A stretch of 64,000 nt of DNA from Helicobacter sp. MIT 99-5507 (GTDB lineage Bacteria > Campylobacterota > Campylobacteria > Campylobacterales > Helicobacteraceae): contig NZ_NXLO01000001.1 in assembly GCF_003364295.1 (NCBI RefSeq), forward strand, positions 372,001 to 436,000, written 5' to 3'. Positions 1-64,000 of the stretch are shown here, in pieces (positions within the stretch are counted from its first letter, which is position 1; each line of letters opens with the position of its first letter). Below the pieces are notes generated by a model that saw nothing but the letters and a program-made list of their open reading frames with translations, was not told the origin of the DNA and searched no databases. A program made the translations under genes and the position numbers.

Positions 1-3
1 TAT

Positions 4-22
4 CCTTATTTGGTAAATAAGG
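4..22. terminator. Hairpin at the left window edge
   Basis: An 8-bp perfect stem (CCTTATTT / AAATAAGG) with a 3-base loop lies 17 bases past the stop of the minus-strand gene ending at 39. It could end that operon or a plus-strand gene left of the window. No clean T-run follows on the minus strand, so the terminator role is tentative. Confidence 0.3.
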
Positions 23-38
23 CTTACTAACATTTATT

Positions 39-969
39 TTATTTTTTATCTTCACTATTTTTTCCATCAATATTTTTAAAATCCCTTTTATAAAAACCAA
101 AATAATAATAAATTCGCATTAGATTCTTAAATCCTAGAATCTTTCTTAAAAATCTATTATGTAAAATCTTAGCAAAGCTAACAGGCTTATCCCAATGATT
201 AAATTGCAACAAATAATAAACCTTAGCAAAATCTTTTAATAAAGAATCGCTCATACTTGGAATCTCACTATAAAATCTACCTCCACAGCGATATACAGGA
301 ATATATCTAATATCATAAACATCATAACTCAAAGCAAAATTTGCATAAGTCTCAAACTCACTAAAACTATATTTATCTTTATTGCTACTTACAAGTCTAA
401 TAATTGGCTCATAAAATAAAGTAGGATTATTTGCATTTAGAGCTTTGCATAAATCTTGCATTATATTTTTATTAAAAATCATAAATTCACACATATATTG
501 ATGAGCAATATCTATTTTTATATTTAATAACTTTTGTATAGTCATAAAATATGGGTGATTTATATCTATTTTTGTAGGCATAGCATTTAAAAATACTTTA
601 TCAATTTTCAAATCCCTAATTAGCAGACAATCAGCATCAAAACTCAAATAAAACTCCCTTTTACAAATAAAACTATAAGCCATTTTCAAAAATTGTTGAA
701 AAAACCAACCCGCATCATCATCAAAAAACTTACGCAAATACGCAATATCAAGACCATCTAATAATAAATCTTCATCTATAAATTCTATTTTGCTATCAAT
801 CCTTAAAACACTCTCATTCATATTAGAATTAGCAATAATTACTATATCTTTAGAATCTATTTTTTGCTGCTGCCCCCCCCCAATTAATATATAAATGAGA
901 TTTTAGACTAGATAGGGCATGTGGCAATATATGTAAATCTTTAGCTGCTGTAGGCAAAATAACTTTCAT
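39..969 (-). CDS. DUF6492-like glycosyltransferase, phase-variable, currently OFF
   Basis: The body (39..821) reads as a GT-A-like protein. It has FDADCLLIRD (a DxD-type motif), an HPYF segment and a conserved SEFETYANF stretch, resembling the DUF6492 family often found in polysaccharide loci. The real start is ATG at 969, preceded by AGGAGA. From there the frame runs MKVILPTAAKDLHILPHA and hits a C9 run (G9 in coding sense) at 873-881, which leads to TAG after about 37 codons. With G8 or G11 the frame opens into the body and gives about 309 residues. With G9 only the 5' stub or a start inside the body would be made. It is last in the minus-strand operon, 8 bases after the full-length stop of the DUF1796 gene. 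The family call is from motif memory; the frame analysis is direct. Confidence 0.72.
873..881 (-). repeat. C9 run (G9 coding), out of frame
   Basis: Homopolymer about 30 codons into the DUF6492-like gene. G9 gives an early TAG; G8 or G11 restores the frame. Confidence 0.9.
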
Positions 970-1042
970 TTTTTCTCCTAATATCTATCATTTAAAATAT
1001 CATTATGTTTAAAATCAATACGCCTAGATAATCTCACAAGCT

Positions 1043-1798
1043 TCATACCCCCCCCCATTTCTTGTAGTTTCCAATCCAAATTGGAGCATTTTTTTCATTC
1101 TTTTTTAGTGGATATACATTATCAAAACAATACTCTAATATGTCTAGGCTAGGTGAGATTCTAAAATGCTTCTTGTAATCTATATTTTTAGATTCTCGAA
1201 AATTTAATAGTGTGATTTTTTTATTGTATTGTTTTTGAAATTTTTGTAAAAAATCGCTTAGCTCTTCTATGTTCTCTTGCCTACACGATACAAGCACAAT
1301 ATTTTTGGCTTGTTTTAGAAATCTATCTATCCTTTGGAATCTTTCTATTTGTTTATTATAAAATTTAGGAAAATCCAAATCCAAACTAGAGTTTTTAAAA
1401 AAGTGATGTCTTGCTATCATACCGGTATCTTTATCTATCACAAAGCGACAATTACCATTATCAAGAGCTTTTATCTCATCTTCATAATGATTGACGAAAA
1501 AGTTTTTAAAGCCATTTTTATAAGCCTCAAGCACACAATCTAAACTATAATATTTCATCCAATCAATGGGCGAACTAAATTTTCTTAATTTATAATAATC
1601 CATATAATACGCAGCTTGACAATGATTTCCGATACTTAGGACAATGTCAGCCTTAATAATCTCTCTAAAATGCAAGATTCTATGGCTCCAAACACTTACA
1701 AAAAACTTAGCATCACTAGGAAGCCATCGCAAAAATTTTGCAAACTTAAACAATCGTGGATAAGCAAGTAGGTAATTTTTAATAATTTGCTTTATCAT
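1043..1798 (-). CDS. DUF1796 (papain-like cysteine peptidase-like) protein with phase-variable tail
   Basis: A 251-residue protein with the DUF1796 signature: IVLSIGNHCQAAYYMDYYKLR followed by SSPIDWMKYYSLDCV, where S-I-G-x-x-C and P-x-DW are the family hallmarks. The family is found in glycan and LPS loci; its biochemical role is unclear to me. Its ATG overlaps the TGA of the upstream radical SAM gene (ATGA). The last codons lie on a G9 run, giving WGGV then TGA. With G10 the protein gains about 22 residues and stops at TAG 978-980, inside the ribosome-binding site of the next gene (AGGAGA before ATG 969). Full length would then be 273 residues. G10 is therefore the likely designed register and the present tail the shifted form. 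Confidence 0.75.
   Translation of the reverse strand: MIKQIIKNYLLAYPRLFKFAKFLRWLPSDAKFFVSVWSHRILHFREIIKADIVLSIGNHCQAAYYMDYYKLRKFSSPIDWMKYYSLDCVLEAYKNGFKNFFVNHYEDEIKALDNGNCRFVIDKDTGMIARHHFFKNSSLDLDFPKFYNKQIERFQRIDRFLKQAKNIVLVSCRQENIEELSDFLQKFQKQYNKKITLLNFRESKNIDYKKHFRISPSLDILEYCFDNVYPLKKNEKNAPIWIGNYKKWGGV
1048..1056 (-). repeat. C9 run (G9 coding) at the 3' end of the DUF1796 gene
   Basis: G9 stops at once (WGGV). G10 adds about 22 residues and stops 8 bases before the next ATG. Confidence 0.9.
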
Positions 1799-2814
1799 AG
1801 AAACTCACTATTTGTAATGCTAAGATTTAGCTTATTTAATGTTCTATTAAAGCTATCATTTCTACACAATATTGGACAAGAAGAACAATCTATAGAATTA
1901 TAAACTTCTCTTATCCTACTTCCTCTCCAAATATCTTCTAAACTCTCATCTCTTAAATCACCTAATAAATGCCTTTTGCTTTGTCTAAAATGCAAACAAG
2001 CCCATACCTTGAAATCTGCACTAATCACCGTGCTAAAAAACATTCCATGGCATTTATTGTAGCCCCTATCTTTGATATTATGCATTTCTTTGTATTTTTG
2101 ATAACTAGCTACGATTTTAAAATTAGAATCTTCGTATTTTGATCTTAATTCTTCTAACTTTGGTGTAATATCCAAACTATCACCGGTAAATGGGCGAAAT
2201 TGTGCAAAATCAGCACCTCTATCTTTTACGATTTTTACAAAAGATTCCATATCGCATTCTGTAGTAGAACTTGTAAGAAAACCTACTCCAAAACTAGTTT
2301 TAGAGTTTAATCTTTGTTTTGTTTTTGCAAATTTTTCTATATTTTCTAATGTCTTTGCAAAAGATTTAGCATTCATTCCATGAATTTTAAGATACATTTC
2401 CTCACTTCCAGCATCAAGTGAGATTCTAAAATACTCTAAATTTGACGCTATTAGCTCACATTTTGCATCATCAAGATTCATACCATGAGAATTAAGACCT
2501 AGATTTTGATTAGAATTTTTTAATAATTTTATTGCATATTCAAAATGAGGGCTGATTGTGGGTTCCCCCCCCCCAGAGAGAATTACGCCTTTATTATCCA
2601 TAGCTTTTAGATTGTAAGCTATTTTTTCTATTTGTTCTTTGCTTAATTCTGCATTATTTTCATTGTTACCACAGCAACCTGGACAATTATGATTGCACTT
2701 ATTTGTCAAATCTAATTCTGTAACTATCAAAGTTTTATGTGAGTTTAGAAAATAATCAATCTTATTTGTATATTGTAAAATCTTTTCATCTGAATTGAAA
2801 TTATTTATTTTCAT
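1795..2814 (-). CDS. Radical SAM/SPASM-type enzyme, phase-variable, in frame
   Basis: A 339-residue radical SAM protein. The [4Fe-4S] triad is CNHNCPGC near residue 40, followed by the SAM-binding motif SGGGEP near residue 81. The C-terminal Cys-rich region ([20 protein letters not shown]) is of SPASM type, for auxiliary clusters. It probably modifies a sugar or carrier-bound substrate, since it sits between rmlA and glycan genes; the substrate is unknown. It overlaps the rmlA stop by 14 bases and the next gene by an ATGA. The SGGGEP motif is encoded by the G10 run at 2565-2574, so any slippage that is not a multiple of three would remove everything after residue 80. Confidence 0.85.
2565..2574 (-). 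repeat. C10 run (G10 coding) inside the SAM-binding motif
   Basis: Encodes the three glycines of SGGGEP in the radical SAM gene. In frame at G10. Confidence 0.9.
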
Positions 2815-3694
2815 TATTTTTACCTTTTAATAAATCTAGCAAATATTTTCCATACTCACTTTTATGAAGTTTATCTATACTTTTTTGCAATATGAAATCA
2901 TCGATCCAACCATTATAATATGCTATTTCCTCAAGACAAGCAATTTTATAATTTTGCCTATTTTCTATAGTAGATACAAAGTTGCTAGCCTCACACATAG
3001 ATTCTGGTGTGCCTGTGTCAAGCCATGTAAATCCTCGCCCAAGCGCTTTTGTCTTTAACTTTCCATTTTTTAAATATGTTAAATTTACATCTGTGATTTC
3101 TAACTCACCTCTTTTGCTAGGCTTTAATGACTTTGCGATATCAATTACATTATTATCATAAAAATAAAGACCTGTTAGTGCATAATTACTTTTTGGATTT
3201 TCTGGCTTTTCTTCTAAACTTAATACATTAAAATCATCATCAAATTCAACAACACCAAATCTATTTGGATCTTTTACAGGATATGCAAAAGTTATTGCTC
3301 CACCATTTTTAGAATCTAATTCCATACATTCATTTAATATATTTTTAAAACCTTGTCCATAAAATATATTATCACCAAGTATTAGGCTTACACTATCTTG
3401 CCCAATAAATTCATCACCTAAAATAAAAGCTTCAGCAAGCCCATTTGGCTCTTTTTGAATCTTATAATCTATATGAATGCCTAGTAGCTCTCCATTACCA
3501 AAAAGATATTTAAAACGTTCAATATCTCTACTTGTTACAATGATTAGAATCTCTCTAATCCCAGCTAGCATAAGCACTGATAAAGGATATAAAATCATAG
3601 GCTTATCATAGATTGGTAAAAGTTGTTTTGTAATTGCTAAAGTAGTTGGATACAATCTAGTTCCACTACCACCAGCTAAAATTATACCTTTCAT
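2801..3694 (-). CDS. rmlA: Glucose-1-phosphate thymidylyltransferase
   Basis: A 297-residue nucleotidyltransferase, the usual RmlA length. The N-terminal signature [11 protein letters not shown] (residues 8-18) binds the nucleotide; [15 protein letters not shown]-type residues, LGDNIFYG and EEKP follow in family order. It makes dTDP-glucose from dTTP and glucose 1-phosphate, the entry to dTDP-deoxyaminosugars. No rmlB dehydratase is visible in this window, so the next step must be encoded elsewhere. It lies in the minus-strand operon with 38 bases to the FkbM gene upstream and a 14-base overlap with the radical SAM gene downstream. It has no G-run, unlike its neighbours. Confidence 0.95.
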
Positions 3695-3732
3695 TTACTA
3701 TTCCATATGCTTCAAGTAAATGCAAATTATAT

Positions 3733-4900
3733 CTAATCTTTATGAATTGCAAATAACACACTCTCATATCTTCCAAGTGTAAAATGATCAAAATAAAATT
3801 TATAACTTGGCATAATCTCATTTAATAACAATGGAATCCTAGTATAGTCAATTGTGCTATGATAAAGGCAGATTGCAATTTTTGGTTTGAATTGTTTTAT
3901 ACTTTCTTTTGCTCCAAGTAATGTATCAAACTCACTACCTTCTATATCTAATTTTATAAAATCAATTTTAGAAATATTATTATTTTTTACAAAATCATCT
4001 ATACTTAGTGTCTTTATTTTTGAATTAGAAGAATTAAAATTTATAGTCGCACTGCTGCCACTACCTATGCTATCTACAAAAGTATCAGAATCTGCATATA
4101 ATGGATGTTTTACTAATACTATATTATTAATATGGCTATTCATTTTAAGGTTTTTATTAAATAATTTTATATTATCCTCAATAAATTCAAATGCAAAAAC
4201 TTTTCCACTCTCACCTACTAAATTTGCAAAATAAAGTGCAGTATCACCGCAACATGCACCACCATCGATTACATAATCACCTTTTTGTGCTTTGATTAGA
4301 TTCTTGTATGAATATTGTTCTAAATAAAAATCACAAAAAATGCCATGTAAAGAGTAATACAGCTTGATAGGGGCTAAATTTATCTTGGATAAATCATATA
4401 AACAATAATCATATGGATTTTTCTTTATATCATCACATCTAGCAAGTATAATATTTTGATAATATCTCCAAGTATGACTATAATAAAGACATATTAAAAA
4501 ACCTTGCTTTTGACTTACATAATTACAAATAGCACTTAGATAGAGATTCTTACTATATTCATCATTCAAAATGGAGCAAACTTTTGAAATATCTTTTAGT
4601 TTAAAATAAAATGCAATTTTATTTTTAGCCTTATACCCCCCCCCATAGGCTTATTCTTGATAATTTCATATCTAAATTTGAAGATTCATAATCATTGCCT
4701 TTTAAATCATAATAATAATTTAAACCAAATATTAATTTCATTCTATTTTTAATATTTCTTGGAATAAGTAAAAAAGCAAAAATACCAAATGGTAAGATAA
4801 AATAAATCTTTTTTAAAGTTTCTTTAATATTAGATTCTACTTTATCATTGCTAATGAGGCTTAATATAGAGTATATATACTTTTTAAATCTATTCATCAT
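3733..4900 (-). CDS. FkbM-family methyltransferase split by a G-run, currently OFF
   Basis: Two open frames, 4631..4900 (N-terminal 86 residues then WGGV stop) and 3733..4569, become one 388-residue protein if the G9 run at 4636-4644 is G8. The C-terminal part is a clear FkbM methyltransferase: VIDGGACCGDTALYFA (SAM motif I), VFAFEFIEDN, then FIKLDIEGSEFDTL and AICLYHS. FkbM enzymes O-methylate sugars and related natural products. The downstream open frame has only a TTG as possible start and no convincing ribosome site, so at G9 the enzyme is probably absent. The start ATG ATG at 4895-4900 follows 7 bases after the DUF2018 gene. Confidence 0.85.
4636..4644 (-). repeat. C9 run (G9 coding) splitting the FkbM gene
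   Basis: G9 gives WGGV and stop. G8 fuses the upstream 86 residues to the methyltransferase domain; the 3733-4900 span becomes divisible by three. Confidence 0.92.
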
Positions 4901-4907
4901 TTTTCCT

Positions 4908-5162
4908 TTATTCTTGACTTAAAATTTCTGACATAAGCCTAATTGCCAAGTCCTGCTTTATGGTATTTATTCTATCTTTATAACTAGATTTTATCTCGCT
5001 ATCTTTTTTTAAACCCTCTTCTGCTGCTATTTCCAAGATTGCATAATCATTCAAAAATCCCTCAAGTGAATTTTTTATAGCCTGTGGTGAGGCATTTTGT
5101 AATATCTTTACTAAATGCTCTATTATATCGCCATCAAAAATATCATAATTAAAATCCATCAT
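4908..5162 (-). CDS. DUF2018 family small protein
   Basis: An 84-residue acidic helical protein. It resembles the Helicobacter DUF2018 proteins (HP0242 type): an early 'IFDGDIIEHLVKILQNAS' segment and a C-terminal 'IRLMSEILS' ending match that family in position and length. H. pylori HP0242 is known as an all-helical knotted dimer without assigned function. Two consecutive ATGs follow AGGA. It overlaps the hisD stop by 14 bases, so it is translated in the hisD operon. Confidence 0.65.
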   Translation of the reverse strand: MMDFNYDIFDGDIIEHLVKILQNASPQAIKNSLEGFLNDYAILEIAAEEGLKKDSEIKSSYKDRINTIKQDLAIRLMSEILSQE

Positions 5163-6453
5163 TTTTTCCTAATCTAATTTCAACAGATTTTTTATGAGCT
5201 TCTAAGCCCTCATTTTCTGCTAGTATAGCACAAGATTCTCCTATAGATAAAATTGCTTCTTTTGAAAAGCTAATAATAGAACTCTTTTTTACAAAATGTT
5301 CTACACTAAGTGGAGAAAAAAATCTTGCACTTCCACCTGTTGGAAGTGTATGATTTGGTCCTGCGATATAATCACCAATTGGCTCTGGAGTATTTTCTCC
5401 TAAAAATATAGCACCTGCATTTTCTATAAAAGGCAATAAAACATGTGGATTCTCACACATTATTTCTAAATGTTCTGGAGCAATTTCATTCATAAGTTTT
5501 ATAGAATCTTGCAAGGATTGGGTAATAATAATACACGCTCTATTATTGATAGATTTTGATGTGATTTCATATCTACTTAGTTTTTTTAATTCACTCTCAA
5601 CTTCAATATTTACTTGTTTTGCTAGATTGAAATCATCTGTAATAAGAATCGAGCTAGCCATTTCATCATGCTCTGCTTGTGATAATAAATCTAGGGCTAT
5701 ATATTTTGGATTTGCATTTTTATCTGCAATAATTCCTATTTCACTAGGACCTGCAATCATATCAATATTTACATCACCAAATACAAGTTTTTTTGCAGTG
5801 GCTACATAAATATTTCCTGGTCCAGTTATAACATCTACCTTTTTAAAACTCTCACTACCATATGCCATAAATCCAATAGCACTAGCCCCGCCAACCTTAT
5901 AAATCTCTTCCAATCCACATATATGAGCAGCAGCTAAAAGTAAATCATTTGGTTTATTTTCTGGTGTAGGTGTGCAAACTATAATCTCTTTTACTCCAGC
6001 TACAATTGCAGGTATGGCATTCATAAGAAGTGAGCTAGGATATGCAGCTTTTCCTCCAGGTATATACAATCCAGCACGTTTCATTGGAGCGACTTTTACG
6101 CCAAGCATTGTGCCATTTTCTTCAAAATCAATCCAAGATTTTTCTTTTTGTTTTGCATGAAATGCACTAATACGTTCAAATGCACATTTTAGGGCATTTT
6201 TTAAATCTGTTGGTAGAGTATTATATGCTTTTTGCAATAAACTTTTATCAATGATAATATCCTCAAAGTTTTTAGGATTCCATCCATCAAACCTTGCAAT
6301 ATGAGATAAGAGTGCGTTATTGCCATTTACTTTAATATCATTTAAGATTCCATTGACTACAGATGAAACATTTTCTATATCCATATTACCACGATTTAGT
6401 AAATTATTAAATTTTGCATTAAAATCGCTATCTTTTGTATTTAAGATTTGCAT
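5149..6453 (-). CDS. hisD: Histidinol dehydrogenase
   Basis: A 434-residue protein of usual HisD length, catalysing the last two NAD-dependent oxidations from L-histidinol to histidine. It has the NAD and substrate motifs GPGNIYVATAKK, GPSEIGIIAD, the zinc-ligand and catalytic stretch SQAEHDEMASS, and HTLPTGGSARFFSPLSV near the end. The start ATG at 6453 has AGGATAA upstream and a -10 box about 32 bases before it. It heads the minus-strand operon that continues into the phase-variable glycan genes, so those genes may share its promoter. No other his gene is present. Confidence 0.95.
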   Translation of the reverse strand: MQILNTKDSDFNAKFNNLLNRGNMDIENVSSVVNGILNDIKVNGNNALLSHIARFDGWNPKNFEDIIIDKSLLQKAYNTLPTDLKNALKCAFERISAFHAKQKEKSWIDFEENGTMLGVKVAPMKRAGLYIPGGKAAYPSSLLMNAIPAIVAGVKEIIVCTPTPENKPNDLLLAAAHICGLEEIYKVGGASAIGFMAYGSESFKKVDVITGPGNIYVATAKKLVFGDVNIDMIAGPSEIGIIADKNANPKYIALDLLSQAEHDEMASSILITDDFNLAKQVNIEVESELKKLSRYEITSKSINNRACIIITQSLQDSIKLMNEIAPEHLEIMCENPHVLLPFIENAGAIFLGENTPEPIGDYIAGPNHTLPTGGSARFFSPLSVEHFVKKSSIISFSKEAILSIGESCAILAENEGLEAHKKSVEIRLGKNDGF

Positions 6454-6484
6454 GTATTATCCTAGAAATATTTATAAAATTGAT

Positions 6485-6490
6485 ATTATA
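6485..6490 (-). promoter_or_regulatory. -10 box of the hisD operon
   Basis: TATAAT on the minus strand, 32 bases upstream of the hisD ATG. No convincing -35 is seen, which is common in Helicobacter. Confidence 0.5.
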
Positions 6491-6503
6491 GAGAGATCAG
6501 ATT

Positions 6504-6530
6504 AGATATTCTTAAATTTTAAGAATATCT
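6504..6530 (-). terminator. Inverted repeat between dps and hisD
   Basis: A 13-bp perfect inverted repeat (AGATATTCTTAAA and its complement, one base apart) starts 24 bases past the dps stop and before the hisD promoter. It is placed as a dps terminator, but lacks a T-run on the minus strand. Confidence 0.45.
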
Positions 6531-6553
6531 AAAAATAGAAGGAATTTATAAGC

Positions 6554-6994
6554 TTATTTTAATTGAGTTTTAAGCATCCAGATTTCTTTTTCTAGAACTG
6601 CTAAGATTCCATTTGCATAATCAGCACTTACTTTATCTTTTGCATCATCTGCTACATCTGATAATTCTTTAAATAATTTCATAAAGTATTCAAAGTCATC
6701 AAGAATAATCTTTAATACTTGAACTGGTTGAAATGCTGTTGCACTTTCTTCTTTGATTTTTGCATTTTTTAAAATATCTACTAATGTTACATATGGTTTA
6801 TCACCTAATTGAATGATTCTTTCTGCTGCATCATCAAAAACATCTGCAAATTCATCATATATTTTTTCAGTAGCCTCATGAATTGGTTTAAACATTGGTC
6901 CTTCTATATGCCAATGTAAATTATGTAATTTAGTATAAAATACTAGACTATCTGCTTGAATTTGTTTTAAAAGTTGAGTTACTTTTTGTGACAT
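6554..6994 (-). CDS. dps: Dps-type DNA-protection ferritin (NapA-like)
   Basis: A 146-residue Dps/NapA homologue, a dodecameric ferroxidase that stores iron and protects DNA from peroxide. The dinuclear iron-site residues are visible: LHNLHWHIEGP (residues ~23-33), a His in KPIHEATE, and DVFDDAAERI supplying the Asp and Glu. The length matches H. pylori NapA. The gene is monocistronic, with GGAGG six bases before ATG. A Fur-box-like palindrome lies upstream at 7029-7053, fitting iron or peroxide control. Confidence 0.95.
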   Translation of the reverse strand: MSQKVTQLLKQIQADSLVFYTKLHNLHWHIEGPMFKPIHEATEKIYDEFADVFDDAAERIIQLGDKPYVTLVDILKNAKIKEESATAFQPVQVLKIILDDFEYFMKLFKELSDVADDAKDKVSADYANGILAVLEKEIWMLKTQLK

Positions 6995-7028
6995 TTTTTG
7001 CCTCCAATTTTCTAATCTATAAAATTTA

Positions 7029-7053
7029 CTAAATAATAAAATTTATTATTTAG
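7029..7053. promoter_or_regulatory. Fur/PerR-box-like palindrome upstream of dps
   Basis: A perfect 12-1-12 palindrome whose core, TAATAAAATTTATTA, differs from the reported H. pylori Fur consensus TAATAATnATTATTA at only two symmetric positions. It lies 35-59 bases before the dps ATG, close to the expected promoter. Confidence 0.55.
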
Positions 7054-7105
7054 GTAATTGAAATCATAACATAAAAAATTAAAAAATACTACAAAAAAAT
7101 TATTT

Positions 7106-8830
7106 TCATTTTAAAAATCCTAAAGATTTAAAATCTTCAAAATTACTATTTAGCTCCCTGTTAATTTCATTTATAAAATCTTGATTGCTAAAGATAGGAT
7201 TAGACATCGCTGCAACTTTGTATGCAGTGTTTTCAATAATTATTTTAATCTGTCCGCCACTAAGTTCATAAGAGATTAATTTATCTACATCAAAATCTTT
7301 TGAATATTTAGCCTTTTTTGGAAGCATGATATTCCATATCTCCTTTCTTTGGGATATATTTGGCTTTTGGAATTCAATTTTATAATTAAATCTCCTAGAA
7401 AATGCAAAATCGATATTATCAAGCAAGTTTGTTGTAGCAATCAAAATCCCATCAAATTTTTCTATTTGCTCTAAAAATATATTTTGCATTTGGTTATACA
7501 TTTTATCCACACTATTACCTAAAATACTTCTTTGACTCAAAAACTGATCTGCTTCATCAAGCAATAAAATCGCATCTTTTTTTATATCTCTTGTGATATT
7601 TTTATATGTATCAAAAATGCGACGAACATTTTTTTCACTCTCACCAACATACATTGATAATACTTTTGAACAATCAAGGCTAAGTAAAGGCTTTTTTAAT
7701 ACATTTGATAAAGCATAAGCTGTTATTGTTTTTCCTGTGCCAGGATATCCATAAAATATAATCTTTGCATTAATGCCTTTATTATTATCTTTTATGCCCC
7801 ATTGTTTTAATCTATTTACAACACTAGAATCTAGCTGTTTTATAAGCAAATCTAGTGTCTCTTTGGTTTTGCTTGAAAGTATGATATTGTTTAGATTCTC
7901 TTTTGGAAATATTAACTCAAAAATATCCTGATTTTTCATAACAGAATCTATTAATATTTTATTTGATTTTCTTTGCGGATGTAATAGCTGCTGCAAAATA
8001 TTTGCTGGAATATAAAAGCTCTTGTTTATTATCCCACCAAAAGGACTTAAAATATCCTCATCATAATCAATCAATCCATTTTTTATAAGAGCACTTTTTT
8101 CATCAAAAATATATTTATTACTAAGCTTTGAATAATCATCATTACTAATTAGCTCAATTAGCGAATTAATCTCTCTTGCTCTTTCATTTTCTGCATAATA
8201 TTCTTCTTTTAAAAGTGCAAAAAATATAATTTTTTCTTCTTCATTGAGATTAAAAGGTCTTAAAAATGAAATAATATTTAGCTTTTTTTGTGTAATTTCT
8301 AGTCTTTTGCTTATGCAATTTTTAATAGAATTTATATTTGAGAGAATCTGCGAATATGCTTTGGATTCTATTTTGGAGATTCTGCGTAAATATGCTGATT
8401 TTTGCATCAAATTCACTCTTAAAAACTCATCTTTTAAATAATCCAAATCATCTTTATAAGCTACCATTTTTGGTAGATTAAAATTATTTTCACCATTTTC
8501 TAAGATTCTCAAAAAACTTACACTTAGGCTTATATTGGCATTTAAAAGCTCGAGCAAAGCAATATCACTTGAATATATATCACTATTTAAAGAAATATAT
8601 TCTAAATGAAGCAATGATTTTATATGTTTTAAATATTTAATAGATTCTATTCCTTTTGTATTAAAAACTTGTTCTAAAAGATTTAAAACCAAAAAGCTAT
8701 TTTGATTTTCAAGCAAAGAATATGATAAAAACTGCAAAATTTTTGCCTCATCAAGAGAACAATCAAGGCTTTTTATAAGCTTATTTTTAGATAAATTTTT
8801 TGAATTTATAAAATCAATATAATGTTTCAA
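7106..8830 (-). CDS. AAA+ family ATPase
   Basis: A 574-residue protein. The first ~330 residues are helical and unrecognised. The C-terminal half is a single AAA+ module: Walker A GYPGTGKT (~residue 360), Walker B AILLLDEADQF, sensor-1-like IATTN, and an arginine-finger region FSRRFNYKIEF. This layout matches the 'AAA family ATPase of central region' group, chaperone or remodelling type. The start is TTG at 8830, with AGGAC eight bases upstream and no nearby ATG. It is transcribed divergently from the aminotransferase gene at 8908; the shared promoter region is only 77 bases. The partner or substrate is unknown. Confidence 0.8.
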   Translation of the reverse strand: MKHYIDFINSKNLSKNKLIKSLDCSLDEAKILQFLSYSLLENQNSFLVLNLLEQVFNTKGIESIKYLKHIKSLLHLEYISLNSDIYSSDIALLELLNANISLSVSFLRILENGENNFNLPKMVAYKDDLDYLKDEFLRVNLMQKSAYLRRISKIESKAYSQILSNINSIKNCISKRLEITQKKLNIISFLRPFNLNEEEKIIFFALLKEEYYAENERAREINSLIELISNDDYSKLSNKYIFDEKSALIKNGLIDYDEDILSPFGGIINKSFYIPANILQQLLHPQRKSNKILIDSVMKNQDIFELIFPKENLNNIILSSKTKETLDLLIKQLDSSVVNRLKQWGIKDNNKGINAKIIFYGYPGTGKTITAYALSNVLKKPLLSLDCSKVLSMYVGESEKNVRRIFDTYKNITRDIKKDAILLLDEADQFLSQRSILGNSVDKMYNQMQNIFLEQIEKFDGILIATTNLLDNIDFAFSRRFNYKIEFQKPNISQRKEIWNIMLPKKAKYSKDFDVDKLISYELSGGQIKIIIENTAYKVAAMSNPIFSNQDFINEINRELNSNFEDFKSLGFLK

Positions 8831-8907
8831 AACTAGTCCTAAAATAGTATTTGGTAAAATGCTAACCTAAATTAGTTTTTATTTATCTTTAATATTTGGA
8901 TTTATAG

Positions 8908-10230
8908 ATGAATTTTTTTGATAGATTGATTGTTTGTGATGATAAATTGGAGTTTGTTAGAAATGATATTATCTTAAAAAAAGATAGTTATTATTTTGAT
9001 TGGACAGCAAGTGGATTAGAATCTAAGAGTATAAAAACTAGATTAGAATCCATTCTACCTATATATGCAAATACTCACTCTAATAACACAAAACATGCAA
9101 ATATCATCTCAAATTTATACATAGAATCCAAAGCAAAAATAAAAGAATTATTAGAATTAGAAGAAGATTTTATCATCATTCCAAGTGGATTTGGTGCAAC
9201 TGGTGCGATGAAAAAATATCAAGAGATATTTGGAATCTACGCTTCACCAAAATTAAAAAATAGAATACAAGATTTTATCTCAAATAAGCCGCTTATGCTT
9301 GTTGGACCTTATGAACATCATTCAAATGAAATTAGCTTAAGAGAAAGTATTTGTGAATGCATAAGAATCCCGCTTAAAAATGGATTTATAGATTTAGAAT
9401 ATTTACAAAAAGTATTAGATTTAAATAAAAATAGAGAAATCCTTGCTTCAATAAATATCGCTTCAAATGTAAGTGGTGTTATCTTGCCTTATGATGAAAT
9501 ATCGCAGATTCTACGATCGCATAATATTAGCATAGCCTATGATTTAGCAGCACTGATATCTCATAGAAATATAGATTCTAACCTATTTGATGTAGCATAT
9601 ATGTCACCTCATAAGTTTCTAGGTGGTATTGGAAGTTGTGGGATATTGTGTATTCGCAATAAATATCTAAATATAGACATTCCACCTACTTTTAGCGGAG
9701 GAGGCAGTATAAAATATGCCTCAAAAGATTCTCATTATTATATAGATGATATAGAATCTAGAGAAGATGTAGGCACTCCGCCGATTTTAGGACTCTTAAA
9801 AGCTATGCTTGCTTGCAAATATCGAAATGAAATTGGACTAGATTTTATACAAAAAAGAGAAAAAATCCTAAGCAATATTTTTATAAATGAGCTAAAAGAT
9901 TTGCAAGGCATAGAAACATATGAGATAAATAATAATGCAGCAAAAATACCTACAATTAGTTTTAATATAGAATCTATTTCACCTTATGATTTAGCTTATG
10001 AATTATCTTATAAATATAATATTCAAGTGAGAGCTGGTTGCACTTGTGCAGGACCTTATGGACATGATTTGCTAAAGAGAGAAACTATAATTGATATAAA
10101 TAATCTTAGTAAAAATCCGCATTTAAAGCCATCGTGGCTAAGAGTAAGCTTGCATTATAGTCATAATTTTAATGATATAGAATATTTACTAGATTCTATA
10201 AAAAAAGCAAAAAAACGACTTGGAAGATAA
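8908..10230 (+). CDS. Class V aminotransferase / cysteine desulfurase-like protein
   Basis: A 440-residue PLP enzyme of fold type I, class V. The Schiff-base lysine lies in SPHKFLGGIG (~residue 235), preceded by YDLAALISH, and a Cys-rich loop GCTCAGPYGHDLL lies near residue 376. The family covers NifS/SufS/Csd desulfurases and related selenocysteine-lyase-like enzymes. The loop cysteine supports desulfurase-like chemistry, but this longer form has no adjacent iron-sulfur genes, so the substrate stays open. The ribosome site is weak (TTTGGA). Confidence 0.8.
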   Translation: MNFFDRLIVCDDKLEFVRNDIILKKDSYYFDWTASGLESKSIKTRLESILPIYANTHSNNTKHANIISNLYIESKAKIKELLELEEDFIIIPSGFGATGAMKKYQEIFGIYASPKLKNRIQDFISNKPLMLVGPYEHHSNEISLRESICECIRIPLKNGFIDLEYLQKVLDLNKNREILASINIASNVSGVILPYDEISQILRSHNISIAYDLAALISHRNIDSNLFDVAYMSPHKFLGGIGSCGILCIRNKYLNIDIPPTFSGGGSIKYASKDSHYYIDDIESREDVGTPPILGLLKAMLACKYRNEIGLDFIQKREKILSNIFINELKDLQGIETYEINNNAAKIPTISFNIESISPYDLAYELSYKYNIQVRAGCTCAGPYGHDLLKRETIIDINNLSKNPHLKPSWLRVSLHYSHNFNDIEYLLDSIKKAKKRLGR

Positions 10231-10352
10231 AGCAAAGCTTTTATAATACTATTAGTAACATTGTGATACTTAAATTAAGTAAATTTAATATTCTTAATAT
10301 TTATTTGACATTTAATTAACACTTTTAATAAAATGCTAAGGATAACTTATAC

Positions 10353-11006
10353 ATGCGTATAATTATAGCTATTTTTGCGATTAGTGATTTTGAACAAAAA
10401 ATGCAAAATGGAATCCGCACGATAAATCTTAAAGTAAATAATCTTGATAAAATGCTAGATTCTCTAATCAGGGAAAGAATTAGATAGAGAACAAAAAGCA
10501 CTAGATTAAAAAAATGGATAGAAAATAATCTCCAATTCATAAAAAAGATTCCACAAAATCGCCCATTAATTTATTTTGCACAAGGTGTAGATGGATTGCA
10601 AAATACTTGTGATGATGGGAGTGAAAATGATTTAACAAAAAAGATTGGTGGAGAAAATATCATCAAATGTAATAATAATACAAATAGACGCCTAAATATC
10701 AATGCAGAACAACTTTTACAAAATGAACCAGATATTATTTTTGTGCGTGAAGTAGCTATGTTTAGAGAACTAAAATAAAATCCAAAAAGCTTTTGGGCTA
10801 ATTTAAAAGCAGTAAAATATGGCAAAGTATTTTATGCACCTAGCTCACCTTCAAATTGGCTTCATCGACCACCATCTTTGATGCAAGGAGTTGGATTTAG
10901 GTGGGCATTTAGTGTAGTAGAAAATGCAGATTCTCTTGCAAAAGAAAAAATTCCTTTAGATGAAGATAACAAAAACGCTATAAAGGAATTTTACTCCCTA
11001 TTGTGA
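10353..11006 (+). pseudogene. Remnant of a siderophore/iron ABC transporter substrate-binding protein
   Basis: Frames interrupted by several stops still read as a periplasmic binding protein of the FecB/CeuE type. They show GKELDREQKAL, then a long stretch with IYFAQGVDGLQNTC, LNINAEQLLQNEPDIIFV and, after an in-frame TAA, NWLHRPPSLMQGVGFRWAF. The last block is typical of Helicobacter iron-binding proteins. The signal peptide and N-terminal third are missing. Its 3' end overlaps the convergent HNH gene by 29 bases. With the TonB-receptor fragment (12.4 kb) and ABC-ATPase fragment (16.4 kb) it marks a lost iron-uptake locus. Confidence 0.75.
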
Positions 11007-11784
11007 CTCTAGATGCATAACTTTTTTCCGTAAAAGTATTTTCTTTTTTAATCTCTTGAATTATTTCTAAATTTGATAACTGTTTATAAAATAAATCAAA
11101 ATATATAACAAAAATTGATTTTCCAACCCTGTTAAGCAAATCATCTAAATTATCAACTGAACTACCTTGCAAATCTTCAGAAACAGATGTAGATTGTCTG
11201 GATTTTTTTTCCGTAGGACATGTTTTATTTTGTCCTTTTATTATACTTTTTATATTATCCATTATTGATTGAGCTTTTTGCATCTCTAAAATTATTTTTT
11301 CATAGGATTCCTGGTATTTTTGCCAAATATCTTCACCAACTAAGGCTTCTACATCTATTTGCTTCTTGGGAAAAGTTAAATCATATTTTTCAATTATTTT
11401 AATTCTCTTGCCTAAATCTTTTATGTTTCTTGTTTTTGGTGATTTTTCAGCATCACTTACAATCCATTCTTTCCAATTATAATTCCCTTTAGATTGATTA
11501 CACTTTCCGCAAGCTGGCACTAAGTTTGCAATTTCTGTTATATATCCTGTATGTCGCTTATTAACTATTAAAGGATATAAATGATCCCATTCCGTTTTTG
11601 GATCTCCACAATAAACACATGTTACATTATCTTCTGTTTGTTCAAGAGTTTTAAGGGCGTTTCTAATTTCCTCATCGGATGGTTCTATAATTGGAACTAT
11701 TCCATTATAAAATGAGTTTGTAATACTAGATGATCTTCCCTTTATAGTAACAGCTTTAGGCATGTTAAAAATATTCTTTTTCAT
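10978..11784 (-). CDS. HNH endonuclease
   Basis: A 268-residue protein with a complete zinc-type HNH domain around residues 57-100: CVYCGDPKTEWDHLYP, then NLVPACGKCNQSKGN. The two CxxC pairs bind zinc and D-H supplies the catalytic His. The C-terminal ~130 residues are helical and unrecognised. It could be a restriction or mobile-element endonuclease; no methyltransferase is adjacent. It sits between a decayed binding-protein gene and a truncated insertion sequence, which suggests arrival with mobile DNA. GGAGGT lies 15 bases before the ATG, a rather long spacing. Confidence 0.75.
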   Translation of the reverse strand: MKKNIFNMPKAVTIKGRSSSITNSFYNGIVPIIEPSDEEIRNALKTLEQTEDNVTCVYCGDPKTEWDHLYPLIVNKRHTGYITEIANLVPACGKCNQSKGNYNWKEWIVSDAEKSPKTRNIKDLGKRIKIIEKYDLTFPKKQIDVEALVGEDIWQKYQESYEKIILEMQKAQSIMDNIKSIIKGQNKTCPTEKKSRQSTSVSEDLQGSSVDNLDDLLNRVGKSIFVIYFDLFYKQLSNLEIIQEIKKENTFTEKSYASRVTIGSKIPL

Positions 11785-11814
11785 AATTTATTATTTGACC
11801 TCCGATTCGCCCCA

Positions 11815-12381
11815 TACGTACAATTCACACATCAACTTTGTCCTGCCCAAAGTGAACTTGGACTTTTTTAGGAAAGCTTATAAGGTGGTTTAAGCCTGCT
11901 GCTGTTGCAGCCAATAAGCTTTTCTATTGATATCTGCAGTATACAGTTTTTCTCTTCGTTCTGCAAGCCTTGATTCTTTTCTGACCTCAAAATAATCTTG
12001 AGGAGTCAGATAAAGAAGTGCCCCGTGTAAGCGCTCGTTGTTGTAAAAATCAATCCACTGTGCCATTTTTTCCTTTGCATCTTCATAGCTGAAGTATGCA
12101 GTCTGGCGGACGTGTTCAGTTTTCAGCGTTGAATGAAATCTTTCCAGTTTGCCGTTGCTCTGCGGATGGCAGACTCTTGCTGCCGTTTCGTAAAGTTCAA
12201 GCAAAGAAATCAAAGACTTGAAATCCTGTGAAATGAACTGCTTTCCGTTGTCGTGGATGATTCTTGCCCTTGCTTCCGGATACTTTTCTTTTACCCTTGC
12301 AACCAGAAGCTCAATGTTTATGCCCTCCATGTTTTCGCATAATACCCAGTCCAGAATCTTTCTGCTGCAAATATGCAACAC
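11815..12381 (-). mobile_element. Truncated insertion sequence, transposase C-terminal part
   Basis: An integrase-core (rve) transposase fragment, 163 residues (11890..12381). It shows IIHDNGKQFISQDF (second catalytic Asp), HPQSNGKLERFHSTLK (catalytic Glu) and FYNNERLHGALLYLTPQDYF, as in IS3/IS481-type elements. The N-terminal half including the first Asp is missing; the sequence changes abruptly into a TonB-receptor fragment near 12375. The stretch after the stop (11815-11889) probably holds one IS end. GC content and codon use are clearly higher than in the neighbours, pointing to a donor outside this genus. Confidence 0.85.
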
Positions 12382-13030
12382 GCAGAATATTTAAGCGTAG
12401 GCAGCAATCTTGGTAAAATCTATATGAGTGCAAGTCTCTCAAACATCAAACGCACTCATTATATTATGTCAAAAAGCTTTACACCTACACAATTTCAAAA
12501 TGATTTAGATAGGATAAATTCATATTATTCAAATACAAAAATCGCCCTAAAATTAGGTCTAGTGCCAAATGATAGTGATGAATATGTATTTAATGCTAAT
12601 TATTCAAAAGGAAGCAAAGGTGGGATTCCAAGCACTGCTTCACAGACAAATTTTTGGAATTGGCCAAATTATGATAAATGGCATGTAAATTATATTGGTA
12701 GAACAAAGCTAAATGATAGTTTTATGCTTCATACAAAAGCATGGGTTGATGGCTTTTATAATAAGCTAAATATGCTTGGTAGATGGAATGGAAATACAAT
12801 TGTTAGTGGCAGAATTAATGGCTAGTCTATTTATGATGACTATACGCTTGGGGCATAACAATTGCCAACAATTCTATAATGTAAAAGGCTTTAATACTCA
12901 TGCTTTTGGAACTGAAGAAAGAAATAGATATTATCGCAGGAACAAGGCTGATAAGAAAAATATATCAAGGAATCCAGGGTATAATCAAGAAGGGCGTAGA
13001 ATCTATATGGAACTTAGCTTAAAATATTAA
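12376..13030 (+). pseudogene. TonB-dependent receptor remnant
   Basis: An open frame from about 12376 to a TAG at 12823 reads as a beta-barrel segment of a TonB-dependent receptor: VGSNLGKIYMSASLSNIKRT, a GKGGIP-type turn and RTKLNDSFMLHTKAWVDGFY. After the stop the frame changes and ends with NPGYNQEGRRIYMELSLKY, a typical receptor C-terminus finishing in an aromatic. The plug, most of the barrel and the signal peptide are gone; the 5' side is cut by the insertion sequence. It belongs with the other iron-uptake relics nearby. Confidence 0.8.
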
Positions 13031-13038
13031 GGAATAAA

Positions 13039-13803
13039 GTGAGAGAAATTACAAAATCAAAAGAAATTAAAAATCTATGGGATAAAAAAGCACAAAATTT
13101 TCCACGATTTGGAGAATTTAAAGATGAAGATAATATTATTTTTGAATATTTTAGCAAAGATGGTGAGATTTGGAAGGATAAAATAGTGCTAGATTTAGGT
13201 TGTGGAAATGGTAGATATGGGCTATTTTTTGCAACCTTAGCCAAAAAAGTTTATATGCTTGATATTTCTCCTAAAATGCTTGAAAATGTTGCAAATGATG
13301 CTAAAAAATTTGGATTTAATAATATAGAAATTCTTTGTTATGATTGGAGTGATTTTGAGCCAAAAGATCTTAATGTAGATATTATATTTACAAGCCTTAC
13401 TCCTGCACTAAATAATTTTGAAAATTTTAAAAAGGCTTATACTTTGGCAAAAGAAGCTATGTTTTATGTTGGTTGGGGGCGAGTAAGAGAATCTAAAATT
13501 TTAAATGAAGTTTTCAAATCTCACAATAATAATCAAGTAGTCTTACCAAATGGTGCTGAATTTGTATGTGAATGTTTAAGTAAAATGAATGCAAAGATTC
13601 CAGAAATCAAATACATTACAAAAGAAATAACACATCAAAAACCACTACAAAAAGCGATTTTGGATATTTCTTGGCAATTAGAAGCCCATGGGATTAAACC
13701 GGATTTAGAAATTATTCAAAAAATCATCAAAGATTATACAAAAGATGGAATCACAAAATATACAACTAAAATGGAAAATGGACTTTTGTATATACAAAAA
13801 TAA
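13039..13803 (+). CDS. Class I SAM-dependent methyltransferase
   Basis: A 254-residue protein with SAM motif I VLDLGCGNGRYGLFFA (~residues 50-65), motif II VYMLDISPKML and an FTSLTPAL segment at motif IV. The GTG start at 13039 has AAGGA upstream and lies 9 bases after the receptor remnant, so it was probably the last gene of the iron-uptake operon. Similar methyltransferases are linked to receptors in related genomes, but the substrate is unknown. The frame is intact, unlike its neighbours. Confidence 0.8.
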   Translation: MREITKSKEIKNLWDKKAQNFPRFGEFKDEDNIIFEYFSKDGEIWKDKIVLDLGCGNGRYGLFFATLAKKVYMLDISPKMLENVANDAKKFGFNNIEILCYDWSDFEPKDLNVDIIFTSLTPALNNFENFKKAYTLAKEAMFYVGWGRVRESKILNEVFKSHNNNQVVLPNGAEFVCECLSKMNAKIPEIKYITKEITHQKPLQKAILDISWQLEAHGIKPDLEIIQKIIKDYTKDGITKYTTKMENGLLYIQK

Positions 13804-13822
13804 AACATGAGATTAAAAATTA

Positions 13823-13978
13823 TCATCCTTGCAAAACTTGATAAAACAAATCTGCAAATTCTGCTCTCTGCTTTTTATAGCCTGTGGTATTGACATTAGC
13901 AATATTGTTGGAGGTATTGTCAATTTGAAGTTGCTGCCCTAACATACCCGTAGTGGCAGTATAAAGAGCTCTCATCAT
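13823..13978 (-). pseudogene. flgG: 5' fragment of flagellar rod gene flgG
   Basis: A 51-codon open frame begins [18 protein letters not shown] and continues with [21 protein letters not shown], the conserved N-terminus of the distal rod protein FlgG. It then stops after [11 protein letters not shown]. FlgG is about 260 residues, so four fifths are missing. Its GC content resembles the following TRIC and dnaX genes more than the surrounding DNA. It probably marks one edge of an imported block. Confidence 0.85.
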
Positions 13979-14130
13979 TCTTTATCCTTTGTAAATAGAA
14001 TCCGCAATGTGCGTATTTAGACATATTCAAGCAAAACTAATTCCATAACTTCAATTTTATAGATTCTATAAGTTCATAATGGCTAAAATATCTCTTTGTA
14101 TTTTATATATTAAAATCTTTAAGGATACAA

Positions 14131-14754
14131 ATGCTCCTCACTACGCTCTATATCATTGCTATTACTGCTGAAGGAATGACAGGTGCGCTTGCTGCTGGTA
14201 AGCATAAAATGGATCTCTTTGGCGTGATATTTATTGCACTTGTTACTGCCATTGGTGGGGGTTCAATCCGAGATATTTTGCTTGAGCATTATCCGCTTAC
14301 TTGGGTGGCTCATCCTCAATATGTTGTGCTTATTTGTATAGCTGCTCTCCTCACAACACGAGTGCCCCGCGTAGTTGCGCGAAGTGAAAATGTCTTTTTA
14401 ACTCTTGATGCTATAGGCTTAGTTGTTTTTAGCATTTTAGGCGCACAAGTGGCTCTTGACAAAGGCTATGGATTCATTATCGCTGTAAGTTCAGCAGTGA
14501 TTACAGGAGTGTTTGGGGGTATTTTACGCGATATTTTATGTATGCGAATCCCTCTTGTCTTTCAAAAAGAAATTTATGCTGGTATTGCTCTGCTTTCTGG
14601 TGCTCTCTATTATGTCTTCCTTGAATATGTACATTTAGATATTATGCTTGTAACACTTATTGCCTTAGTTATTGGTGTGAGTGCAAGACTTTTGGCAATT
14701 TTTTATAAACTCTCCTTGCCTGTATTTAATTATGAAGAAGACAAGAAAGAGTAG
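14131..14754 (+). CDS. TRIC/UPF0126 cation-channel family membrane protein
   Basis: A 207-residue protein with about seven hydrophobic segments and the duplicated family motifs [10 protein letters not shown] (~residue 47) and [10 protein letters not shown] (~residue 129). These identify a prokaryotic TRIC-type (YadS/YicG, UPF0126) trimeric potassium-permeable channel. The length is normal. AAGGA lies 5 bases before ATG. It lies between a flgG fragment and a frameshifted dnaX, with codon use more GC-rich than nearby glycan genes. It is the only intact gene of the apparent imported block. Confidence 0.85.
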
Positions 14755-14823
14755 GCTTTTTTATATGCAAGTTTTTAGATTTTTTTTATACAATATAACT
14801 TCAAGTTTGTTTTGTGAGGATAG

Positions 14824-16444
14824 ATGATGAGTTCTACTGCCTTAGCCTTAAAGTATCGCCCTACTTGCTTTAGTGATTTAGTAGGACAAAATGCGATTTC
14901 TCAAACACTCTCTTTGGCATTAGATTCTAAACATCTCTCACACGCTTATCTTTATTAGTGGATTGCGTGGAAGCGGAAAAACAAGTTCTGCAAGAATCTT
15001 TGCTCGCGCACTGCAATGTGAATCTGGACCAACAAGCACACCCTGTGGAACCTGTGCAAGTTGTGTAGAAGCCTTGCAAAATAGACATATGGATATTATC
15101 GAAATGGACGCTGCAAGCTCAAGAGGAATTGATGATATTAAACGAGTTATTGAACAAACAAAATATAGCCCAAGCTTTGCACGATACAAAATTTTTATCA
15201 TCGATGAGGTGCATATGTTGAGCAAAGAAGCTTTTAATGCTTTGCTTAAAACACTTGAAGAACCGCCAGAGTTTGTAAAATTTATCCTTGCAACCACAGA
15301 CCCGCTCAAACTCCCTGCGACAATTTTAAGTCGCACACAGCACTTTAGATTCAAACAAATCCCCCATAGGCTTGTTGTGGAGCATATCAGCAATATTTTA
15401 AATAAAGAAAATGTAAGCTATGAAGTGCAAGCACTTGATATTATTGCGCGTAGTGGTGCGGGAAGTTTGCGTGATACGCTCACCTTGCTTGACCAAGCAA
15501 TTATTTTTTGTAAAAATCATATTGAAGTCGCCGGAGTGAGTGATATGCTAGGTGTGGTTGATCCACAAGTGCTAAAAGATTATTTTTACAGCATTGTGCA
15601 TAAAGATTCACAAAAAATGCAAAGTATTTTAGAATTGCTTTTTGAATATGAATGCGAGATGATACTTGATGAGATGATGCTTTTCTTGAAAGAAAAATTG
15701 CTACAAAAAGACGCAGATTTTCCACCCCTGCTTCTTGACCGATTTGCAAGGATTCTAACAGAATCTAAAATGCTCCTTAGCCTCAATACCGATGGAAGTT
15801 TTGTCTTGCTTCTCTGTAGCCTCAAAATGCAAGAAGCCCTCAAAGTAAAAGATATAGAATCTATGATACAAGAGCTTGAAAATGAACTTTTTTCATCTCA
15901 AAATACAACACTTACATCACCTACACAACCTAACCCCACAACAAATAATACAAACCAACACATAGAACAAAATGTAACCCCTATCTCTCATACATCTCAA
16001 TCTCACAGAGATAAAGAAACTATCTCACATACACAGCAAGACGCTCCTATACAGACATTTAATGCAAAAATACATTTTGATAATCTCATCACTAAAATCA
16101 AAGATCGCAATGCAGAGTTAGGTATCATTTTTGAACGCAATGTGCATTTTGTAGAATTTGTAGAAAAAGATAAAATCTTGCGTTGGCAAAGTATCGCACA
16201 GGGGAAAGACAAAGAGTTTCTTAAAGAATATGGCAAAATTATCCGCACACTTGTTTATTCAATTTTTGGCGATAATACACATATTGAACAAGTGAGCGCA
16301 GACGACAGCATTCAAACAAAACAAGATTCCTCGCCAAATCTTTCACACAATGAAACTAATATATCTTATTCACAACACAATATAGAATCTACAACGCAAA
16401 CGCAAAATATGGGCTTTTGGATATTCAAAATATTTGATAAATAG
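14824..16444 (+). pseudogene. dnaX: dnaX (DNA polymerase III gamma/tau) with a 1-base frameshift
   Basis: Translation from ATG 14824 gives ALKYRPTCFSDLVGQNAISQ and HLSHAYLY, then TAG. Removing one A near 14954 restores LFSGLRGSGKTSSARIFA (Walker A) and the rest: the zinc Cys set CESGPTSTPCGTCASC, IDEVHMLSKEAFNALLKTLEEPP, and an RTQHFRF arginine-finger region. Corrected length is 539 codons. dnaX is essential, so this is probably a second copy, or the shift is a sequence error. The last ~11 residues (MGFWIFKIFDK) look unrelated to DnaX and run into ABC-transporter remnants, so the 3' end is also a junction. Base composition differs from the neighbours. Confidence 0.85.
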
Positions 16445-16818
16445 TGCTAAAAATGTGCTAAATGATATGAAATTATTGCATTTAGCAAATAATAAATTTA
16501 ATAATTTAAGTGGCGGACAAAAACAAATGGTGCTAATTGCTAGAGCAATAATGTAAGATTGTAAAATTATGATTTTAGATGAGCCTACAAGTGCGCTAGA
16601 TTTTGGAAATAGTGCTAAAGTTTTAGAGATTCTCTAAAATATAAAAGATAAGACTATCATACAAACAACACATAATCCACACAATACTTTTTTTTAGCGA
16701 TAAAATCGTGCTTTTAAAAGATTCTAATGTATTTAAATATGGTGATAAAAGTATCATAAATACACAGAATCTAAGTGATATTTATGGGATAAAAATGGAC
16801 AAGTATCCAAGTAAATAG
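16430..16818 (+). pseudogene. ABC transporter ATPase remnant (iron type)
   Basis: Immediately after dnaX the third frame reads LSGGQKQMVLIARAIM, a stop, then KIMILDEPTSALDFGN. This is the ABC signature and Walker B of a FecE/FepC-type ATPase. More stops and a frame change follow before an ending LSDIYGIKMDKYPSK. Walker A and the N-terminal half are missing at the junction with dnaX. It is part of the same decayed iron-uptake locus as the remnants at 10.4 and 12.4 kb. Confidence 0.8.
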
Positions 16819-17006
16819 GCAAAGTATAATCCAAAAAATATAAAGTATCTTAAATGCTTTCATATTGTCCCATTTTTTGCATTTATTGCCCCAAATAATA
16901 TCAAGCTATAGATTCTATTTTTTAGAATCTCTCAATTTTATTTATGTTATCTATATCTTGCATGCTTTATACAATAATAATCTATCAATTTTTTCCATAT
17001 AAATCC

Positions 17007-17541
17007 TTAAGAATAAAGCATTCCACAAAACTTTAGTATTTTACGCATTATAGGATGTATTATGGGATTAACAATGTAACTAACAAAAATAGAGAATGGC
17101 AATCCACTTAGTGCTAATACACCAAATATTATGACCTTACCTTTATGCAAAGGTCTTGGAGTTTTACCTATTTTGCGCATATTGATAAGTTCTACTATAC
17201 AAAATGCGATAATGTTTCCTATCAAATATATGGGTATAAAAAATGCAACAATCATATTGTATTCCGCGTATTCTGTTTCTATAGGATAATCAATACCAAT
17301 ATCTTCTTTGCGATAAGGAAAATCAAAAGGCACATGCAATGCAATAAAGCATTCAAATAATATAAATACAATAGCATACCCCAAAAAATAATATATTAAA
17401 AGCCATCTGAATAAATAGCATTTTTATAAATAAAACGATTGTAAATATAAAAAATTAGTATATATGTCAGTAAAACCCATATATTAGCTCAAAAATAAAA
17501 AATAGACCTAAACCTAACCCAGATAAGATGCTATCAATCAT
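17007..17541 (-). pseudogene. Membrane protein, probably frameshifted
   Basis: The downstream open frame (17007..17384, TTG start only) encodes ~125 residues with about three hydrophobic segments and no recognised domain. Upstream an ATG at 17541 opens MIDSILSGLGLGLFFIFELIYGF and stops, and other frames continue hydrophobic runs between them. The arrangement suggests a single membrane protein broken by small indels. I do not recognise the family. It lies between the iron-uptake relics and transketolase. Confidence 0.4.
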
Positions 17542-17702
17542 TGATTCTATCCTTTTGTGTCATTATAGAGTTTTAAAGGCAAAATCTCTAAATTTTAATT
17601 AATTATAACTCTCATTTAAATTTTGATAGATTCTATTATATTTTATATATCGATTTTAAAAGAGAGTAAATCTAAAAATTAAATACAAATTAATTTATTT
17701 TG

Positions 17703-17708
17703 TATGAT
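17703..17708 (+). promoter_or_regulatory. -10 box upstream of tkt
   Basis: TATGAT 55 bases before the GTG start of transketolase, in a long AT-rich stretch; no clear -35 element. Confidence 0.4.
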
Positions 17709-17762
17709 AATTTGCCACTAAAAAATTACAAAAATTAGATTTATTTCAAAGGGGCTTTAATA

Positions 17763-19655
17763 GTGAATCTTGAAGCAAAAATGTCAAATACATTAAAATT
17801 CTTATCTGCTGATATGGTAGAGATGGCAAATAGCGGACATCCAGGAGCGCCAATGGGGCTTTCTGATGTGCTTACAATATTATCAAAACACATCATTCAC
17901 AATCCAAAACAACCAAAATGGATAAATAGAGATAGGCTGATTTTTAGCGGTGGGCACTGCTCTGCTCTACTTTATAGCTTTTTACATTTATGTGGATATA
18001 AAATTTTGCTTGATGATTTGAAAAAATTTAGATCACTAGATTCTATTACTCCAGGACACCCAGAATATGGACTAACTGATGGTGTAGAAATGACTACAGG
18101 ACCACTTGGGCAAGGTGTCGCAAATGCAGTTGGTTTTGCTATGGCTTCAAAACTTGCAAAAAATATGCTTGGAGAAGATTTGATAAATCATAAAGTATAT
18201 TGTATATGTGGCGATGGCGACTTACAAGAAGGTATAAGCTATGAGGCTTGCTCACTTGCTGGACTTCATAAATTAGATAATCTAATAATCATCTATGATA
18301 GCAATGATATTACAATTGAGGGTGAGATAAAAATTGCATTTGATGAAGACATAAAAAAGCGATTTGAATCTTGCGGATTTGATAGCATACAAATTGATGG
18401 ACATAATTTTATAGATATAGAAAATGCCTTGCGAAAGGCAAAAAAATCAACCAAACCATTTTTAATTATTGCAAAAACAAAAATAGCAAAAGGAGCAATG
18501 GAACTAGAGGGAAGCCACAAAAGCCATGGTGCTCCACTTGGCAAAGAAATATTACAAAAAGCAAAAAAAGAAGCAGGATTTAAAGAAGATTTCTATATCC
18601 CACAAGATGTAAAATTAGCATTTGAATCTTGCAAAGAAATCGGCGATATGCACTATCAAATATGGCTTAATAAACTAGAAAAATCAGGCAAACAAGCCTT
18701 ACTAGATGAACTTTTAAATCCTAATTTTGATTCTATAAAATATCCTACTTTTAGTAAAGATACTAGCACTAGAGTTTCAAATGGTGAGATTCTAAATACA
18801 ATATCAAGCACTCTAAAAGGCTTTGTTGGCGGGAGTGCTGATCTTGCTCCATCAAATAATACAAATATAAAAAATAGTGGTGATTTTCCAAATGGAGTAA
18901 ATTTGCATTTTGGTATTAGAGAGCATGCTATGGGGGCGATAACAAATGCCTTTAGTGCGTATGGGATTTTTATTCCATTTTGTGCTACTTTTTTTGTATT
19001 TAGCGATTACATGAGCCCTACTCTTAGAATAGCAAGTATCAGCCATCTAAAAAATTTCTTTATTTTTACACATGATAGTATAGGCGTTGGAGAAGATGGG
19101 GCTACACATCAGCCAATAGAACAGCTTAGCCATTTTCGCTCTATGCCAAATCTATATGTTTTTAGACCTGCGGATGCAAATGAAAATATAGAATGCTGGA
19201 AAATTGCCCTAAAATCACAGAATCCAAGCGCTTTTGTGCTAAGCAGGCAGAATCTTCCATTGCTAGAATCTTGCAATATAGATTGCACAAAAGGTGCTTA
19301 TATCATAAAAGATTCTAAAGATGCAAAGATTATTCTTTGTGCTAGTGGGAGTGAAGTGCATTTAGCACTCAATTGTGCAAAAGAATTAGAAAAGCAAGGA
19401 ATAAATACAAAAGTAATAAGCGTGCCTTGCTATGATTTATTAGTAAAGCAAGATAAAAAATTCATAGATTCCTTATTTGATAAAAATGCTAAAGTATTAG
19501 CGATTGAAGCATCAAGAGGGTTTGAGTGGTATAAATTTGCAGATGATGTTATAGCAATGGATAGCTTTGGCAAATCTGCAAAAGGCGAAGTTTTGTTTAA
19601 TCATTTTGGTTTTAGTGTAGAAAATGTCATAAATAGGGCTAAAAGTCTTTTATGA
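17763..19655 (+). CDS. tkt: Transketolase
   Basis: A 630-residue thiamine-diphosphate enzyme of the pentose-phosphate pathway. The N-terminal signature NSGHPGAPMGLSD, the TPP-binding GDGDLQEGISYEA (~residue 148), NLHFGIREHAMGAI and DSIGVGEDGATHQPIEQ in the pyrimidine domain, and VISVPCYD near the end are all in order. The start GTG at 17763 follows AAAGGGGC; an in-frame ATG lies 18 bases on. The stop overlaps the next gene by 4 bases (ATGA), so tkt and the nuclease gene are cotranscribed. Confidence 0.95.
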   Translation: MNLEAKMSNTLKFLSADMVEMANSGHPGAPMGLSDVLTILSKHIIHNPKQPKWINRDRLIFSGGHCSALLYSFLHLCGYKILLDDLKKFRSLDSITPGHPEYGLTDGVEMTTGPLGQGVANAVGFAMASKLAKNMLGEDLINHKVYCICGDGDLQEGISYEACSLAGLHKLDNLIIIYDSNDITIEGEIKIAFDEDIKKRFESCGFDSIQIDGHNFIDIENALRKAKKSTKPFLIIAKTKIAKGAMELEGSHKSHGAPLGKEILQKAKKEAGFKEDFYIPQDVKLAFESCKEIGDMHYQIWLNKLEKSGKQALLDELLNPNFDSIKYPTFSKDTSTRVSNGEILNTISSTLKGFVGGSADLAPSNNTNIKNSGDFPNGVNLHFGIREHAMGAITNAFSAYGIFIPFCATFFVFSDYMSPTLRIASISHLKNFFIFTHDSIGVGEDGATHQPIEQLSHFRSMPNLYVFRPADANENIECWKIALKSQNPSAFVLSRQNLPLLESCNIDCTKGAYIIKDSKDAKIILCASGSEVHLALNCAKELEKQGINTKVISVPCYDLLVKQDKKFIDSLFDKNAKVLAIEASRGFEWYKFADDVIAMDSFGKSAKGEVLFNHFGFSVENVINRAKSLL

Positions 19656-21796
19656 GATTATTTATATTTCCAACAAATCGAGCATTAAATAATTTTTATA
19701 TAAATTATAAAGATAGCATACTACCAGATGCAACGACTATTGGAAGTTTTTTTGAAGAAATAATAATAGTAAATGGCAAATCAAAAATACCAAAAAAGCT
19801 AAGAAAAATCATACTTTGGGATATTATTAGTAGATTTGAAGTAGAAAAAATCGGATTTGATAAGACATTTTTGCGATTTTTAGAAAACTCATCATTTTTA
19901 TTTAACTTTTTTGATGAGATAGAATCTGCAAATATAGATATAAAAAATATCGATATTAGCGATACTTATGGAGATTATGAGGATCACTTAAGAATCCTAA
20001 ATAATATTTATAATGCTTATAAAAAAAGATTAGATGAACTAAATTTATATGATAATCCTACAGAATATAGACTAAATACCGCATATATAAAGTATTATAA
20101 ACATATTGAAATATATATCGATGGATTGCTTAGTAATAAAGATTTTAATCTAATAAAAGAGATAGCAAAATATAGCAATATAGATTTAATTTTTGAGTGT
20201 AGCAAATATAATAAAACTATTTTTGAGAAGCTTTTTAATCAAAGATTTAAAATAGATATAAAATATACAATAAGTATAAATACCAACAAAATAAAAGATC
20301 AAATATCACTAGATACAAAAAAGCCAAATATATCAATTTATAGTTTTTCACTGCGATTAAATCAAGCATTGCTTGTGATTGCAAAAATAAATGAATGGCT
20401 AAAAAATGGTATTGAAAATATTGCCGTAATACTTCCTAGTGAGGATTTTAAAAAATATTTAAAATTATTTGATAAAGCCAAGAATCTAAACTATGCAATG
20501 GGATTAGAAGATTCTAATACCATATCAAAAATACGAAATTTAGAGCTAAAAATAGATAATTCAAAATCAAAACTCTTAAATATTATAGAAAATATAGGCA
20601 CAATAAAAGAAAATCTAAAAGATGAATTATTAGAGCTAACTAGATTTGAAAATCTATTTGAAAACCTTGATTATAATGATATATTAGAATTTATTATCAA
20701 TAATATTAAAAATATAGATGACACACATGGCGGAAAAGTAAAAGTCATTGGAATCTTAGAGACTAGAGGAATTGCATTTGATAAAATTATTATTGTTGAT
20801 TTTAATGATGAATTTTTACCAAAAATAAATGACAATGATATTTTTATAAACTCTAATATAAGAAAAAGGGTAAATCTCCCTACAATAAATGATAAAGAGA
20901 ATCTCCAAAGACACTATTATGCAAATCTCATTAATAATGCAAATGAAGTATGTATCGCTTTTGATGCTAATAAGATTCGCTCTAATTTACTTGATGATTT
21001 TGAACTATATGATGTAATTGATGGAGAGAGTTTGTGGAGTTTTTTTCCAAAAAACTTACAAAAAGAATACAAAGAAGATGAAATCATCGCAAATTTTGAG
21101 GATAAGAATCTATCTGCTACAAAAATAAAAACTTTTTTAGATTGCAAACGAAAATTTTATTTTTGCTATATTGCAAAACTAGCTCCAGATGAAATCGATA
21201 TAGAAGATACAAGTGCATTTATAGGCAATGTAGTGCATGATATTTTAAAAGATTTAGGAGATGATTTTAAAATAGAATCTTTTAAAAAAGCTCTAAAAAT
21301 TAGAGAAATGAATATACTAAATAGAATAGATATGGAATCTTTAATATTTAAAATCAAGCCATTTATAGAATCTAATTATGAAATTTTGCAAAAAAATAGG
21401 CAGATATTAAATAGAGAGTTTGAATTTAAATATGATATTTTTGGATTTGCATTTAGCGGAAGAATAGATAGAATAGATAAAGATAAAAATGAAATACATA
21501 TCATTGACTATAAAATAAAAAATAATTTTGATATAAAAAAAGAGAGATATTTACAACTTCTAATATACAAAAAAGCTATTAGTGAGATTTATAAAGATTA
21601 TTATATAAAAGCTGCTTATTATGATGTATTGAATGATAAATTGCATTATATGGATAGCAAAGATGAGCAAGCAGAAGAAGAGATATTGCAAGAGGTATTG
21701 ACGCTACTAAAAATAAAAAATATAAACTTTGAAAAAACAAATAATAGCAGTATATGTCATTATTGTGATTATAAACATTTATGTGATATGTATTAA
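19652..21796 (+). CDS. addB: AddB-like recombination nuclease (PD-(D/E)XK)
   Basis: A 714-residue protein. The N-terminus lacks a Walker A motif, as in AddB. The middle has a UvrD-like GKVKVIGILETRGIAFDKII. The C-terminus is a PD-(D/E)XK nuclease: GRIDRIDKDKNEIHIIDYK. Cysteines at FLDCKRKFYF and CHYCDYKHLC match the iron-sulfur cluster of AddB. With an AddA encoded elsewhere it would process double-strand breaks. It is smaller than Bacillus AddB but near Helicobacter homologues. It ends convergently, overlapping the ATP-grasp gene by 4 bases. Confidence 0.8.
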   Translation: MRLFIFPTNRALNNFYINYKDSILPDATTIGSFFEEIIIVNGKSKIPKKLRKIILWDIISRFEVEKIGFDKTFLRFLENSSFLFNFFDEIESANIDIKNIDISDTYGDYEDHLRILNNIYNAYKKRLDELNLYDNPTEYRLNTAYIKYYKHIEIYIDGLLSNKDFNLIKEIAKYSNIDLIFECSKYNKTIFEKLFNQRFKIDIKYTISINTNKIKDQISLDTKKPNISIYSFSLRLNQALLVIAKINEWLKNGIENIAVILPSEDFKKYLKLFDKAKNLNYAMGLEDSNTISKIRNLELKIDNSKSKLLNIIENIGTIKENLKDELLELTRFENLFENLDYNDILEFIINNIKNIDDTHGGKVKVIGILETRGIAFDKIIIVDFNDEFLPKINDNDIFINSNIRKRVNLPTINDKENLQRHYYANLINNANEVCIAFDANKIRSNLLDDFELYDVIDGESLWSFFPKNLQKEYKEDEIIANFEDKNLSATKIKTFLDCKRKFYFCYIAKLAPDEIDIEDTSAFIGNVVHDILKDLGDDFKIESFKKALKIREMNILNRIDMESLIFKIKPFIESNYEILQKNRQILNREFEFKYDIFGFAFSGRIDRIDKDKNEIHIIDYKIKNNFDIKKERYLQLLIYKKAISEIYKDYYIKAAYYDVLNDKLHYMDSKDEQAEEEILQEVLTLLKIKNINFEKTNNSSICHYCDYKHLCDMY

Positions 21797-23055
21797 AACT
21801 TTATACAATTAGGCAATAAATCAATTTTATTTTGTAAGTCATGCTCATTTTTAGCAGATAAAAAAACAATACCTGCTTTATATTTAGAGGTATCATCGAT
21901 TATATCACCACTTTTTGCCCATATTATAGAATCTAGCAAATGCTCACCAAGCAAAGTTAAATCTATATTTTTAATTTTGCCTCGTTTATTGCTCATTATA
22001 CATGCTCTTGCAAAAAATCTTTTTGCATTAATATGATTTATAATCCCACCATTATATTGATATTTTTTAGGTATAAGAATCCTCCTATCAAGCACTTTAG
22101 ATTCTATAGAAGAAAAAATATTTGTGATTTTATCTTGATTATGTGCTTGGATACAAAGACTTGGATAGTCAATCCCGCAAGCTTGCGATACAAACTCATT
22201 ATACAAATCACCGCCCATTCTCCTACAAGATTCTACGATAAATGGCATTATTTCATTATTTTTATTCTTGTATAAAATGATTTGTGTATGAAAGATTCCA
22301 TCTTTTAGATTTAGGATTCTAGCAATTTGTTCTATTTGATTTATCACCTCTTTGATGATTTTTGAAGTAAATTTTTTACTTGTTGTTGTGCTAGATACAG
22401 CAAAAGGATTGAAACAATGCTCTTCATTATCATAAAAATAAAATACTACTTTTTGATTTTGCAAAATAACACTAAAGCCATGATTGCTACCATCTATAAA
22501 CTCTTCAACGACAATACGACTGCTTTTAGAATTCATAAATGCAAGTTGTAATTTTTCATACAAATATTCATTTGCATATGCGATATTTACGCCCTTGCCA
22601 GTAGCAAAATCAACAGGTTTAATAATAATTTTAGAATCTTTAAAATTATTTGTAATCTTTAAAATTGCTTCATTGATATTATCAAATCCCATTGCCTTGG
22701 GACAAGGAAGTTTATTTTCTTGTAAAAATTTACGCCATAAATCCTTATAGTGAATAATTTTTGCAGTCTCTAAAGTATCAAAATTACCAATTTTAAGCTT
22801 ATTTGCAACATAGCTACAAGTAAGAGTAGATACATCATCACAAGAACTAATAATTGCATCAATTTTTGATTTTTTTGCTAGTTCTAGCATAGAATCCATA
22901 TCGCTATAATCACACAAAATCACTTCATCTGCAAAACTATGCCCTAAATCATTTGGATTATTTCCACTTGTAATAACATAATATCCTAACATCTTAGCAG
23001 ATTTTATAGTAGGGATATCAGCAAACTTGCCACCTGCTATTAGTAGCTTTTTCAA
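21793..23055 (-). CDS. ATP-grasp ligase
   Basis: A 420-residue ATP-grasp protein similar in layout to the second copy at 35627. The N-terminal fold is MKKLLIAGGKFADIPTIKSA. The ATP-binding region holds IIIKPVDFATGKGVNIA and VVEEFIDGSNHGFSV, and the metal-binding end is FIVESCRRMGGDLYNEF. Such enzymes couple a carboxylate to an amine through an acyl phosphate. In a glycan locus it may ligate an amino acid or acyl group to an aminosugar or carrier. It is the last gene of a minus-strand operon; no G-run is present. Confidence 0.8.
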   Translation of the reverse strand: MKKLLIAGGKFADIPTIKSAKMLGYYVITSGNNPNDLGHSFADEVILCDYSDMDSMLELAKKSKIDAIISSCDDVSTLTCSYVANKLKIGNFDTLETAKIIHYKDLWRKFLQENKLPCPKAMGFDNINEAILKITNNFKDSKIIIKPVDFATGKGVNIAYANEYLYEKLQLAFMNSKSSRIVVEEFIDGSNHGFSVILQNQKVVFYFYDNEEHCFNPFAVSSTTTSKKFTSKIIKEVINQIEQIARILNLKDGIFHTQIILYKNKNNEIMPFIVESCRRMGGDLYNEFVSQACGIDYPSLCIQAHNQDKITNIFSSIESKVLDRRILIPKKYQYNGGIINHINAKRFFARACIMSNKRGKIKNIDLTLLGEHLLDSIIWAKSGDIIDDTSKYKAGIVFLSAKNEHDLQNKIDLLPNCIKF

Positions 23056-23084
23056 AATCTCTCCAGCATATAAATTGATTATTA

Positions 23085-24092
23085 TTAAATTTTATTTAAT
23101 ATATATTCTCTATCCTTTTTATCGCTACCATCACAAAAACTTTCATCGTTACAAGTAAGACAAGGTTTTGGTTTTTTGGAATATAAAAATAAAATTTTTC
23201 TATAAATATAATTCTTTGTATAAATTTCTTCTATAGTTTGATTTTGTATGCTTCCTATGTGATTATTTTGTGTTGGAAAAATATTACAACATAAATACGC
23301 ATAACCCAAAAAATCAAAAAATATTTCTCTAAATACACGAACACACGGATTAATCCTATTATTAATACTCAAAGTTTTCACAACCCCCCCCCTATCACTT
23401 CCAATATCACTCCAATTTATAGTATTAACTTGTAATATAAAATTATCGATTTTACATTCAGTAGTGATGCTATGACTTGGATTAATTGAAATTTGTGGAA
23501 TAGAAATATCTAGTTTTTTATAAAATTGATTGATTTTTTCTAATGATATATCATCACAATATATTTCATTTGGCTTTGTATGCAATGTAATATTTATACG
23601 GTTAAGGCCAGCGTTTATTAAATTTTCTAGCATTTCAATATCCAAATAATCACCATTTGAATTAAAATGAATAAAAGCATTTGTAGCCCTTTTTAAATCA
23701 GAAATATGTCGTAATATATGCGGGTCAAGCAATGGCTCATTATAATAATTTAAGCAAATGCTTGAATTGAATTCTAAAGATTCTAGATTCTTAAGTAATT
23801 TATTAAAAATACTGCTATCAATGAGATGTGATTTATCATTGCGTTTATATGTAGATACAGGGCAGTATAAACATTTTCTATTACAAAAACCGCTAGTTTC
23901 AAGATTAAAAATAGAAACAAATTCTTTAAAAATTTGTTTTTGTAAATTTTTGTCATCGATACTTTTAAAGAGATAAGCAATATCCTTAAAATGATTTAAA
24001 TGATGATTTAAAAGCTTCTTCCAGTAAAATCTCCCAGGAGTTTTATTTAGCGGGATACAATCATCACTAAAATACAATTCATAATCTTTCAT
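23085..24092 (-). CDS. Radical SAM/SPASM protein, phase-variable, in frame
   Basis: A 335-residue radical SAM protein: cluster motif CNRKCLYC (~residue 73), YYNEPLLDPHIL as the GGEP-equivalent, and a SPASM-type Cys set CVRVF, CCNIFPT, CLTCNDESFC. The combination suggests modification of a small substrate in the glycan pathway; the target is unknown. A G9 run at 23384-23392 encodes DRGGVV near residue 235 and is in frame now. If the upstream radical SAM gene is in its full-length register, the two genes overlap by 14 bases, so translation is probably coupled. Confidence 0.82.
   Translation of the reverse strand: MKDYELYFSDDCIPLNKTPGRFYWKKLLNHHLNHFKDIAYLFKSIDDKNLQKQIFKEFVSIFNLETSGFCNRKCLYCPVSTYKRNDKSHLIDSSIFNKLLKNLESLEFNSSICLNYYNEPLLDPHILRHISDLKRATNAFIHFNSNGDYLDIEMLENLINAGLNRINITLHTKPNEIYCDDISLEKINQFYKKLDISIPQISINPSHSITTECKIDNFILQVNTINWSDIGSDRGGVVKTLSINNRINPCVRVFREIFFDFLGYAYLCCNIFPTQNNHIGSIQNQTIEEIYTKNYIYRKILFLYSKKPKPCLTCNDESFCDGSDKKDREYILNKI
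23384..23392 (-). repeat. C9 run (G9 coding) in a radical SAM gene, in frame
   Basis: Encodes GG in SDRGGVVKT two thirds into the gene. A slip would remove the SPASM cysteines. Confidence 0.9.
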
Positions 24093-25184
24093 CTCTGTCC
24101 TTTGTGGTAATATAGATATTTCTTAGTTTATTGATATGTTTTTGCAATGTTGTTGTAGAAGCTTGTTCTGGATATTGACAAAATCTACATACACAAATAC
24201 TATCTCTTTTACCCTGCAAATGCTTTAAGCGCAATTCATATAATCTTTTGAAATAAGGGGGGGGGTCGTGCTAGTTTTATCATCCCATATATCTTTAAGA
24301 TTATGAGTATAGATATTTCCGAGCTTGATTCTACCTTGATAATCCGCACAACACGGACTTACATCGCCATTACTATGTATTAAAAGTTGATAAAAAATAT
24401 TTGGACAAATATTGTAAGTAGATGATAATTTATGCCCATATTGATGTGTGATTATGGACTTTTCTTTTTTTTCTTTACTTAAATTAATTTTTAGTGAATC
24501 GCTTACATCAATTCCATACCAAATGTTTGCAACACCATCAAGAAAAATGCTATCACAATAATCACCAAATATATCAAGAAATCTTTGACAATCATCTTTG
24601 CTAAAATAATCTTTATTCATTTTAATATGAATATGGCAGTTATGCCCTGTTTTATCTGCATATTGAGTTTTGTATTGATAAAAGTATTTTATGTTTTCAA
24701 CAATTTTAGAAAAACTTATTTTTCTATGTGAAAAAGTTTTATAAGCAGAATCTTCTAGTCCATAAATACTAAAATGTATCTGGTCTAATCCTGCTTCAAT
24801 GATACTATTGCTTAAATTGTTTGACAATAAGCTTGCATTGCTGGTAGTCGCAATACGTTGTGCAACATTGGAATCTTTTAGCAAAGCCACCATTTGTGGA
24901 AAATATTTATTTAAAAGTGGCTCCCCAAACCCGTGAAGATGAATCATCTTTATTGGATTTTTAAACTCCTTTAGCTGTGTGATGATAATCTTCAATGTCT
25001 CCAAACTCATTTGCGATAAATTCATTGATTTTAGAGCATCTCTATTGCTTTGAAAACAAAACTCACATTTAAAATTACATATGCTACTTGGGTCAATATA
25101 CATTGTGATTGGCTGCGTGAGCGGTAATAATTCAATAAGTGGTTTTCTATCTTTGCTATATGGCTGTCTAAATTCTGCTTTCAT
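24079..25184 (-). CDS. Radical SAM/SPASM protein truncated by a poly-C run
   Basis: A radical SAM protein: CNFKCEFC (~residue 36), HGFGEPLLNKYF as SAM motif, then CPNIFYQLLIHSNGDVSPCC in the SPASM region. At the present C9 (coding strand) it ends at 24225 after 319 residues with a short wrong tail. With C10 it continues through a further CVCRFCQYPEQ Cys cluster to TGA 24079-24081, giving 368 residues and overlapping the next start by 14 bases. The missing Cys are probable auxiliary-cluster ligands, so the present form is likely inactive or altered. It is the only tract here that is C-rich on the coding strand. Confidence 0.85.
24257..24265 (-). repeat. G9 run on plus strand (C9 coding), out of register
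   Basis: C9 truncates the radical SAM protein; C10 adds 49 residues with three more cysteines. Confidence 0.9.
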
Positions 25185-25207
25185 AAAAATTCCTCATAAT
25201 AAAATAA

Positions 25208-26479
25208 TCAAATAAAAAACATAACACTTTCTGTTAATCCGCTTGAATAGTGCCTAAAATACATCTTATAATCGCATCTTATGCTAAAAACTAGCTCTGG
25301 GATCTTATAAAAATCATCAAAGCTATGATATACGCATATAGCAATCATTGGACGATATTTTGTGATAAATCTTTGCATTCCTTTTAAAGCCTCTATTTCT
25401 ACACTCTCAATATCAACCTTAATTAACATCAACCCCCCCCCATCTAGCACAGAATCCAATATCTCTATCTTCCCTTCTTGCAAAAGTGTATCGAGTTTGC
25501 AAAGTTGTATTTCAAAGTGATTGTTTAAATTATTCATCTTATTTATATCGCTTATTATATGTCCTGAAGTGCTATCGCTACAAAAAAATGTGAGATCATC
25601 TGTGTTTGCAAGTCCAACATTAAATCCCTTTGTATTTTTAAGTTTAGATTCTATATTCTGCTTTGCGATAATAAAATTTTGCCTATCTGGCTCGAAATAA
25701 TAAATATATTGATATAGATTGTTTCTTTTTACGAACTCTAAACTGGTCTCACCCCTATAAGCACCAATGTCAAAGAAATATCTTACATTATCAATATCAT
25801 AAAAATCTTCAAAATACTGCTCTTGTGGAATAAAATCAAAATCTTTCATAAATGAATAATCACTATTTAGTCTAAAGTTTATAATTTTTTCAAATTGACT
25901 TTTAGATTCTTCATCTTGCAATCTATCAAAAATCTCTTGATATTTATTTTTATGATTTAGATAGTCAAGTCTAAAGTCTTCCCAAGTGCTAACATTTTTG
26001 TGCAAGTGATTGCATTTAAAAGCATCAAAAAATTCTAACTCTAATAATTTTAGATTTGCAGATTCTCTTGAAGCTCTCTGTAATGCAAAATAATCAATAT
26101 ATTCTAAATCAATCAAAGTAGAATCATTAGATATAGATTGTATTTTTGCAATAGCACTTTTAGTCTGTGATGTAACTACTACTACTACTTTTATACAAAG
26201 TGGTGATTTATCGATTGATTTATTGGATAGACTGTGTGGTACTAAATCATTTACCTTTATTATGGGTATTTTATAATCTTTGACTTCATAATATTGATTG
26301 GTTGTAAAATCATCTATGATTCCATCACATTCAATTTTATTATCTAAAAGAACTTTTATGATATTTTTTGAATATTGGTTATGTCCAAAAATATAACGTT
26401 TAAAACTAGTATCTTTATGATTAAAAAAAGAGTTGAAAAATAACGTAGCTAAGTTATTATCTGTTTTATAGATTTTCAT
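25208..26479 (-). CDS. FkbM-family methyltransferase with N-terminal extension, phase-variable, in frame
   Basis: A 423-residue protein. The first ~200 residues have a Rossmann-like start (RYIFGHNQYSKNIIKVL), as in proteins that carry a nucleotide-binding module before FkbM. The C-terminal FkbM domain has YFFDIGAYRGETSLEF, IYYFEPDRQNF, MLIKVDIESVEIEALKG and AICVYHSFDDFY. A G9 run at 25433 encodes LDGGGLML just before the DIE motif and is in frame. The N-terminal part also holds five consecutive Val codons made of ACT repeats on the plus strand (26176-26190). It overlaps the oxidoreductase stop by four bases. Confidence 0.85.
   Translation of the reverse strand: MKIYKTDNNLATLFFNSFFNHKDTSFKRYIFGHNQYSKNIIKVLLDNKIECDGIIDDFTTNQYYEVKDYKIPIIKVNDLVPHSLSNKSIDKSPLCIKVVVVVTSQTKSAIAKIQSISNDSTLIDLEYIDYFALQRASRESANLKLLELEFFDAFKCNHLHKNVSTWEDFRLDYLNHKNKYQEIFDRLQDEESKSQFEKIINFRLNSDYSFMKDFDFIPQEQYFEDFYDIDNVRYFFDIGAYRGETSLEFVKRNNLYQYIYYFEPDRQNFIIAKQNIESKLKNTKGFNVGLANTDDLTFFCSDSTSGHIISDINKMNNLNNHFEIQLCKLDTLLQEGKIEILDSVLDGGGLMLIKVDIESVEIEALKGMQRFITKYRPMIAICVYHSFDDFYKIPELVFSIRCDYKMYFRHYSSGLTESVMFFI
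25433..25441 (-). repeat. C9 run (G9 coding) in the FkbM domain, in frame
   Basis: Encodes three glycines just upstream of the IKVDIE motif. A slip would delete the last ~75 residues of the catalytic domain. Confidence 0.9.
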
Positions 26480-27624
26480 TTATCTACCTCCATATTTCTA
26501 TAATCAATCTCAACGATATTATTTTTTTGTGCCGATAATGTAGCACTCTCAAAAAACAATAATCCTTCTTTTGATTCACCTAAACCAAAAATATAAGGCG
26601 AAGTAGAATCTATGCCATTTTTAAAATTTACAAGGCTTATGGCAATATCATAATAATAATTCGCAAAGGCTTCCAAAAAACCTTGTGGATGTCCTGCCTT
26701 AAATCGATTATAGCGGGCAAGTGAAGCAATTTTTAGATTTGGTGATGCCCTATCTTTTATGATTCTTTCTCCAGATTGGGTATTGAGTATTAATTCTTCG
26801 CTATTACTTTGCAACCACTCGCAACTAGATTTAGAACCAAAGATTCTAAGTTTTAGTCCATTTCTATGACCTAATGCACACTTTGAAAACCACATATTTA
26901 CCGATATATTATCTTCATAAGTGGCAAAAATATTTACATTATCAATGATATTTTTAAAATTCCCACAACCATTATATTTACTATATACATTAAGTGCTTT
27001 TTTATGGGTTAAAAAATAAATTAGATTATGGCAATGTATCCCTAAATCAAGTGAAATAATAGGTATTATTCCATCAGTTAATCGCCAACTCTGTGGAATC
27101 TTTACCTCGCCATTATCATTCTTGCAAATAAAACTTTCCTGTGGCATTTCAATATTTATTTGAAAAATATCTCCAAATTCGCCATTTTCTATCATATATC
27201 TCAATTCACGAATCATAGGATAACCAGTATAATTATAAATCACCGCCAAAAAAATATTTTTATCTTGCAATGCAGCGGCGATCTCTTTGGCTTCATTAAG
27301 ATTCCTGCAAAGCGTTTTCTCAACAACAACAGCATATCCATATCTTATACAATCAAGCAATATTTGTTTATGCGTAGGAGTTGGAGTAAGAATGCAAATA
27401 GCATCAATTTTACCCTGCTCTATTTTCAATAAATCCTTATAATCATCATAGATTCTAATATTGCTATCCCATAGGTATGCTGTCTTATGATTAATCTCTT
27501 TGTTTGTGCTAAAACAAGCACAACAGATTTCAAATTTATTATCCATACGAGTAGATACAAAATGCGTATAACCAATAGCAGAATCACAGCTGCCACCGAT
27601 GAATCCTAGCCTTAATATAGACAT
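26476..27624 (-). CDS. Gfo/Idh/MocA-family oxidoreductase
   Basis: A 382-residue NAD(P)-dependent sugar dehydrogenase-like protein. The N-terminal Rossmann motif is LGFIGGSCDSAIGY, a slight variant of GxGxxG, followed by DAICILTPTPTHKQ and the family lysine motif VVEKTLCRN (EKP-like, with T for P). The C-terminal substrate domain has DLGIHCHNLIYFL with the active-site His. Relatives oxidise or reduce nucleotide sugars or inositol. It heads the minus-strand operon and lies next to the inverted-repeat promoter region. No G-run is present. Confidence 0.85.
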   Translation of the reverse strand: MSILRLGFIGGSCDSAIGYTHFVSTRMDNKFEICCACFSTNKEINHKTAYLWDSNIRIYDDYKDLLKIEQGKIDAICILTPTPTHKQILLDCIRYGYAVVVEKTLCRNLNEAKEIAAALQDKNIFLAVIYNYTGYPMIRELRYMIENGEFGDIFQINIEMPQESFICKNDNGEVKIPQSWRLTDGIIPIISLDLGIHCHNLIYFLTHKKALNVYSKYNGCGNFKNIIDNVNIFATYEDNISVNMWFSKCALGHRNGLKLRIFGSKSSCEWLQSNSEELILNTQSGERIIKDRASPNLKIASLARYNRFKAGHPQGFLEAFANYYYDIAISLVNFKNGIDSTSPYIFGLGESKEGLLFFESATLSAQKNNIVEIDYRNMEVDK

Positions 27625-27643
27625 AAATACTCTTTAAAAATTT

Positions 27644-27839
27644 TGAAAATAGAAATTTTCAAACTATAAATATTAAGGTTAATAATGCTTGTTTTTTATA
27701 GATAAAATAATGCTTTGGTAGATAAATAAAAAAATATAAATATATTTACATTAATCATTTTTCAAGTATAATTTGAACTCATTATTTTAGAAAAATAACG
27801 ATTTATACGAGGTGGATAGTTTGAAAATTTCTATTTTCA
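27644..27839. repeat. Perfect 24-bp inverted repeat bracketing a divergent promoter region
   Basis: The arms at 27644-27667 and 27816-27839 are exact complements. Weaker matching continues outward for about 15 bases (CTTTAAAAATTTT against TTTTAAAAGTTGT). The 148-base interior holds a TATAAT at 27767-27772 pointing right. The repeat lies between the divergent Gfo/Idh and formyltransferase operons. This is the layout of an invertible promoter; it could also be a binding site pair or a duplication. No invertase gene is adjacent. Confidence 0.7.
27767..27772 (+). promoter_or_regulatory. -10 box inside the inverted-repeat segment
   Basis: TATAAT, about 118 bases before the formyltransferase ATG, facing the plus-strand glycan operon. 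No equally good -10 is seen for the minus-strand operon inside the segment. Confidence 0.5.
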
Positions 27840-27889
27840 CAACTTTTAAAAAATCAAAAAATATAACCAAATCTTAGAGAATATTTTGT

Positions 27890-28696
27890 ATGAAAATTTT
27901 TATATTAACTGATAATTATGATATTTTTTTACCAATTTATGATGTGATAAAAAATAATATTAAAAAAGATATAGATATAAAATATTTTTGTAATCCTACT
28001 TCAAAAAATAAATTTAAAGACTTTGATTTTATAAAGCAAAAAAATATCAAAGATGATTATAACGATTTGCTTAAATTTGATATTGGATTTTCAATCCATA
28101 GCAAGATGATATTTCCAAAAGAGCTAGTAGAAACAATCCCTTGTTTCAATCTCCACCCTGGTTTTAATCCTCATAATAGAGGTATATTCCCACATGTATT
28201 TTCTATCATAAATAAGCTAAAAGCAGGTGCTTCACTCCATATTATGGATTCTAAAATTGATAATGGCAAAATAATAGATAGAGAAGAAGTTGCTATAAAA
28301 TCATATGATGATAGCTTAAGTTTATATAAAAAGATTCTAAATTTAGAAGTAAAAATTTTTAGACGCAATCTAGATTCTATTATCAATAAAACATATAAAT
28401 TTATAGACATAGATTACAAGCACTCAAATTACAATTCTATGAATGATTTTAAAAATCTATGCAAAATAAACCTAGATAAGATTCTAACGATGCAAGAAGC
28501 GATAGATTATCTTAGAGCATTAAGCCACAAACCATACAAAAATGCCTATTTTATTGATAAAAATGGAGATAAAATATTTGTTTCTTTAAAATTACAAAAA
28601 GATAATATTATCAAAAATCCTACTATGGGGGGGGGTTGTCTCAAAAATAGAATCTTAGATAAAAGATTCAATCTCCTCCTTAAAAAGAGTGCTTAA
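27890..28696 (+). CDS. Sugar N-formyltransferase (WlaRD/VioF type)
   Basis: A 268-residue formyltransferase of the Fmt fold. The catalytic stretch CFNLHPGFNPHNRGIFPHVF (~residues 85-104) holds the Asn-x-His pair, and ASLHIMDSKIDNGKIIDREE holds the downstream Asp. The length and HPGFNP-NRG pattern fit dTDP-4-amino-4,6-dideoxyhexose N-formyltransferases, which use N10-formyl-tetrahydrofolate. The last residues follow a G9 run (TMGGGCLKN). At G9 the stop TAA directly abuts the next ATG. It is the first gene of the long plus-strand glycan operon. Confidence 0.82.
   Translation: MKIFILTDNYDIFLPIYDVIKNNIKKDIDIKYFCNPTSKNKFKDFDFIKQKNIKDDYNDLLKFDIGFSIHSKMIFPKELVETIPCFNLHPGFNPHNRGIFPHVFSIINKLKAGASLHIMDSKIDNGKIIDREEVAIKSYDDSLSLYKKILNLEVKIFRRNLDSIINKTYKFIDIDYKHSNYNSMNDFKNLCKINLDKILTMQEAIDYLRALSHKPYKNAYFIDKNGDKIFVSLKLQKDNIIKNPTMGGGCLKNRILDKRFNLLLKKSA
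28627..28635 (+). repeat. G9 run at the 3' end of the formyltransferase gene
   Basis: At G9 the stop is TAA immediately followed by ATG of the next gene. G8 gives a short tail VVSKIES; G10 stops within six codons. Confidence 0.9.
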
Positions 28697-29299
28697 ATGT
28701 CACACTTAAGCATTGATGAATTAAAACAATTACAAATTAAACTTCCTAAAAACCCACAAAATATTCTAGTATCCAAAAAAGCAAGCCTCTATAACACGCA
28801 TTTAATGGAATTTAGCAATAATATAAGAATAGATGATTTTGCAATATTAAGCGGTGCTATAAAATTAGAAAGTTTTATTCATATTGCTGCATTTGTGGCA
28901 CTTTATGGTGGTAAAAATGGAATTGAAATAAGCGAATTTTGCACTATATCACCAAAAGCTACTATATTTGCAAGCAATGATGATTTCAGCGGAAATGCTC
29001 TAATTAGTGGTGTTGTAGATTCTAGATTCTGCAATACAACATACAAAAAAGTCCTTTTAAAAAAACATACACAAATATGCTCAAATGCTACTATATTGCC
29101 TGATGTAGTATGCGGTATTGGTAGTGTGCTTGGGGCATTTTCTCTGCTAAAAAGTAATATCAATGAATTTGAAATCTTTGCTGGAATCCCTGCAAAAAAG
29201 ATTGGCTCTAGAGCAAAAAAGATTTTAGAATTAGAAATAGCATTTAAAAAAGATTTCGCCAAAAATACCATGTATGGGGGGGGGGATTCCAAAATATAA
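28697..29299 (+). CDS. Hexapeptide acyltransferase, paralogue 1
   Basis: A 200-residue left-handed beta-helix acyltransferase. Hexapeptide turns run from IRIDDFAILSGAI through ISEFCTISPKATIFASNDDFSGN to SVLGAFSLLKS and a terminal FAGIPAKKIGSRAKKILELE. It is paralogous to the genes at 31734, 35046 and 38493. These enzymes O- or N-acylate sugars. The typical active-site His is not obvious in this copy (FIHIAAFVALYGG). The gene ends on a G10 run giving GGGDSKI. At G11 or G8 the frame would instead run on through a hydrophobic stretch and past the ACP start. Confidence 0.82.
   Translation: MSHLSIDELKQLQIKLPKNPQNILVSKKASLYNTHLMEFSNNIRIDDFAILSGAIKLESFIHIAAFVALYGGKNGIEISEFCTISPKATIFASNDDFSGNALISGVVDSRFCNTTYKKVLLKKHTQICSNATILPDVVCGIGSVLGAFSLLKSNINEFEIFAGIPAKKIGSRAKKILELEIAFKKDFAKNTMYGGGDSKI
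29276..29285 (+). repeat. G10 run at the 3' end of acyltransferase 1
   Basis: G10 and G9 stop within ten codons. G11 and G8 add about 45 codons rich in Phe, Ile, Leu and Tyr. Confidence 0.9.
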
Positions 29300-29390
29300 A
29301 ATCCCTTAATCCCTACTTCTATCTTTATATTTTTAGACTTTTTATCTCTTTCTTCATATTTTTTATCTCAAATAAAAGGAAAAAAGCAAA

Positions 29391-29684
29391 ATGGAAAATA
29401 TTGAAAAAATTATATTTAATGCACTAAAAAATCTAGCAGATGAATTAGAAAACAATGAGCTTAAAAACCCAACAAGAGAAACTAAAATATATGGTATTGA
29501 TGGCAATTTAGATTCTCTTGCATTAGTTAGCTTTATAGCAGATTTAGAAGAATCTTTGAGTGAAGCATGGGGCGGAGTGGCAGTGGTTTTGGCAGATGAA
29601 AAAGCAATGAGTTTGAGAAATTCACCATTTAGAGATGTAGAAACACTAACAAAATACATAATCTCTCTTAAGCAGGACAAATGA
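29391..29684 (+). CDS. Acyl carrier protein
   Basis: A 97-residue acidic helical protein with the phosphopantetheine attachment motif NLDSLALVSFI (Ser near residue 42) and a following helix DLEESLSEAWG, as in carrier proteins. The ribosome site is AAAGGAAAAAAGC. Its stop overlaps the SDR start by ATGA. Together with the SDR, the AMP-forming ligase and the ketosynthase-like remnant at 37705, it suggests a dedicated acyl group made on this carrier for sugar acylation. It is distinct from housekeeping ACP by length and context. Confidence 0.8.
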   Translation: MENIEKIIFNALKNLADELENNELKNPTRETKIYGIDGNLDSLALVSFIADLEESLSEAWGGVAVVLADEKAMSLRNSPFRDVETLTKYIISLKQDK

Positions 29685-30412
29685 AAAATAAAATAATAGT
29701 AATAACTGGCACTAGAAAAGGCATAGGCAAGGAATTAAGCTTATATTATCTAAAAAAAGGACACATAGTATGTGGCTGTTCTCGTGGGGTTTCTAGCATA
29801 GAGCACGAAAATTATCGCCATTTTGAGCTAGATGTAAGTAATGAATCTCAAGTTGTTTCAATGATAAGAACGATAAAAAAAGAATTTGGCAGAATTGATA
29901 TTTTACTTAATAATGCTGGAATCGCCTCTATGAATCACATTTTAACAACACCATATAAAAGTGTGCAAAATATTTTTAATACAAATGTTTTTGGCTCATT
30001 TTTATTCCTAAGAGAAGTAGCAAAACTCATGAGTCTAACTTATAAAAAAAATAAAATGCAAGGTTTGCCTTTTCGCATTGTGAATTTTGCCACAATCGCA
30101 ACTCCGCTTAGATTGGAAGGTGAGGCAATTTATGCAGCTTCAAAAGCAGCAATAGTAAATTTTACCCAAATTGCAGCAAAAGAATTAAGCGAGCTTGGAA
30201 TTACGATAAATGCAGTAGGACCAACCCCTATTCCAACAGATTTAATCAAAAATGTCCCAAAAGAAAAAATGCAAAATTTACTAAACGAGCAAGCCATAAA
30301 AAGATTTGGAGAATTTAGCGATGTCTTAAATGTAATTGATTTTTTTATCAATGAAAATAGTGATTTTATCACCGGACAAGTGATTTATCTAGGGGGCGTA
30401 GTAAATGGCTAA
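29681..30412 (+). CDS. SDR oxidoreductase, 3-oxoacyl-ACP reductase-like
   Basis: A 243-residue short-chain dehydrogenase. The cofactor motif is TGTRKGIGKEL (residues ~9-19), the structural motif NNAG is followed by a Ser region FATIATP, and the catalytic pair is YAASKAA. The C-terminus DFITGQVIYLGGVVNG is FabG-like. Its position between an ACP and an acyl-activating enzyme suggests reduction of a carrier-bound oxoacyl group. The 3' end overlaps the ligase gene by 8 bases. Confidence 0.85.
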   Translation: MKNKIIVITGTRKGIGKELSLYYLKKGHIVCGCSRGVSSIEHENYRHFELDVSNESQVVSMIRTIKKEFGRIDILLNNAGIASMNHILTTPYKSVQNIFNTNVFGSFLFLREVAKLMSLTYKKNKMQGLPFRIVNFATIATPLRLEGEAIYAASKAAIVNFTQIAAKELSELGITINAVGPTPIPTDLIKNVPKEKMQNLLNEQAIKRFGEFSDVLNVIDFFINENSDFITGQVIYLGGVVNG

Positions 30413-31733
30413 TTTCTTAGAGAAAATCTCAAAACATAGTGGAAATTTTATTATATATGATGATAATCCATATAGCTATAGAGATTTATTTAAAAAAATT
30501 GATGAAAAGTCTTTAATTTTATCAAATATAGAGCAAGGAAGCACTATAGCTTTAATTGGTGATTATGATATAGATTCTATTAGTTTTTTACTTTGCTGCT
30601 ACAAACATAAAATGATAGTTGCGCCACTTTTAAAATCAAATCCAAATGAAGATTCTATAAAAGCAGCACAGATTGAATATATCTATCAAAATAATAAATT
30701 AGAAAAAACTAATAATAAAAGTGAAAATAATTTATTATCCAGATTAAAAAATAAAAGTGGGCTTATTTTGTTTTCAAGCGGTAGCACAGGAATCCCAAAA
30801 GCAATAGTGCATGATTTAGATTCTATGCTTGAAAGCTATATAGATAAAAGGGTAAAGCCTATTAATTTGCTTTTATTTTTAGGATTTGATCATATTGGTG
30901 GATTAAATACGCTTTTTAATAGTTTGAGCAGTGGTAGCTGTGGTATTGCACTAAAAGATAGAAAAAATATAAAAGATATAGCAAAAGCCTTGCAAGATTA
31001 TAAAATTTCTTTACTTCCTGCAAGCCCTAGCCTCTTAAATCTTATGCTAACTTGCAATATTCAAAATAATTATGATTTAAGCAATTTACGCATTATTACA
31101 TATGGAAGTGAGATGATGCCACCTTCCTTGCTATATAAATTAAAGCTAGCTTTTCCAAAGGTGCGTTTTCACCAAACATTTGGGACAAGCGAGACAGGAA
31201 TAATCCAAACAAAAAGCCTAAAAGATTCTATAAAACTAGAAAATATAGATTACAAAATCAAAAACAATGAACTTTATTTAAAAAGTAAAACTCAAAGCTT
31301 AGGTTATTTAAATAGTGATAATAAAGTATTTGATGATGAAGGATACTTTGCTACAGGTGATTTAGTAGAAGTAATGGAATCTAGTGGAGAAGAATATATA
31401 AAAATTGTTGCTAGAACAAAAGAAGTAATAAATGTTGGTGGTGAAAAAGTATTACCTAGTGAAGTTGAGAGTGTGATTTTAGAATTGCCTTATATTTTAG
31501 ATTGCTTAGTTTATGGAGAAACAAATTCTATTATGGGACAAAGTGTAAGTGCAAAAGTAGTATTAGATTCTAAAATAGAATCTAATGCAGAACTAAAAAA
31601 GAAAATTAGAATCTACTGCAAAAATAAGCTTGCAAACTACAAAATCCCTACAAAAATAGAACAAGTAGAATCTCTAGAGATAAGTGAGAGATTTAAGAAA
31701 GTTAGAATATATGCAAATTCTACTAAAGGCTAA
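30405..31733 (+). CDS. AMP-forming acyl-CoA/acyl-ACP synthetase-like enzyme
   Basis: A 442-residue ANL-superfamily adenylating enzyme, a little shorter than usual. It shows the P-loop-like SSGSTGIPKAIVHD (~residue 125), FHQTFGTSETG (A5), GYFATGDLVEV (A7) and RTKEVINVGGEKVLPSEVE (A8). The A10 Lys region is IPTKIEQVESLEISERFKK. It probably activates an organic acid and loads it onto the nearby ACP. Its stop is followed at once by the ATG of acyltransferase 2, so the four genes act as one unit. Confidence 0.85.
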   Translation: MANFLEKISKHSGNFIIYDDNPYSYRDLFKKIDEKSLILSNIEQGSTIALIGDYDIDSISFLLCCYKHKMIVAPLLKSNPNEDSIKAAQIEYIYQNNKLEKTNNKSENNLLSRLKNKSGLILFSSGSTGIPKAIVHDLDSMLESYIDKRVKPINLLLFLGFDHIGGLNTLFNSLSSGSCGIALKDRKNIKDIAKALQDYKISLLPASPSLLNLMLTCNIQNNYDLSNLRIITYGSEMMPPSLLYKLKLAFPKVRFHQTFGTSETGIIQTKSLKDSIKLENIDYKIKNNELYLKSKTQSLGYLNSDNKVFDDEGYFATGDLVEVMESSGEEYIKIVARTKEVINVGGEKVLPSEVESVILELPYILDCLVYGETNSIMGQSVSAKVVLDSKIESNAELKKKIRIYCKNKLANYKIPTKIEQVESLEISERFKKVRIYANSTKG

Positions 31734-32318
31734 ATGATGCAGGGATTTTATTCAAATTTAGAGCTAAAAAAATTAGGATTTAAAAATCTTGGTAACAATA
31801 TATTTTTAAGTAAAAAAGTAAGCATATATGGCATAGAGCAAATAAGCATTGGCAGCAATGTGCGTATTGATGATTTTACGATATTAAGTGGAAACATACA
31901 AATTGGCTCATTTGTGCATATTGGAGCTTGTAGTCAAATCGTAGGGGCTGAAAGCGGCGTAATTATAAAAGATTTTGTTAGCATTAGTAGCGGTGTAAAA
32001 ATCTATGCCTCAAGTGATGATTATAGTGGAAATAGCCTTACAAATCCGCTTATTCCCACACAATACAAAAATATCACACAAGAGCAAATCACACTTTGTA
32101 AGCATAGTATTATTGGAAGCAATAGCGTGCTTTTACCAAATAGTAAAGGTTTGGCTTTTGGTGTAAGTGTAGGCGCTCTAAGCCTTGTTATGCGTCCTAC
32201 AAAACCTTTTGGAATCTACTTTGGAATCCCAGCAAAAGAGATTGCAAAAAGAAGTAAAGATATTTTAAAACTAGAAGAAGATTTTAAAAAGAACTTTATG
32301 GGGGGGGGGGAATTCTAA
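31734..32318 (+). CDS. Hexapeptide acyltransferase, paralogue 2
   Basis: A 194-residue left-handed beta-helix acyltransferase: VRIDDFTILSGNIQIGSFVH, GAESGVIIKDFVSISS, YASSDDYSGNSL and RPTKPFGIYFGIPAKEIAKR. It shares these blocks with paralogues 1, 3 and 4. The FVHIGA His is retained. At the present G11 run the gene ends FMGGGEF. At G10 it runs 13 codons further and its TGA overlaps the ATG of the small gene at 32355, so G10 looks like the designed register. It probably transfers an acetyl or other acyl group made by the preceding ACP/SDR/ligase genes. Confidence 0.83.
   Translation: MMQGFYSNLELKKLGFKNLGNNIFLSKKVSIYGIEQISIGSNVRIDDFTILSGNIQIGSFVHIGACSQIVGAESGVIIKDFVSISSGVKIYASSDDYSGNSLTNPLIPTQYKNITQEQITLCKHSIIGSNSVLLPNSKGLAFGVSVGALSLVMRPTKPFGIYFGIPAKEIAKRSKDILKLEEDFKKNFMGGGEF
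32300..32310 (+). repeat. G11 run at the 3' end of acyltransferase 2
   Basis: The longest run in the window. G11 ends GGGEF; G10 gives an ATGA overlap with the next small gene. Confidence 0.9.
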
Positions 32319-32354
32319 AAAATCCTCTATAAATAATCCATCAAAGGCATGTGC

Positions 32355-32498
32355 ATGATAAAAATTATCACTGCCACTAAACTGCATTATAAATATCAAA
32401 GCGATATAAAAACACTAATAAAACTAGCCTACACCTCATCATTTAAGCCTAATATAATCACAAAATCACTTATAGATGAAATAAAGGATATAAAATGA
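32355..32498 (+). CDS. Small 47-residue gene
   Basis: MIKIITATKLHYKYQSDIKT begins a 47-residue basic peptide with no recognised domain. Support for a real gene is positional. Its ATG would overlap the upstream acyltransferase TGA (ATGA) at tract length G10, and its own TGA overlaps the ATG of the aminotransferase-like gene. It lacks a strong ribosome site, as expected for coupled translation. It could also be a remnant of a larger gene. Confidence 0.45.
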   Translation: MIKIITATKLHYKYQSDIKTLIKLAYTSSFKPNIITKSLIDEIKDIK

Positions 32499-33490
32499 AT
32501 AAATATCCTGCTATTGGTGGCTATTTTGCATTGGAATTATGTAAAAATTCATATCCACACAAAAATGCACTACATTTAAACCTAGCAAGAAGTGCCATAA
32601 AGCTTATTATAAAAACTCATAATATAAAAGAAATTTTTATTCCATATTTTACTTGCAAAAGTGTGCTTGATAGCATAAAAGAGCAAAATTGCAATATTAG
32701 ATTCTATCATATCAATGAAGATTTAAGCCCAAGATTGGATTGTAAAAAGCATTGTTGGATAATTTATAATGATTATTTTGGCATTAATAAAAACAATGTA
32801 AAACTACTAAATAAAAAATACAAAAATCTAATCATTGACAATGCACAAAGTTTTTTTGCAAAAAAATCAAAAATATGTTTTTATAGTCCAAGAAAGTTTT
32901 TAGGCGTAAGCGATGGCGGAATCTTATATGATAATAAAAGCAAAATAGACAATATAAAACAAGATTCTAGTCTATATAGAGCAAAATATTTATTTACTAG
33001 AATCGAAAATGGTGCTGAAGCTGGATATAGTGATTTTTTAAAAGCTGAAAAAAGCCATACAAAACACATCAAAACGATGTCAAATCTCACATATACATTA
33101 CTTCAATCTATTGATTATAAACAAATCAAACAAAAAAGAATCAAAAACTACAACTATCTAAATAATGCACTAAAAAACTCCATAAAACCAAATCTAGAAT
33201 CTGATGAGATTCCTATGATTTATCCTTATTTTGGAGATAAAAGCCTAAGAGAAAAACTAATTAAAAATAAAATTTTTGTGGCTACATATTGGAATGACAT
33301 GGAAATGTGGTGTGAAAAAAAATCTTTTGAATTGCATCTAAGAGATCATCTCTTACCTCTACCAATAGACCAAAGATATGGAGAATTTGAAATGAATAGA
33401 ATTATTAAAATCACTAAATGGGGGGGGGTATTAGATGATAGATACAATAGCCCAAGCCATATTACAAAATATGAGGTGCATTGTGCCTAA
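32495..33490 (+). CDS. DegT/DnrJ-like PLP aminotransferase homologue, phase-variable tail
   Basis: A 331-residue PLP-fold protein: a phosphate-binding-like NLARSAIKLIIKTH, EIFIPYFTCKSVLDSI, NDYFGI, IIDNAQSFF and the lysine-bearing FYSPRKFLGVSDGG (~residue 133). It resembles sugar aminotransferases of the DegT family but is shorter than the usual 370 residues. It could supply the amino group that the neighbouring formyltransferases modify. At the present G9 it ends with a 23-residue tail overlapping the next gene. At G8 it would stop at TAG (33432-33434) immediately before ATG 33435, giving 312 residues. Confidence 0.72.
   Translation: MNKYPAIGGYFALELCKNSYPHKNALHLNLARSAIKLIIKTHNIKEIFIPYFTCKSVLDSIKEQNCNIRFYHINEDLSPRLDCKKHCWIIYNDYFGINKNNVKLLNKKYKNLIIDNAQSFFAKKSKICFYSPRKFLGVSDGGILYDNKSKIDNIKQDSSLYRAKYLFTRIENGAEAGYSDFLKAEKSHTKHIKTMSNLTYTLLQSIDYKQIKQKRIKNYNYLNNALKNSIKPNLESDEIPMIYPYFGDKSLREKLIKNKIFVATYWNDMEMWCEKKSFELHLRDHLLPLPIDQRYGEFEMNRIIKITKWGGVLDDRYNSPSHITKYEVHCA
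33420..33428 (+). repeat. G9 run at the aminotransferase/formyltransferase junction
   Basis: G8 gives WGGY, TAG, then ATG with no gap. The run also lies 6 bases before that ATG, where a ribosome site is expected. Confidence 0.88.
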
Positions 33491-34985
33491 GATTTGTTTT
33501 TATGTATCAGGGGCTGCCCAAAGATTGATTGCATTGTTTAAAAAAGATTCTAAGATATTACAATCCACTGCATTAATAGTATTTGATAATCCACCATTAT
33601 CGCTTTTAAATCAATATGCAAAAAATAAAAATATAGAATTATTAGAAATCGATTATAAAAAACTCGGCTTAAACCTAAAAGAGCGAAATATTTATCTAAG
33701 CAATACACTTTTAAATGCGATGCAAAGATTGGATATTACACATTGTTTTTGCTTTGGTAGATTGCTTTTAGTAGGTGAGTTATTAAAAATCTATCAAAAT
33801 AAAATAATCAACTTCCACCCTTCTATTTTGCCACTTTTTAGTGGAAATAAAGCTATTGATAAAGCATTGGAAAATAAGGCATTTTTACTAGGAAATACTG
33901 CGCATTTTGTAGATGATGGTATAGATAGCGGTCCAATTATTATGCAAAGTATCATAAAATCAAGTGAATTTAGAGATTATGAAGATGTATTATCTTTGCA
34001 GATTCCAATGATTGAATATATTTATAATAATATAGATTCAATCTCTATAAAAAATAATATTGTATCAATAAAAGATTCTACAAGCTATCCTGCATTTTTC
34101 CCTAGCATTTTGCACAATAATACAAAAGAGAAAAAAGCTATTTTTATTGGCAATAGATTAGATGTATTAGATGAGATTTTGCAATCAAATATAAGATTAG
34201 AAAAAATTTTAATATTGAAAGATTCTTATGCACACAAAAATATAAAACTAGAAAATTTTATTTTATTTGATACAAAAGAAATACTCTTAAATGAGATAAA
34301 AAATTGCAATTTTGATATATTAATCTCAAATGGCTGCCCTTTTATACTACCTGTATCATCACTAAAAAAACCTAATCAAAAATTTATAAATATCCACCCT
34401 TCACTACTTCCTAGCCTTCGAGGCAAACACCCTATAAATGGAGCAATCTTGTTTAATAAAAAAGCTGGAGCTAGCGTGCATATGATGAATGATGAAGTAG
34501 ATAAAGGAGAGATTCTATCTCAAGTTGAAATACCGCTAAAAAATCTAAGCTTAGCACTTTTATACAAACTATCATTTAAAGCTGAAGCAATGGCTTTTAA
34601 AATAGCATTACAAAATGATTTTAAAGCCACAAATAAAATAAAAATATACAAAGAGAGCTACTACTCTCGCCCAAAAGATATAAAAATCCACATAAATAGC
34701 AACAATAAAAAACTAATACGCACGATAAATGCCTTTGGTATAGAAAATATCGCTGCGACAATAATCACAAAAATAGGAGAATTTAAAGTGTTAGAAATAA
34801 AAAAAATAAAAAATAAATTTTTAAAAAAAATAAGCCCACATTATAAAGAATATGAAATATTAGAAACATATGAAGACAAGATTTTATTTTTAAAAAATGA
34901 TGAATTTTTAGAACTTAGATTTTTAAACAGAAAAGATATATCAAAACTAAAAAGCAAAATGATTCTATGGGGGGGGGGATATTAG
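33435..34985 (+). CDS. Tandem-domain formyltransferase (PurN-like plus Fmt-like)
   Basis: A 516-residue protein with two formyltransferase domains. Domain 1 (to ~residue 210) is PurN-like: NFHPSILPLFSGNKAID, then NTAHFVDDGIDSGPIIMQS. Domain 2 (from ~residue 230) is Fmt/sugar-formyltransferase-like: FINIHPSLLPSLRGKHPING and ASVHMMNDEVDKGEILSQ. Both keep the Asn-x-His and downstream Asp. A protein with two active formyltransferase sites is unusual; it may formylate two positions or two sugars. At G10 it ends LWGGGY with TAG directly before an ATG. The ATG at 33435 has the G-run as its only possible ribosome site; a second ATG lies at 33471. Confidence 0.82.
   Translation: MIDTIAQAILQNMRCIVPKICFYVSGAAQRLIALFKKDSKILQSTALIVFDNPPLSLLNQYAKNKNIELLEIDYKKLGLNLKERNIYLSNTLLNAMQRLDITHCFCFGRLLLVGELLKIYQNKIINFHPSILPLFSGNKAIDKALENKAFLLGNTAHFVDDGIDSGPIIMQSIIKSSEFRDYEDVLSLQIPMIEYIYNNIDSISIKNNIVSIKDSTSYPAFFPSILHNNTKEKKAIFIGNRLDVLDEILQSNIRLEKILILKDSYAHKNIKLENFILFDTKEILLNEIKNCNFDILISNGCPFILPVSSLKKPNQKFINIHPSLLPSLRGKHPINGAILFNKKAGASVHMMNDEVDKGEILSQVEIPLKNLSLALLYKLSFKAEAMAFKIALQNDFKATNKIKIYKESYYSRPKDIKIHINSNNKKLIRTINAFGIENIAATIITKIGEFKVLEIKKIKNKFLKKISPHYKEYEILETYEDKILFLKNDEFLELRFLNRKDISKLKSKMILWGGGY
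34969..34978 (+). repeat. G10 run at the 3' end of the tandem formyltransferase
   Basis: G10 gives WGGGY, TAG, then ATG. The junction resembles that at 33420 (G-run, then TATTAGATGA). Confidence 0.9.
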
Positions 34986-35045
34986 ATGAGATTTTGCAAA
35001 TTTTTAGTTTTTTACCAAATAAAAAAGCTTATTTTGGAGGCAATT

Positions 35046-35630
35046 ATGCCTTATCTTAAAGAAGAACAAATAGCAAAACTTGGATTAAAAAGCTATGGGA
35101 AAAATCTCCTTATAAGCGACAAAGTTACATTTTATCGCCCAAATAGAATCTCCCTTGGAAACAATATAAAAATAGATGATTTTGTAGTGCTTGGCAATCA
35201 TATCACAATAGGAGATTATGTGCATATTAGCCTTGGTTGTAGCTTGCTTGCAAGTGATGATGGTGAAATCATAATGGAAGATTTTAGCGGATTTGCACCA
35301 AGAGTTCATGCATTTAGTGGAAGTGATGATTATAGTGGTGAATTTATGACAGGTGCTTGCATCCCTAAAGAATATAGAGGAACTTACTCTAAACCACTTT
35401 ATATTGGACAAAATTCCATTGTAGGCTCTATGAGCTGTATCATGCCTGGAGCACACATAAGAGAAGGTGTCGCAGTTGGAAGTAGTAGTCTTGTTATGCG
35501 ACCTACAAGACCTTTTGGAATCTACTTTGGAAATCCAGCAAAAAGAATAGCTGAACGAAACAAAAATTTACTCAAACTAAAAAATGAATTTTTAAGCAAA
35601 TTTAAAAACAATAATGGGACTTTTTCATGA
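35046..35630 (+). CDS. Hexapeptide acyltransferase, paralogue 3
   Basis: A 194-residue beta-helix acyltransferase, start chosen at ATG 35046 because GGAGG lies seven bases upstream. An in-frame ATG at 34986 would add 20 hydrophobic residues and lies right after the TAG of the upstream gene. Motifs: IKIDDFVVLGNHITIGDYVH, DFSGFAPRVHAFSGSDDYSG and RPTRPFGIYFGNPAKRIAER. The second-coil HAFSGSDDY matches the other paralogues. It lacks a G-run. The stop overlaps the following ATP-grasp start by ATGA. Confidence 0.83.
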   Translation: MPYLKEEQIAKLGLKSYGKNLLISDKVTFYRPNRISLGNNIKIDDFVVLGNHITIGDYVHISLGCSLLASDDGEIIMEDFSGFAPRVHAFSGSDDYSGEFMTGACIPKEYRGTYSKPLYIGQNSIVGSMSCIMPGAHIREGVAVGSSSLVMRPTRPFGIYFGNPAKRIAERNKNLLKLKNEFLSKFKNNNGTFS

Positions 35631-36916
35631 AAAAACTTCTAATGTTAGGCGGTAGCTATTTTCAAACACATGCTATTTTAAAAGCAAAAGAAATGGGCTT
35701 ATATGTCATTACTTGTGATTATTTAAAAAACAATCCTGGGCATAAATATTCAGATGAATATCACAATATCTCAACAACAAACAAAGAAGAAGTATTAAAT
35801 CTTGCAAAAAGATTAAAAATCGATGGGATATTAGCTTATGCAAGCGACCCAGCTGCACCTACTGCAAGCTTTGTAGCACAACATTTAGGATTAAATGGAT
35901 TGCCTTATAAGAGTGTAGAGATACTAACAAATAAGGCGCTTTTTAGAGAATTTTTACATAAAAATGGATTTCATGCACCAAAAGGCATTAGTTTTTGTGA
36001 TTTACAAGATGGCTTAGAAAAAATGCAAGATCTTGCATTTCCACTTATCTTAAAACCTGTAGATTCAAGTGGCAGTAAAGGCGTTTATAAGATAGATTGC
36101 AAAGATGATTTAAAAAAATACTTCTTCAAAGCCATGCAATACAGCCTAAGTAAAAAAGTCATTTTAGAGGAATGGATAAATTATGATGGATTCCAGATAG
36201 CAGGTGATGGTTTTAGCATAGATGGTAAGCTTGTATTTTGTGGCTTTGCAAATGAACATTTTAATACAAAAAGCAAATCACCATTTGTCCCGATATGCGA
36301 GAGCTTTCCATATATTGGAGATGAAAAAACAAAAAATATGCTAAGAGATGAAATACAAAAAGTATTAAATCTATTAGATTTAAAAACAGGAAGCTACAAT
36401 TTTGATATTAGAATAAAAGATAACAAAGTATATTTTTTAGAAATTGGTCCTAGAAATGGAGGGAATCTCATCCCTCAAACAATTCATTTAGCCTATGGAG
36501 TAGATTTAGTAGATGCTCAAATTAGAGCAGCTCTTGGGATGGACTTACAAAAACTAAAAGATGAGATAAAAAACTCCACTTTAAATGGTTATTTTGCTTG
36601 CTATGTTTTACATTCAAACAAAAGCGGTATATATGAAGGTTTAGAAATAGATAAGGATTTTAAGCCAAATATTCAATCTTTGCAAATATTTATCAATATT
36701 GGTGATAAAATCAGCCATTTTAGCGGTAGCAATGCAACTATAGGAATAGTTATTTTTAAATCTAGCTCAATTCAATCAATGCATAAAAACATAAAAAATA
36801 TGCAAAATCTAATAAAAATAAAAATGGGGGGGGGAAGCCCATCATACAAGAATCTTAGAATCTTATTTATTATTTACTACCCACTCCCATCATACACTAA
36901 GGAGTGCGTAGCATGA
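35627..36916 (+). CDS. ATP-grasp ligase with phase-variable tail
   Basis: A 429-residue ATP-grasp enzyme similar to the one at 21793: MKKLLMLGGSYFQTHAIL, ILKPVDSSGSKGVYKI, VILEEWINYDGFQIAGDGF and EIGPRNGGNLIPQ. This is a carbamoyl-phosphate-synthase-like or PurK-like fold used to make amide or ester bonds. At G9 (36826-36834) the protein ends with a 30-residue tail whose TGA overlaps ATG 36913 of the WbqC gene. G8 and G10 give shorter tails that stop before that start. The present state is therefore the coupled one. Confidence 0.82.
   Translation: MKKLLMLGGSYFQTHAILKAKEMGLYVITCDYLKNNPGHKYSDEYHNISTTNKEEVLNLAKRLKIDGILAYASDPAAPTASFVAQHLGLNGLPYKSVEILTNKALFREFLHKNGFHAPKGISFCDLQDGLEKMQDLAFPLILKPVDSSGSKGVYKIDCKDDLKKYFFKAMQYSLSKKVILEEWINYDGFQIAGDGFSIDGKLVFCGFANEHFNTKSKSPFVPICESFPYIGDEKTKNMLRDEIQKVLNLLDLKTGSYNFDIRIKDNKVYFLEIGPRNGGNLIPQTIHLAYGVDLVDAQIRAALGMDLQKLKDEIKNSTLNGYFACYVLHSNKSGIYEGLEIDKDFKPNIQSLQIFINIGDKISHFSGSNATIGIVIFKSSSIQSMHKNIKNMQNLIKIKMGGGSPSYKNLRILFIIYYPLPSYTKECVA
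36826..36834 (+). repeat. G9 run near the 3' end of the ATP-grasp gene
   Basis: G9 gives an ATGA overlap with the WbqC gene. G10 ends after about ten codons; G8 ends 6 bases before the start. Confidence 0.9.
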
Positions 36917-37656
36917 AATACACTCCTAAAAATCAAAGTCTAGCTATAATGCAACCATATTTTTTGCCATATATTGGATATTTTCAGCTAATTAATGCAG
37001 TGGATAATTTTATTATATATGATAATATTCAATATTCAAAAAAATATTTTGTAAGCAAAAATCAATTTTTGCAAAATGGCAAGCCAAAAGCATTTTCTAT
37101 CGCCTTGCAAAAAGATTCTGATTATTTAAATATAAATGAGCGATATTTAGCAAAAAATTTTGATAAAGAAAAATTACTAGATTCTATTCATTTTGCATAT
37201 ATCAAAGCACCATATCATAATGATTTAATGCCACTATTAGAATCTATTTTTGCATATCCAAAAGAAAATTTATTTGATTTTATTTATCACTCAATCCTTA
37301 AAATATGTATTTATTTAAAAATTGATACAAATATTTTTATCTCATCAACTCTACCTATAAATCACGAATTGAGAGCACAAGATAAAGTTATAGCACTATG
37401 TAAAGCTATGCAATCAAACATATATATAAATTCTATTGGTGGAATCTCACTTTATGATAAAAAAGAATTTGAAAAGCAAAATATCAAACTTAGATTTATG
37501 CAAATAGATTCTAATCTTTTTTATAATCAATTTGGAAATACTTTTATTCAAAATCTTAGCATTATCGATGTAATCGCATTTAATAACAAATCTCAAATAA
37601 AAAATCTCCTAAAACAATATTGCTTTAAAAATGGGGGGGGGGATTCTATTTTTTAA
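36913..37656 (+). CDS. WbqC-family protein, phase-variable tail
   Basis: A 247-residue WbqC-like protein: LAIMQPYFLPYIGYFQLINA at the N-terminus, FIIYDNIQYSKKYFVSKNQF, and INSIGGISLYDKKEF near the end, all family blocks. The family occurs in O-antigen and capsule loci, and its members are thought to act on sugar or acyl transfer steps. Start ATG 36913 has AAGGAG nine bases before it. At the present G10 it ends NGGGDSIF. At G9 it would run 20 codons more and its TGA would overlap the next ATG (37705). Confidence 0.82.
   Translation: MKYTPKNQSLAIMQPYFLPYIGYFQLINAVDNFIIYDNIQYSKKYFVSKNQFLQNGKPKAFSIALQKDSDYLNINERYLAKNFDKEKLLDSIHFAYIKAPYHNDLMPLLESIFAYPKENLFDFIYHSILKICIYLKIDTNIFISSTLPINHELRAQDKVIALCKAMQSNIYINSIGGISLYDKKEFEKQNIKLRFMQIDSNLFYNQFGNTFIQNLSIIDVIAFNNKSQIKNLLKQYCFKNGGGDSIF
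37633..37642 (+). repeat. G10 run at the 3' end of the WbqC gene
   Basis: G9 gives an ATGA overlap with the following gene and a hydrophobic tail. G10 stops after five codons. Confidence 0.9.
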
Positions 37657-37704
37657 AAATTTTCTTTTATTTCATTTTATCTACACAAATAATGGAGGGA
37701 TAAA

Positions 37705-38496
37705 ATGAAAGCAAAATTTAAAAACATCTCCATAAAAGCCATTTTTAGCACTATCCCAAATAAGATAATAAATCTAAAAGAGCAAATAAATATATTTTAT
37801 GATGGTGATTTAAAAAAATATGATGGATTATTTCTATCTTATACAATGATACAAAATGGAGCTAGAAATGTATTATTATGCGTAGGCGATACAATAAGCA
37901 AGATAGTAAATCCTCTAGATTCCAATACTGCACCAATCTTTGGCGATGCAGGAAGCACTACACTAATCTCTTGTGATAACACAAATAAAGATTCTTATTT
38001 TAGTTTGCATGCAGATGGCAAAGGATATGAGAATCTAATATATCCAAATAGTGCATTTAGGATTGATAATAAAGAAAAATATCTATTTATGAATGGAGCA
38101 GAAATATTTAATTTTTCTATTGATAAAGAGCCAAAAAGCAACAATAAAGCAAGTTTTATTTGGATTAGCTCAAATGCTAGTATCAAAGCACAAAAAGGAC
38201 TTGCAAACTACTCTGCATCAAAAGCAGGAATCAATGCTGCCATAAAATCAATAGCCTTAGAAGTTGCACCAAAATATCGCATAAATGCAATATCACCAGG
38301 ATTTGTATTAACAGAGATGATAGAATCTTGGAAAAGTGTCTATGATAAAGAATATATTTCAAATATAGATATGATGTATCCGCTTGGCATTGGAAAAGTA
38401 GAATATATAACTCCGCTTGTTATTTTTTTATTAAGCAAAGATTCTGCATACATAACAGGGCAAAATATCGTTATTGATGGTGGAGGAATCTTATGA
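37705..38496 (+). CDS. Chimeric ketosynthase III fragment fused to an SDR
   Basis: A 263-residue open frame joins two families. Residues 1 to ~135 resemble 3-oxoacyl-ACP synthase III: KAIFSTIPNKIINL, GLFLSYTMIQNGARNVLLC, PIFGDAGSTTLIS and YLFMNGAEIFNFSI. The segment with the catalytic Cys (normally before the GLFLSY block) is deleted and the C-terminal His/Asn part is absent. Residues ~148-263 are the second half of a FabG-like SDR: YSASKAGINAAIKSIALE, NAISPGFVLTEMIES and AYITGQNIVIDGG, without the N-terminal cofactor motif. The frame is kept, but neither half should be catalytic, so it is best read as an internal-deletion product of two adjacent genes. The ribosome site GGAGGG is excellent. 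Confidence 0.75.
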   Translation: MKAKFKNISIKAIFSTIPNKIINLKEQINIFYDGDLKKYDGLFLSYTMIQNGARNVLLCVGDTISKIVNPLDSNTAPIFGDAGSTTLISCDNTNKDSYFSLHADGKGYENLIYPNSAFRIDNKEKYLFMNGAEIFNFSIDKEPKSNNKASFIWISSNASIKAQKGLANYSASKAGINAAIKSIALEVAPKYRINAISPGFVLTEMIESWKSVYDKEYISNIDMMYPLGIGKVEYITPLVIFLLSKDSAYITGQNIVIDGGGIL

Positions 38497-39112
38497 AAAA
38501 ACCTCTAAATATAATCACAAATCTCATGCAATCCCAAAGAAACAAAAGTCATTATAGTGATGATGAACTGCAAAATATTGGATTTAGAGAAATTGGAGAT
38601 AATGTATTAATAAGCAAATTTGCAAGAATCTATTCACCAGAAAAAATAACACTAAAAAATAATATCAGAATAGATGATTTTGCGATTTTAAGTGGAAAGA
38701 TTACTATAGGGAATTTTGTCCATATTGCAAACTATGCAAGTATTATAGGCGGGGAAAGTGGTGTTGTTTTTGTGATTTTTGTGGAATGAGCTCATATGCA
38801 AAAATTTATGCAAGTAGCGATGATTTTTATAATGGCAATTTAATTGGTCCTTGTATTTTAGATAATTTTAGAAATGTTTTACATAAAGAAGTGATACTAA
38901 AACGTCACAATCATATTGGAAGTCATAGTTTAGTGCTACCTGGGAGTATATTTGAAATAGGTGCAAGCCTTGGTGCTATGAGCTTAAATATAGGACGCAA
39001 GCTAAAATCTTGGAATTATTATTTTGGGAATCCTGCAAAAATCATATATAAAATAGATTCTAAAAAAATCGAACAAAAAGAATTTGAATTTTTAAGATTA
39101 TGGGAGGATTAA
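38493..39112 (+). pseudogene. Hexapeptide acyltransferase, paralogue 4, frameshifted
   Basis: Two overlapping frames (38493..38789 and 38786..39112) form one 206-residue acyltransferase if one T is added to the T5 run at 38767-38771. The joined sequence reads VVFCDFCGMSSYAKIYASSDD. Shared blocks IRIDDFAILSGKITIGNFVH and YYFGNPAKIIYKI make it a clear paralogue of the genes at 28697, 31734 and 35046. The break is in a short T-run, not in a G-run, so it may be true decay, slippage or a sequence error. TGA and ATG overlap at the break, so a low level of restarted C-terminal half is possible. Confidence 0.8.
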
Positions 39113-39175
39113 AATACTATTTTTTACGCTCTGTGCTGCATTTATATAAATTCATAAAAACAAATCAAGAATCTT

Positions 39176-39199
39176 ATAATAGATAAATGCGATATAATA
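39176..39199 (+). promoter_or_regulatory. Two -10 boxes before the glycosyltransferase operon
   Basis: TATAAT at 39176-39181 and again at 39194-39199, 24-47 bases before the ATG at 39223. They suggest an internal promoter splitting the plus-strand glycan genes into two transcription units. Confidence 0.5.
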
Positions 39200-39222
39200 A
39201 CTACTTTTTTCAAAGGAATTTT

Positions 39223-40194
39223 ATGAATCTAGCACCAATTATTCTTTTTACATACAATAGACTTGAACATACAAAAAAAGTATTAGAAAGTCTCATGCAA
39301 AACAAATTAGCAAAAAATAGTGAGCTTTATATATTTTGTGATGGTATAAAAGATAATGCAACAAATCAAGAGATTTCAAAATCACAAAAGCTACAAAGCT
39401 ATCTAAAAGATTTCAAAATAAAATCTAATAATTTTAAAAATATCCATTTAGTGATACAAGATAAAAATATAGGACTTGCAGATTCTATTATAAATGGCAT
39501 TAGCAAGGTCATAAAACTTCACAAAAAAGCAATCATACTAGAAGATGATATCGTAGTAAGCAAGGTATTTTTAGATTATATGAATGAAAGTCTAAATAAA
39601 TATGAAAAACAAAGCAAGGTATGGAGTATCAATGCATGGAGCTATCCAATAGATTCTAATGATTTAGATGATTGCTATTTTTGGAGGATTCCACATTGTT
39701 GGGGCTGGGGCACTTGGGAGGATAGATGGAATCTATATGCTAGAGATATAAAATGGGTAGAAAATAATTTTAACAAAGCAGATATAAAAGCAATAAATCT
39801 TGAAGGATATGCAAATTATTTCAATGATTTTTTATTAAATAAAAGTGGCAAAATAAAAACTTGGGCAATTTTTAATTATCTAATATGTTACAAATCTAAT
39901 GCCCTAAATCTAGCACCAAAAATATCCTATATAAAACAAATAGGATTTGATGGAAGTGGTGTGCATTGTGGTAGTGAAGATATTTATAATGCAAAAGCTA
40001 TAAATGAAAAATTCCCTATTTCTTTTCCATTAGAGATCAAAGAAGATAAAATCGCTCTAAATAAAATACAGCAATTTCACAAAAATTTAAAAAAACCGCT
40101 AATTTCAAGAATAAAAAATAAGATTCTAAAATTATACAATAGGGGGGGGGTAGCCAAATCTAGCTACGCTCACACCTCCAAAAAGGCTGCATAA
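39223..40194 (+). CDS. GT-A-type glycosyltransferase, phase-variable tail
   Basis: A 323-residue nucleotide-sugar transferase. It starts PIILFTYNRLEHTKKVLESL, has the metal-binding ILEDDIVVSKVFLDYMN (~residue 103) and the characteristic CWGWGTWEDRW. This pattern fits the GT13-like sugar transferases of polysaccharide loci, also present at 40194 and 47573. Start ATG 39223 is chosen for AAAGGAATTTT before it; a longer frame to 39187 lacks a ribosome site. At G9 the tail reads RGGVAKSSYAHTSKKAA and the TAA overlaps the next ATG (TAATG). Confidence 0.82.
   Translation: MNLAPIILFTYNRLEHTKKVLESLMQNKLAKNSELYIFCDGIKDNATNQEISKSQKLQSYLKDFKIKSNNFKNIHLVIQDKNIGLADSIINGISKVIKLHKKAIILEDDIVVSKVFLDYMNESLNKYEKQSKVWSINAWSYPIDSNDLDDCYFWRIPHCWGWGTWEDRWNLYARDIKWVENNFNKADIKAINLEGYANYFNDFLLNKSGKIKTWAIFNYLICYKSNALNLAPKISYIKQIGFDGSGVHCGSEDIYNAKAINEKFPISFPLEIKEDKIALNKIQQFHKNLKKPLISRIKNKILKLYNRGGVAKSSYAHTSKKAA
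40142..40150 (+). repeat. G9 run at the 3' end of a glycosyltransferase gene
   Basis: G9 gives the TAATG overlap with the next gene; G8 and G10 stop within four codons. Confidence 0.9.
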
Positions 40195-41138
40195 TGGCAG
40201 CCTGCAAATCTCCAATTTTATTCCTAACATTCAATAGACTTGATACAACAAAAGAAGTTTTCAATCAAATTGCAAAAGTAAAACCACCAAAAATATATTT
40301 AGCAAGTGATGGAGCAAGAGATAAAATAGATACATTTGGGATAAAAGAGAAAGATAAAGTAGATGAAGTGCGAGAGTTTCTAATCTCGCATATATCGTGG
40401 GATTGTGAAATAAAAACAAGATTCTTAAGCAAAAATCTTGGTTGCAAAAAGGCTGTAAGCTCTGCTATTGAGTGGTTTTTTGATAATGAAGAATATGGAA
40501 TCATACTAGAAGATGATTGTTTTCCAAGCATAAGCTTTTTTAGATTCTGCGATGAAATGCTAGAAATGTATAAAAATAATGAAAAAATATTTATGGTGAG
40601 TGGCTGGAGCGCATTTGATTTTGATAAAAAAACAAAAGATTCTATAAATTCAAGTTATTACTTTTCAAAATATAATCACATTTGGGGCTGGGCTAGTTGG
40701 AGAAGAGCATGGAAAAAATACGAACTTGAAAACAAAAATTTTATTGATGATTTTAAAAAGATCAAATTTGATAGTAGAAAAGAAAAAAATGAATACAAAA
40801 AAGTATTAAGTGCATATTTTAGGGGAGAGATTGATACTTGGGATTATCCTTGGAGTTTTAGCATATGGAAGAATAACGGGCTTTGCATATATCCAAAAAA
40901 TAATATGATAAAAAATATTGGATTTAATAGAGATGATGCCACACATACAACAGGAGAATCTAAATATCAAAATATGCCTATCTATGAGATATGTTTTCCA
41001 CTAAATCACCCAGATAAAATCCAAAGAAATCAGAATCTTGATATGGCAAATTATAAAATCATAGCAAGCCCAAATATATTTAAAAGAATAATAAATAAGA
41101 TAAAAAGATATATAATAAAAAGAAAAACAAAGGATTGA
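40194..41138 (+). CDS. GT-A-type glycosyltransferase
   Basis: A 314-residue paralogue of the preceding transferase: ILFLTFNRLDTTKEVFNQI, YLASDGARD, GIILEDDCFPSISFFRFCDE (DxD-type motif, ~residue 98) and HIWGWASWRRAWKKYE. It lacks a G-run, and its start overlaps the upstream stop by TAATG, so its translation probably depends on the frame of the upstream G9 run. The sugar and acceptor cannot be told from sequence. Confidence 0.82.
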   Translation: MAACKSPILFLTFNRLDTTKEVFNQIAKVKPPKIYLASDGARDKIDTFGIKEKDKVDEVREFLISHISWDCEIKTRFLSKNLGCKKAVSSAIEWFFDNEEYGIILEDDCFPSISFFRFCDEMLEMYKNNEKIFMVSGWSAFDFDKKTKDSINSSYYFSKYNHIWGWASWRRAWKKYELENKNFIDDFKKIKFDSRKEKNEYKKVLSAYFRGEIDTWDYPWSFSIWKNNGLCIYPKNNMIKNIGFNRDDATHTTGESKYQNMPIYEICFPLNHPDKIQRNQNLDMANYKIIASPNIFKRIINKIKRYIIKRKTKD

Positions 41139-41141
41139 TAA

Positions 41142-41878
41142 ATGAAGCAAATTATAAAAAAACTAATTCCAAAATCATTGCTAGATAAATATTACCCATA
41201 CAAATGGCAATATCTAAATATAAAAACACTAATAAAAGAATACAATCAACTCCAAAGCATGAAAGAATGGAAAAGTATAGATAAAAACAATAATCCAATT
41301 GCGTGGTATACCTATCCAACTTTAGAATATCTAAATGCACTAGATTTAAGAGAAAAATTAGTTCTTGAATGGGGGGGGGTAGCTCGTCTTTATACTGGAG
41401 TGCAAGGGCAAAAGAAGTAACTACAATTGAAAGTGACAAAGAGTGGTTTGATACAATAAAATCACAAATGAAACCAAACAATCACTTACATCTAAAGACT
41501 GCAATAAATACAAATCCAAATGATGATTATGCAAAATTTCCACTTACTTTAAATAAAAAATTTGACATAGCAATTATTGATGGTGGTGGGATTTTTGGTA
41601 AAGATACAAGAATGCTATGTGCAAAAGTGGTGCTAGATATTTTAAATACACAATCAAAAGATGGTGTCATGGTGATACTAGATAATGCTGATTGGTATAA
41701 TGGAATCGCAAAATTTTTGCGAGAAAATGATTTTATACAAATTGATTTTTCTGGATTTGGTGCGATAAATTGCTATACATGGACAACATCAATATTTTTA
41801 AGTAGAAATTTTGCTTTCAAGCCACTAGATAGACAGCCAAATTATTCTATATCAGCAATTCATCACGATATTATTTAA
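41142..41878 (+). CDS. Class I methyltransferase split by a G-run, currently OFF
   Basis: Frames 41142..41420 and 41369..41878 join into a 245-residue protein when the G9 run is G10 or G7. The joined motif I reads LVLEWGGGSSSLYWSARAKE, followed by TTIESDKEWFDTIK, DIAIIDGGGIFGK and MVILDNADWYNG, a SAM-dependent methyltransferase of glycan loci. At G9 the first frame ends soon after EWGGVARLYTG, so no functional enzyme is made unless translation restarts at the ATG just before the run (41369), which would lack motif I and all before it. Confidence 0.88.
41371..41379 (+). repeat. G9 run inside methyltransferase motif I, out of frame
   Basis: G10 or G7 restores EWGGGSSS, the SAM-binding glycine loop. 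G9 shifts and truncates. Confidence 0.92.
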
Positions 41879-41947
41879 TATCAATAATATTTTTTTAAAA
41901 ATAAATTATATAGAATGGCAAAATTTAAATATAAAAAGGAATAAAGA

Positions 41948-43361
41948 ATGAATGAAATAGTCAATGGGGGGGGGCAGAAAGGATTCCCAAAATAATATAA
42001 TAATAAAAAATATCAATAATGATTTTGTCCTTACAAACAAAAAGCTTCCTACAAGACGCGGAGTGATTTGGCTTGGACAAACTTGCAATCTTAATTGTTA
42101 TTTTTGCTATTTCAAAGAAAGGATAGAAGATAAAAGCCACCCAGAACATCCATTTTTCACACTCACAAAAGCAAAAGAGATTTGTAAAATTTTTGTAGAT
42201 GATTATGGATTAAATAGTATTGACATACAAGGCGGCGAACCTACCATATATCCACATATTTTTGAACTTATAGAATATTGCAATAAAATTGGGCTAAAAC
42301 CAACTCTCATAACAAATCTGATTTCTCTTGCAAATGTCAATCACGCAAAGAAGTTTAAAGATGCTGGGATTTATGATTTCTTGGTCTCACTTCAAGGTGT
42401 AGGAGAGACTTATGATAAGGTAGTTGGCAAAAATGGTGCATTTAATAAACAAATGCAAGCCTTAGAAAATCTAGCAAATTTAGAGATTCCAATACGAGTA
42501 AATGCCGTCTTATCCAATGAAATTATAAATGATCTCGAAAAAATCACACAAATAGCTCTAGATTACAATGCAAGGGCTGTGAATTTCATAGGTTATAATA
42601 ATACTGGCGATCAAAAAATGCTAAGAGATAAATATAAGATTCCATATTATGATATTATCGCTCAAAAACTAGAACCCCTAATTGATAAGCTAGAATCTAA
42701 TCATATTGAAGTAAATCTTAGATTCTTACCATTTTGCGTAGTAAATGAAAAATATCGCAAAAACATCCAAAATAGCACTCAAATGTTATATGACAATCAT
42801 GAATGGGAATCAAGCTCAAGGCTGTGGATTGATAGACCAAATCAAAGAAGAGCAAAAGAAGATATTGAAAAAAGACGCACGATATATTATCTATCAAGAT
42901 TTAAATTACACAAAATTTATCGTGGAAATTTGAGAGAAAAATTTATATGGTTTGCAAAATTTATAAAGCCATTTATCACTTTTTCTCCAAAATATGCACC
43001 AATCCCTGCATACCAAAAGCCAATTTTAGAAAAAATGAGATTCTATACACCAGATACATATTTTAGAAGTGGATTTAGCAAAATAGAACATTTTTATTTT
43101 GAGCAAAAAGAAGTCTTAGAGCAGTTAAACAAATCAAAAATTCACCATCAAAAATGCCAATCTTGCGATATTAAAGAAATATGCGATGGATTTGCATGTG
43201 ATTTTATCGATGAATTTGGTAGCAATGCAATCAAACCTATAAAAATTGCAAATGGAAAGCAAAGCAACCCTAGATTCTACTTAAAAGATCAACTTAAAGT
43301 CATTGAAAAAGAAGAATGGGAATGGTTTTTTAGCAAAGATGAAATTAGTCGCATAAAATAA
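41948..43361 (+). CDS. Radical SAM protein with a G-run just after the start codon
   Basis: A radical SAM enzyme: CNLNCYFC (~residue 45), DIQGGEPTIYPHIFE and a C-terminal CQSCDIKEICDGFACDF Cys cluster. The best start is ATG 41948, with AAAGGAATAAAG before it. From it MNEIVNGGGQKGFPK stops at once because of the G9 run at 41966-41974. With G8 the frame joins the body for 470 residues. At G9 a second ATG at 41964, touching the run, is in frame with the body (465 residues), but it has no good ribosome site. The protein may therefore be strongly expressed at G8 and weakly at G9. Its substrate is unknown. Confidence 0.85.
41966..41974 (+). repeat. G9 run six codons after the start of a radical SAM gene
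   Basis: G8 is in frame with ATG 41948; G9 is in frame with ATG 41964 only. Confidence 0.92.
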
Positions 43362-43370
43362 GGATTTGTG

Positions 43371-44246
43371 ATGCAAATGCCAAAAGTAAGCGTTCTAATA
43401 AATCTTTTTAATTATGAGAACTTTATCATTCCTTGCATAGAATCTGTAAAAAAACAAAATTATCAAAATATCGAAATCATCGTTGTAAATGATGGTAGCA
43501 GTGATAATTCACTAAAAATTATAGAATCTATAAAAGATATAAAAATTATTAATAAACAAAATGGTGGTCAGCTAAGTGCATTTAATGCAGGGTTTGAAGC
43601 AATAGACAATGATACTAAAATAGTATTTTTTCTAGATGCTGATGATTTGATGAATGAAAATTATATACAAACTTGCATAAATACATACATACAAAATCCA
43701 CAAATCGATTTTATGTTTTGCCAACAAGAAAATATTTATCAAAATGGAAATATTGAAAAAATCACAAATGAATATAAAAGCGGCATTATTGGATTTGGAT
43801 TATATAGGGCATATTTTCTTAAAGATTATTTAGGGACATCTACATCGACAATTAGTATCAAAAAAGAGATATTAGATAAGATTCTGCCACTTCCATTTGA
43901 AAATGAATGGAGAATCCGCGCTGATGACTGCATAATATGGGGCGCATCTCTTGTATGTGCAAATATATATAATCTAGATTTTTATGGTATCAAATATAGA
44001 ATCCATGGACAAAATAATCACTATGGCAAAAACTTTGATTTTAATTATCTTTTCAAAAGAGAAATTAGTATTGAACGACTTTTTAGATTTTTAATCAATA
44101 AAAACAAAATATACTTCTCTACTTCAAGCCTGTATCTTGAATTTCTATCAAATAAAGAAAAATGGAAATATATAAAAATCACACTTTATACGCCATTTTC
44201 ATTTTTTAGAAAACTAATGCTAATTGCCAGAATCCTAAAAGGATAA
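43371..44246 (+). CDS. Family 2 glycosyltransferase
   Basis: A 291-residue GT2 enzyme. The N-terminal nucleotide-binding part is VSVLINLFNYENFIIPCIES with VVNDGSSDNSLKI; NGGQLSAFNAGFEA and FFLDADDLMNENY (DxD) follow. RADDCIIWG is the distal acidic motif. A C-terminal hydrophobic, basic stretch suggests membrane contact. ATG 43371 follows AAGGATTTGTG. No G-run is present. It lies 9 bases after the radical SAM gene. Confidence 0.9.
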   Translation: MQMPKVSVLINLFNYENFIIPCIESVKKQNYQNIEIIVVNDGSSDNSLKIIESIKDIKIINKQNGGQLSAFNAGFEAIDNDTKIVFFLDADDLMNENYIQTCINTYIQNPQIDFMFCQQENIYQNGNIEKITNEYKSGIIGFGLYRAYFLKDYLGTSTSTISIKKEILDKILPLPFENEWRIRADDCIIWGASLVCANIYNLDFYGIKYRIHGQNNHYGKNFDFNYLFKREISIERLFRFLINKNKIYFSTSSLYLEFLSNKEKWKYIKITLYTPFSFFRKLMLIARILKG

Positions 44247-44248
44247 AA

Positions 44249-45136
44249 ATGAAAAAAATTATAAAGAAAATCATAAAAAAATTTTTAGGACTAAATAAAT
44301 TTGATGATTATGTTGATATTGGCTATTATTGGAGTGATAGCTTTAAAGATTCTATCTTTAAATGCGATATAAATCAAAATTTAAAAAGACTAAAAGCAAA
44401 TTTGCCTGAAGATTCTAAAAAAGTCATTGATTTGGTATTGGAACGATTAATCTTTTTAATACCACGAAAAAATCAAAAGATTTTAATTCATAAAAATACA
44501 TTATTTAGTGAATATGAATTAAGCTTGCAAGAAAAAATATTGAGAGAGAAAACTTATGAAAAATATCCTTTTAAATATCATTATTTTACAAGTGAGACCT
44601 ACTTTTTTCATAATGGAATAAAATTTTTAAATAAAAACAATATAGACAATTTCATAACAAATAATGTTATTTTAGATGTAGGTGCTTACAATGGAGATTC
44701 TGCATATATTTTTAGTTTATACAATCCAAAGCAAATTATTTCTATCGAAGCAGATAAAAATAATTTTTTAGCATTGAGTGAAAATATCAAAAAATTTAAT
44801 CTAAAAAATGTCTTGCCACTAAATAAAATGATAGATAGTATTAATAGCATTGATAATATTATCAAAGATTTATGGGGGGGGGGATCTCAAAAAATAGGAT
44901 TTATCAAAATGGATATTGAAGGAAGCGAGATGATGGCACTAAATGGAGCGACAAATACGATTATAAATCACAAGCCGATCCTTGCAATTTCTATTTATCA
45001 CAATGTTGAGCAATTTTTTGGAGCTAAGATTTTTTTGGAAAATCTTAATTTAGGATATAATTTTAGGATAATAAAGCTATCGATATTTCACCCAAGCGAT
45101 GAAATATACCTACTTGCAATACCAAATGGAGATTAA
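44249..45136 (+). CDS. FkbM-family methyltransferase, phase-variable, in frame
   Basis: A 295-residue FkbM protein: VILDVGAYNGDSAYIFSL (SAM motif I), IISIEADKNNFLALSENI, FIKMDIEGSEMMALNGA and LAISIYHNVEQFF. A basic N-terminus (MKKIIKKIIKKFLG) may contact the membrane or carrier lipid. A G10 run at 44874-44883 encodes LWGGGSQK before the DIEGSE motif and is in frame, so this is the one FkbM copy of the plus-strand operon that is currently ON. Confidence 0.88.
   Translation: MKKIIKKIIKKFLGLNKFDDYVDIGYYWSDSFKDSIFKCDINQNLKRLKANLPEDSKKVIDLVLERLIFLIPRKNQKILIHKNTLFSEYELSLQEKILREKTYEKYPFKYHYFTSETYFFHNGIKFLNKNNIDNFITNNVILDVGAYNGDSAYIFSLYNPKQIISIEADKNNFLALSENIKKFNLKNVLPLNKMIDSINSIDNIIKDLWGGGSQKIGFIKMDIEGSEMMALNGATNTIINHKPILAISIYHNVEQFFGAKIFLENLNLGYNFRIIKLSIFHPSDEIYLLAIPNGD
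44874..44883 (+). repeat. G10 run in the FkbM gene, in frame
   Basis: Encodes WGGGS between motif I and the DIEGSE motif. A slip would remove the last ~85 residues. Confidence 0.92.
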
Positions 45137-45142
45137 ATATTT

Positions 45143-46078
45143 ATGAAGATTCTAGTTACAGGTGGTGCGGGATTTTTAGGTTCGCATTTATGTGAGAAAT
45201 TATTGCAAAATGGAGATGAAATATTATGTGTTGATAATCTCTTTACTGGCACAAGACAAAATATTTTACATTTACTTAGCAATCCAAATTTTGAATTTAT
45301 GCGTCATGATGTAACCTTTCCTTTATATGTAGAAATCGATGAGATATACAATCTTGCTTGCCCTGCAAGTCCTATCCATTATCAATTTGACCCTGTGCAA
45401 ACGACTAAAACTTCTGTAATGGGAGCAATAAACATGCTAGGGCTTGCAAAAAGAACAAAAGCAAAGATACTTCAAGCAAGCACAAGTGAAGTTTATGGCG
45501 ACCCAGAGATTCACCCACAAATTGAATCTTATAGAGGCTGTGTGAATCCTATAGGCATTCGTGCATGCTATGATGAGGGCAAAAGATGTGCAGAAACGCT
45601 ATTTTTTGATTATCAAAGGCAACATAATGTAAATATAAAAGTTATGCGTATTTTTAATACTTATGGACCGCGTATGCACCCAAATGATGGACGCGTAGTA
45701 AGTAATTTTATCATACAAGCACTAAAGGGTGAGGATATTACAATTTATGGAGATGGAAGCCAAAGTAGAAGTTTTTGTTATGTAGATGATTTGATTGATG
45801 GAATGATAGCTTTGATGAATAGTAAAGATGGATTCTATGGACCTATAAATATAGGCAATCCAAATGAATTTAGCATACTAGAATTAGCACAAAATATATT
45901 AGAACTTACAAAATCAAAATCTAAACTCATATTCAAACCACTTCCACAAGATGATCCAAAACAAAGAAAACCAGATATTAGCCTAGCAAAAAAGGAACTA
46001 AATTTTGAGCCAAAAACCGAGCTAAAAGAGGGTTTATTAAAAACTATACAATATTTTAAAAAAACTTTAGATTTGTAA
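45143..46078 (+). CDS. uxs: UDP-glucuronate decarboxylase (UDP-xylose synthase)
   Basis: A 311-residue extended SDR. The Rossmann motif is [11 protein letters not shown] (residues 6-16). [20 protein letters not shown] and [14 protein letters not shown] are typical of UDP-xylose synthase, and YDEGKR carries the catalytic Tyr-x3-Lys. [21 protein letters not shown] completes the substrate site. It converts UDP-glucuronate to UDP-xylose with bound NAD. The UDP-glucuronate would come from the UDP-glucose dehydrogenase encoded just downstream, which is presently out of frame. No G-run is present. Confidence 0.9.
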
Positions 46079-46194
46079 TCTTTAAGGAGTTTTTAGTGAA
46101 AAATAATGATTTTATTTATATAACAACTAAAAAGATTCTAAAAGATTGATAAAGTCAAATTAATAATAGATTAGATGCAGTAATTTGCTAACAT

Positions 46195-46200
46195 TATAAA
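46195..46200 (+). promoter_or_regulatory. -10 box before ugd
   Basis: TATAAA 21 bases before the ugd ATG, in the 142-base gap after the UDP-xylose synthase gene. The gap also holds a 17-codon GTG-started frame (46096) that is probably not a gene. Confidence 0.4.
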
Positions 46201-46220
46201 CTTATATTTTAAGGAATTTT

Positions 46221-47517
46221 ATGAATATTACAATAGTAGGAAGCGGATATGTAGGGCTTGTAGCAGGTGCTTGCTTAAGTGATATAGGACATAAAGTCAT
46301 ATTACTAGATAATGATGAAGTAAAAATTAATGCTATTAGGGGGGGGGCAGATACCAATATATGAGCCTGGTCTAAAAGAATTAATACAAAAAAATAAAGA
46401 AAATATTACTTTTAGCACAGATTTTAAAAAAGCATATAGAGATTCTAGTATTATTTTTATTGCAGTTGGGACACCTCAACAAGATAATGGCGATGCAAAT
46501 ATGGACTTTGTAAAAGCTGTTGCAAAAGATATAGGAAGCAGTATACAAGATTATAAAATCATTGTAAATAAATCTACAATGCCTGTTGGTAGCACAAAAC
46601 TCGTTGAAAATATCATAAAAGAAAATCTAAGAGATAAAAATATTAAATTTGATGTCATATCAAATCCAGAATTTCTAAAAGAAGGTTCGGCTATAAAAGA
46701 TTTTATGTCTCCAGATAGAATCATAATTGGTGGTGTAAAAAAATCTGCTATAGATTCTATTAAAAGCGTATATGCTCCATTATTTGCAAGAAATAATAGA
46801 ATAATTACTATGAGTGCAGAATCTGCTGAAATGACAAAATATGTTTCAAATGCGATACTTGCTACAAAAATCAGCTTTATAAATGAAATGAGTCAAATTG
46901 CAGAGAAAGTTGGTGCAAATATCAATGATGTAAGAATTGGAGTAGGTGCAGATTCTAGAGTGGGATATAGCTTTATATATCCAAGTTGTGGATATGGTGG
47001 AAGCTGTTTCCCAAAAGATATAAAAGCACTAAGATTTATAGCAAAAAAATACAATATTGAGACAAAAATACTAGATGCAATAGAGCTAGTAAATGAAAAT
47101 CAAAAAAATATATTAGTAGATAAGATATTAAATAGATTTAAAGATTTAAAAAATATGACTTTTTGCATATGGGGACTTAGCTTTAAGCCAGAAACAGATG
47201 ATATTAGAGAATCTCCTAGTATAAATATCATCTCAAAACTTCTTTCTTATGGTGCTTTTGTGCAGTGTTATGATCCAGAGGCTATGGATAATATGAAAAA
47301 TATATTTCCAAATATTAAATATTTTAATAATAAATATGATGCACTAAATAATGCTAATGCACTTATCATAATAACTGAATGGAATGAATTTAAAAATCCA
47401 GATTTTAAAAAAATACAAAAGCAAACTAATATCATTTTTGATGGAAGAAATATATTTCATAATATAAATATGAATGATTTTGAATATTACTACATAGGTG
47501 GAGATAATCTAAAATAA
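46221..47517 (+). CDS. ugd: UDP-glucose 6-dehydrogenase, phase-variable, currently OFF
   Basis: From ATG 46221 (AAGGAATTTT before it) the frame reads ITIVGSGYVGLVAGACLSDI, the NAD-binding site, then meets a G9 run and stops at TGA after about 46 codons. With G8 (or G11) it joins QIPIYEPGLKELI and the rest: AVGTPQQDNGDANM, NPEFLKEGSAIKDF and the catalytic-Cys motif GYGGSCFPKDIKAL. That makes a normal 431-residue enzyme that oxidises UDP-glucose to UDP-glucuronate. At G9 a restart at ATG 46330 would lack the NAD-binding site. The enzyme is therefore probably absent in this cell line. Confidence 0.93.
46339..46347 (+). repeat. G9 run in ugd, out of frame
   Basis: G8 or G11 restores the reading frame; G9 gives TGA eight codons after AGG. 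Confidence 0.93.
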
Positions 47518-47532
47518 TAAATTTTTATGTGT

Positions 47533-47538
47533 TATAAT
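47533..47538 (+). promoter_or_regulatory. -10 box before the last glycosyltransferase
   Basis: TATAAT 35 bases before ATG 47573. The ribosome site AGGAT lies eight bases before that ATG. Confidence 0.5.
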
Positions 47539-47572
47539 TGTGCAAAATTAGAAAATTTATAGGATATTTTTT

Positions 47573-48538
47573 ATGGCTAATTTAGCACCAGTTTTAATCA
47601 CAGTATATGATAGATTAGATTGTTTGCAAAATGCGATTAATTATCTAAGTAGGGGGGGGCAGCTAGCAAAGGAGACAAATCTATATATAGTATCAGATAA
47701 TGCTTATAAAGAAGAACATAAAGAAATAATAAAACAAGTAAGAGAATATATCACTAGCTTAAAAGACAAGGGCTATTTTAAAAGTGTTGAGGGAATCTTT
47801 TGGGAACAAAATAAAGGTAGTTTTGATTCTATAAATGATGCTATAAGATATATTTTTAAAAAATATGACAAACTTATTGTTTTTGAAGATGATATTTTGG
47901 TATCTAATAAATTTTTAGAATACATGAATAATGCTCTAGACTTTTATAAAGATGATAAAAGGATCATGTCTATTGCATCACATACTCATTATAAAAAAAT
48001 CGCACCCAAAGACTATCCATATGATGTATATATGTTACAGATGTATTCTCCTTGGGGAGTTGGAATCTGGAAAGATAGATTTGAGAGTATAGATTTTGAG
48101 ATAAATGATATACAAGATTTTTTAAATGATAAAAAAGAAGTAGAAAGATTTAATTCTATTTCAAGGCACATGCTTGCAATCCTAGAGGATATGCTAAAAA
48201 AGGGTAAAAAATATGGAGATGTTATCATCTGCTACAATATGTTTAAAAAAGATAAATACACAATCTATCCTATAAAACCACTATCTGTAAATAGAGGACA
48301 TGATGGTAGAGGTGAGCATTGTGGCACTGATAGATTATGGCAAAATCAAGAATTGGTAAATGATTTTCTACCAAAATTAATAAAAGATATAAATCTAGAT
48401 TCTAGAATCACAAAAAATACATATAAGGCATTTTATTCATATAAAAGAGATATCATAGAAAAAGGACTGCATAAACTTGGTATCTATAAACCTGTAAGAT
48501 TTGTTTATAAAAAAATAAAAAATGTATTTGTAAGCTAA
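47573..48538 (+). CDS. GT-A-type glycosyltransferase, phase-variable, in frame
   Basis: A 321-residue transferase related to those at 39223 and 40194: LAPVLITVYDRLDCLQNAI, LYIVSDNAYKEEH, LIVFEDDILVSNKFLEYMN (acidic motif ~residue 107) and SPWGVGIWKDRF. A G8 run encodes SRGGQLAKE near residue 30 and is in frame now; a slip would abolish it. It is the last gene of the glycan locus and has its own -10 box. Confidence 0.85.
   Translation: MANLAPVLITVYDRLDCLQNAINYLSRGGQLAKETNLYIVSDNAYKEEHKEIIKQVREYITSLKDKGYFKSVEGIFWEQNKGSFDSINDAIRYIFKKYDKLIVFEDDILVSNKFLEYMNNALDFYKDDKRIMSIASHTHYKKIAPKDYPYDVYMLQMYSPWGVGIWKDRFESIDFEINDIQDFLNDKKEVERFNSISRHMLAILEDMLKKGKKYGDVIICYNMFKKDKYTIYPIKPLSVNRGHDGRGEHCGTDRLWQNQELVNDFLPKLIKDINLDSRITKNTYKAFYSYKRDIIEKGLHKLGIYKPVRFVYKKIKNVFVS
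47652..47659 (+). repeat. G8 run near the start of a glycosyltransferase gene, in frame
   Basis: Encodes RGG about 27 codons into the gene, the classic position for on/off switching. Confidence 0.9.
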
Positions 48539-48722
48539 TGCTTTCTTAAACAAAGCTAATATATTGTGAGTTTGCAAGTCTAGCACTTCCCTACTACAGC
48601 TAAGCCCATCAACTCTACAATACAATTTTAAAAGACTTGCTTCTTGTGTATGATTTATTTGGCTTAAGAAAGATAAGGTTTTAAAAGGCACAAAGCATAA
48701 GTTAAGCAATAATAAAGTTTGT

Positions 48723-48728
48723 TATAAT
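48723..48728 (+). promoter_or_regulatory. -10 box in the 48.5-48.8 kb gap
   Basis: TATAAT 33 bases before the ATG at 48761. The rest of the 48539-48760 gap holds no gene I can support. Confidence 0.45.
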
Positions 48729-48760
48729 TACACACTTTTTAAGTTTGAATGGTTAATTAA

Positions 48761-48826
48761 ATGAAAAAGATTATATTGTCTATATTGTGCGTTTTGGGCT
48801 TTTTACATCTAAACGCGATAGATTTA
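48761..48826 (+). pseudogene. Signal-peptide remnant of an exported protein
   Basis: ATG 48761 opens MKKIILSILCVLGFLHLNAI, a typical lipid-free Sec signal peptide with a possible A-I-D cleavage region. It then runs out of any sensible sequence and overlaps the start of the hydrolase gene in another frame. The mature protein is missing. It probably marks a deletion junction. Confidence 0.5.
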
Positions 48827-48840
48827 AAAAGGAGCAAAAT

Positions 48841-49401
48841 ATGCAAAAAGTTTATATCATTCATGGCTATGATGCACACCCACAGAAACATTGGTTTGTA
48901 TGGCTAAAAAATGAACTTGAAAAAGATAATAATGTAAGTGTAGATATTTTGAACCTACCAAATGCAAACAATCCTACACTAGAATCTTGGATAAATGCTT
49001 TGAGTGATCAAATTAATAAAATAGATGAAAATACATTTTTTATTGGGCATTCTTTGGGTTGTATTACAACTTTACGCTATTTAGAGGGACTAGATTCTAA
49101 AAAAGTCGGTGGAGTGCTTCTTGTAAGCGGCTTTGATAAACCTTTGAGTATTTTACCTAGCCTTGATCCTTTTGTAAAAGAGCCTTTAGATTACAAAAAA
49201 CTTCAAAAAAATATCAAACAAAAAATCGTGCTTAGTGCTAAAGATGATGAAATCGTGCCAACAGAACTTAGCAAAGAGCTTGCAAAAAATCTAGGTGCAG
49301 AATTTATACAGGCTAAACAAGGTGGGCATTTTATGGAAACTGATGGATTTAAAACTTTTCCACTAGCACTAGAAAATATGCAAAAAATGCTAGAGAAGTA
49401 G
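48841..49401 (+). CDS. RBBP9/YdeN-family serine hydrolase
   Basis: A 186-residue alpha/beta hydrolase. YIIHGYDAHPQKHWFVWL at the N-terminus, nucleophile motif FIGHSLGCITTL (Ser near residue 72), AKDDEIVP carrying the acid, and GGHFMETDG with the His complete the triad as in the RBBP9/YdeN family. ATG 48841 has AAAAAGGAGC before it, a better start than the longer frame at 48787. Substrate unknown; it is outside the glycan operon and has no G-run. Confidence 0.85.
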   Translation: MQKVYIIHGYDAHPQKHWFVWLKNELEKDNNVSVDILNLPNANNPTLESWINALSDQINKIDENTFFIGHSLGCITTLRYLEGLDSKKVGGVLLVSGFDKPLSILPSLDPFVKEPLDYKKLQKNIKQKIVLSAKDDEIVPTELSKELAKNLGAEFIQAKQGGHFMETDGFKTFPLALENMQKMLEK

Positions 49402-49474
49402 CCTAATTTTAGCTTAATTAAGCTAGATTCTGCAATAGAATCTAAAATCTCATCTTATATCTTATATAAACATT

Positions 49475-49696
49475 CTAAAACTCCTCTTTTTTTGACAGAC
49501 ACAAAACCTCATGCTGTATAATTGCATTTTTAAAACAACTTTTTACACAAGGAGAATAGATGTAATCAACAAAAAACCAGCCTGTAAAAGGACAAACAGC
49601 ATAGCCAACTGCACCTCCTGCACTTCCCCCAAGTAGTCCGCCCCCAAATACTGCTCCACCTGATATAGTAGCCTTAGGTTTATTTTCACAGCTCAT
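49475..49696 (-). CDS. Small glycine-zipper protein
   Basis: A 73-residue protein with the glycine-rich, membrane-inserting pattern SGGAVFGGGLLGGSAGGAVG and five cysteines in all. I do not recognise the family. It overlaps the upstream gene by 11 bases, so the two are cotranscribed. Composition resembles the neighbouring accessory genes. Confidence 0.5.
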   Translation of the reverse strand: MSCENKPKATISGGAVFGGGLLGGSAGGAVGYAVCPFTGWFFVDYIYSPCVKSCFKNAIIQHEVLCLSKKEEF

Positions 49697-50192
49697 TTGT
49701 CCTCTCCAAAATCTTTTGCATTTTTGGCTGATTATTATATTTTTCTTGCAAGATTTTGTAATCTTGCGAAAGTGGCTTACAATATTGTTCTAATTTTTGG
49801 CTAAGCTCTTTTTCTCTCGCCTCATTATATCTATATTCACCGCGAAAATAGTTGCAAGCGCAAGCATTTTGTATATATGTTTGTAAATCTTGTGGATAAA
49901 GCATTTTAGATTCTATAATGCTTGCTACATTTGTATCTATTTGCTTTAAAGATATGTAATAGCTTCTGTAAATGCAAATTCTCTCCCCATTATCAAAAGC
50001 CTCTAGGCTGATTTTTACCTCTTTTGTATTTTCCCACTGCACCTTCAAAGTTTTATATCCATAGATTTCACTTTCCTCATCATCAAATGTTTGTGTGATA
50101 TTTTTCATAGCCTCAATATCTTGTGGGAGGTAATAGCCCTCTGAAAAACTATTTTTCATTTGTTTGTAAGCTTTTGTGATATTTGTATCCAT
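49686..50192 (-). CDS. Hypothetical protein
   Basis: A 168-residue hydrophilic protein from ATG 50192 (MDTNITKAYKQMKNSF). A longer frame reaches 50246 but would overlap the divergent metallophosphoesterase start. There is no signal peptide or known domain; it has a CACNYF cluster and a coiled-coil-prone C-terminus. The N-terminus may have been lost where the metallophosphoesterase joins. Function unknown. Confidence 0.5.
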   Translation of the reverse strand: MDTNITKAYKQMKNSFSEGYYLPQDIEAMKNITQTFDDEESEIYGYKTLKVQWENTKEVKISLEAFDNGERICIYRSYYISLKQIDTNVASIIESKMLYPQDLQTYIQNACACNYFRGEYRYNEAREKELSQKLEQYCKPLSQDYKILQEKYNNQPKMQKILERTNEL

Positions 50193-50223
50193 AAAAGTCT
50201 CTACAGCATTTAAAGGGGTGCGT

Positions 50224-51158
50224 ATGAAAAAAATCATTGTCTGCATAGCCGTTGTTATCGTTGCTATAGGACTATACGCGCCGATTGTGGAACGATTTTA
50301 TACTCTTGATTTCGGACAAGATTTGGCAAAAAAGCCCGTGCATATTGTGCTTTTAAGCGATATTCATTCTGGCACATTTTATCTTCAAAACCTTCTTGAA
50401 AAGCTGAAAGCAGCCAAAATGCGCGATGAACTCGATGCTATTTTTTTGTTGTGTGATATTGTTGATGATGAAGTACCGATAGATGGGGCTATCAAGCTAT
50501 TAGAATCGCTTAATGCGGAGTTTGCTGATTTGCCGCGTTTTTTTGTAGCGGGGAATCACGAGTTTTGGGGCGATATAGCCGCTATCAAGCAGCTTATGCA
50601 AACGCATGGAGTGCTTGTTTTGGATGCGAATTTGCCCAATGTTTGCGTGCGTATCAATAAGTGGAATCTGCGCATTGTTGGAGTTGACGACCCTGTGAAA
50701 ATGGGCGTAAAAAATGGAAAAATCAGCTTGAAAAATCGCTAACCAAGCAAAAATGTAATGACAAAATAAATCCAAAAATCCGCTGGCTTGCGCCTATAAT
50801 CGTGGATTCTGCGGCAATAGAGCGAACATTATTGCTTACTCATCACCCAGAATTTGTTGATGAATTTGCGAGGCTTCCTGTTGATGTCGTGTTTGCTGGG
50901 CATACACATGGCGGGCAGGTGCGCATTCCATATCTTTTAAATGGCTTATATGCCCATAATCAAGGGGTTTTCCTGCCTTTTGCTGGCGGAATCTATGAGC
51001 TTATGCCAAATATCGTGCTAAAAGATACATCAATTACGCATAATCCCGTGCATTTAGGCAATCTATCGACTTCAACAACGCGCTATCTTGTTGTATCGTG
51101 CGGAATAAGCCTTAATTGGCTGCTGCCGCACATTTTTAATCCACCTGAAATTGTATGA
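50224..51158 (+). pseudogene. Membrane-anchored metallophosphoesterase, frameshifted
   Basis: A YkuE/YaeI-type calcineurin-like phosphoesterase. It has an N-terminal hydrophobic anchor (IIVCIAVVIVAIGLYAP), LLSDIHSGTFY, CDIVDDEVP, AGNHEFWGD, then in a second frame LLTHHPEFVDEF and FAGHTHGGQVRIP. A one-base loss in the A-rich stretch near 50705-50735 separates the frames; adding one base makes the span a multiple of three. Both halves keep metal-ligand motifs. GC content and codon choice exceed those of the glycan genes, suggesting transfer. It could also be a sequence error. Confidence 0.8.
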
Positions 51159-51176
51159 GTGAACTTGCATTAAACT

Positions 51177-51617
51177 TTAACTATTCTTTTCATATAGCCC
51201 TTTTTCAACCTCAATATAAAAAGCAGCAATGGCATTATAAGCCTTGTCCCAAGCCTCTAATATATCAGGAGTTGCGGCATCTTTTAGCACAGTTGTAAGG
51301 GCTTTTAATAAACATTCACCAACAATTGGATAATGCTTAGGTTTTACATTTAGCTTAACATGAACATTACCAATATTTGTTATTTGTTTGCGAATAGCTT
51401 CAAGATTCTCAATATTCTCTGCTGCATTGAGAATTGCAAGTGCCAATGCCTTTGGTTGCTTGCCATTTTTTTGCTTTTCCATGTCAAACATACCTTTAAC
51501 ACTTGGATAACGTTCAAACATATCCGCATAAAATGCCTTTGTAATTTCCTCTCCCCTCGCCCTAAGAATCGGCACGGTAGATTTCACAATCTCAATTGTT
51601 TTGTTGTCAAGTTGCAT
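51177..51617 (-). CDS. cgb: Single-domain globin (Cgb type)
   Basis: A 146-residue bacterial haemoglobin of the Vgb/Cgb type. It shows STVPILRARGEEITKAFYAD with Phe and Tyr of the distal pocket, then NVHVKLNVKPKHYPIVGECLL carrying the proximal His. In Campylobacter the homologue detoxifies nitric oxide under NssR control. ATG 51617 is preferred over the longer frame to 51680 because AAAGGAAC lies just before it. It ends 18 bases from the convergent metallophosphoesterase. Confidence 0.88.
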   Translation of the reverse strand: MQLDNKTIEIVKSTVPILRARGEEITKAFYADMFERYPSVKGMFDMEKQKNGKQPKALALAILNAAENIENLEAIRKQITNIGNVHVKLNVKPKHYPIVGECLLKALTTVLKDAATPDILEAWDKAYNAIAAFYIEVEKGLYEKNS

Positions 51618-51739
51618 ATTGTTCCTTTGTAAAAAAATGAATGTGATTGTAATAAAACACGGGCTATCTGTCATTAACATTAGTTAAGTAATTGAGATTC
51701 TGTGGCTATGTGCCGCAGGCAACCTTAGACAAGGATAAC

Positions 51740-52290
51740 CAAAGTATGTTGTCGTCATTATGGCATCTTCGTGGATTCTTAGAGTCATTGCGAGCATAAC
51801 GAAGTGCAGCGTTGCAATCTATGTTTTATGGATTACTTCCAAACGTTGCAATGACTAAGGAATCTGTGAATTGCTTTATGCCTAATAAGACGTTATTATC
51901 TTTGCACGTCTTTACCTTTTTTGTCATTCTAAAGAAGTGAAACGACTGAATAATCTTTGTTTGTGTTATTTAGATTCTATAAAATTATCTAATAATTTTT
52001 AGTAAAATTTTCACGTTTGTTTATAGATTGCTTCGCCTATCGGCTCGCAATGACGCTTAAAAAAGATTCTTCGGCTTACGCCCAAGACATGACAAGGCAA
52101 TTTAGATTCTGTAAAGATGTTTCGCTTCACTTCGTTTCGCTCAATATGACAAAAAAGGTGAGTTCGCACATTGCACTAGCATTACACACCTGCACTTACA
52201 AACATGAATATTTATAGAATCTAATTTCCCTTGTCATTGTAAACCTGCAAAGCAGGTGAAGAATCTTTACAAACAGATTTTTAAAAGCAG
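51740..52290. repeat. Cluster of decayed intergenic repeats
   Basis: The ~700-base gap between the globin and the BspA-like gene carries several degenerate copies, in both orientations, of a unit built on 'GTCATTGCGAGC ... GCGAAGCAATCT' (for example 51784-51820, 51844-51856, 52026-52055, 52095-52155, 52235-52275). No gene is supported here; a 66-codon frame at 52017 is made of repeat sequence. Similar dispersed units are common between genes in enterohepatic helicobacters, as far as I recall. Confidence 0.6.
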
Positions 52291-52325
52291 CTTTTGAAGT
52301 ATAATGCCAAGACTAAATTGGAACA

Positions 52326-52745
52326 ATGGTGTTTAGCTTAAATATTTGTTTAGCAAATACAAATCCTTTGACTGACAAATCAAAGCATATTTACCACCCA
52401 CAAAATCGTGATGAATTAGTGCAACTTTTAAGAGATGAAAATATAAAGCTAGATTCTATTGATACAAGCAAAATCACCGATATGAGCTTTTTGTTTGCTA
52501 ATATGTTTGACTACTGGTGTGATGAATTTGCACCACATATGCAAACTTGTAAAAATACCGCTGGCAAGCGAAAAGATTTTAGTGGGATTGAGACTTGGGA
52601 TGTGAGTAATGCAACAGATATGGACTCTATGTTTTATCATGCAAAATCTTTTAAACAAAATCTAGATTCTTGGAAAGTAAATAAAAATGCAAACATAAAC
52701 TATATGTTTTACAACTCATCCATAGAATCTAACCCGCCGAAGTGA
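52326..52745 (+). CDS. BspA-like DUF285 repeat protein, short
   Basis: A 139-residue protein with DUF285/BspA-type repeats: SIDTSKITDMSFLFANMF, KDFSGIETWDVSNATDMDSMFYHA and SFKQNLDSWKVNKNANINYMF. The hydrophobic start VFSLNICLANTN may be an export signal lacking the usual basic residues. Members are often surface-exposed and much longer with many repeats, so this copy is short. It lies after the repeat cluster. GGAAC is the possible ribosome site. Confidence 0.75.
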   Translation: MVFSLNICLANTNPLTDKSKHIYHPQNRDELVQLLRDENIKLDSIDTSKITDMSFLFANMFDYWCDEFAPHMQTCKNTAGKRKDFSGIETWDVSNATDMDSMFYHAKSFKQNLDSWKVNKNANINYMFYNSSIESNPPK

Positions 52746-52871
52746 TATAAGGAATAAAAGCAAAACTGCCAAAAAGCATAACAAAAACACAGTTCAAGAG
52801 TAAATAGATTTTTACAAGCCTTGCCTTAAAACTTTTTTTGAAAAAAATTTACAAATTCTTTGAGTTTGCTC

Positions 52872-52902
52872 TTGACTGAGAGCCGCTCTCATCCTTTATA
52901 AT
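52872..52902 (+). promoter_or_regulatory. Promoter with palindromic operator before the aldo/keto reductase
   Basis: TTGACT (-35) and TATAAT (-10) are 19 bases apart. The spacer holds a 7-1-7 palindrome, TGAGAGCCGCTCTCA, a natural repressor site. A matching arrangement occurs at 54039-54069 with a different palindrome. Confidence 0.55.
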
Positions 52903-52959
52903 TTATTTTTTGTTATTTTGATTAAAAATTAAAATTTACTTAAAATAAAGGAAAAGAGT

Positions 52960-53971
52960 ATGAACTCACAAAATGAAAGTATTTCAAACAACAAAAGAAG
53001 AGAGTGTTTGAAAAACTCAGCTAAACTTGGCATAGCAAGCTTTGGCGTCTTAGGCTTGGCTCACTCGCTTTTTACTGCAGGCTCTAACACAGCTTCAAAT
53101 TTAGCCAATGCTGTGCCTTTTACTACTTTAAATAACGGCGTAAAATGCCTATGGTGGGTTTTAATACCTTTAACATGAAAGATTCAAAAGAAGTGCAAAC
53201 TAGCGTAGATTCTGCCTTAGAAGTGGGATATCGCCACTTTGATACAGCACAAAGATATGGTAGTGAAGAAGGCTTGGAAGCTGGAGTTAGGGCAAGTGGG
53301 ATAAAAAGAGAGGAAATTTTCATCACAACAAAGCTTCTGCCACGCTTTGCAAATAAAAAAGATACGCTAAAAGCATTTGAGGATTCTTTAAAAAGATTGC
53401 AAACTGATTATGTTGATCTTTTTTTTACTGCACTGGCCTGTAAATGATACTTATGCAGCTTGGAGGATAATGAGCAAATTGCAAAAAGAAGGCATGATAA
53501 AAGCCCTTGGAGTGTGTAATTTCACAGCAGATCGCCTTGTGGATTTTGTATCAACAATGAGATAAAGCAGCTATTAATCAAGCTGAGTTTCATCCCTTAT
53601 ATCGACGCACAGCCTTGCAAAAAGCAGGTTAGGAATACAGCGTAAAGCTTGTTTCTTGGTCGAGCTTTGGAAGGGGACGCGAGGGCGTGCTTGATAATGC
53701 TGAACTAGCAAAAATCGCTAAAAAACATAATAAAAGCGTAGCTCAAGTGGTGCTAAGATGGCTTATAGAGCAAGATATCATCGTTATGCCAAAAACGACG
53801 CGAAAAGAAAGAATGGTAGAAAATATCAGCATATTTGACTTTAAGCTTAATGAGAGCGATAAAACAGCCATTGCTAGGCTTGATAAGGGTAAAAGTTTGT
53901 TTTATGATCCTCAAGATACTCAAAGGATAAAGTGGTTTAATAGTAAAGAATATGACATTATCAAGCTTTAG
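52960..53971 (+). pseudogene. Tat-exported aldo/keto reductase, multiply frameshifted
   Basis: The N-terminus has a twin-arginine signal (KRRECLKNSAKLGIASFGVLG). The reductase body appears in successive frames: VDSALEVGYRHFDTAQRYGSEE (catalytic Asp and Tyr), KLLPRFANKKDTL, LHWPVNDTYAAW, INQAEFHPLY, then VAQVVLRWLIEQDIIVMPKT. At least three single-base shifts (A-run near 53143, T8 near 53417, near 53560) and an in-frame TAG near 53630 separate them. Two of the shifts sit in homopolymers. Function is lost unless the shifts are sequence errors. Confidence 0.85.
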
Positions 53972-54038
53972 GGATTAAAAAGCTAGCAAGAAAAAGGGCA
54001 AAAACTCAAAAAAAATTATAAATTCTTTGAATTTGCTC

Positions 54039-54069
54039 TTGATAGACACTAAGTGTCTAGTTTTTTAAT
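54039..54069 (+). promoter_or_regulatory. Promoter-operator or terminator palindrome before the transporter remnant
   Basis: TTGATA and TTTAAT lie 19 bases apart. Between them is an 8-1-8 palindrome, TAGACACTAAGTGTCTA, then T6. The ~30 bases upstream nearly repeat those before 52872. The T-run makes a terminator for the reductase gene equally possible. Confidence 0.5.
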
Positions 54070-54097
54070 TACATAAAAAATAAATAAGAAATAAAAA

Positions 54098-54537
54098 ATG
54101 GTAGCACAAAACTTTTTATATAGGATTCTAAATTTACAAAAGGGCGAGTTTTTCTTGCTTTTATATTCATTTTTATTTATGTTTTTACTCTTTGCAAGTT
54201 ATGGAATTTTACGCCCTATTAGAGATGCTTTGGGTTTAGAAGGTGGAAGTGAGGAGCTAAAATGGCTCTTTTTAGGCACTTTTATAACAACTTTGCTTAG
54301 CTCTTTGCTAGCTATGTGGCTAAGTGGTTTTGTCAAACGTAAGCTTTATATAGATTGTATTTTTGCTTTTTTACGCTAAATTTGCTTTGTTTTTTTGTGG
54401 CTATGCTTAACATTGCTCCTGAAAGTGAGTATTTTGTCTATCTTAGTCGAACTTTTTGCTATCCTAATTTCAAAGATTTTACTTTTAAGAGTATGTATGA
54501 ATATTTGAAACAATGGATTTGTGATTTATCCGGGTAA
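54098..54537 (+). pseudogene. Nucleotide (NTP/NDP) transporter remnant
   Basis: Reads FFLLLYSFLFMFLLFASYGILR, then PIRDALGLEGGSEELKWLFL, the N-terminus of an MFS-like NTP/NDP translocase found in Campylobacterota. A one-base loss in a T-run near 54365 shifts into a second frame, TLNLLCFFVAMLNIAPES and YFVYLSRTF. It then continues into unrelated sequence. About three quarters of the ~420-residue protein is missing. Confidence 0.75.
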
Positions 54538-54599
54538 GTTAAGCGGTGCTAATACTTTTAAAATAGGTAATATAGGTGATTTGTAAGCTCTATGCTTTG

Positions 54600-54850
54600 G
54601 TTTAGGAAGTGGTTTATTTGATAGCTCTATCCTCATTAATTAGCTTTAAAATTCTATCAAACTCATTAAAAATATTGTTACCTTTTTTAAGATTGATTGG
54701 ATATTCTTTATCATCAAAGCAAATCTTTGATTTTATGCTATTTTTATGCAGTAATAGCTATTTAAAATCTTGAAAAATGCTATCTATATCATATTTTATA
54801 CTTTTAAATTCATTTATGCTATGCGATTCAAGAATACTTATCCTTAGAAT
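54600..54850 (-). pseudogene. Unidentified coding remnant
   Basis: On the minus strand the 54538-54863 gap reads SHSINEFKSIKYDIDSIFQDF, a stop, then KICFDDKEYPINLKKGNNIF and NEFDRILKLINEDRA. This looks protein-like but is broken and without a start. It directly follows the methyltransferase gene and may be a lost restriction-modification component. Confidence 0.35.
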
Positions 54851-54863
54851 CTATCACATTTTC

Positions 54864-55982
54864 TCATATATCTTTTAAAAAACCATACTCACATTTACAA
54901 AGATTTTGTTGATTAAATTCTTCTATCCATTTTTGGTTAATTTTCATTGCTTCTTTGCTCTCATCAATGCCAATGAAGTTTCGCCCAAGCAAGAATGATT
55001 CTCTCAAAAATCCACCACTTCCACAAAAGCAATCCATTACTAAGGAATCCACATTAGAGGACATTTGAATAATTCTTTTTAACATTGCATTATTTTTCTG
55101 TGTAGGATAAATAGGATTTTGTGTGTCTTTAAACTCCCAAATATCCTGAATCTTTTTACCCTTAGAATCTTGCGCATACACCTTTTTTCTGGGCACTCCA
55201 TTTTTGCTCCATTCAATCAATCCTGCTTTTTCTAGCCTATCTAACTCACTTAAAGAGCAACGCCAATGCCTACCAAGAGGTGGTTTTAAACCATTCCACT
55301 CTTGACCACTCTCACCATTTTGCGTAACTCCTGGTGCGTGAAGCGGAATCGTAGTATAAAAGCCCTTATCATCTTGTTTTTTAAATCGTTTATGTAAATC
55401 AGTTTTTGTGATTTCCTCATAAATTTCATTCCAAATATATTGATTGCTTTTTACATAAAATAAGATTCTATCTTTGATATTTCCATAAGCTCTGCGTTTA
55501 AAGTTTTTGGGATTGCATTTAATACGCACAATATCACTAATAAAATGCTCTCTGCCAAAAATCTCATCACAGAGGATTTTGACATAATGCCCCACCTTAT
55601 CATCAATGTGTAAATATAAACTTCCCTTTTCACTCATTAATTCTTTGATTAAGATTAAGCGATAGTAGAGAAATTCCAAATAAGATTCCAAATTAAATTT
55701 ATCTTTATAGGCAACTTTTGAATCCAAACTCGCACTCATCGTGCTTCCCAGTCTAAAGATATTATTGGTAGCAAAAGGAGGGTCAATATAGACTAAATCT
55801 ACACTATTTTTAAAAGTCTTTTTATGATTAAAATCTTTATTTTGCAAGAGATTTTGCATAGCATTAAGGTTATCATCAAAAATAAGTAAATTTTCTTGAT
55901 TGTAATTCCCTTGTAATTCTCTGCTCAATGGGAGTTTGAGAAAATCTTGCGGGGATTGAAAAGAGTTAAAAAGATGAAACAT
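54864..55982 (-). CDS. Type II DNA methyltransferase (N6-adenine/N4-cytosine)
   Basis: A 372-residue methyltransferase of the N6_N4 family. Motif IV VDLVYIDPPFATNN (~residue 66) precedes motif I VMDCFCGSGGFLRESFLLGR with FIGIDES near the C-terminus, the beta-type order. The DPPF motif points to adenine or N4-cytosine methylation. It is the last gene of a five-gene operon, 2 bases after the endonuclease. Recognition sequence not predictable from sequence reading. Confidence 0.9.
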   Translation of the reverse strand: MFHLFNSFQSPQDFLKLPLSRELQGNYNQENLLIFDDNLNAMQNLLQNKDFNHKKTFKNSVDLVYIDPPFATNNIFRLGSTMSASLDSKVAYKDKFNLESYLEFLYYRLILIKELMSEKGSLYLHIDDKVGHYVKILCDEIFGREHFISDIVRIKCNPKNFKRRAYGNIKDRILFYVKSNQYIWNEIYEEITKTDLHKRFKKQDDKGFYTTIPLHAPGVTQNGESGQEWNGLKPPLGRHWRCSLSELDRLEKAGLIEWSKNGVPRKKVYAQDSKGKKIQDIWEFKDTQNPIYPTQKNNAMLKRIIQMSSNVDSLVMDCFCGSGGFLRESFLLGRNFIGIDESKEAMKINQKWIEEFNQQNLCKCEYGFLKDI

Positions 55983-55984
55983 TG

Positions 55985-56770
55985 CTATACCTGATAAAGA
56001 AAATCTCTTAAAAGTAATGCGGATAAAATATTATGATTTTGGTAGCCTTTTGTGAGTGTTTCAAACATTTTGTTTTTGCCTTGAATATAACATACTCCGT
56101 CTAAAATTGCTACTTTGATAATATTTGGAGTTAAAGAAGTGTTAAGTAAGCTTATCGCATCTTCAAGTTGAGCATTTTGATGTCCTCCAAAATCACTTAA
56201 AAATTTTGCTTCTCCAAGAATCATTTTTCCATTGAACCTCGCAATAAAATCTAAACCTTTTAAACGAGTATAGCCCAAATGTTCTTTTGCAAATTCTTGC
56301 ATAGCTGAATCTGAAGCGTTTAAAATAGCATTTTCGTTAGTATTTTTAAATACTTCTAGGCTAACAGGCTGGATTCCTAAAATTCCACTATTCACCCAAC
56401 GCTTAAAAAGCGGTCCTATTTGGCGATTCGTTTCTTTTGGTTGTGAGAGATTTTCATAAATTTTGTTTAATCCCATTTCTTTTAATCTCCCACAAATTCT
56501 TGCTATCGTTGCAGGATTCCTTTTGATTGCACTTTTGTCGCGCCTTAGATAGGCGATATAAGAATCCTTAATAGGAAACAAATCAAAATCAAGCAAGGAT
56601 TCTATAATTTTTTCTTGCTCATTGACACTAAAGGCTTTTTCAAACCTATCCCATTTGATAGAATCTATTTCTCTTATATTGTCTGGACTCATAGGATATA
56701 CTCTAAAAAGCTGGTCTAAATAATCTTTTTGATTTGCAAGCTCTATGCTTGATTTAAGAAAACAATTCAT
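55985..56770 (-). CDS. Type II restriction endonuclease
   Basis: A 261-residue protein. Evidence is a PD-(D/E)XK-like core, LKGLDFIARFNGKMILGEAK followed by FGGHQNAQLEDA, and its position immediately before the methyltransferase gene. The N-terminus has a helical DNA-binding-like part with RNPATIARICGRLKEMG. Its ATG overlaps the TAA of the upstream ThsB-like gene (TAATG), with GGAGAG as ribosome site. The family is not one I can name with certainty. Confidence 0.75.
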   Translation of the reverse strand: MNCFLKSSIELANQKDYLDQLFRVYPMSPDNIREIDSIKWDRFEKAFSVNEQEKIIESLLDFDLFPIKDSYIAYLRRDKSAIKRNPATIARICGRLKEMGLNKIYENLSQPKETNRQIGPLFKRWVNSGILGIQPVSLEVFKNTNENAILNASDSAMQEFAKEHLGYTRLKGLDFIARFNGKMILGEAKFLSDFGGHQNAQLEDAISLLNTSLTPNIIKVAILDGVCYIQGKNKMFETLTKGYQNHNILSALLLRDFLYQV

Positions 56771-57345
56771 TATCTCTCCATTCTTAAAAGTTTAATATTT
56801 TTGAAAATACCCAAAAAAATCAAGATAATCACTAAGATTCCAAAAAAATTAAAAAATGGAAATAGGCTTTTAGGTTTGGTTGTATATTTTTGCAATTTTA
56901 TTTTTTTGCCTTTACTTTCAGTTATGTTTTTATTTATCCAAGATTCTAAATTATTCCTAATATCTTGATACGCACCTTTTGAATTTGGTTCATAACAATG
57001 AATATCAAAGACATTTTGCCCTTTTTTCGTTGTTTGGTGCTTTCTATCTTTTAGATTGTGAATAAAGATTCCAAAAATAGGAATCCCTAACTCTTTAGCT
57101 CTTTTAACTTCATATTTCACCCATTGTCTTGTATGTGTTTTCTCACCTATTAGCACTATTACACAATCGCAACCTTTCATTTGTTTATCTATCCAATTTT
57201 GAATAGATTTATCCCCACTTTTTTTAATTTGTTCCCAATCATTAGTATTGCAAACCCTTTGTCCCTCAACAACACCCATATTGCGTATTTGTTGCACTCT
57301 CCAACTATCTAAGTCATAGTGAAAACTAAAAAAGACTTTTTTCAT
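56770..57345 (-). CDS. Thoeris ThsB-like TIR-fold (DUF1863) protein with C-terminal membrane segment
   Basis: A 191-residue protein. KVFFSFHYDLDSWRVQQIRN, INWIDK-type NWIDKQMKGCDCVIVLIGEK and TRQWVKYEVKRAKELGIPIF are the DUF1863/ThsB signature, a TIR-like fold that in Thoeris makes a cyclic-ADP-ribose-type signal upon phage infection. A hydrophobic segment near the C-terminus (FFNFFGILVIILIFLGIF) should anchor it, which standard ThsB lacks. The start ATG overlaps the upstream TGA (ATGA). No ThsA effector is recognisable nearby; the TIR protein at 57753 may serve instead. Confidence 0.82.
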   Translation of the reverse strand: MKKVFFSFHYDLDSWRVQQIRNMGVVEGQRVCNTNDWEQIKKSGDKSIQNWIDKQMKGCDCVIVLIGEKTHTRQWVKYEVKRAKELGIPIFGIFIHNLKDRKHQTTKKGQNVFDIHCYEPNSKGAYQDIRNNLESWINKNITESKGKKIKLQKYTTKPKSLFPFFNFFGILVIILIFLGIFKNIKLLRMER

Positions 57346-57743
57346 AAAACACTCCATAAAATAAAACTACAAATTCCTACCAATCCATAAAAAAGCCAAA
57401 TAGAATGAGAAAAAAATACTTTCATATAGGATAAAAATCCTTTTTGATAATTTTTAAAACTGCTAAAATCAAAGTCTTGAATTATGCTTTGCTCTTTGAT
57501 TGCTTCAGCATAAAAATCTCTAAATTTTCTCTCTTGCCAAAGGTAATACATATCTAGCAGACAACAAAGGAATAGAGGAATAAAAGCAATAAGAATCATT
57601 TGTTTATTTTGACTTGATGCATACACAGCAAAAAGAGCGGATATTATAGTGATACACATTGTTTTTATTTGCGAGGAATTTGTATTCATTCTTGAAATTG
57701 TATTTTGGATAAATTCTAAAAATTTCATTCTCTCTTGCGTCAT
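57342..57743 (-). CDS. Small membrane protein of a TIR defence module, SLATT-like
   Basis: A 133-residue protein with three hydrophobic segments: MCITIISALFAVYAS, LIAFIPLFLCCLLDMYYLW and WLFYGLVGICSFILW. The middle is flanked by QERKFRDFYAEA, reminiscent of SLATT or DUF4231 membrane proteins that accompany nucleotide-signalling defence genes. It overlaps the ThsB-like gene by ATGA and follows the TIR gene by 9 bases. In this context a pore-forming effector or membrane tether is plausible; this is inference. Confidence 0.6.
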   Translation of the reverse strand: MTQERMKFLEFIQNTISRMNTNSSQIKTMCITIISALFAVYASSQNKQMILIAFIPLFLCCLLDMYYLWQERKFRDFYAEAIKEQSIIQDFDFSSFKNYQKGFLSYMKVFFSHSIWLFYGLVGICSFILWSVL

Positions 57744-57752
57744 CTCTCACTC

Positions 57753-58961
57753 CTAATTTATCTTGTGGCTAGTTTTTGGCAATTTTTTGGCAATATTAAT
57801 TTTATAATTAGAATCCAAATACCACTCATCTACAAAAGATTTACATATAAATTTATTTTCTTCAATATCTTCTTTGTTAATAATATACATCGGTTTTCCT
57901 AGTGCCTTAAAATAGTTTAACTCATATTTACACCAATCTGATTGTCTCGAATTGTCGGAGTCTACAAATAACAAGCTCTTAGATTGCTCTAATCTTTTTT
58001 CCAAAACTTTTAATGTGGCATTGCATAATAATTCTCGTTTCAAATAATCTGAATCATTTATCCAATCACAAAAAATATTCTTCCCATGTTTATTTTCAAA
58101 TGAAATTAATTTTTGCACTACGACATAATCCTTATAGCTATGCGAAATAAAAAAATCATATGTTTTTATTTTTTGCTCTTTCGCATTTTCAATTCTGTAT
58201 TCAAGTTCCATCGGAGTTTCAGGTATTGTATATTTTTCATTAGGATATACTTTTTTTAAATACTCTTTTCTCTTTTTATTGCTTGTATGTACTTGCATAT
58301 ATTTTTGTTTTCGTGCTCTAGGCTGATAATTAAAACTTTGCAAATGATCAAACGCAATCAACCTAAGCTGTTTATTGAGTTCAGCATCATTCAGTTTGAA
58401 AAAGAACTGTATTATTTTAGAGCTATAATACTTCTTCAATTCTAAAAGAATATACATTTTATCCTTTTGACTTGCATTCTTTCTTTCATAAAATCCAATT
58501 AATTGATCGATAAACTCGGGTGTCATTTGCTGCGTTTTTAATTTAGCATGTTCTATTTTTTGATTTATCTTTTCAATCTTTGGCTTTCTTTCATTCCATA
58601 ATTTCTGTTTTAACTCACTTACTGTTTCTTCTGAATAATTAGCAGCATATTCTTTTCGTGTTTCTGCAGATAAAATTTCCCTATATTTGTTTGAAGAATA
58701 TAATAATTTCTCCGGCTTTTCCATATTATAGCGTGCCTTTCCAAAACGCTTTTTTAAATGCTTATCCTTTTTATTGTAATACCAATACTTGATCTCAACT
58801 GAATCCCATTCATGTGGATAAAAATATTTCAACATATCAACAACATCATTATCCGTATAATCTTTTGGCAATAATCCTTGAATAGATTTTAACTGTATAT
58901 TCCACATTGAAATAATATCCCTTATTTCATGTTCGTAAATGTGTTTTGTAACCCCAGACAT
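57753..58961 (-). CDS. TIR-domain protein with a helical N-terminal domain
   Basis: A 402-residue protein. The C-terminal TIR domain (~residues 265-390) starts KTYDFFISHSYKDYVVVQKL, and later has SDWCKYELNYF, with the Glu expected for NAD cleavage, and KPMYIINKED. The first ~260 residues are charged and helical (MSGVTKHIYEHEIRDIIS onward), with no domain I recognise; they may sense infection. The ribosome site AAAGGAGGGA is stronger than most in the window, hinting at a foreign origin. It heads the operon TIR > membrane protein > ThsB-like > endonuclease > methyltransferase. Confidence 0.82.
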   Translation of the reverse strand: MSGVTKHIYEHEIRDIISMWNIQLKSIQGLLPKDYTDNDVVDMLKYFYPHEWDSVEIKYWYYNKKDKHLKKRFGKARYNMEKPEKLLYSSNKYREILSAETRKEYAANYSEETVSELKQKLWNERKPKIEKINQKIEHAKLKTQQMTPEFIDQLIGFYERKNASQKDKMYILLELKKYYSSKIIQFFFKLNDAELNKQLRLIAFDHLQSFNYQPRARKQKYMQVHTSNKKRKEYLKKVYPNEKYTIPETPMELEYRIENAKEQKIKTYDFFISHSYKDYVVVQKLISFENKHGKNIFCDWINDSDYLKRELLCNATLKVLEKRLEQSKSLLFVDSDNSRQSDWCKYELNYFKALGKPMYIINKEDIEENKFICKSFVDEWYLDSNYKINIAKKLPKTSHKIN

Positions 58962-58995
58962 ATATTCCCTCCTTTAAGTTTTTAAATATGTGCTA

Positions 58996-59001
58996 TAATA
59001 C
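58996..59001 (-). promoter_or_regulatory. -10 box and flanking dyad of the TIR operon
   Basis: TATTAT on the minus strand, 35 bases before the TIR gene ATG. It is flanked by an imperfect dyad (ATATGT ... CACATAT) that could be an operator. Confidence 0.45.
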
Positions 59002-59030
59002 ATATAAATTGCTTTATGACTCTGCACTTC

Positions 59031-59046
59031 TAAGTGTCGGCACTTA
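59031..59046. terminator. Hairpin after the guaA fragment
   Basis: TAAGTG / CACTTA stem with a TCGG loop, 13 bases past the guaA stop codon on the minus strand. It fits the native guaA terminator carried with the fragment. Confidence 0.4.
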
Positions 59047-59058
59047 TTTTTCAACTTC

Positions 59059-59136
59059 TCACTCCCACTCAATCGTGCCCGGGGTTTAGAAGTTATATCA
59101 TACACTACGCGGTTAATGCCCTCTATTTTATTTCTA
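59059..59136 (-). pseudogene. guaA: 3' fragment of guaA (GMP synthase)
   Basis: About 25 codons read KIEGINRVVYDITSK, then after adding one C, PPGTIEWE and stop. This is the invariant C-terminus of GMP synthase. The rest of guaA is not here. It begins exactly where the restriction endonuclease gene at 59134 ends. The 3' end of guaA is a known integration site for genomic islands, so this may be a displaced att-like copy or the scar of restriction-modification gene insertion. The single missing C prevents translation in frame. Confidence 0.85.
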
Positions 59137-59898
59137 TCCATTTTGAATAACCCTCAAAATCTCTAACACATCGTAATTGTGATTCTTGCTTAAGATTCCA
59201 AAAATCTTAAAACACTCAAACACAAATGTCTTATGTCTAGCATCTAATGACAAAATCCCACATTCTTTAGCCCTAGCAACTCTTCCAAGAAAACCTATAT
59301 TCTCCTTAGATTCTAATTCTGTGATAGGAAAGCACATATAAAGCATAGGTTGCACTCCTATAGCTCTTTGCTTTTCTTTGATGATGATTTCAACCAGCAC
59401 ATCAAAATTACCAAATTTATGAACTAAAAGCGGATATTTCACTTCACTTACATAAAATTCTATGTCTAAAATTTGCTTCTGCTTTGGGTGGCTTCTAAAA
59501 ATCTGTAAATCCTCTCTGCTGTCTATAAAATCCTCATTTTTAAGACTTTGTAAAAATGCGCAAAGATTTTCGATCTCTGCCTTGTTGATAATCCCCCACT
59601 GCACAAAATAATATAAATATTCACTTAGCTCATAAAGTGCCTTATTTTTCCCATTTGCTCCTACAAAATGCGTCTCTTGCAAGGTGCTTAAAACAAGTTT
59701 TTCTTTATCGCTTTTATCCACATCATAGCCGATTTGCCATTCAATATAATGCTTTTGTGAGAATGGAATTTGTTTTGTTGCCGTTGGGATTCCATATTCA
59801 TAAAAACTATTTCTTGTCTTTACTCTAATCTTACCGCTTTGTGTTGTAAGCGGAATCTCTATGCGAATTTTATTATTTTCCAAACCCTCAATCCTCAT
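59134..59898 (-). CDS. Probable type II restriction endonuclease
   Basis: A 254-residue protein with no domain I can name. Position is the evidence: it overlaps the adenine methyltransferase gene by 11 bases and has restriction-enzyme size. Charged segments such as QILDIEFYVSEVKYPLLVH and FGNFDVLVEIIIKEKQR could form the active site (D/E-x-K). The stop lies at the junction with the guaA fragment. Candidate cognate nuclease of the system at 59888. Confidence 0.6.
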   Translation of the reverse strand: MRIEGLENNKIRIEIPLTTQSGKIRVKTRNSFYEYGIPTATKQIPFSQKHYIEWQIGYDVDKSDKEKLVLSTLQETHFVGANGKNKALYELSEYLYYFVQWGIINKAEIENLCAFLQSLKNEDFIDSREDLQIFRSHPKQKQILDIEFYVSEVKYPLLVHKFGNFDVLVEIIIKEKQRAIGVQPMLYMCFPITELESKENIGFLGRVARAKECGILSLDARHKTFVFECFKIFGILSKNHNYDVLEILRVIQNG

Positions 59899-60994
59899 AA
59901 TGCACCCCTAACAAATCTTTGAAATACTGCACTATATCCTCACTTAGATTCTTGCTTTCACTTGCTTTGATAAATGCAGATTCTAAGGCTTGAAATTTCT
60001 TAAAATCTATGAAAATATCACAATTTCCTAGATAATAAGGAATATGCTTGATGATTTGCTTAAACACATCAACATAGCAATAAAGGCTATATTTATCTTG
60101 TGTAACATACACCGCATTTGCAATATTTTTGCTTATAAATGTTTTAGAGCGGCGGAGGGCATTAATATCGCGCAGAGTATAAAACATTGCCACTTTTTCA
60201 GCTTCGCATACCCGCTTTTTATTTGGATATTTATCAATGTATCTTGCGATAAAATCAAAATCATTGAGCTTAAAAGATTTGCCCTCACGAGTTTTAAAAG
60301 TAAAATTACAAATAAAATCATAATCCATTCCTTGATTGTCCCTTTCATACAAGGCAATGACAATAGGAAAAAATCCCAAAGATTTAGGGCAAAAGATTTG
60401 TGAGCTAATAATTGTAGAATCCAATAAGCGATAGTGTTTAGTAAAGTTTTTTAAGGATTTAAAGTTTGTTTCTTTAATCAAATAAGAAAGCGGATGAAGC
60501 ACACAGATATAATCAGCTTTTAATATATTAAATGAGCGCAAAAAGCTAATGCCTATATCTCGTGCTTTAAGATGAGAATCCACAGGGTTAGAATCTGTGC
60601 TTTTAAGGTGATTTTGCACGATAGAGGTTTTGTCATTATAGGGCGGATTTCCAATAATAATGAGCTTATCGGATTCTGTAAGGCTAAATTTGTCTCTTTG
60701 GACATCGGCGAGTGCGTTAGTATGGATAAATAAGGGCTTCATATAAGAATCTTTAAAATATGCTTTTGCTTTTGATAGGGCAACACTATCAATATCTGCA
60801 CCGATATTTTGCTTAAAACCCTCTAAATTTAAAAAGCTGCCATAACCACAAGAGCTATCAAGCAAAATATAATCTTTTAGATTACTGATAGAATCTGCAA
60901 GCATTTGATAAGCAATCTGCACAATACAGCTCGGTGTGTAAAAGCTACCTTGATTCACCATTTGGATTCTATCTAAATGTGCTTGAGCTGTCAT
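59888..60994 (-). CDS. Type II adenine-specific DNA methyltransferase
   Basis: A 368-residue enzyme. Motif I LLDSSCGYGSFLN (~residue 46), GADIDSVALSKAK (motif II) and motif IV IIIGNPPYNDKTS (~residue 113), in gamma-type order, mark an N6-adenine methyltransferase. FYTPSCIVQIAYQM at the N-terminus is typical of SAM-binding start regions in this group. It overlaps the partner endonuclease gene by 11 bases. Its ATG is 31 bases downstream of the HNH gene stop. Confidence 0.9.
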   Translation of the reverse strand: MTAQAHLDRIQMVNQGSFYTPSCIVQIAYQMLADSISNLKDYILLDSSCGYGSFLNLEGFKQNIGADIDSVALSKAKAYFKDSYMKPLFIHTNALADVQRDKFSLTESDKLIIIGNPPYNDKTSIVQNHLKSTDSNPVDSHLKARDIGISFLRSFNILKADYICVLHPLSYLIKETNFKSLKNFTKHYRLLDSTIISSQIFCPKSLGFFPIVIALYERDNQGMDYDFICNFTFKTREGKSFKLNDFDFIARYIDKYPNKKRVCEAEKVAMFYTLRDINALRRSKTFISKNIANAVYVTQDKYSLYCYVDVFKQIIKHIPYYLGNCDIFIDFKKFQALESAFIKASESKNLSEDIVQYFKDLLGVHYED

Positions 60995-61025
60995 TTATTC
61001 TGTTCTCACTTTACTCCCAATGTTG

Positions 61026-62189
61026 CTATATTAATAGATACTTTTCTAGGTTATATTCTACCGCTAAAGAATCGGGCTTTTCTGATTCTTTATGTGGAAT
61101 GGAAATAATACGATTATCCAAGCTATTTAAGATTCCATATTTATCAGCAATTCTATGAGAGCTAGAAATTTTAATTCTTAAATTTTTACTTTCATCATAA
61201 ACAAATCCAAACAATCCGTTATCAAACATTTTGTGCATTTCATAGCTTAAAGCTATTCCGTTAGATACTGCAAATGAGCCGCCATCTCTATAAGGAATAA
61301 TATGTGCTGCTTCAAGCAATACCCTATTGTCTATAAAAATACTTTGTCCCGTAATAGCACATTGATAGTTGTAGGCTTTTAAAACATTTTCTCGAAATAG
61401 CCTTTGTTCTCTTGCAGGGCGAGAATTATTTTGGATAGGAGTTGGTTGAGAAAAAACAATATTATTCATTTCAATTTGTAGTCTATCTACAAAATTAAAA
61501 TCAACAATTATATTATAATTAGAATCTATCACTAAAGCAGTTTGTAAAAAATTATAAATATATGAAATAGGTCTCTTTAATTCATCTTGAGTGTCTAAAT
61601 CAAGATTATCAAAGGCGTTATCATCATATCGCATTAATAAAATATTTTCTTTTGTTTGGGCTAGAATATTTTGCAATAGAATTTTATCAAGCATTTGAAT
61701 ATTATAAGTCCTTATAAAATTTAAAAGTGCCAAATAAGGACGGATTAAATCTGCAGTGTCGTAATACGAGAGAATCAGCTTTAATATTTCATACTGATAA
61801 AAATCTAATAGATCAGAATCTGCAAAAGACCGAATCAAAAGGTTGGGTGGTAAAGAATCTATATTTTTTCTTCCTGCTCTTAAATCATTTTCATCGTAAG
61901 CATTTTGATTCAAAAGTGAATTTCTCATAAAAACATTTGTTTCAGGTGTTAGCTTAAAAGCAAAATCACTCGGCTTATCATATTCTATCAAGCCAATTTT
62001 CCTCATATCTGGGTATTTTGATTTATAATTAGTAGAAATGAGGTTTAAATACCTCTCAACACCAAGTTGGCAAAGCGTGGGTAGCTCTACCCCTATGAGA
62101 TTAGATAAATTATGCTTAAAATGCTTGAAAGAATCGAAAAATAATTCTGTATTTTTCCTTTTATATCGTATATTAACTTGTTTCAACAC
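61026..62189 (-). CDS. HNH restriction endonuclease
   Basis: A 387-residue protein with a C-terminal HNH_2-type domain: FRENVLKAYNYQCAITGQSI, LEAAHIIPYRDGG, NGIALSYEMHKMFDNGLFGF. Here AAHIIP carries the catalytic His and H-K-x-F-D the metal ligand region. The N-terminal two thirds is probably the DNA-recognition part. It overlaps the double methyltransferase gene by 7 bases, so it is its cognate nuclease. Confidence 0.85.
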   Translation of the reverse strand: MLKQVNIRYKRKNTELFFDSFKHFKHNLSNLIGVELPTLCQLGVERYLNLISTNYKSKYPDMRKIGLIEYDKPSDFAFKLTPETNVFMRNSLLNQNAYDENDLRAGRKNIDSLPPNLLIRSFADSDLLDFYQYEILKLILSYYDTADLIRPYLALLNFIRTYNIQMLDKILLQNILAQTKENILLMRYDDNAFDNLDLDTQDELKRPISYIYNFLQTALVIDSNYNIIVDFNFVDRLQIEMNNIVFSQPTPIQNNSRPAREQRLFRENVLKAYNYQCAITGQSIFIDNRVLLEAAHIIPYRDGGSFAVSNGIALSYEMHKMFDNGLFGFVYDESKNLRIKISSSHRIADKYGILNSLDNRIISIPHKESEKPDSLAVEYNLEKYLLI

Positions 62190-64000
62190 TTTTCCTTTTG
62201 TAATACAATAATACTTTCTCTCAAATAAAATTTAGATTTAGAATCTAGGATTTTCATTTGTTGGCTTGAAGTTTTAAGCTTTCTGGCTACAATGACTTCC
62301 ACACATTTAAAGCCTACTTTTTGTGCCTCTTGTGCTAAGATTTCATCTGTTTTTATCGGCACTCCCCTATAACAAGAATTTCCTACCACAATAAAACAAA
62401 ATCTATTATTTTTAAGAATATCAAAGCAATTTCTTAAAACCTTTTGCATATCAAAAAAATAATTTGCAAGCATTATGAGCGTGCTAGATTCCAAATTTCT
62501 ATCTTTAAGAATTGCAAGTGTTTCATCTAATAAAACATTGTTGATATTATCTGTTTTTTGCAAGTTGGCATTTTTATTATTTCTCAAAGCAGATTTTTTA
62601 AGCTTTTTCCAATCCTCATAATTTTGGATAATGCCACTGCTCCATAATTCCATTTTATAAATTTCAAAATAATCAAATAAATTTGCATAAGGAGGGGAAG
62701 TAAGAATACAATCAACTTTATCTTTGAGTTTATGAGTAATAGACGAAAGATTTTCCAACATTAAAATTTTAGTGTTTTTACTATCAAATTCTTTTTTTAA
62801 TTCAAAAGCCCTTAAGGTAAGCTCTTTGAGATAAGATTGCGTATCTTTAATTTTAGATTCTCTAAATTTTATACCATTACCGTCTTTTTTATAATTTAAT
62901 ATTTTTTCTAAATTGCAAAATACTAAAAACCTCACAAAATGATAGACTTTAGAATCTAAACCCTTAAAAGATTCTATAAAATCTATTATGATATTAAATT
63001 GCTTTTTATTGGCATATTTACTAAAAGATTCCCATTTGGGATAAGGATAACTTTTGTTGCTAAATTGAAAATTCTCTGCAATCTTTTTTGCTTTTTGCAA
63101 TTTTTTAGAATCTAGTTTTTCTAATTTTGCCTTTGCTACATTGATAGCAAAAGGTGAAGTATCAAACCCAAAACATTGTTTTATCTGTGGATTTAAAAAA
63201 CTAGAACCAACACCACAAAAAGGGTCATACAGTGATTGTATAGAGCAATGGAATTTATTTTGCAATTGCTCTATCAAGTAAGGACTAAAAGCTTCTTTAT
63301 AAGGGAAAACTTCGTTTAGAGAATCTAAAGTGTTATCGCTATTAACTAAATTTGCCATCTTATCGGGGAAACTTTTTAGAATAGATAAAGATTTATTTTG
63401 CAACCTATTGATTGCAATTTCGCAATACTTGTAAGAGAGTTCAATACCAATAAATTGCCTATTTAAAAGATTTGCCATATAAGTTGTTGTGCCTGTTCCA
63501 TTAAACGGGTCTAACACAATATCATTTTTATAAGAGTAAATTTTTAATAATCGTTCAATCAGTTCTTCGGGATACGGTGCGGGGTGCAAATCTTTTTTAG
63601 CGTTATTACTTGCACACAAAATATTTTCAAACCCCTGCTCTTTCTCCTTATCAAAATACCATACATTTTTTGTCCATTCTTTAAATTCTTCACTAGAAAT
63701 ATCTATATCTTGAGAGTTTCCTTTATGTGTCCGCTCTCCCTTATAAAACACTAAAACAGATTCTCCAAGAGGTCTAAATGAAGGACAAGAAGGGCTTTTC
63801 CAGCTTCCCCACGCGGTATTATTGCCCTGAAAATGTTTAATGTCTTTGCCTTTGTGCCAAGAAATCAACTCAAACTCATTAAAGCCAATTTCATTAAGAA
63901 TTTGCGTTATATATACAGAAAGAAATCGCACTTGTTTAGATTCTCTGTTTTTTACAGCAAAAGGAATATTTACACATATTCTACCGCCTATTTTTAAGAC
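62183..64000 (-). CDS. Fused double DNA methyltransferase, 5' end beyond window
   Basis: Two methyltransferase modules in one chain. The first ends in beta-type order with AWGSWKSPSCPSFRPLGES and VLDPFNGTGTTTYMANLL. The second has YDPFCGVGSSFLNPQI and later TSPPYANLFDYFEIYKMELW as motif IV. The frame is open to base 64000 and already protein-like there (VLKIGGRICVNIP), so the GTG at 63931 is not the start and the N-terminus lies outside. Fused pairs usually methylate the two strands of an asymmetric site. The HNH nuclease follows with a 7-base overlap. Confidence 0.85.
   Translation of the reverse strand, partial: VLKIGGRICVNIPFAVKNRESKQVRFLSVYITQILNEIGFNEFELISWHKGKDIKHFQGNNTAWGSWKSPSCPSFRPLGESVLVFYKGERTHKGNSQDIDISSEEFKEWTKNVWYFDKEKEQGFENILCASNNAKKDLHPAPYPEELIERLLKIYSYKNDIVLDPFNGTGTTTYMANLLNRQFIGIELSYKYCEIAINRLQNKSLSILKSFPDKMANLVNSDNTLDSLNEVFPYKEAFSPYLIEQLQNKFHCSIQSLYDPFCGVGSSFLNPQIKQCFGFDTSPFAINVAKAKLEKLDSKKLQKAKKIAENFQFSNKSYPYPKWESFSKYANKKQFNIIIDFIESFKGLDSKVYHFVRFLVFCNLEKILNYKKDGNGIKFRESKIKDTQSYLKELTLRAFELKKEFDSKNTKILMLENLSSITHKLKDKVDCILTSPPYANLFDYFEIYKMELWSSGIIQNYEDWKKLKKSALRNNKNANLQKTDNINNVLLDETLAILKDRNLESSTLIMLANYFFDMQKVLRNCFDILKNNRFCFIVVGNSCYRGVPIKTDEILAQEAQKVGFKCVEVIVARKLKTSSQQMKILDSKSKFYLRESIIVLQKEKC

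Follow-up and report, generated by a model that had tools for sequence, protein, structure and literature searches.

A likely XerH-operated invertible promoter at difH-like sites between two divergent glycan operons of a Helicobacter strain

Two glycan operons of Helicobacter sp. MIT 99-5507 run in opposite directions from a short intergenic region, and the sole strong promoter-like site between them faces only one of the two. Can this promoter be turned round, and if so, by which enzyme? The window, that is, the whole stretch of DNA analysed, is 64,000 nucleotides long; the features of the locus are collected in Table 1. The ATG of the Gfo/Idh gene (27624, - strand) and that of the sugar formyltransferase gene (27890, + strand) both lie outside an inverted repeat which brackets the promoter, in agreement with an earlier note on this DNA. 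The right glycan genes at 28697..37656 are a row of genes that may or may not form a single transcript.

Homopolymer tracts are the main known source of phase variation in Helicobacter. In and around the glycan genes there are twenty runs of G or C, each 8-11 nt long (window 873-47659; examples are 28627-28635, 29276-29285, 32300-32310 and 34969-34978); such runs are typical of slipped-strand phase variation. The earlier note placed inversion as a layer over G-runs; the tract layer is real, with many 8-11 nt tracts in the flanking genes. Further along, an ORF at window 37705-38496 combines a short-chain dehydrogenase match with a partial ketoacyl-ACP synthase III domain and is possibly a fusion or remnant.

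The inverted repeat is perfect over 24 bp, TGAAAATAGAAATTTTCAAACTAT, with a gap of 148 nt between the arms. Weaker similarity extends outward to give 35-nt arms (27633-27667 and 27816-27850) with 94% identity. When the window was randomised 200 times under a first-order Markov model, perfect inverted repeats with gaps of 20-1000 reached at most 19 bp; the runner-up in the real window is 16 bp. The bracketed segment carries TTTACA at 27745 and a TATAAT -10 box at 27767-27772 on the + strand, matching 11 of the 12 consensus positions; the top left-facing match in the segment reaches only 8/12. The repeat, its outward extension and the single good -10 box facing right are all as the earlier note described them. 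From geometry, inversion would place the -10 box at 27711-27716 on the - strand, facing Gfo/Idh. No RNA family scores above threshold in or near the element. A reading of the arms as a terminator was rejected; a terminator-like site is absent.

Table 1. Features of the intergenic element and the operons on either side (window coordinates)
Feature	Position	Strand	Basis
Left operon, remainder: FkbM methyltransferase domain protein, two radical SAM/SPASM proteins, ATP-grasp protein	21793..26479	-	
Left operon, gene 1: Gfo/Idh/MocA oxidoreductase; ATG ~19 nt from left site	26476..27624	-	
Left arm of perfect 24-bp inverted repeat	27644..27667	+	repeat search
Left difH-like core TGAAAA-tagaaa-TTTTCA; inner continuation AACTAT, outer TTTAAAAATTT	27644..27661	+	difH consensus, PMC3325230 Table 2
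Predicted invertible segment	27656..27827	.	XerH-difH architecture and G074/G083 flip breakpoints
Promoter-like site TTTACA-16-TATAAT, facing right operon as assembled	27745..27772	+	promoter match 11/12
Right arm of perfect 24-bp inverted repeat	27816..27839	-	repeat search
Right difH-like core, inverted, centre tagaaa again	27822..27839	-	difH consensus, PMC3325230
Right operon, gene 1: sugar N-formyltransferase	27890..28696	+	
Right glycan gene run: SDR, AMP-ligase, hexapeptide transferases, formyltransferase, ATP-grasp, WbqC-like, others	28697..37656	+	

The arms resemble difH, the site at which XerH resolves chromosome dimers (PMC3325230, PMC5241119); the earlier reader missed this resemblance. 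Each arm consists of TGAAAA-tagaaa-TTTTCA followed by AACT, and the difH consensus of 24 epsilonproteobacteria is TATTGAAAACTATAATTTTCAAACT (PMC3325230). The native dif of the same genome, TAGTATTGAAAACTGCAATTTTCAAACTT at C1:186846, has the centre CTGCAA in place of the TAGAAA of the arms. The strict core TGAAAANNNNANTTTTCA occurs at three sites only in the whole genome: once in each arm and once at the native dif. When sites are scored with a weight matrix that derives from the 24 published difH sequences and ignores the centre, the arms reach 18.3 and 18.2 and the native site 39.5; no other site in the window reaches 8 bits. The outer halves of the arms are poorer difH matches than the native site (score 18 versus 39.5), and the outer half of the right site, AGTTGTGAAAA, resembles the H. 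pylori left arm AGTTATGAAAA.

According to the structural study of XerH, the enzyme contacts bases 7-11 and 20-24, and T4 is important. Both arms have the same contact bases as the native site, TGAAA (7-11) and TTTCA (20-24), around a 6-bp centre, and T4 (position 14 in the numbering of Table 2 of PMC3325230) is T in both outer halves. At the edge of the centre, where difH has a conserved C (C13), both arms have T. In H. pylori, a C to G change at C13 reduced recombination from 9% to 1% in vivo (PMC3325230), while changes at this position did not reduce XerH cleavage in vitro. Since C13 is replaced by T and the in vivo and in vitro effects disagree, the arms are called difH-like here rather than dif.

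The genome contains a single tyrosine recombinase, a 358-aa protein at C4:250472, unlinked to the element and on another contig. It is XerH by sequence, with conserved catalytic residues and a match to H. pylori XerH (5jjv) at E 2.6e-103. No serine recombinase was found in the genome. The earlier note listed the lack of a recombinase suited to the repeat among the findings that would refute inversion; the lone tyrosine recombinase of this genome, XerH, has a site that the arms match. Recombination by H. pylori XerH requires FtsK, a dependence that may count against the proposed inversion across ~150 bp.

The segment is likely an inverton, worked by XerH at difH-like sites, which switches its promoter between the two operons. 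The two arms would be XerH sites in a head-to-head arrangement, the right half TTTTCAAACT of each pointing inward. XerH would bind both sites, pair them and exchange strands in the common centre TAGAAA, within the hexamers at 27650-27655 and 27828-27833. The exchange would invert ~172 bp and turn the promoter right, to the formyltransferase operon, or left, to the Gfo/Idh operon. Transcription is predicted to run rightward from ~27779 in the assembled state and leftward from ~27704 into Gfo/Idh in the inverted state. The private centre (TAGAAA versus CTGCAA) should bar exchange with the native dif. Site architecture, recombinase content and flips seen in comparisons of relatives are the grounds on which XerH catalysis, flipping in the strain itself and alternating transcription of the operons are proposed.

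A protein search identified the same Gfo/Idh gene in named species. In H. aurati and in H. muridarum an inverted pair immediately precedes this gene, with the centres TGCGTA and TGGGTA, respectively. The G003 genome also has an inverted pair at the locus, with the centre TAACAA and one degenerate outer half-site. In all three genomes the two centres of the pair are identical. H. aurati and H. muridarum each contain the fully palindromic core TGAAAANNNNNNTTTTCA three times and no more, once at the native dif and once in each arm. G001, G004 and Helicobacter sp. 11S02596-1 also contain the Gfo/Idh gene, but no inverted pair was detected beside it. The interior of the present element is too diverged from those of G003, H. 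aurati and H. muridarum for orientation to be compared at this locus. Between H. aurati and H. muridarum the reversed alignment is better (z 5.8 versus 1.2), which is weaker support for flipping. Like the present genome (G000), G003, H. aurati and H. muridarum each contain one tyrosine recombinase and no serine recombinase. The case for XerH as the agent comes mainly from site identity and from these four genomes.

A pattern scan finds additional difH-like sites in many genomes of the family. Two listings give every site for 55 genomes, with sites no more than 2.5 kb apart taken as one locus; the listing pattern missed the H. aurati and H. muridarum pairs. All 16 loci of close sites in the 55 genomes contain an inverted pair with the same whole central hexamer; one of them, in G089, has a third site that is direct relative to the second. 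Such identity within pairs is not expected by chance, since five positions of the centre are unconstrained in the pattern used for the listing. The centre varies among loci (CTATTC, TAAGAC, TGAGAC, TTGTAG, TGGTAA and others). The cassette interiors are mostly short, non-coding and situated between divergent operons. Their neighbours are mostly glycan genes, including those for UDP-GlcNAc 2-epimerase, NeuB, LicD, glf and a CMP-sugar synthetase-like protein; a flagellin gene and type I specificity (hsdS) DNA are also found.

The clearest flip, at a locus other than Gfo/Idh, is seen between G074:C15 and G083:C31. The flanks are collinear (84% and 90%), and the bracketed 487 bp lie on the opposite strand at 93%; a genome search recovers the same flip. 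The inner flanks swap at the cores. The flipped segment holds a 12/12 consensus promoter, TTGACA-17-TATAAT, which faces the UDP-galactopyranose mutase gene (glf) in G074 and a GT2 and glycerophosphotransferase gene in G083. Both genomes hold a second tyrosine recombinase, and G074 a serine recombinase as well, so this flip is not assignable to XerH alone. Two other pairs give weaker or more complex pictures: the G088 and G091 interiors align better reversed (z 7.7 versus 0.5, again weaker support), and G089 and G091 share an opposite-strand piece within a more complex array. Together with the H. aurati and H. muridarum interiors, these make three further comparisons that agree with flipping. 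The earlier reading, an invertible promoter between divergent glycan operons, thus gains support from the XerH match and from cassettes in opposite orientation in related species.

The departures from difH noted above could mean that the element is a relic, once invertible, with sites now too weak or wrongly spaced and the promoter locked toward the right operon. The poorer outer half-sites and the replaced C13 fit such decay, and the degenerate half-site in G003 indicates that decay happens. It is nonetheless unlikely in the present strain: the 24-bp arms are still perfectly identical around a centre unlike that of the native dif, when drift would have separated them, and every XerH contact base is kept. 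Each arm is also near-palindromic, and the element lies between divergent operons, as would suit two palindromic operators with 9-bp half sites at which a repressor or activator loops the divergent promoter region with no recombination. Operators of this kind would not need an identical, non-palindromic centre, yet 16 close pairs have one in the inverted sense, and the centre varies between loci and species. The motif is moreover that of difH, elsewhere present only at dif, and the segment is seen flipped between relatives; looping at operators is very improbable.

Two other explanations keep recombination and change its agent or its purpose. Inversion might be due to RecA-dependent exchange or to an unrecognised recombinase instead of XerH. 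Several cassette-bearing relatives own further tyrosine or serine recombinases, and sites of the G088/G089/G091 type lack T4, which would suit another agent. This is quite unlikely here, given that the present genome, G003, H. aurati and H. muridarum have a lone tyrosine recombinase and no serine recombinase, that 24 bp is short for RecA and that the arms match difH. Integrative elements which use Xer sites are known, and the arms could be remnants of an IMEX-like or TnPZ-like mobile element that uses XerH to integrate; on C17 of G069, two difH-like copies in direct orientation, 31 kb apart, look like one. Here, in contrast, the sites are inverted and enclose 148 nt that hold a promoter but no cargo gene; cassettes built in this way are found again between divergent glycan operons, with interiors of 100-480 bp, and a second tyrosine recombinase is absent from the genome. 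A mobile-element origin is therefore extremely improbable, and an inverton worked by XerH is the preferred reading.

Bacteroides capsule promoters, E. coli fimS and the C. difficile switches use other invertases and unrelated repeats and are mostly on/off devices for one operon. The proposed XerH cassette shares with them a short one-promoter segment, inverted repeats and adjoining surface genes (PMC11868660); it differs in its place between two divergent operons. In the XerH/difH system of Helicobacter and Campylobacter (PMC3325230, PMC5241119), two half-sites likewise surround a 6-bp centre with conserved contact bases and T4. Its known use, in contrast, is dimer resolution at one dif per chromosome, tested with direct repeats, whereas the cassette has two extra inverted sites, another centre and an enclosed promoter.

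U. parvum XerC and M. agalactiae Xer1 are Xer-type recombinases that also invert DNA at short inverted repeats and so switch surface antigens (PMC3599477, PMC2268961). In Ureaplasma parvum it was CodV that bound the putative dif, and XerC the inverted repeats, so the inversion sites were not dif copies (PMC3599477); in the present genome the arms resemble dif, and there is no recombinase other than the dimer-resolution enzyme. The Mycoplasma and Ureaplasma loci have a dedicated, linked or specific recombinase gene, unlike the unlinked XerH gene on C4. The pdif modules of Acinetobacter plasmids (PMC9947245) are extra pairs of Xer sites recombined by the host Xer system; they are plasmid-borne and move genes, whereas this is a chromosomal promoter cassette with a private centre. 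IMEX and TnPZ-like elements have direct repeats around cargo or a XerT gene, and the cassette has neither.

No literature linking XerH/difH to phase variation or to invertible promoters in Helicobacter was found; subscription papers were largely outside the search, and priority is not certain. A survey of site-specific inversion reported none in 6 Epsilonproteobacteria samples (PMC5903667). The element is best read as an invertible promoter that a housekeeping dimer-resolution recombinase probably works at dif-like sites. XerH would then probably double as an on/off switch for surface sugars. If so, Helicobacter has a second layer of phase variation, in which a conserved housekeeping recombinase is co-opted in trans and only two short sites with a private centre are needed. 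Surface variation would be coupled to the XerH/FtsK division machinery, and switches could be predicted from sequence alone in many genomes. The wider generalisation is, on balance, plausible: XerH may be a global phase-variation invertase across Helicobacteraceae, with inverted difH-like pairs that have private hexamers flipping promoters between divergent glycan operons (and at flagellin and hsdS genes too), insulated from dif by centre mismatch and possibly tied through FtsK to division.

A number of individual loci deserve mention. In G074 (L097 3239-3739; G074:C12:7738-8238) an inverted difH-like pair with 465 bp between the cores lies upstream of a flagellin gene, a possible case of flagellin phase variation. 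In G060 (L108 3252-5201; G060:C1:198251-200200) the two sites of an inverted pair are 1.9 kb apart and one is within hsdS, where shuffling is possible. L105 3690-5537 (G089:C40) and L106 3481-4502 (G091:C1) have two or three difH-like sites with the centre TGGTAA near a TupA-like gene; this array is rearranged between the two genomes, its sites lack T4, and both genomes have a second tyrosine recombinase. The direct sites in G069 (C17:3858 and 34889; L239 and L240), 31 kb apart with the common centre GAGCAA, may delimit an XerH-integrated element.

The spacing of the sites was also considered. Nine of 11 short cassettes are near half-integral spacing at 10.5 bp per turn (corrected p 0.02). With one cassette per homologous group, p is 0.10, which is not significant, and the element in the window and the G003 pair are out of phase; this helical phasing was therefore not used.

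Some contigs end within ~100 bp of a difH-like site (G083:C15:36, G085:C29:63, G089:C13:73, G089:C17:72, G089:C47:62 and G079:C93:2), as would be expected of assemblies that break where a segment is repeated or of mixed orientation. A conserved cassette of ~880 bp with difH-like ends and the centre TAAGAC is present in G053:C6 (L111 2970-3882) and G057:C5 (L112 3004-3915); it has longer inverted repeats of ~240 bp and the same orientation in both genomes. Finally, ~200 bp of one cassette interior, including its consensus promoter (L099 3094-3296), recur as a repeated promoter region at many other places in related genomes, there with no listed difH-like pair.
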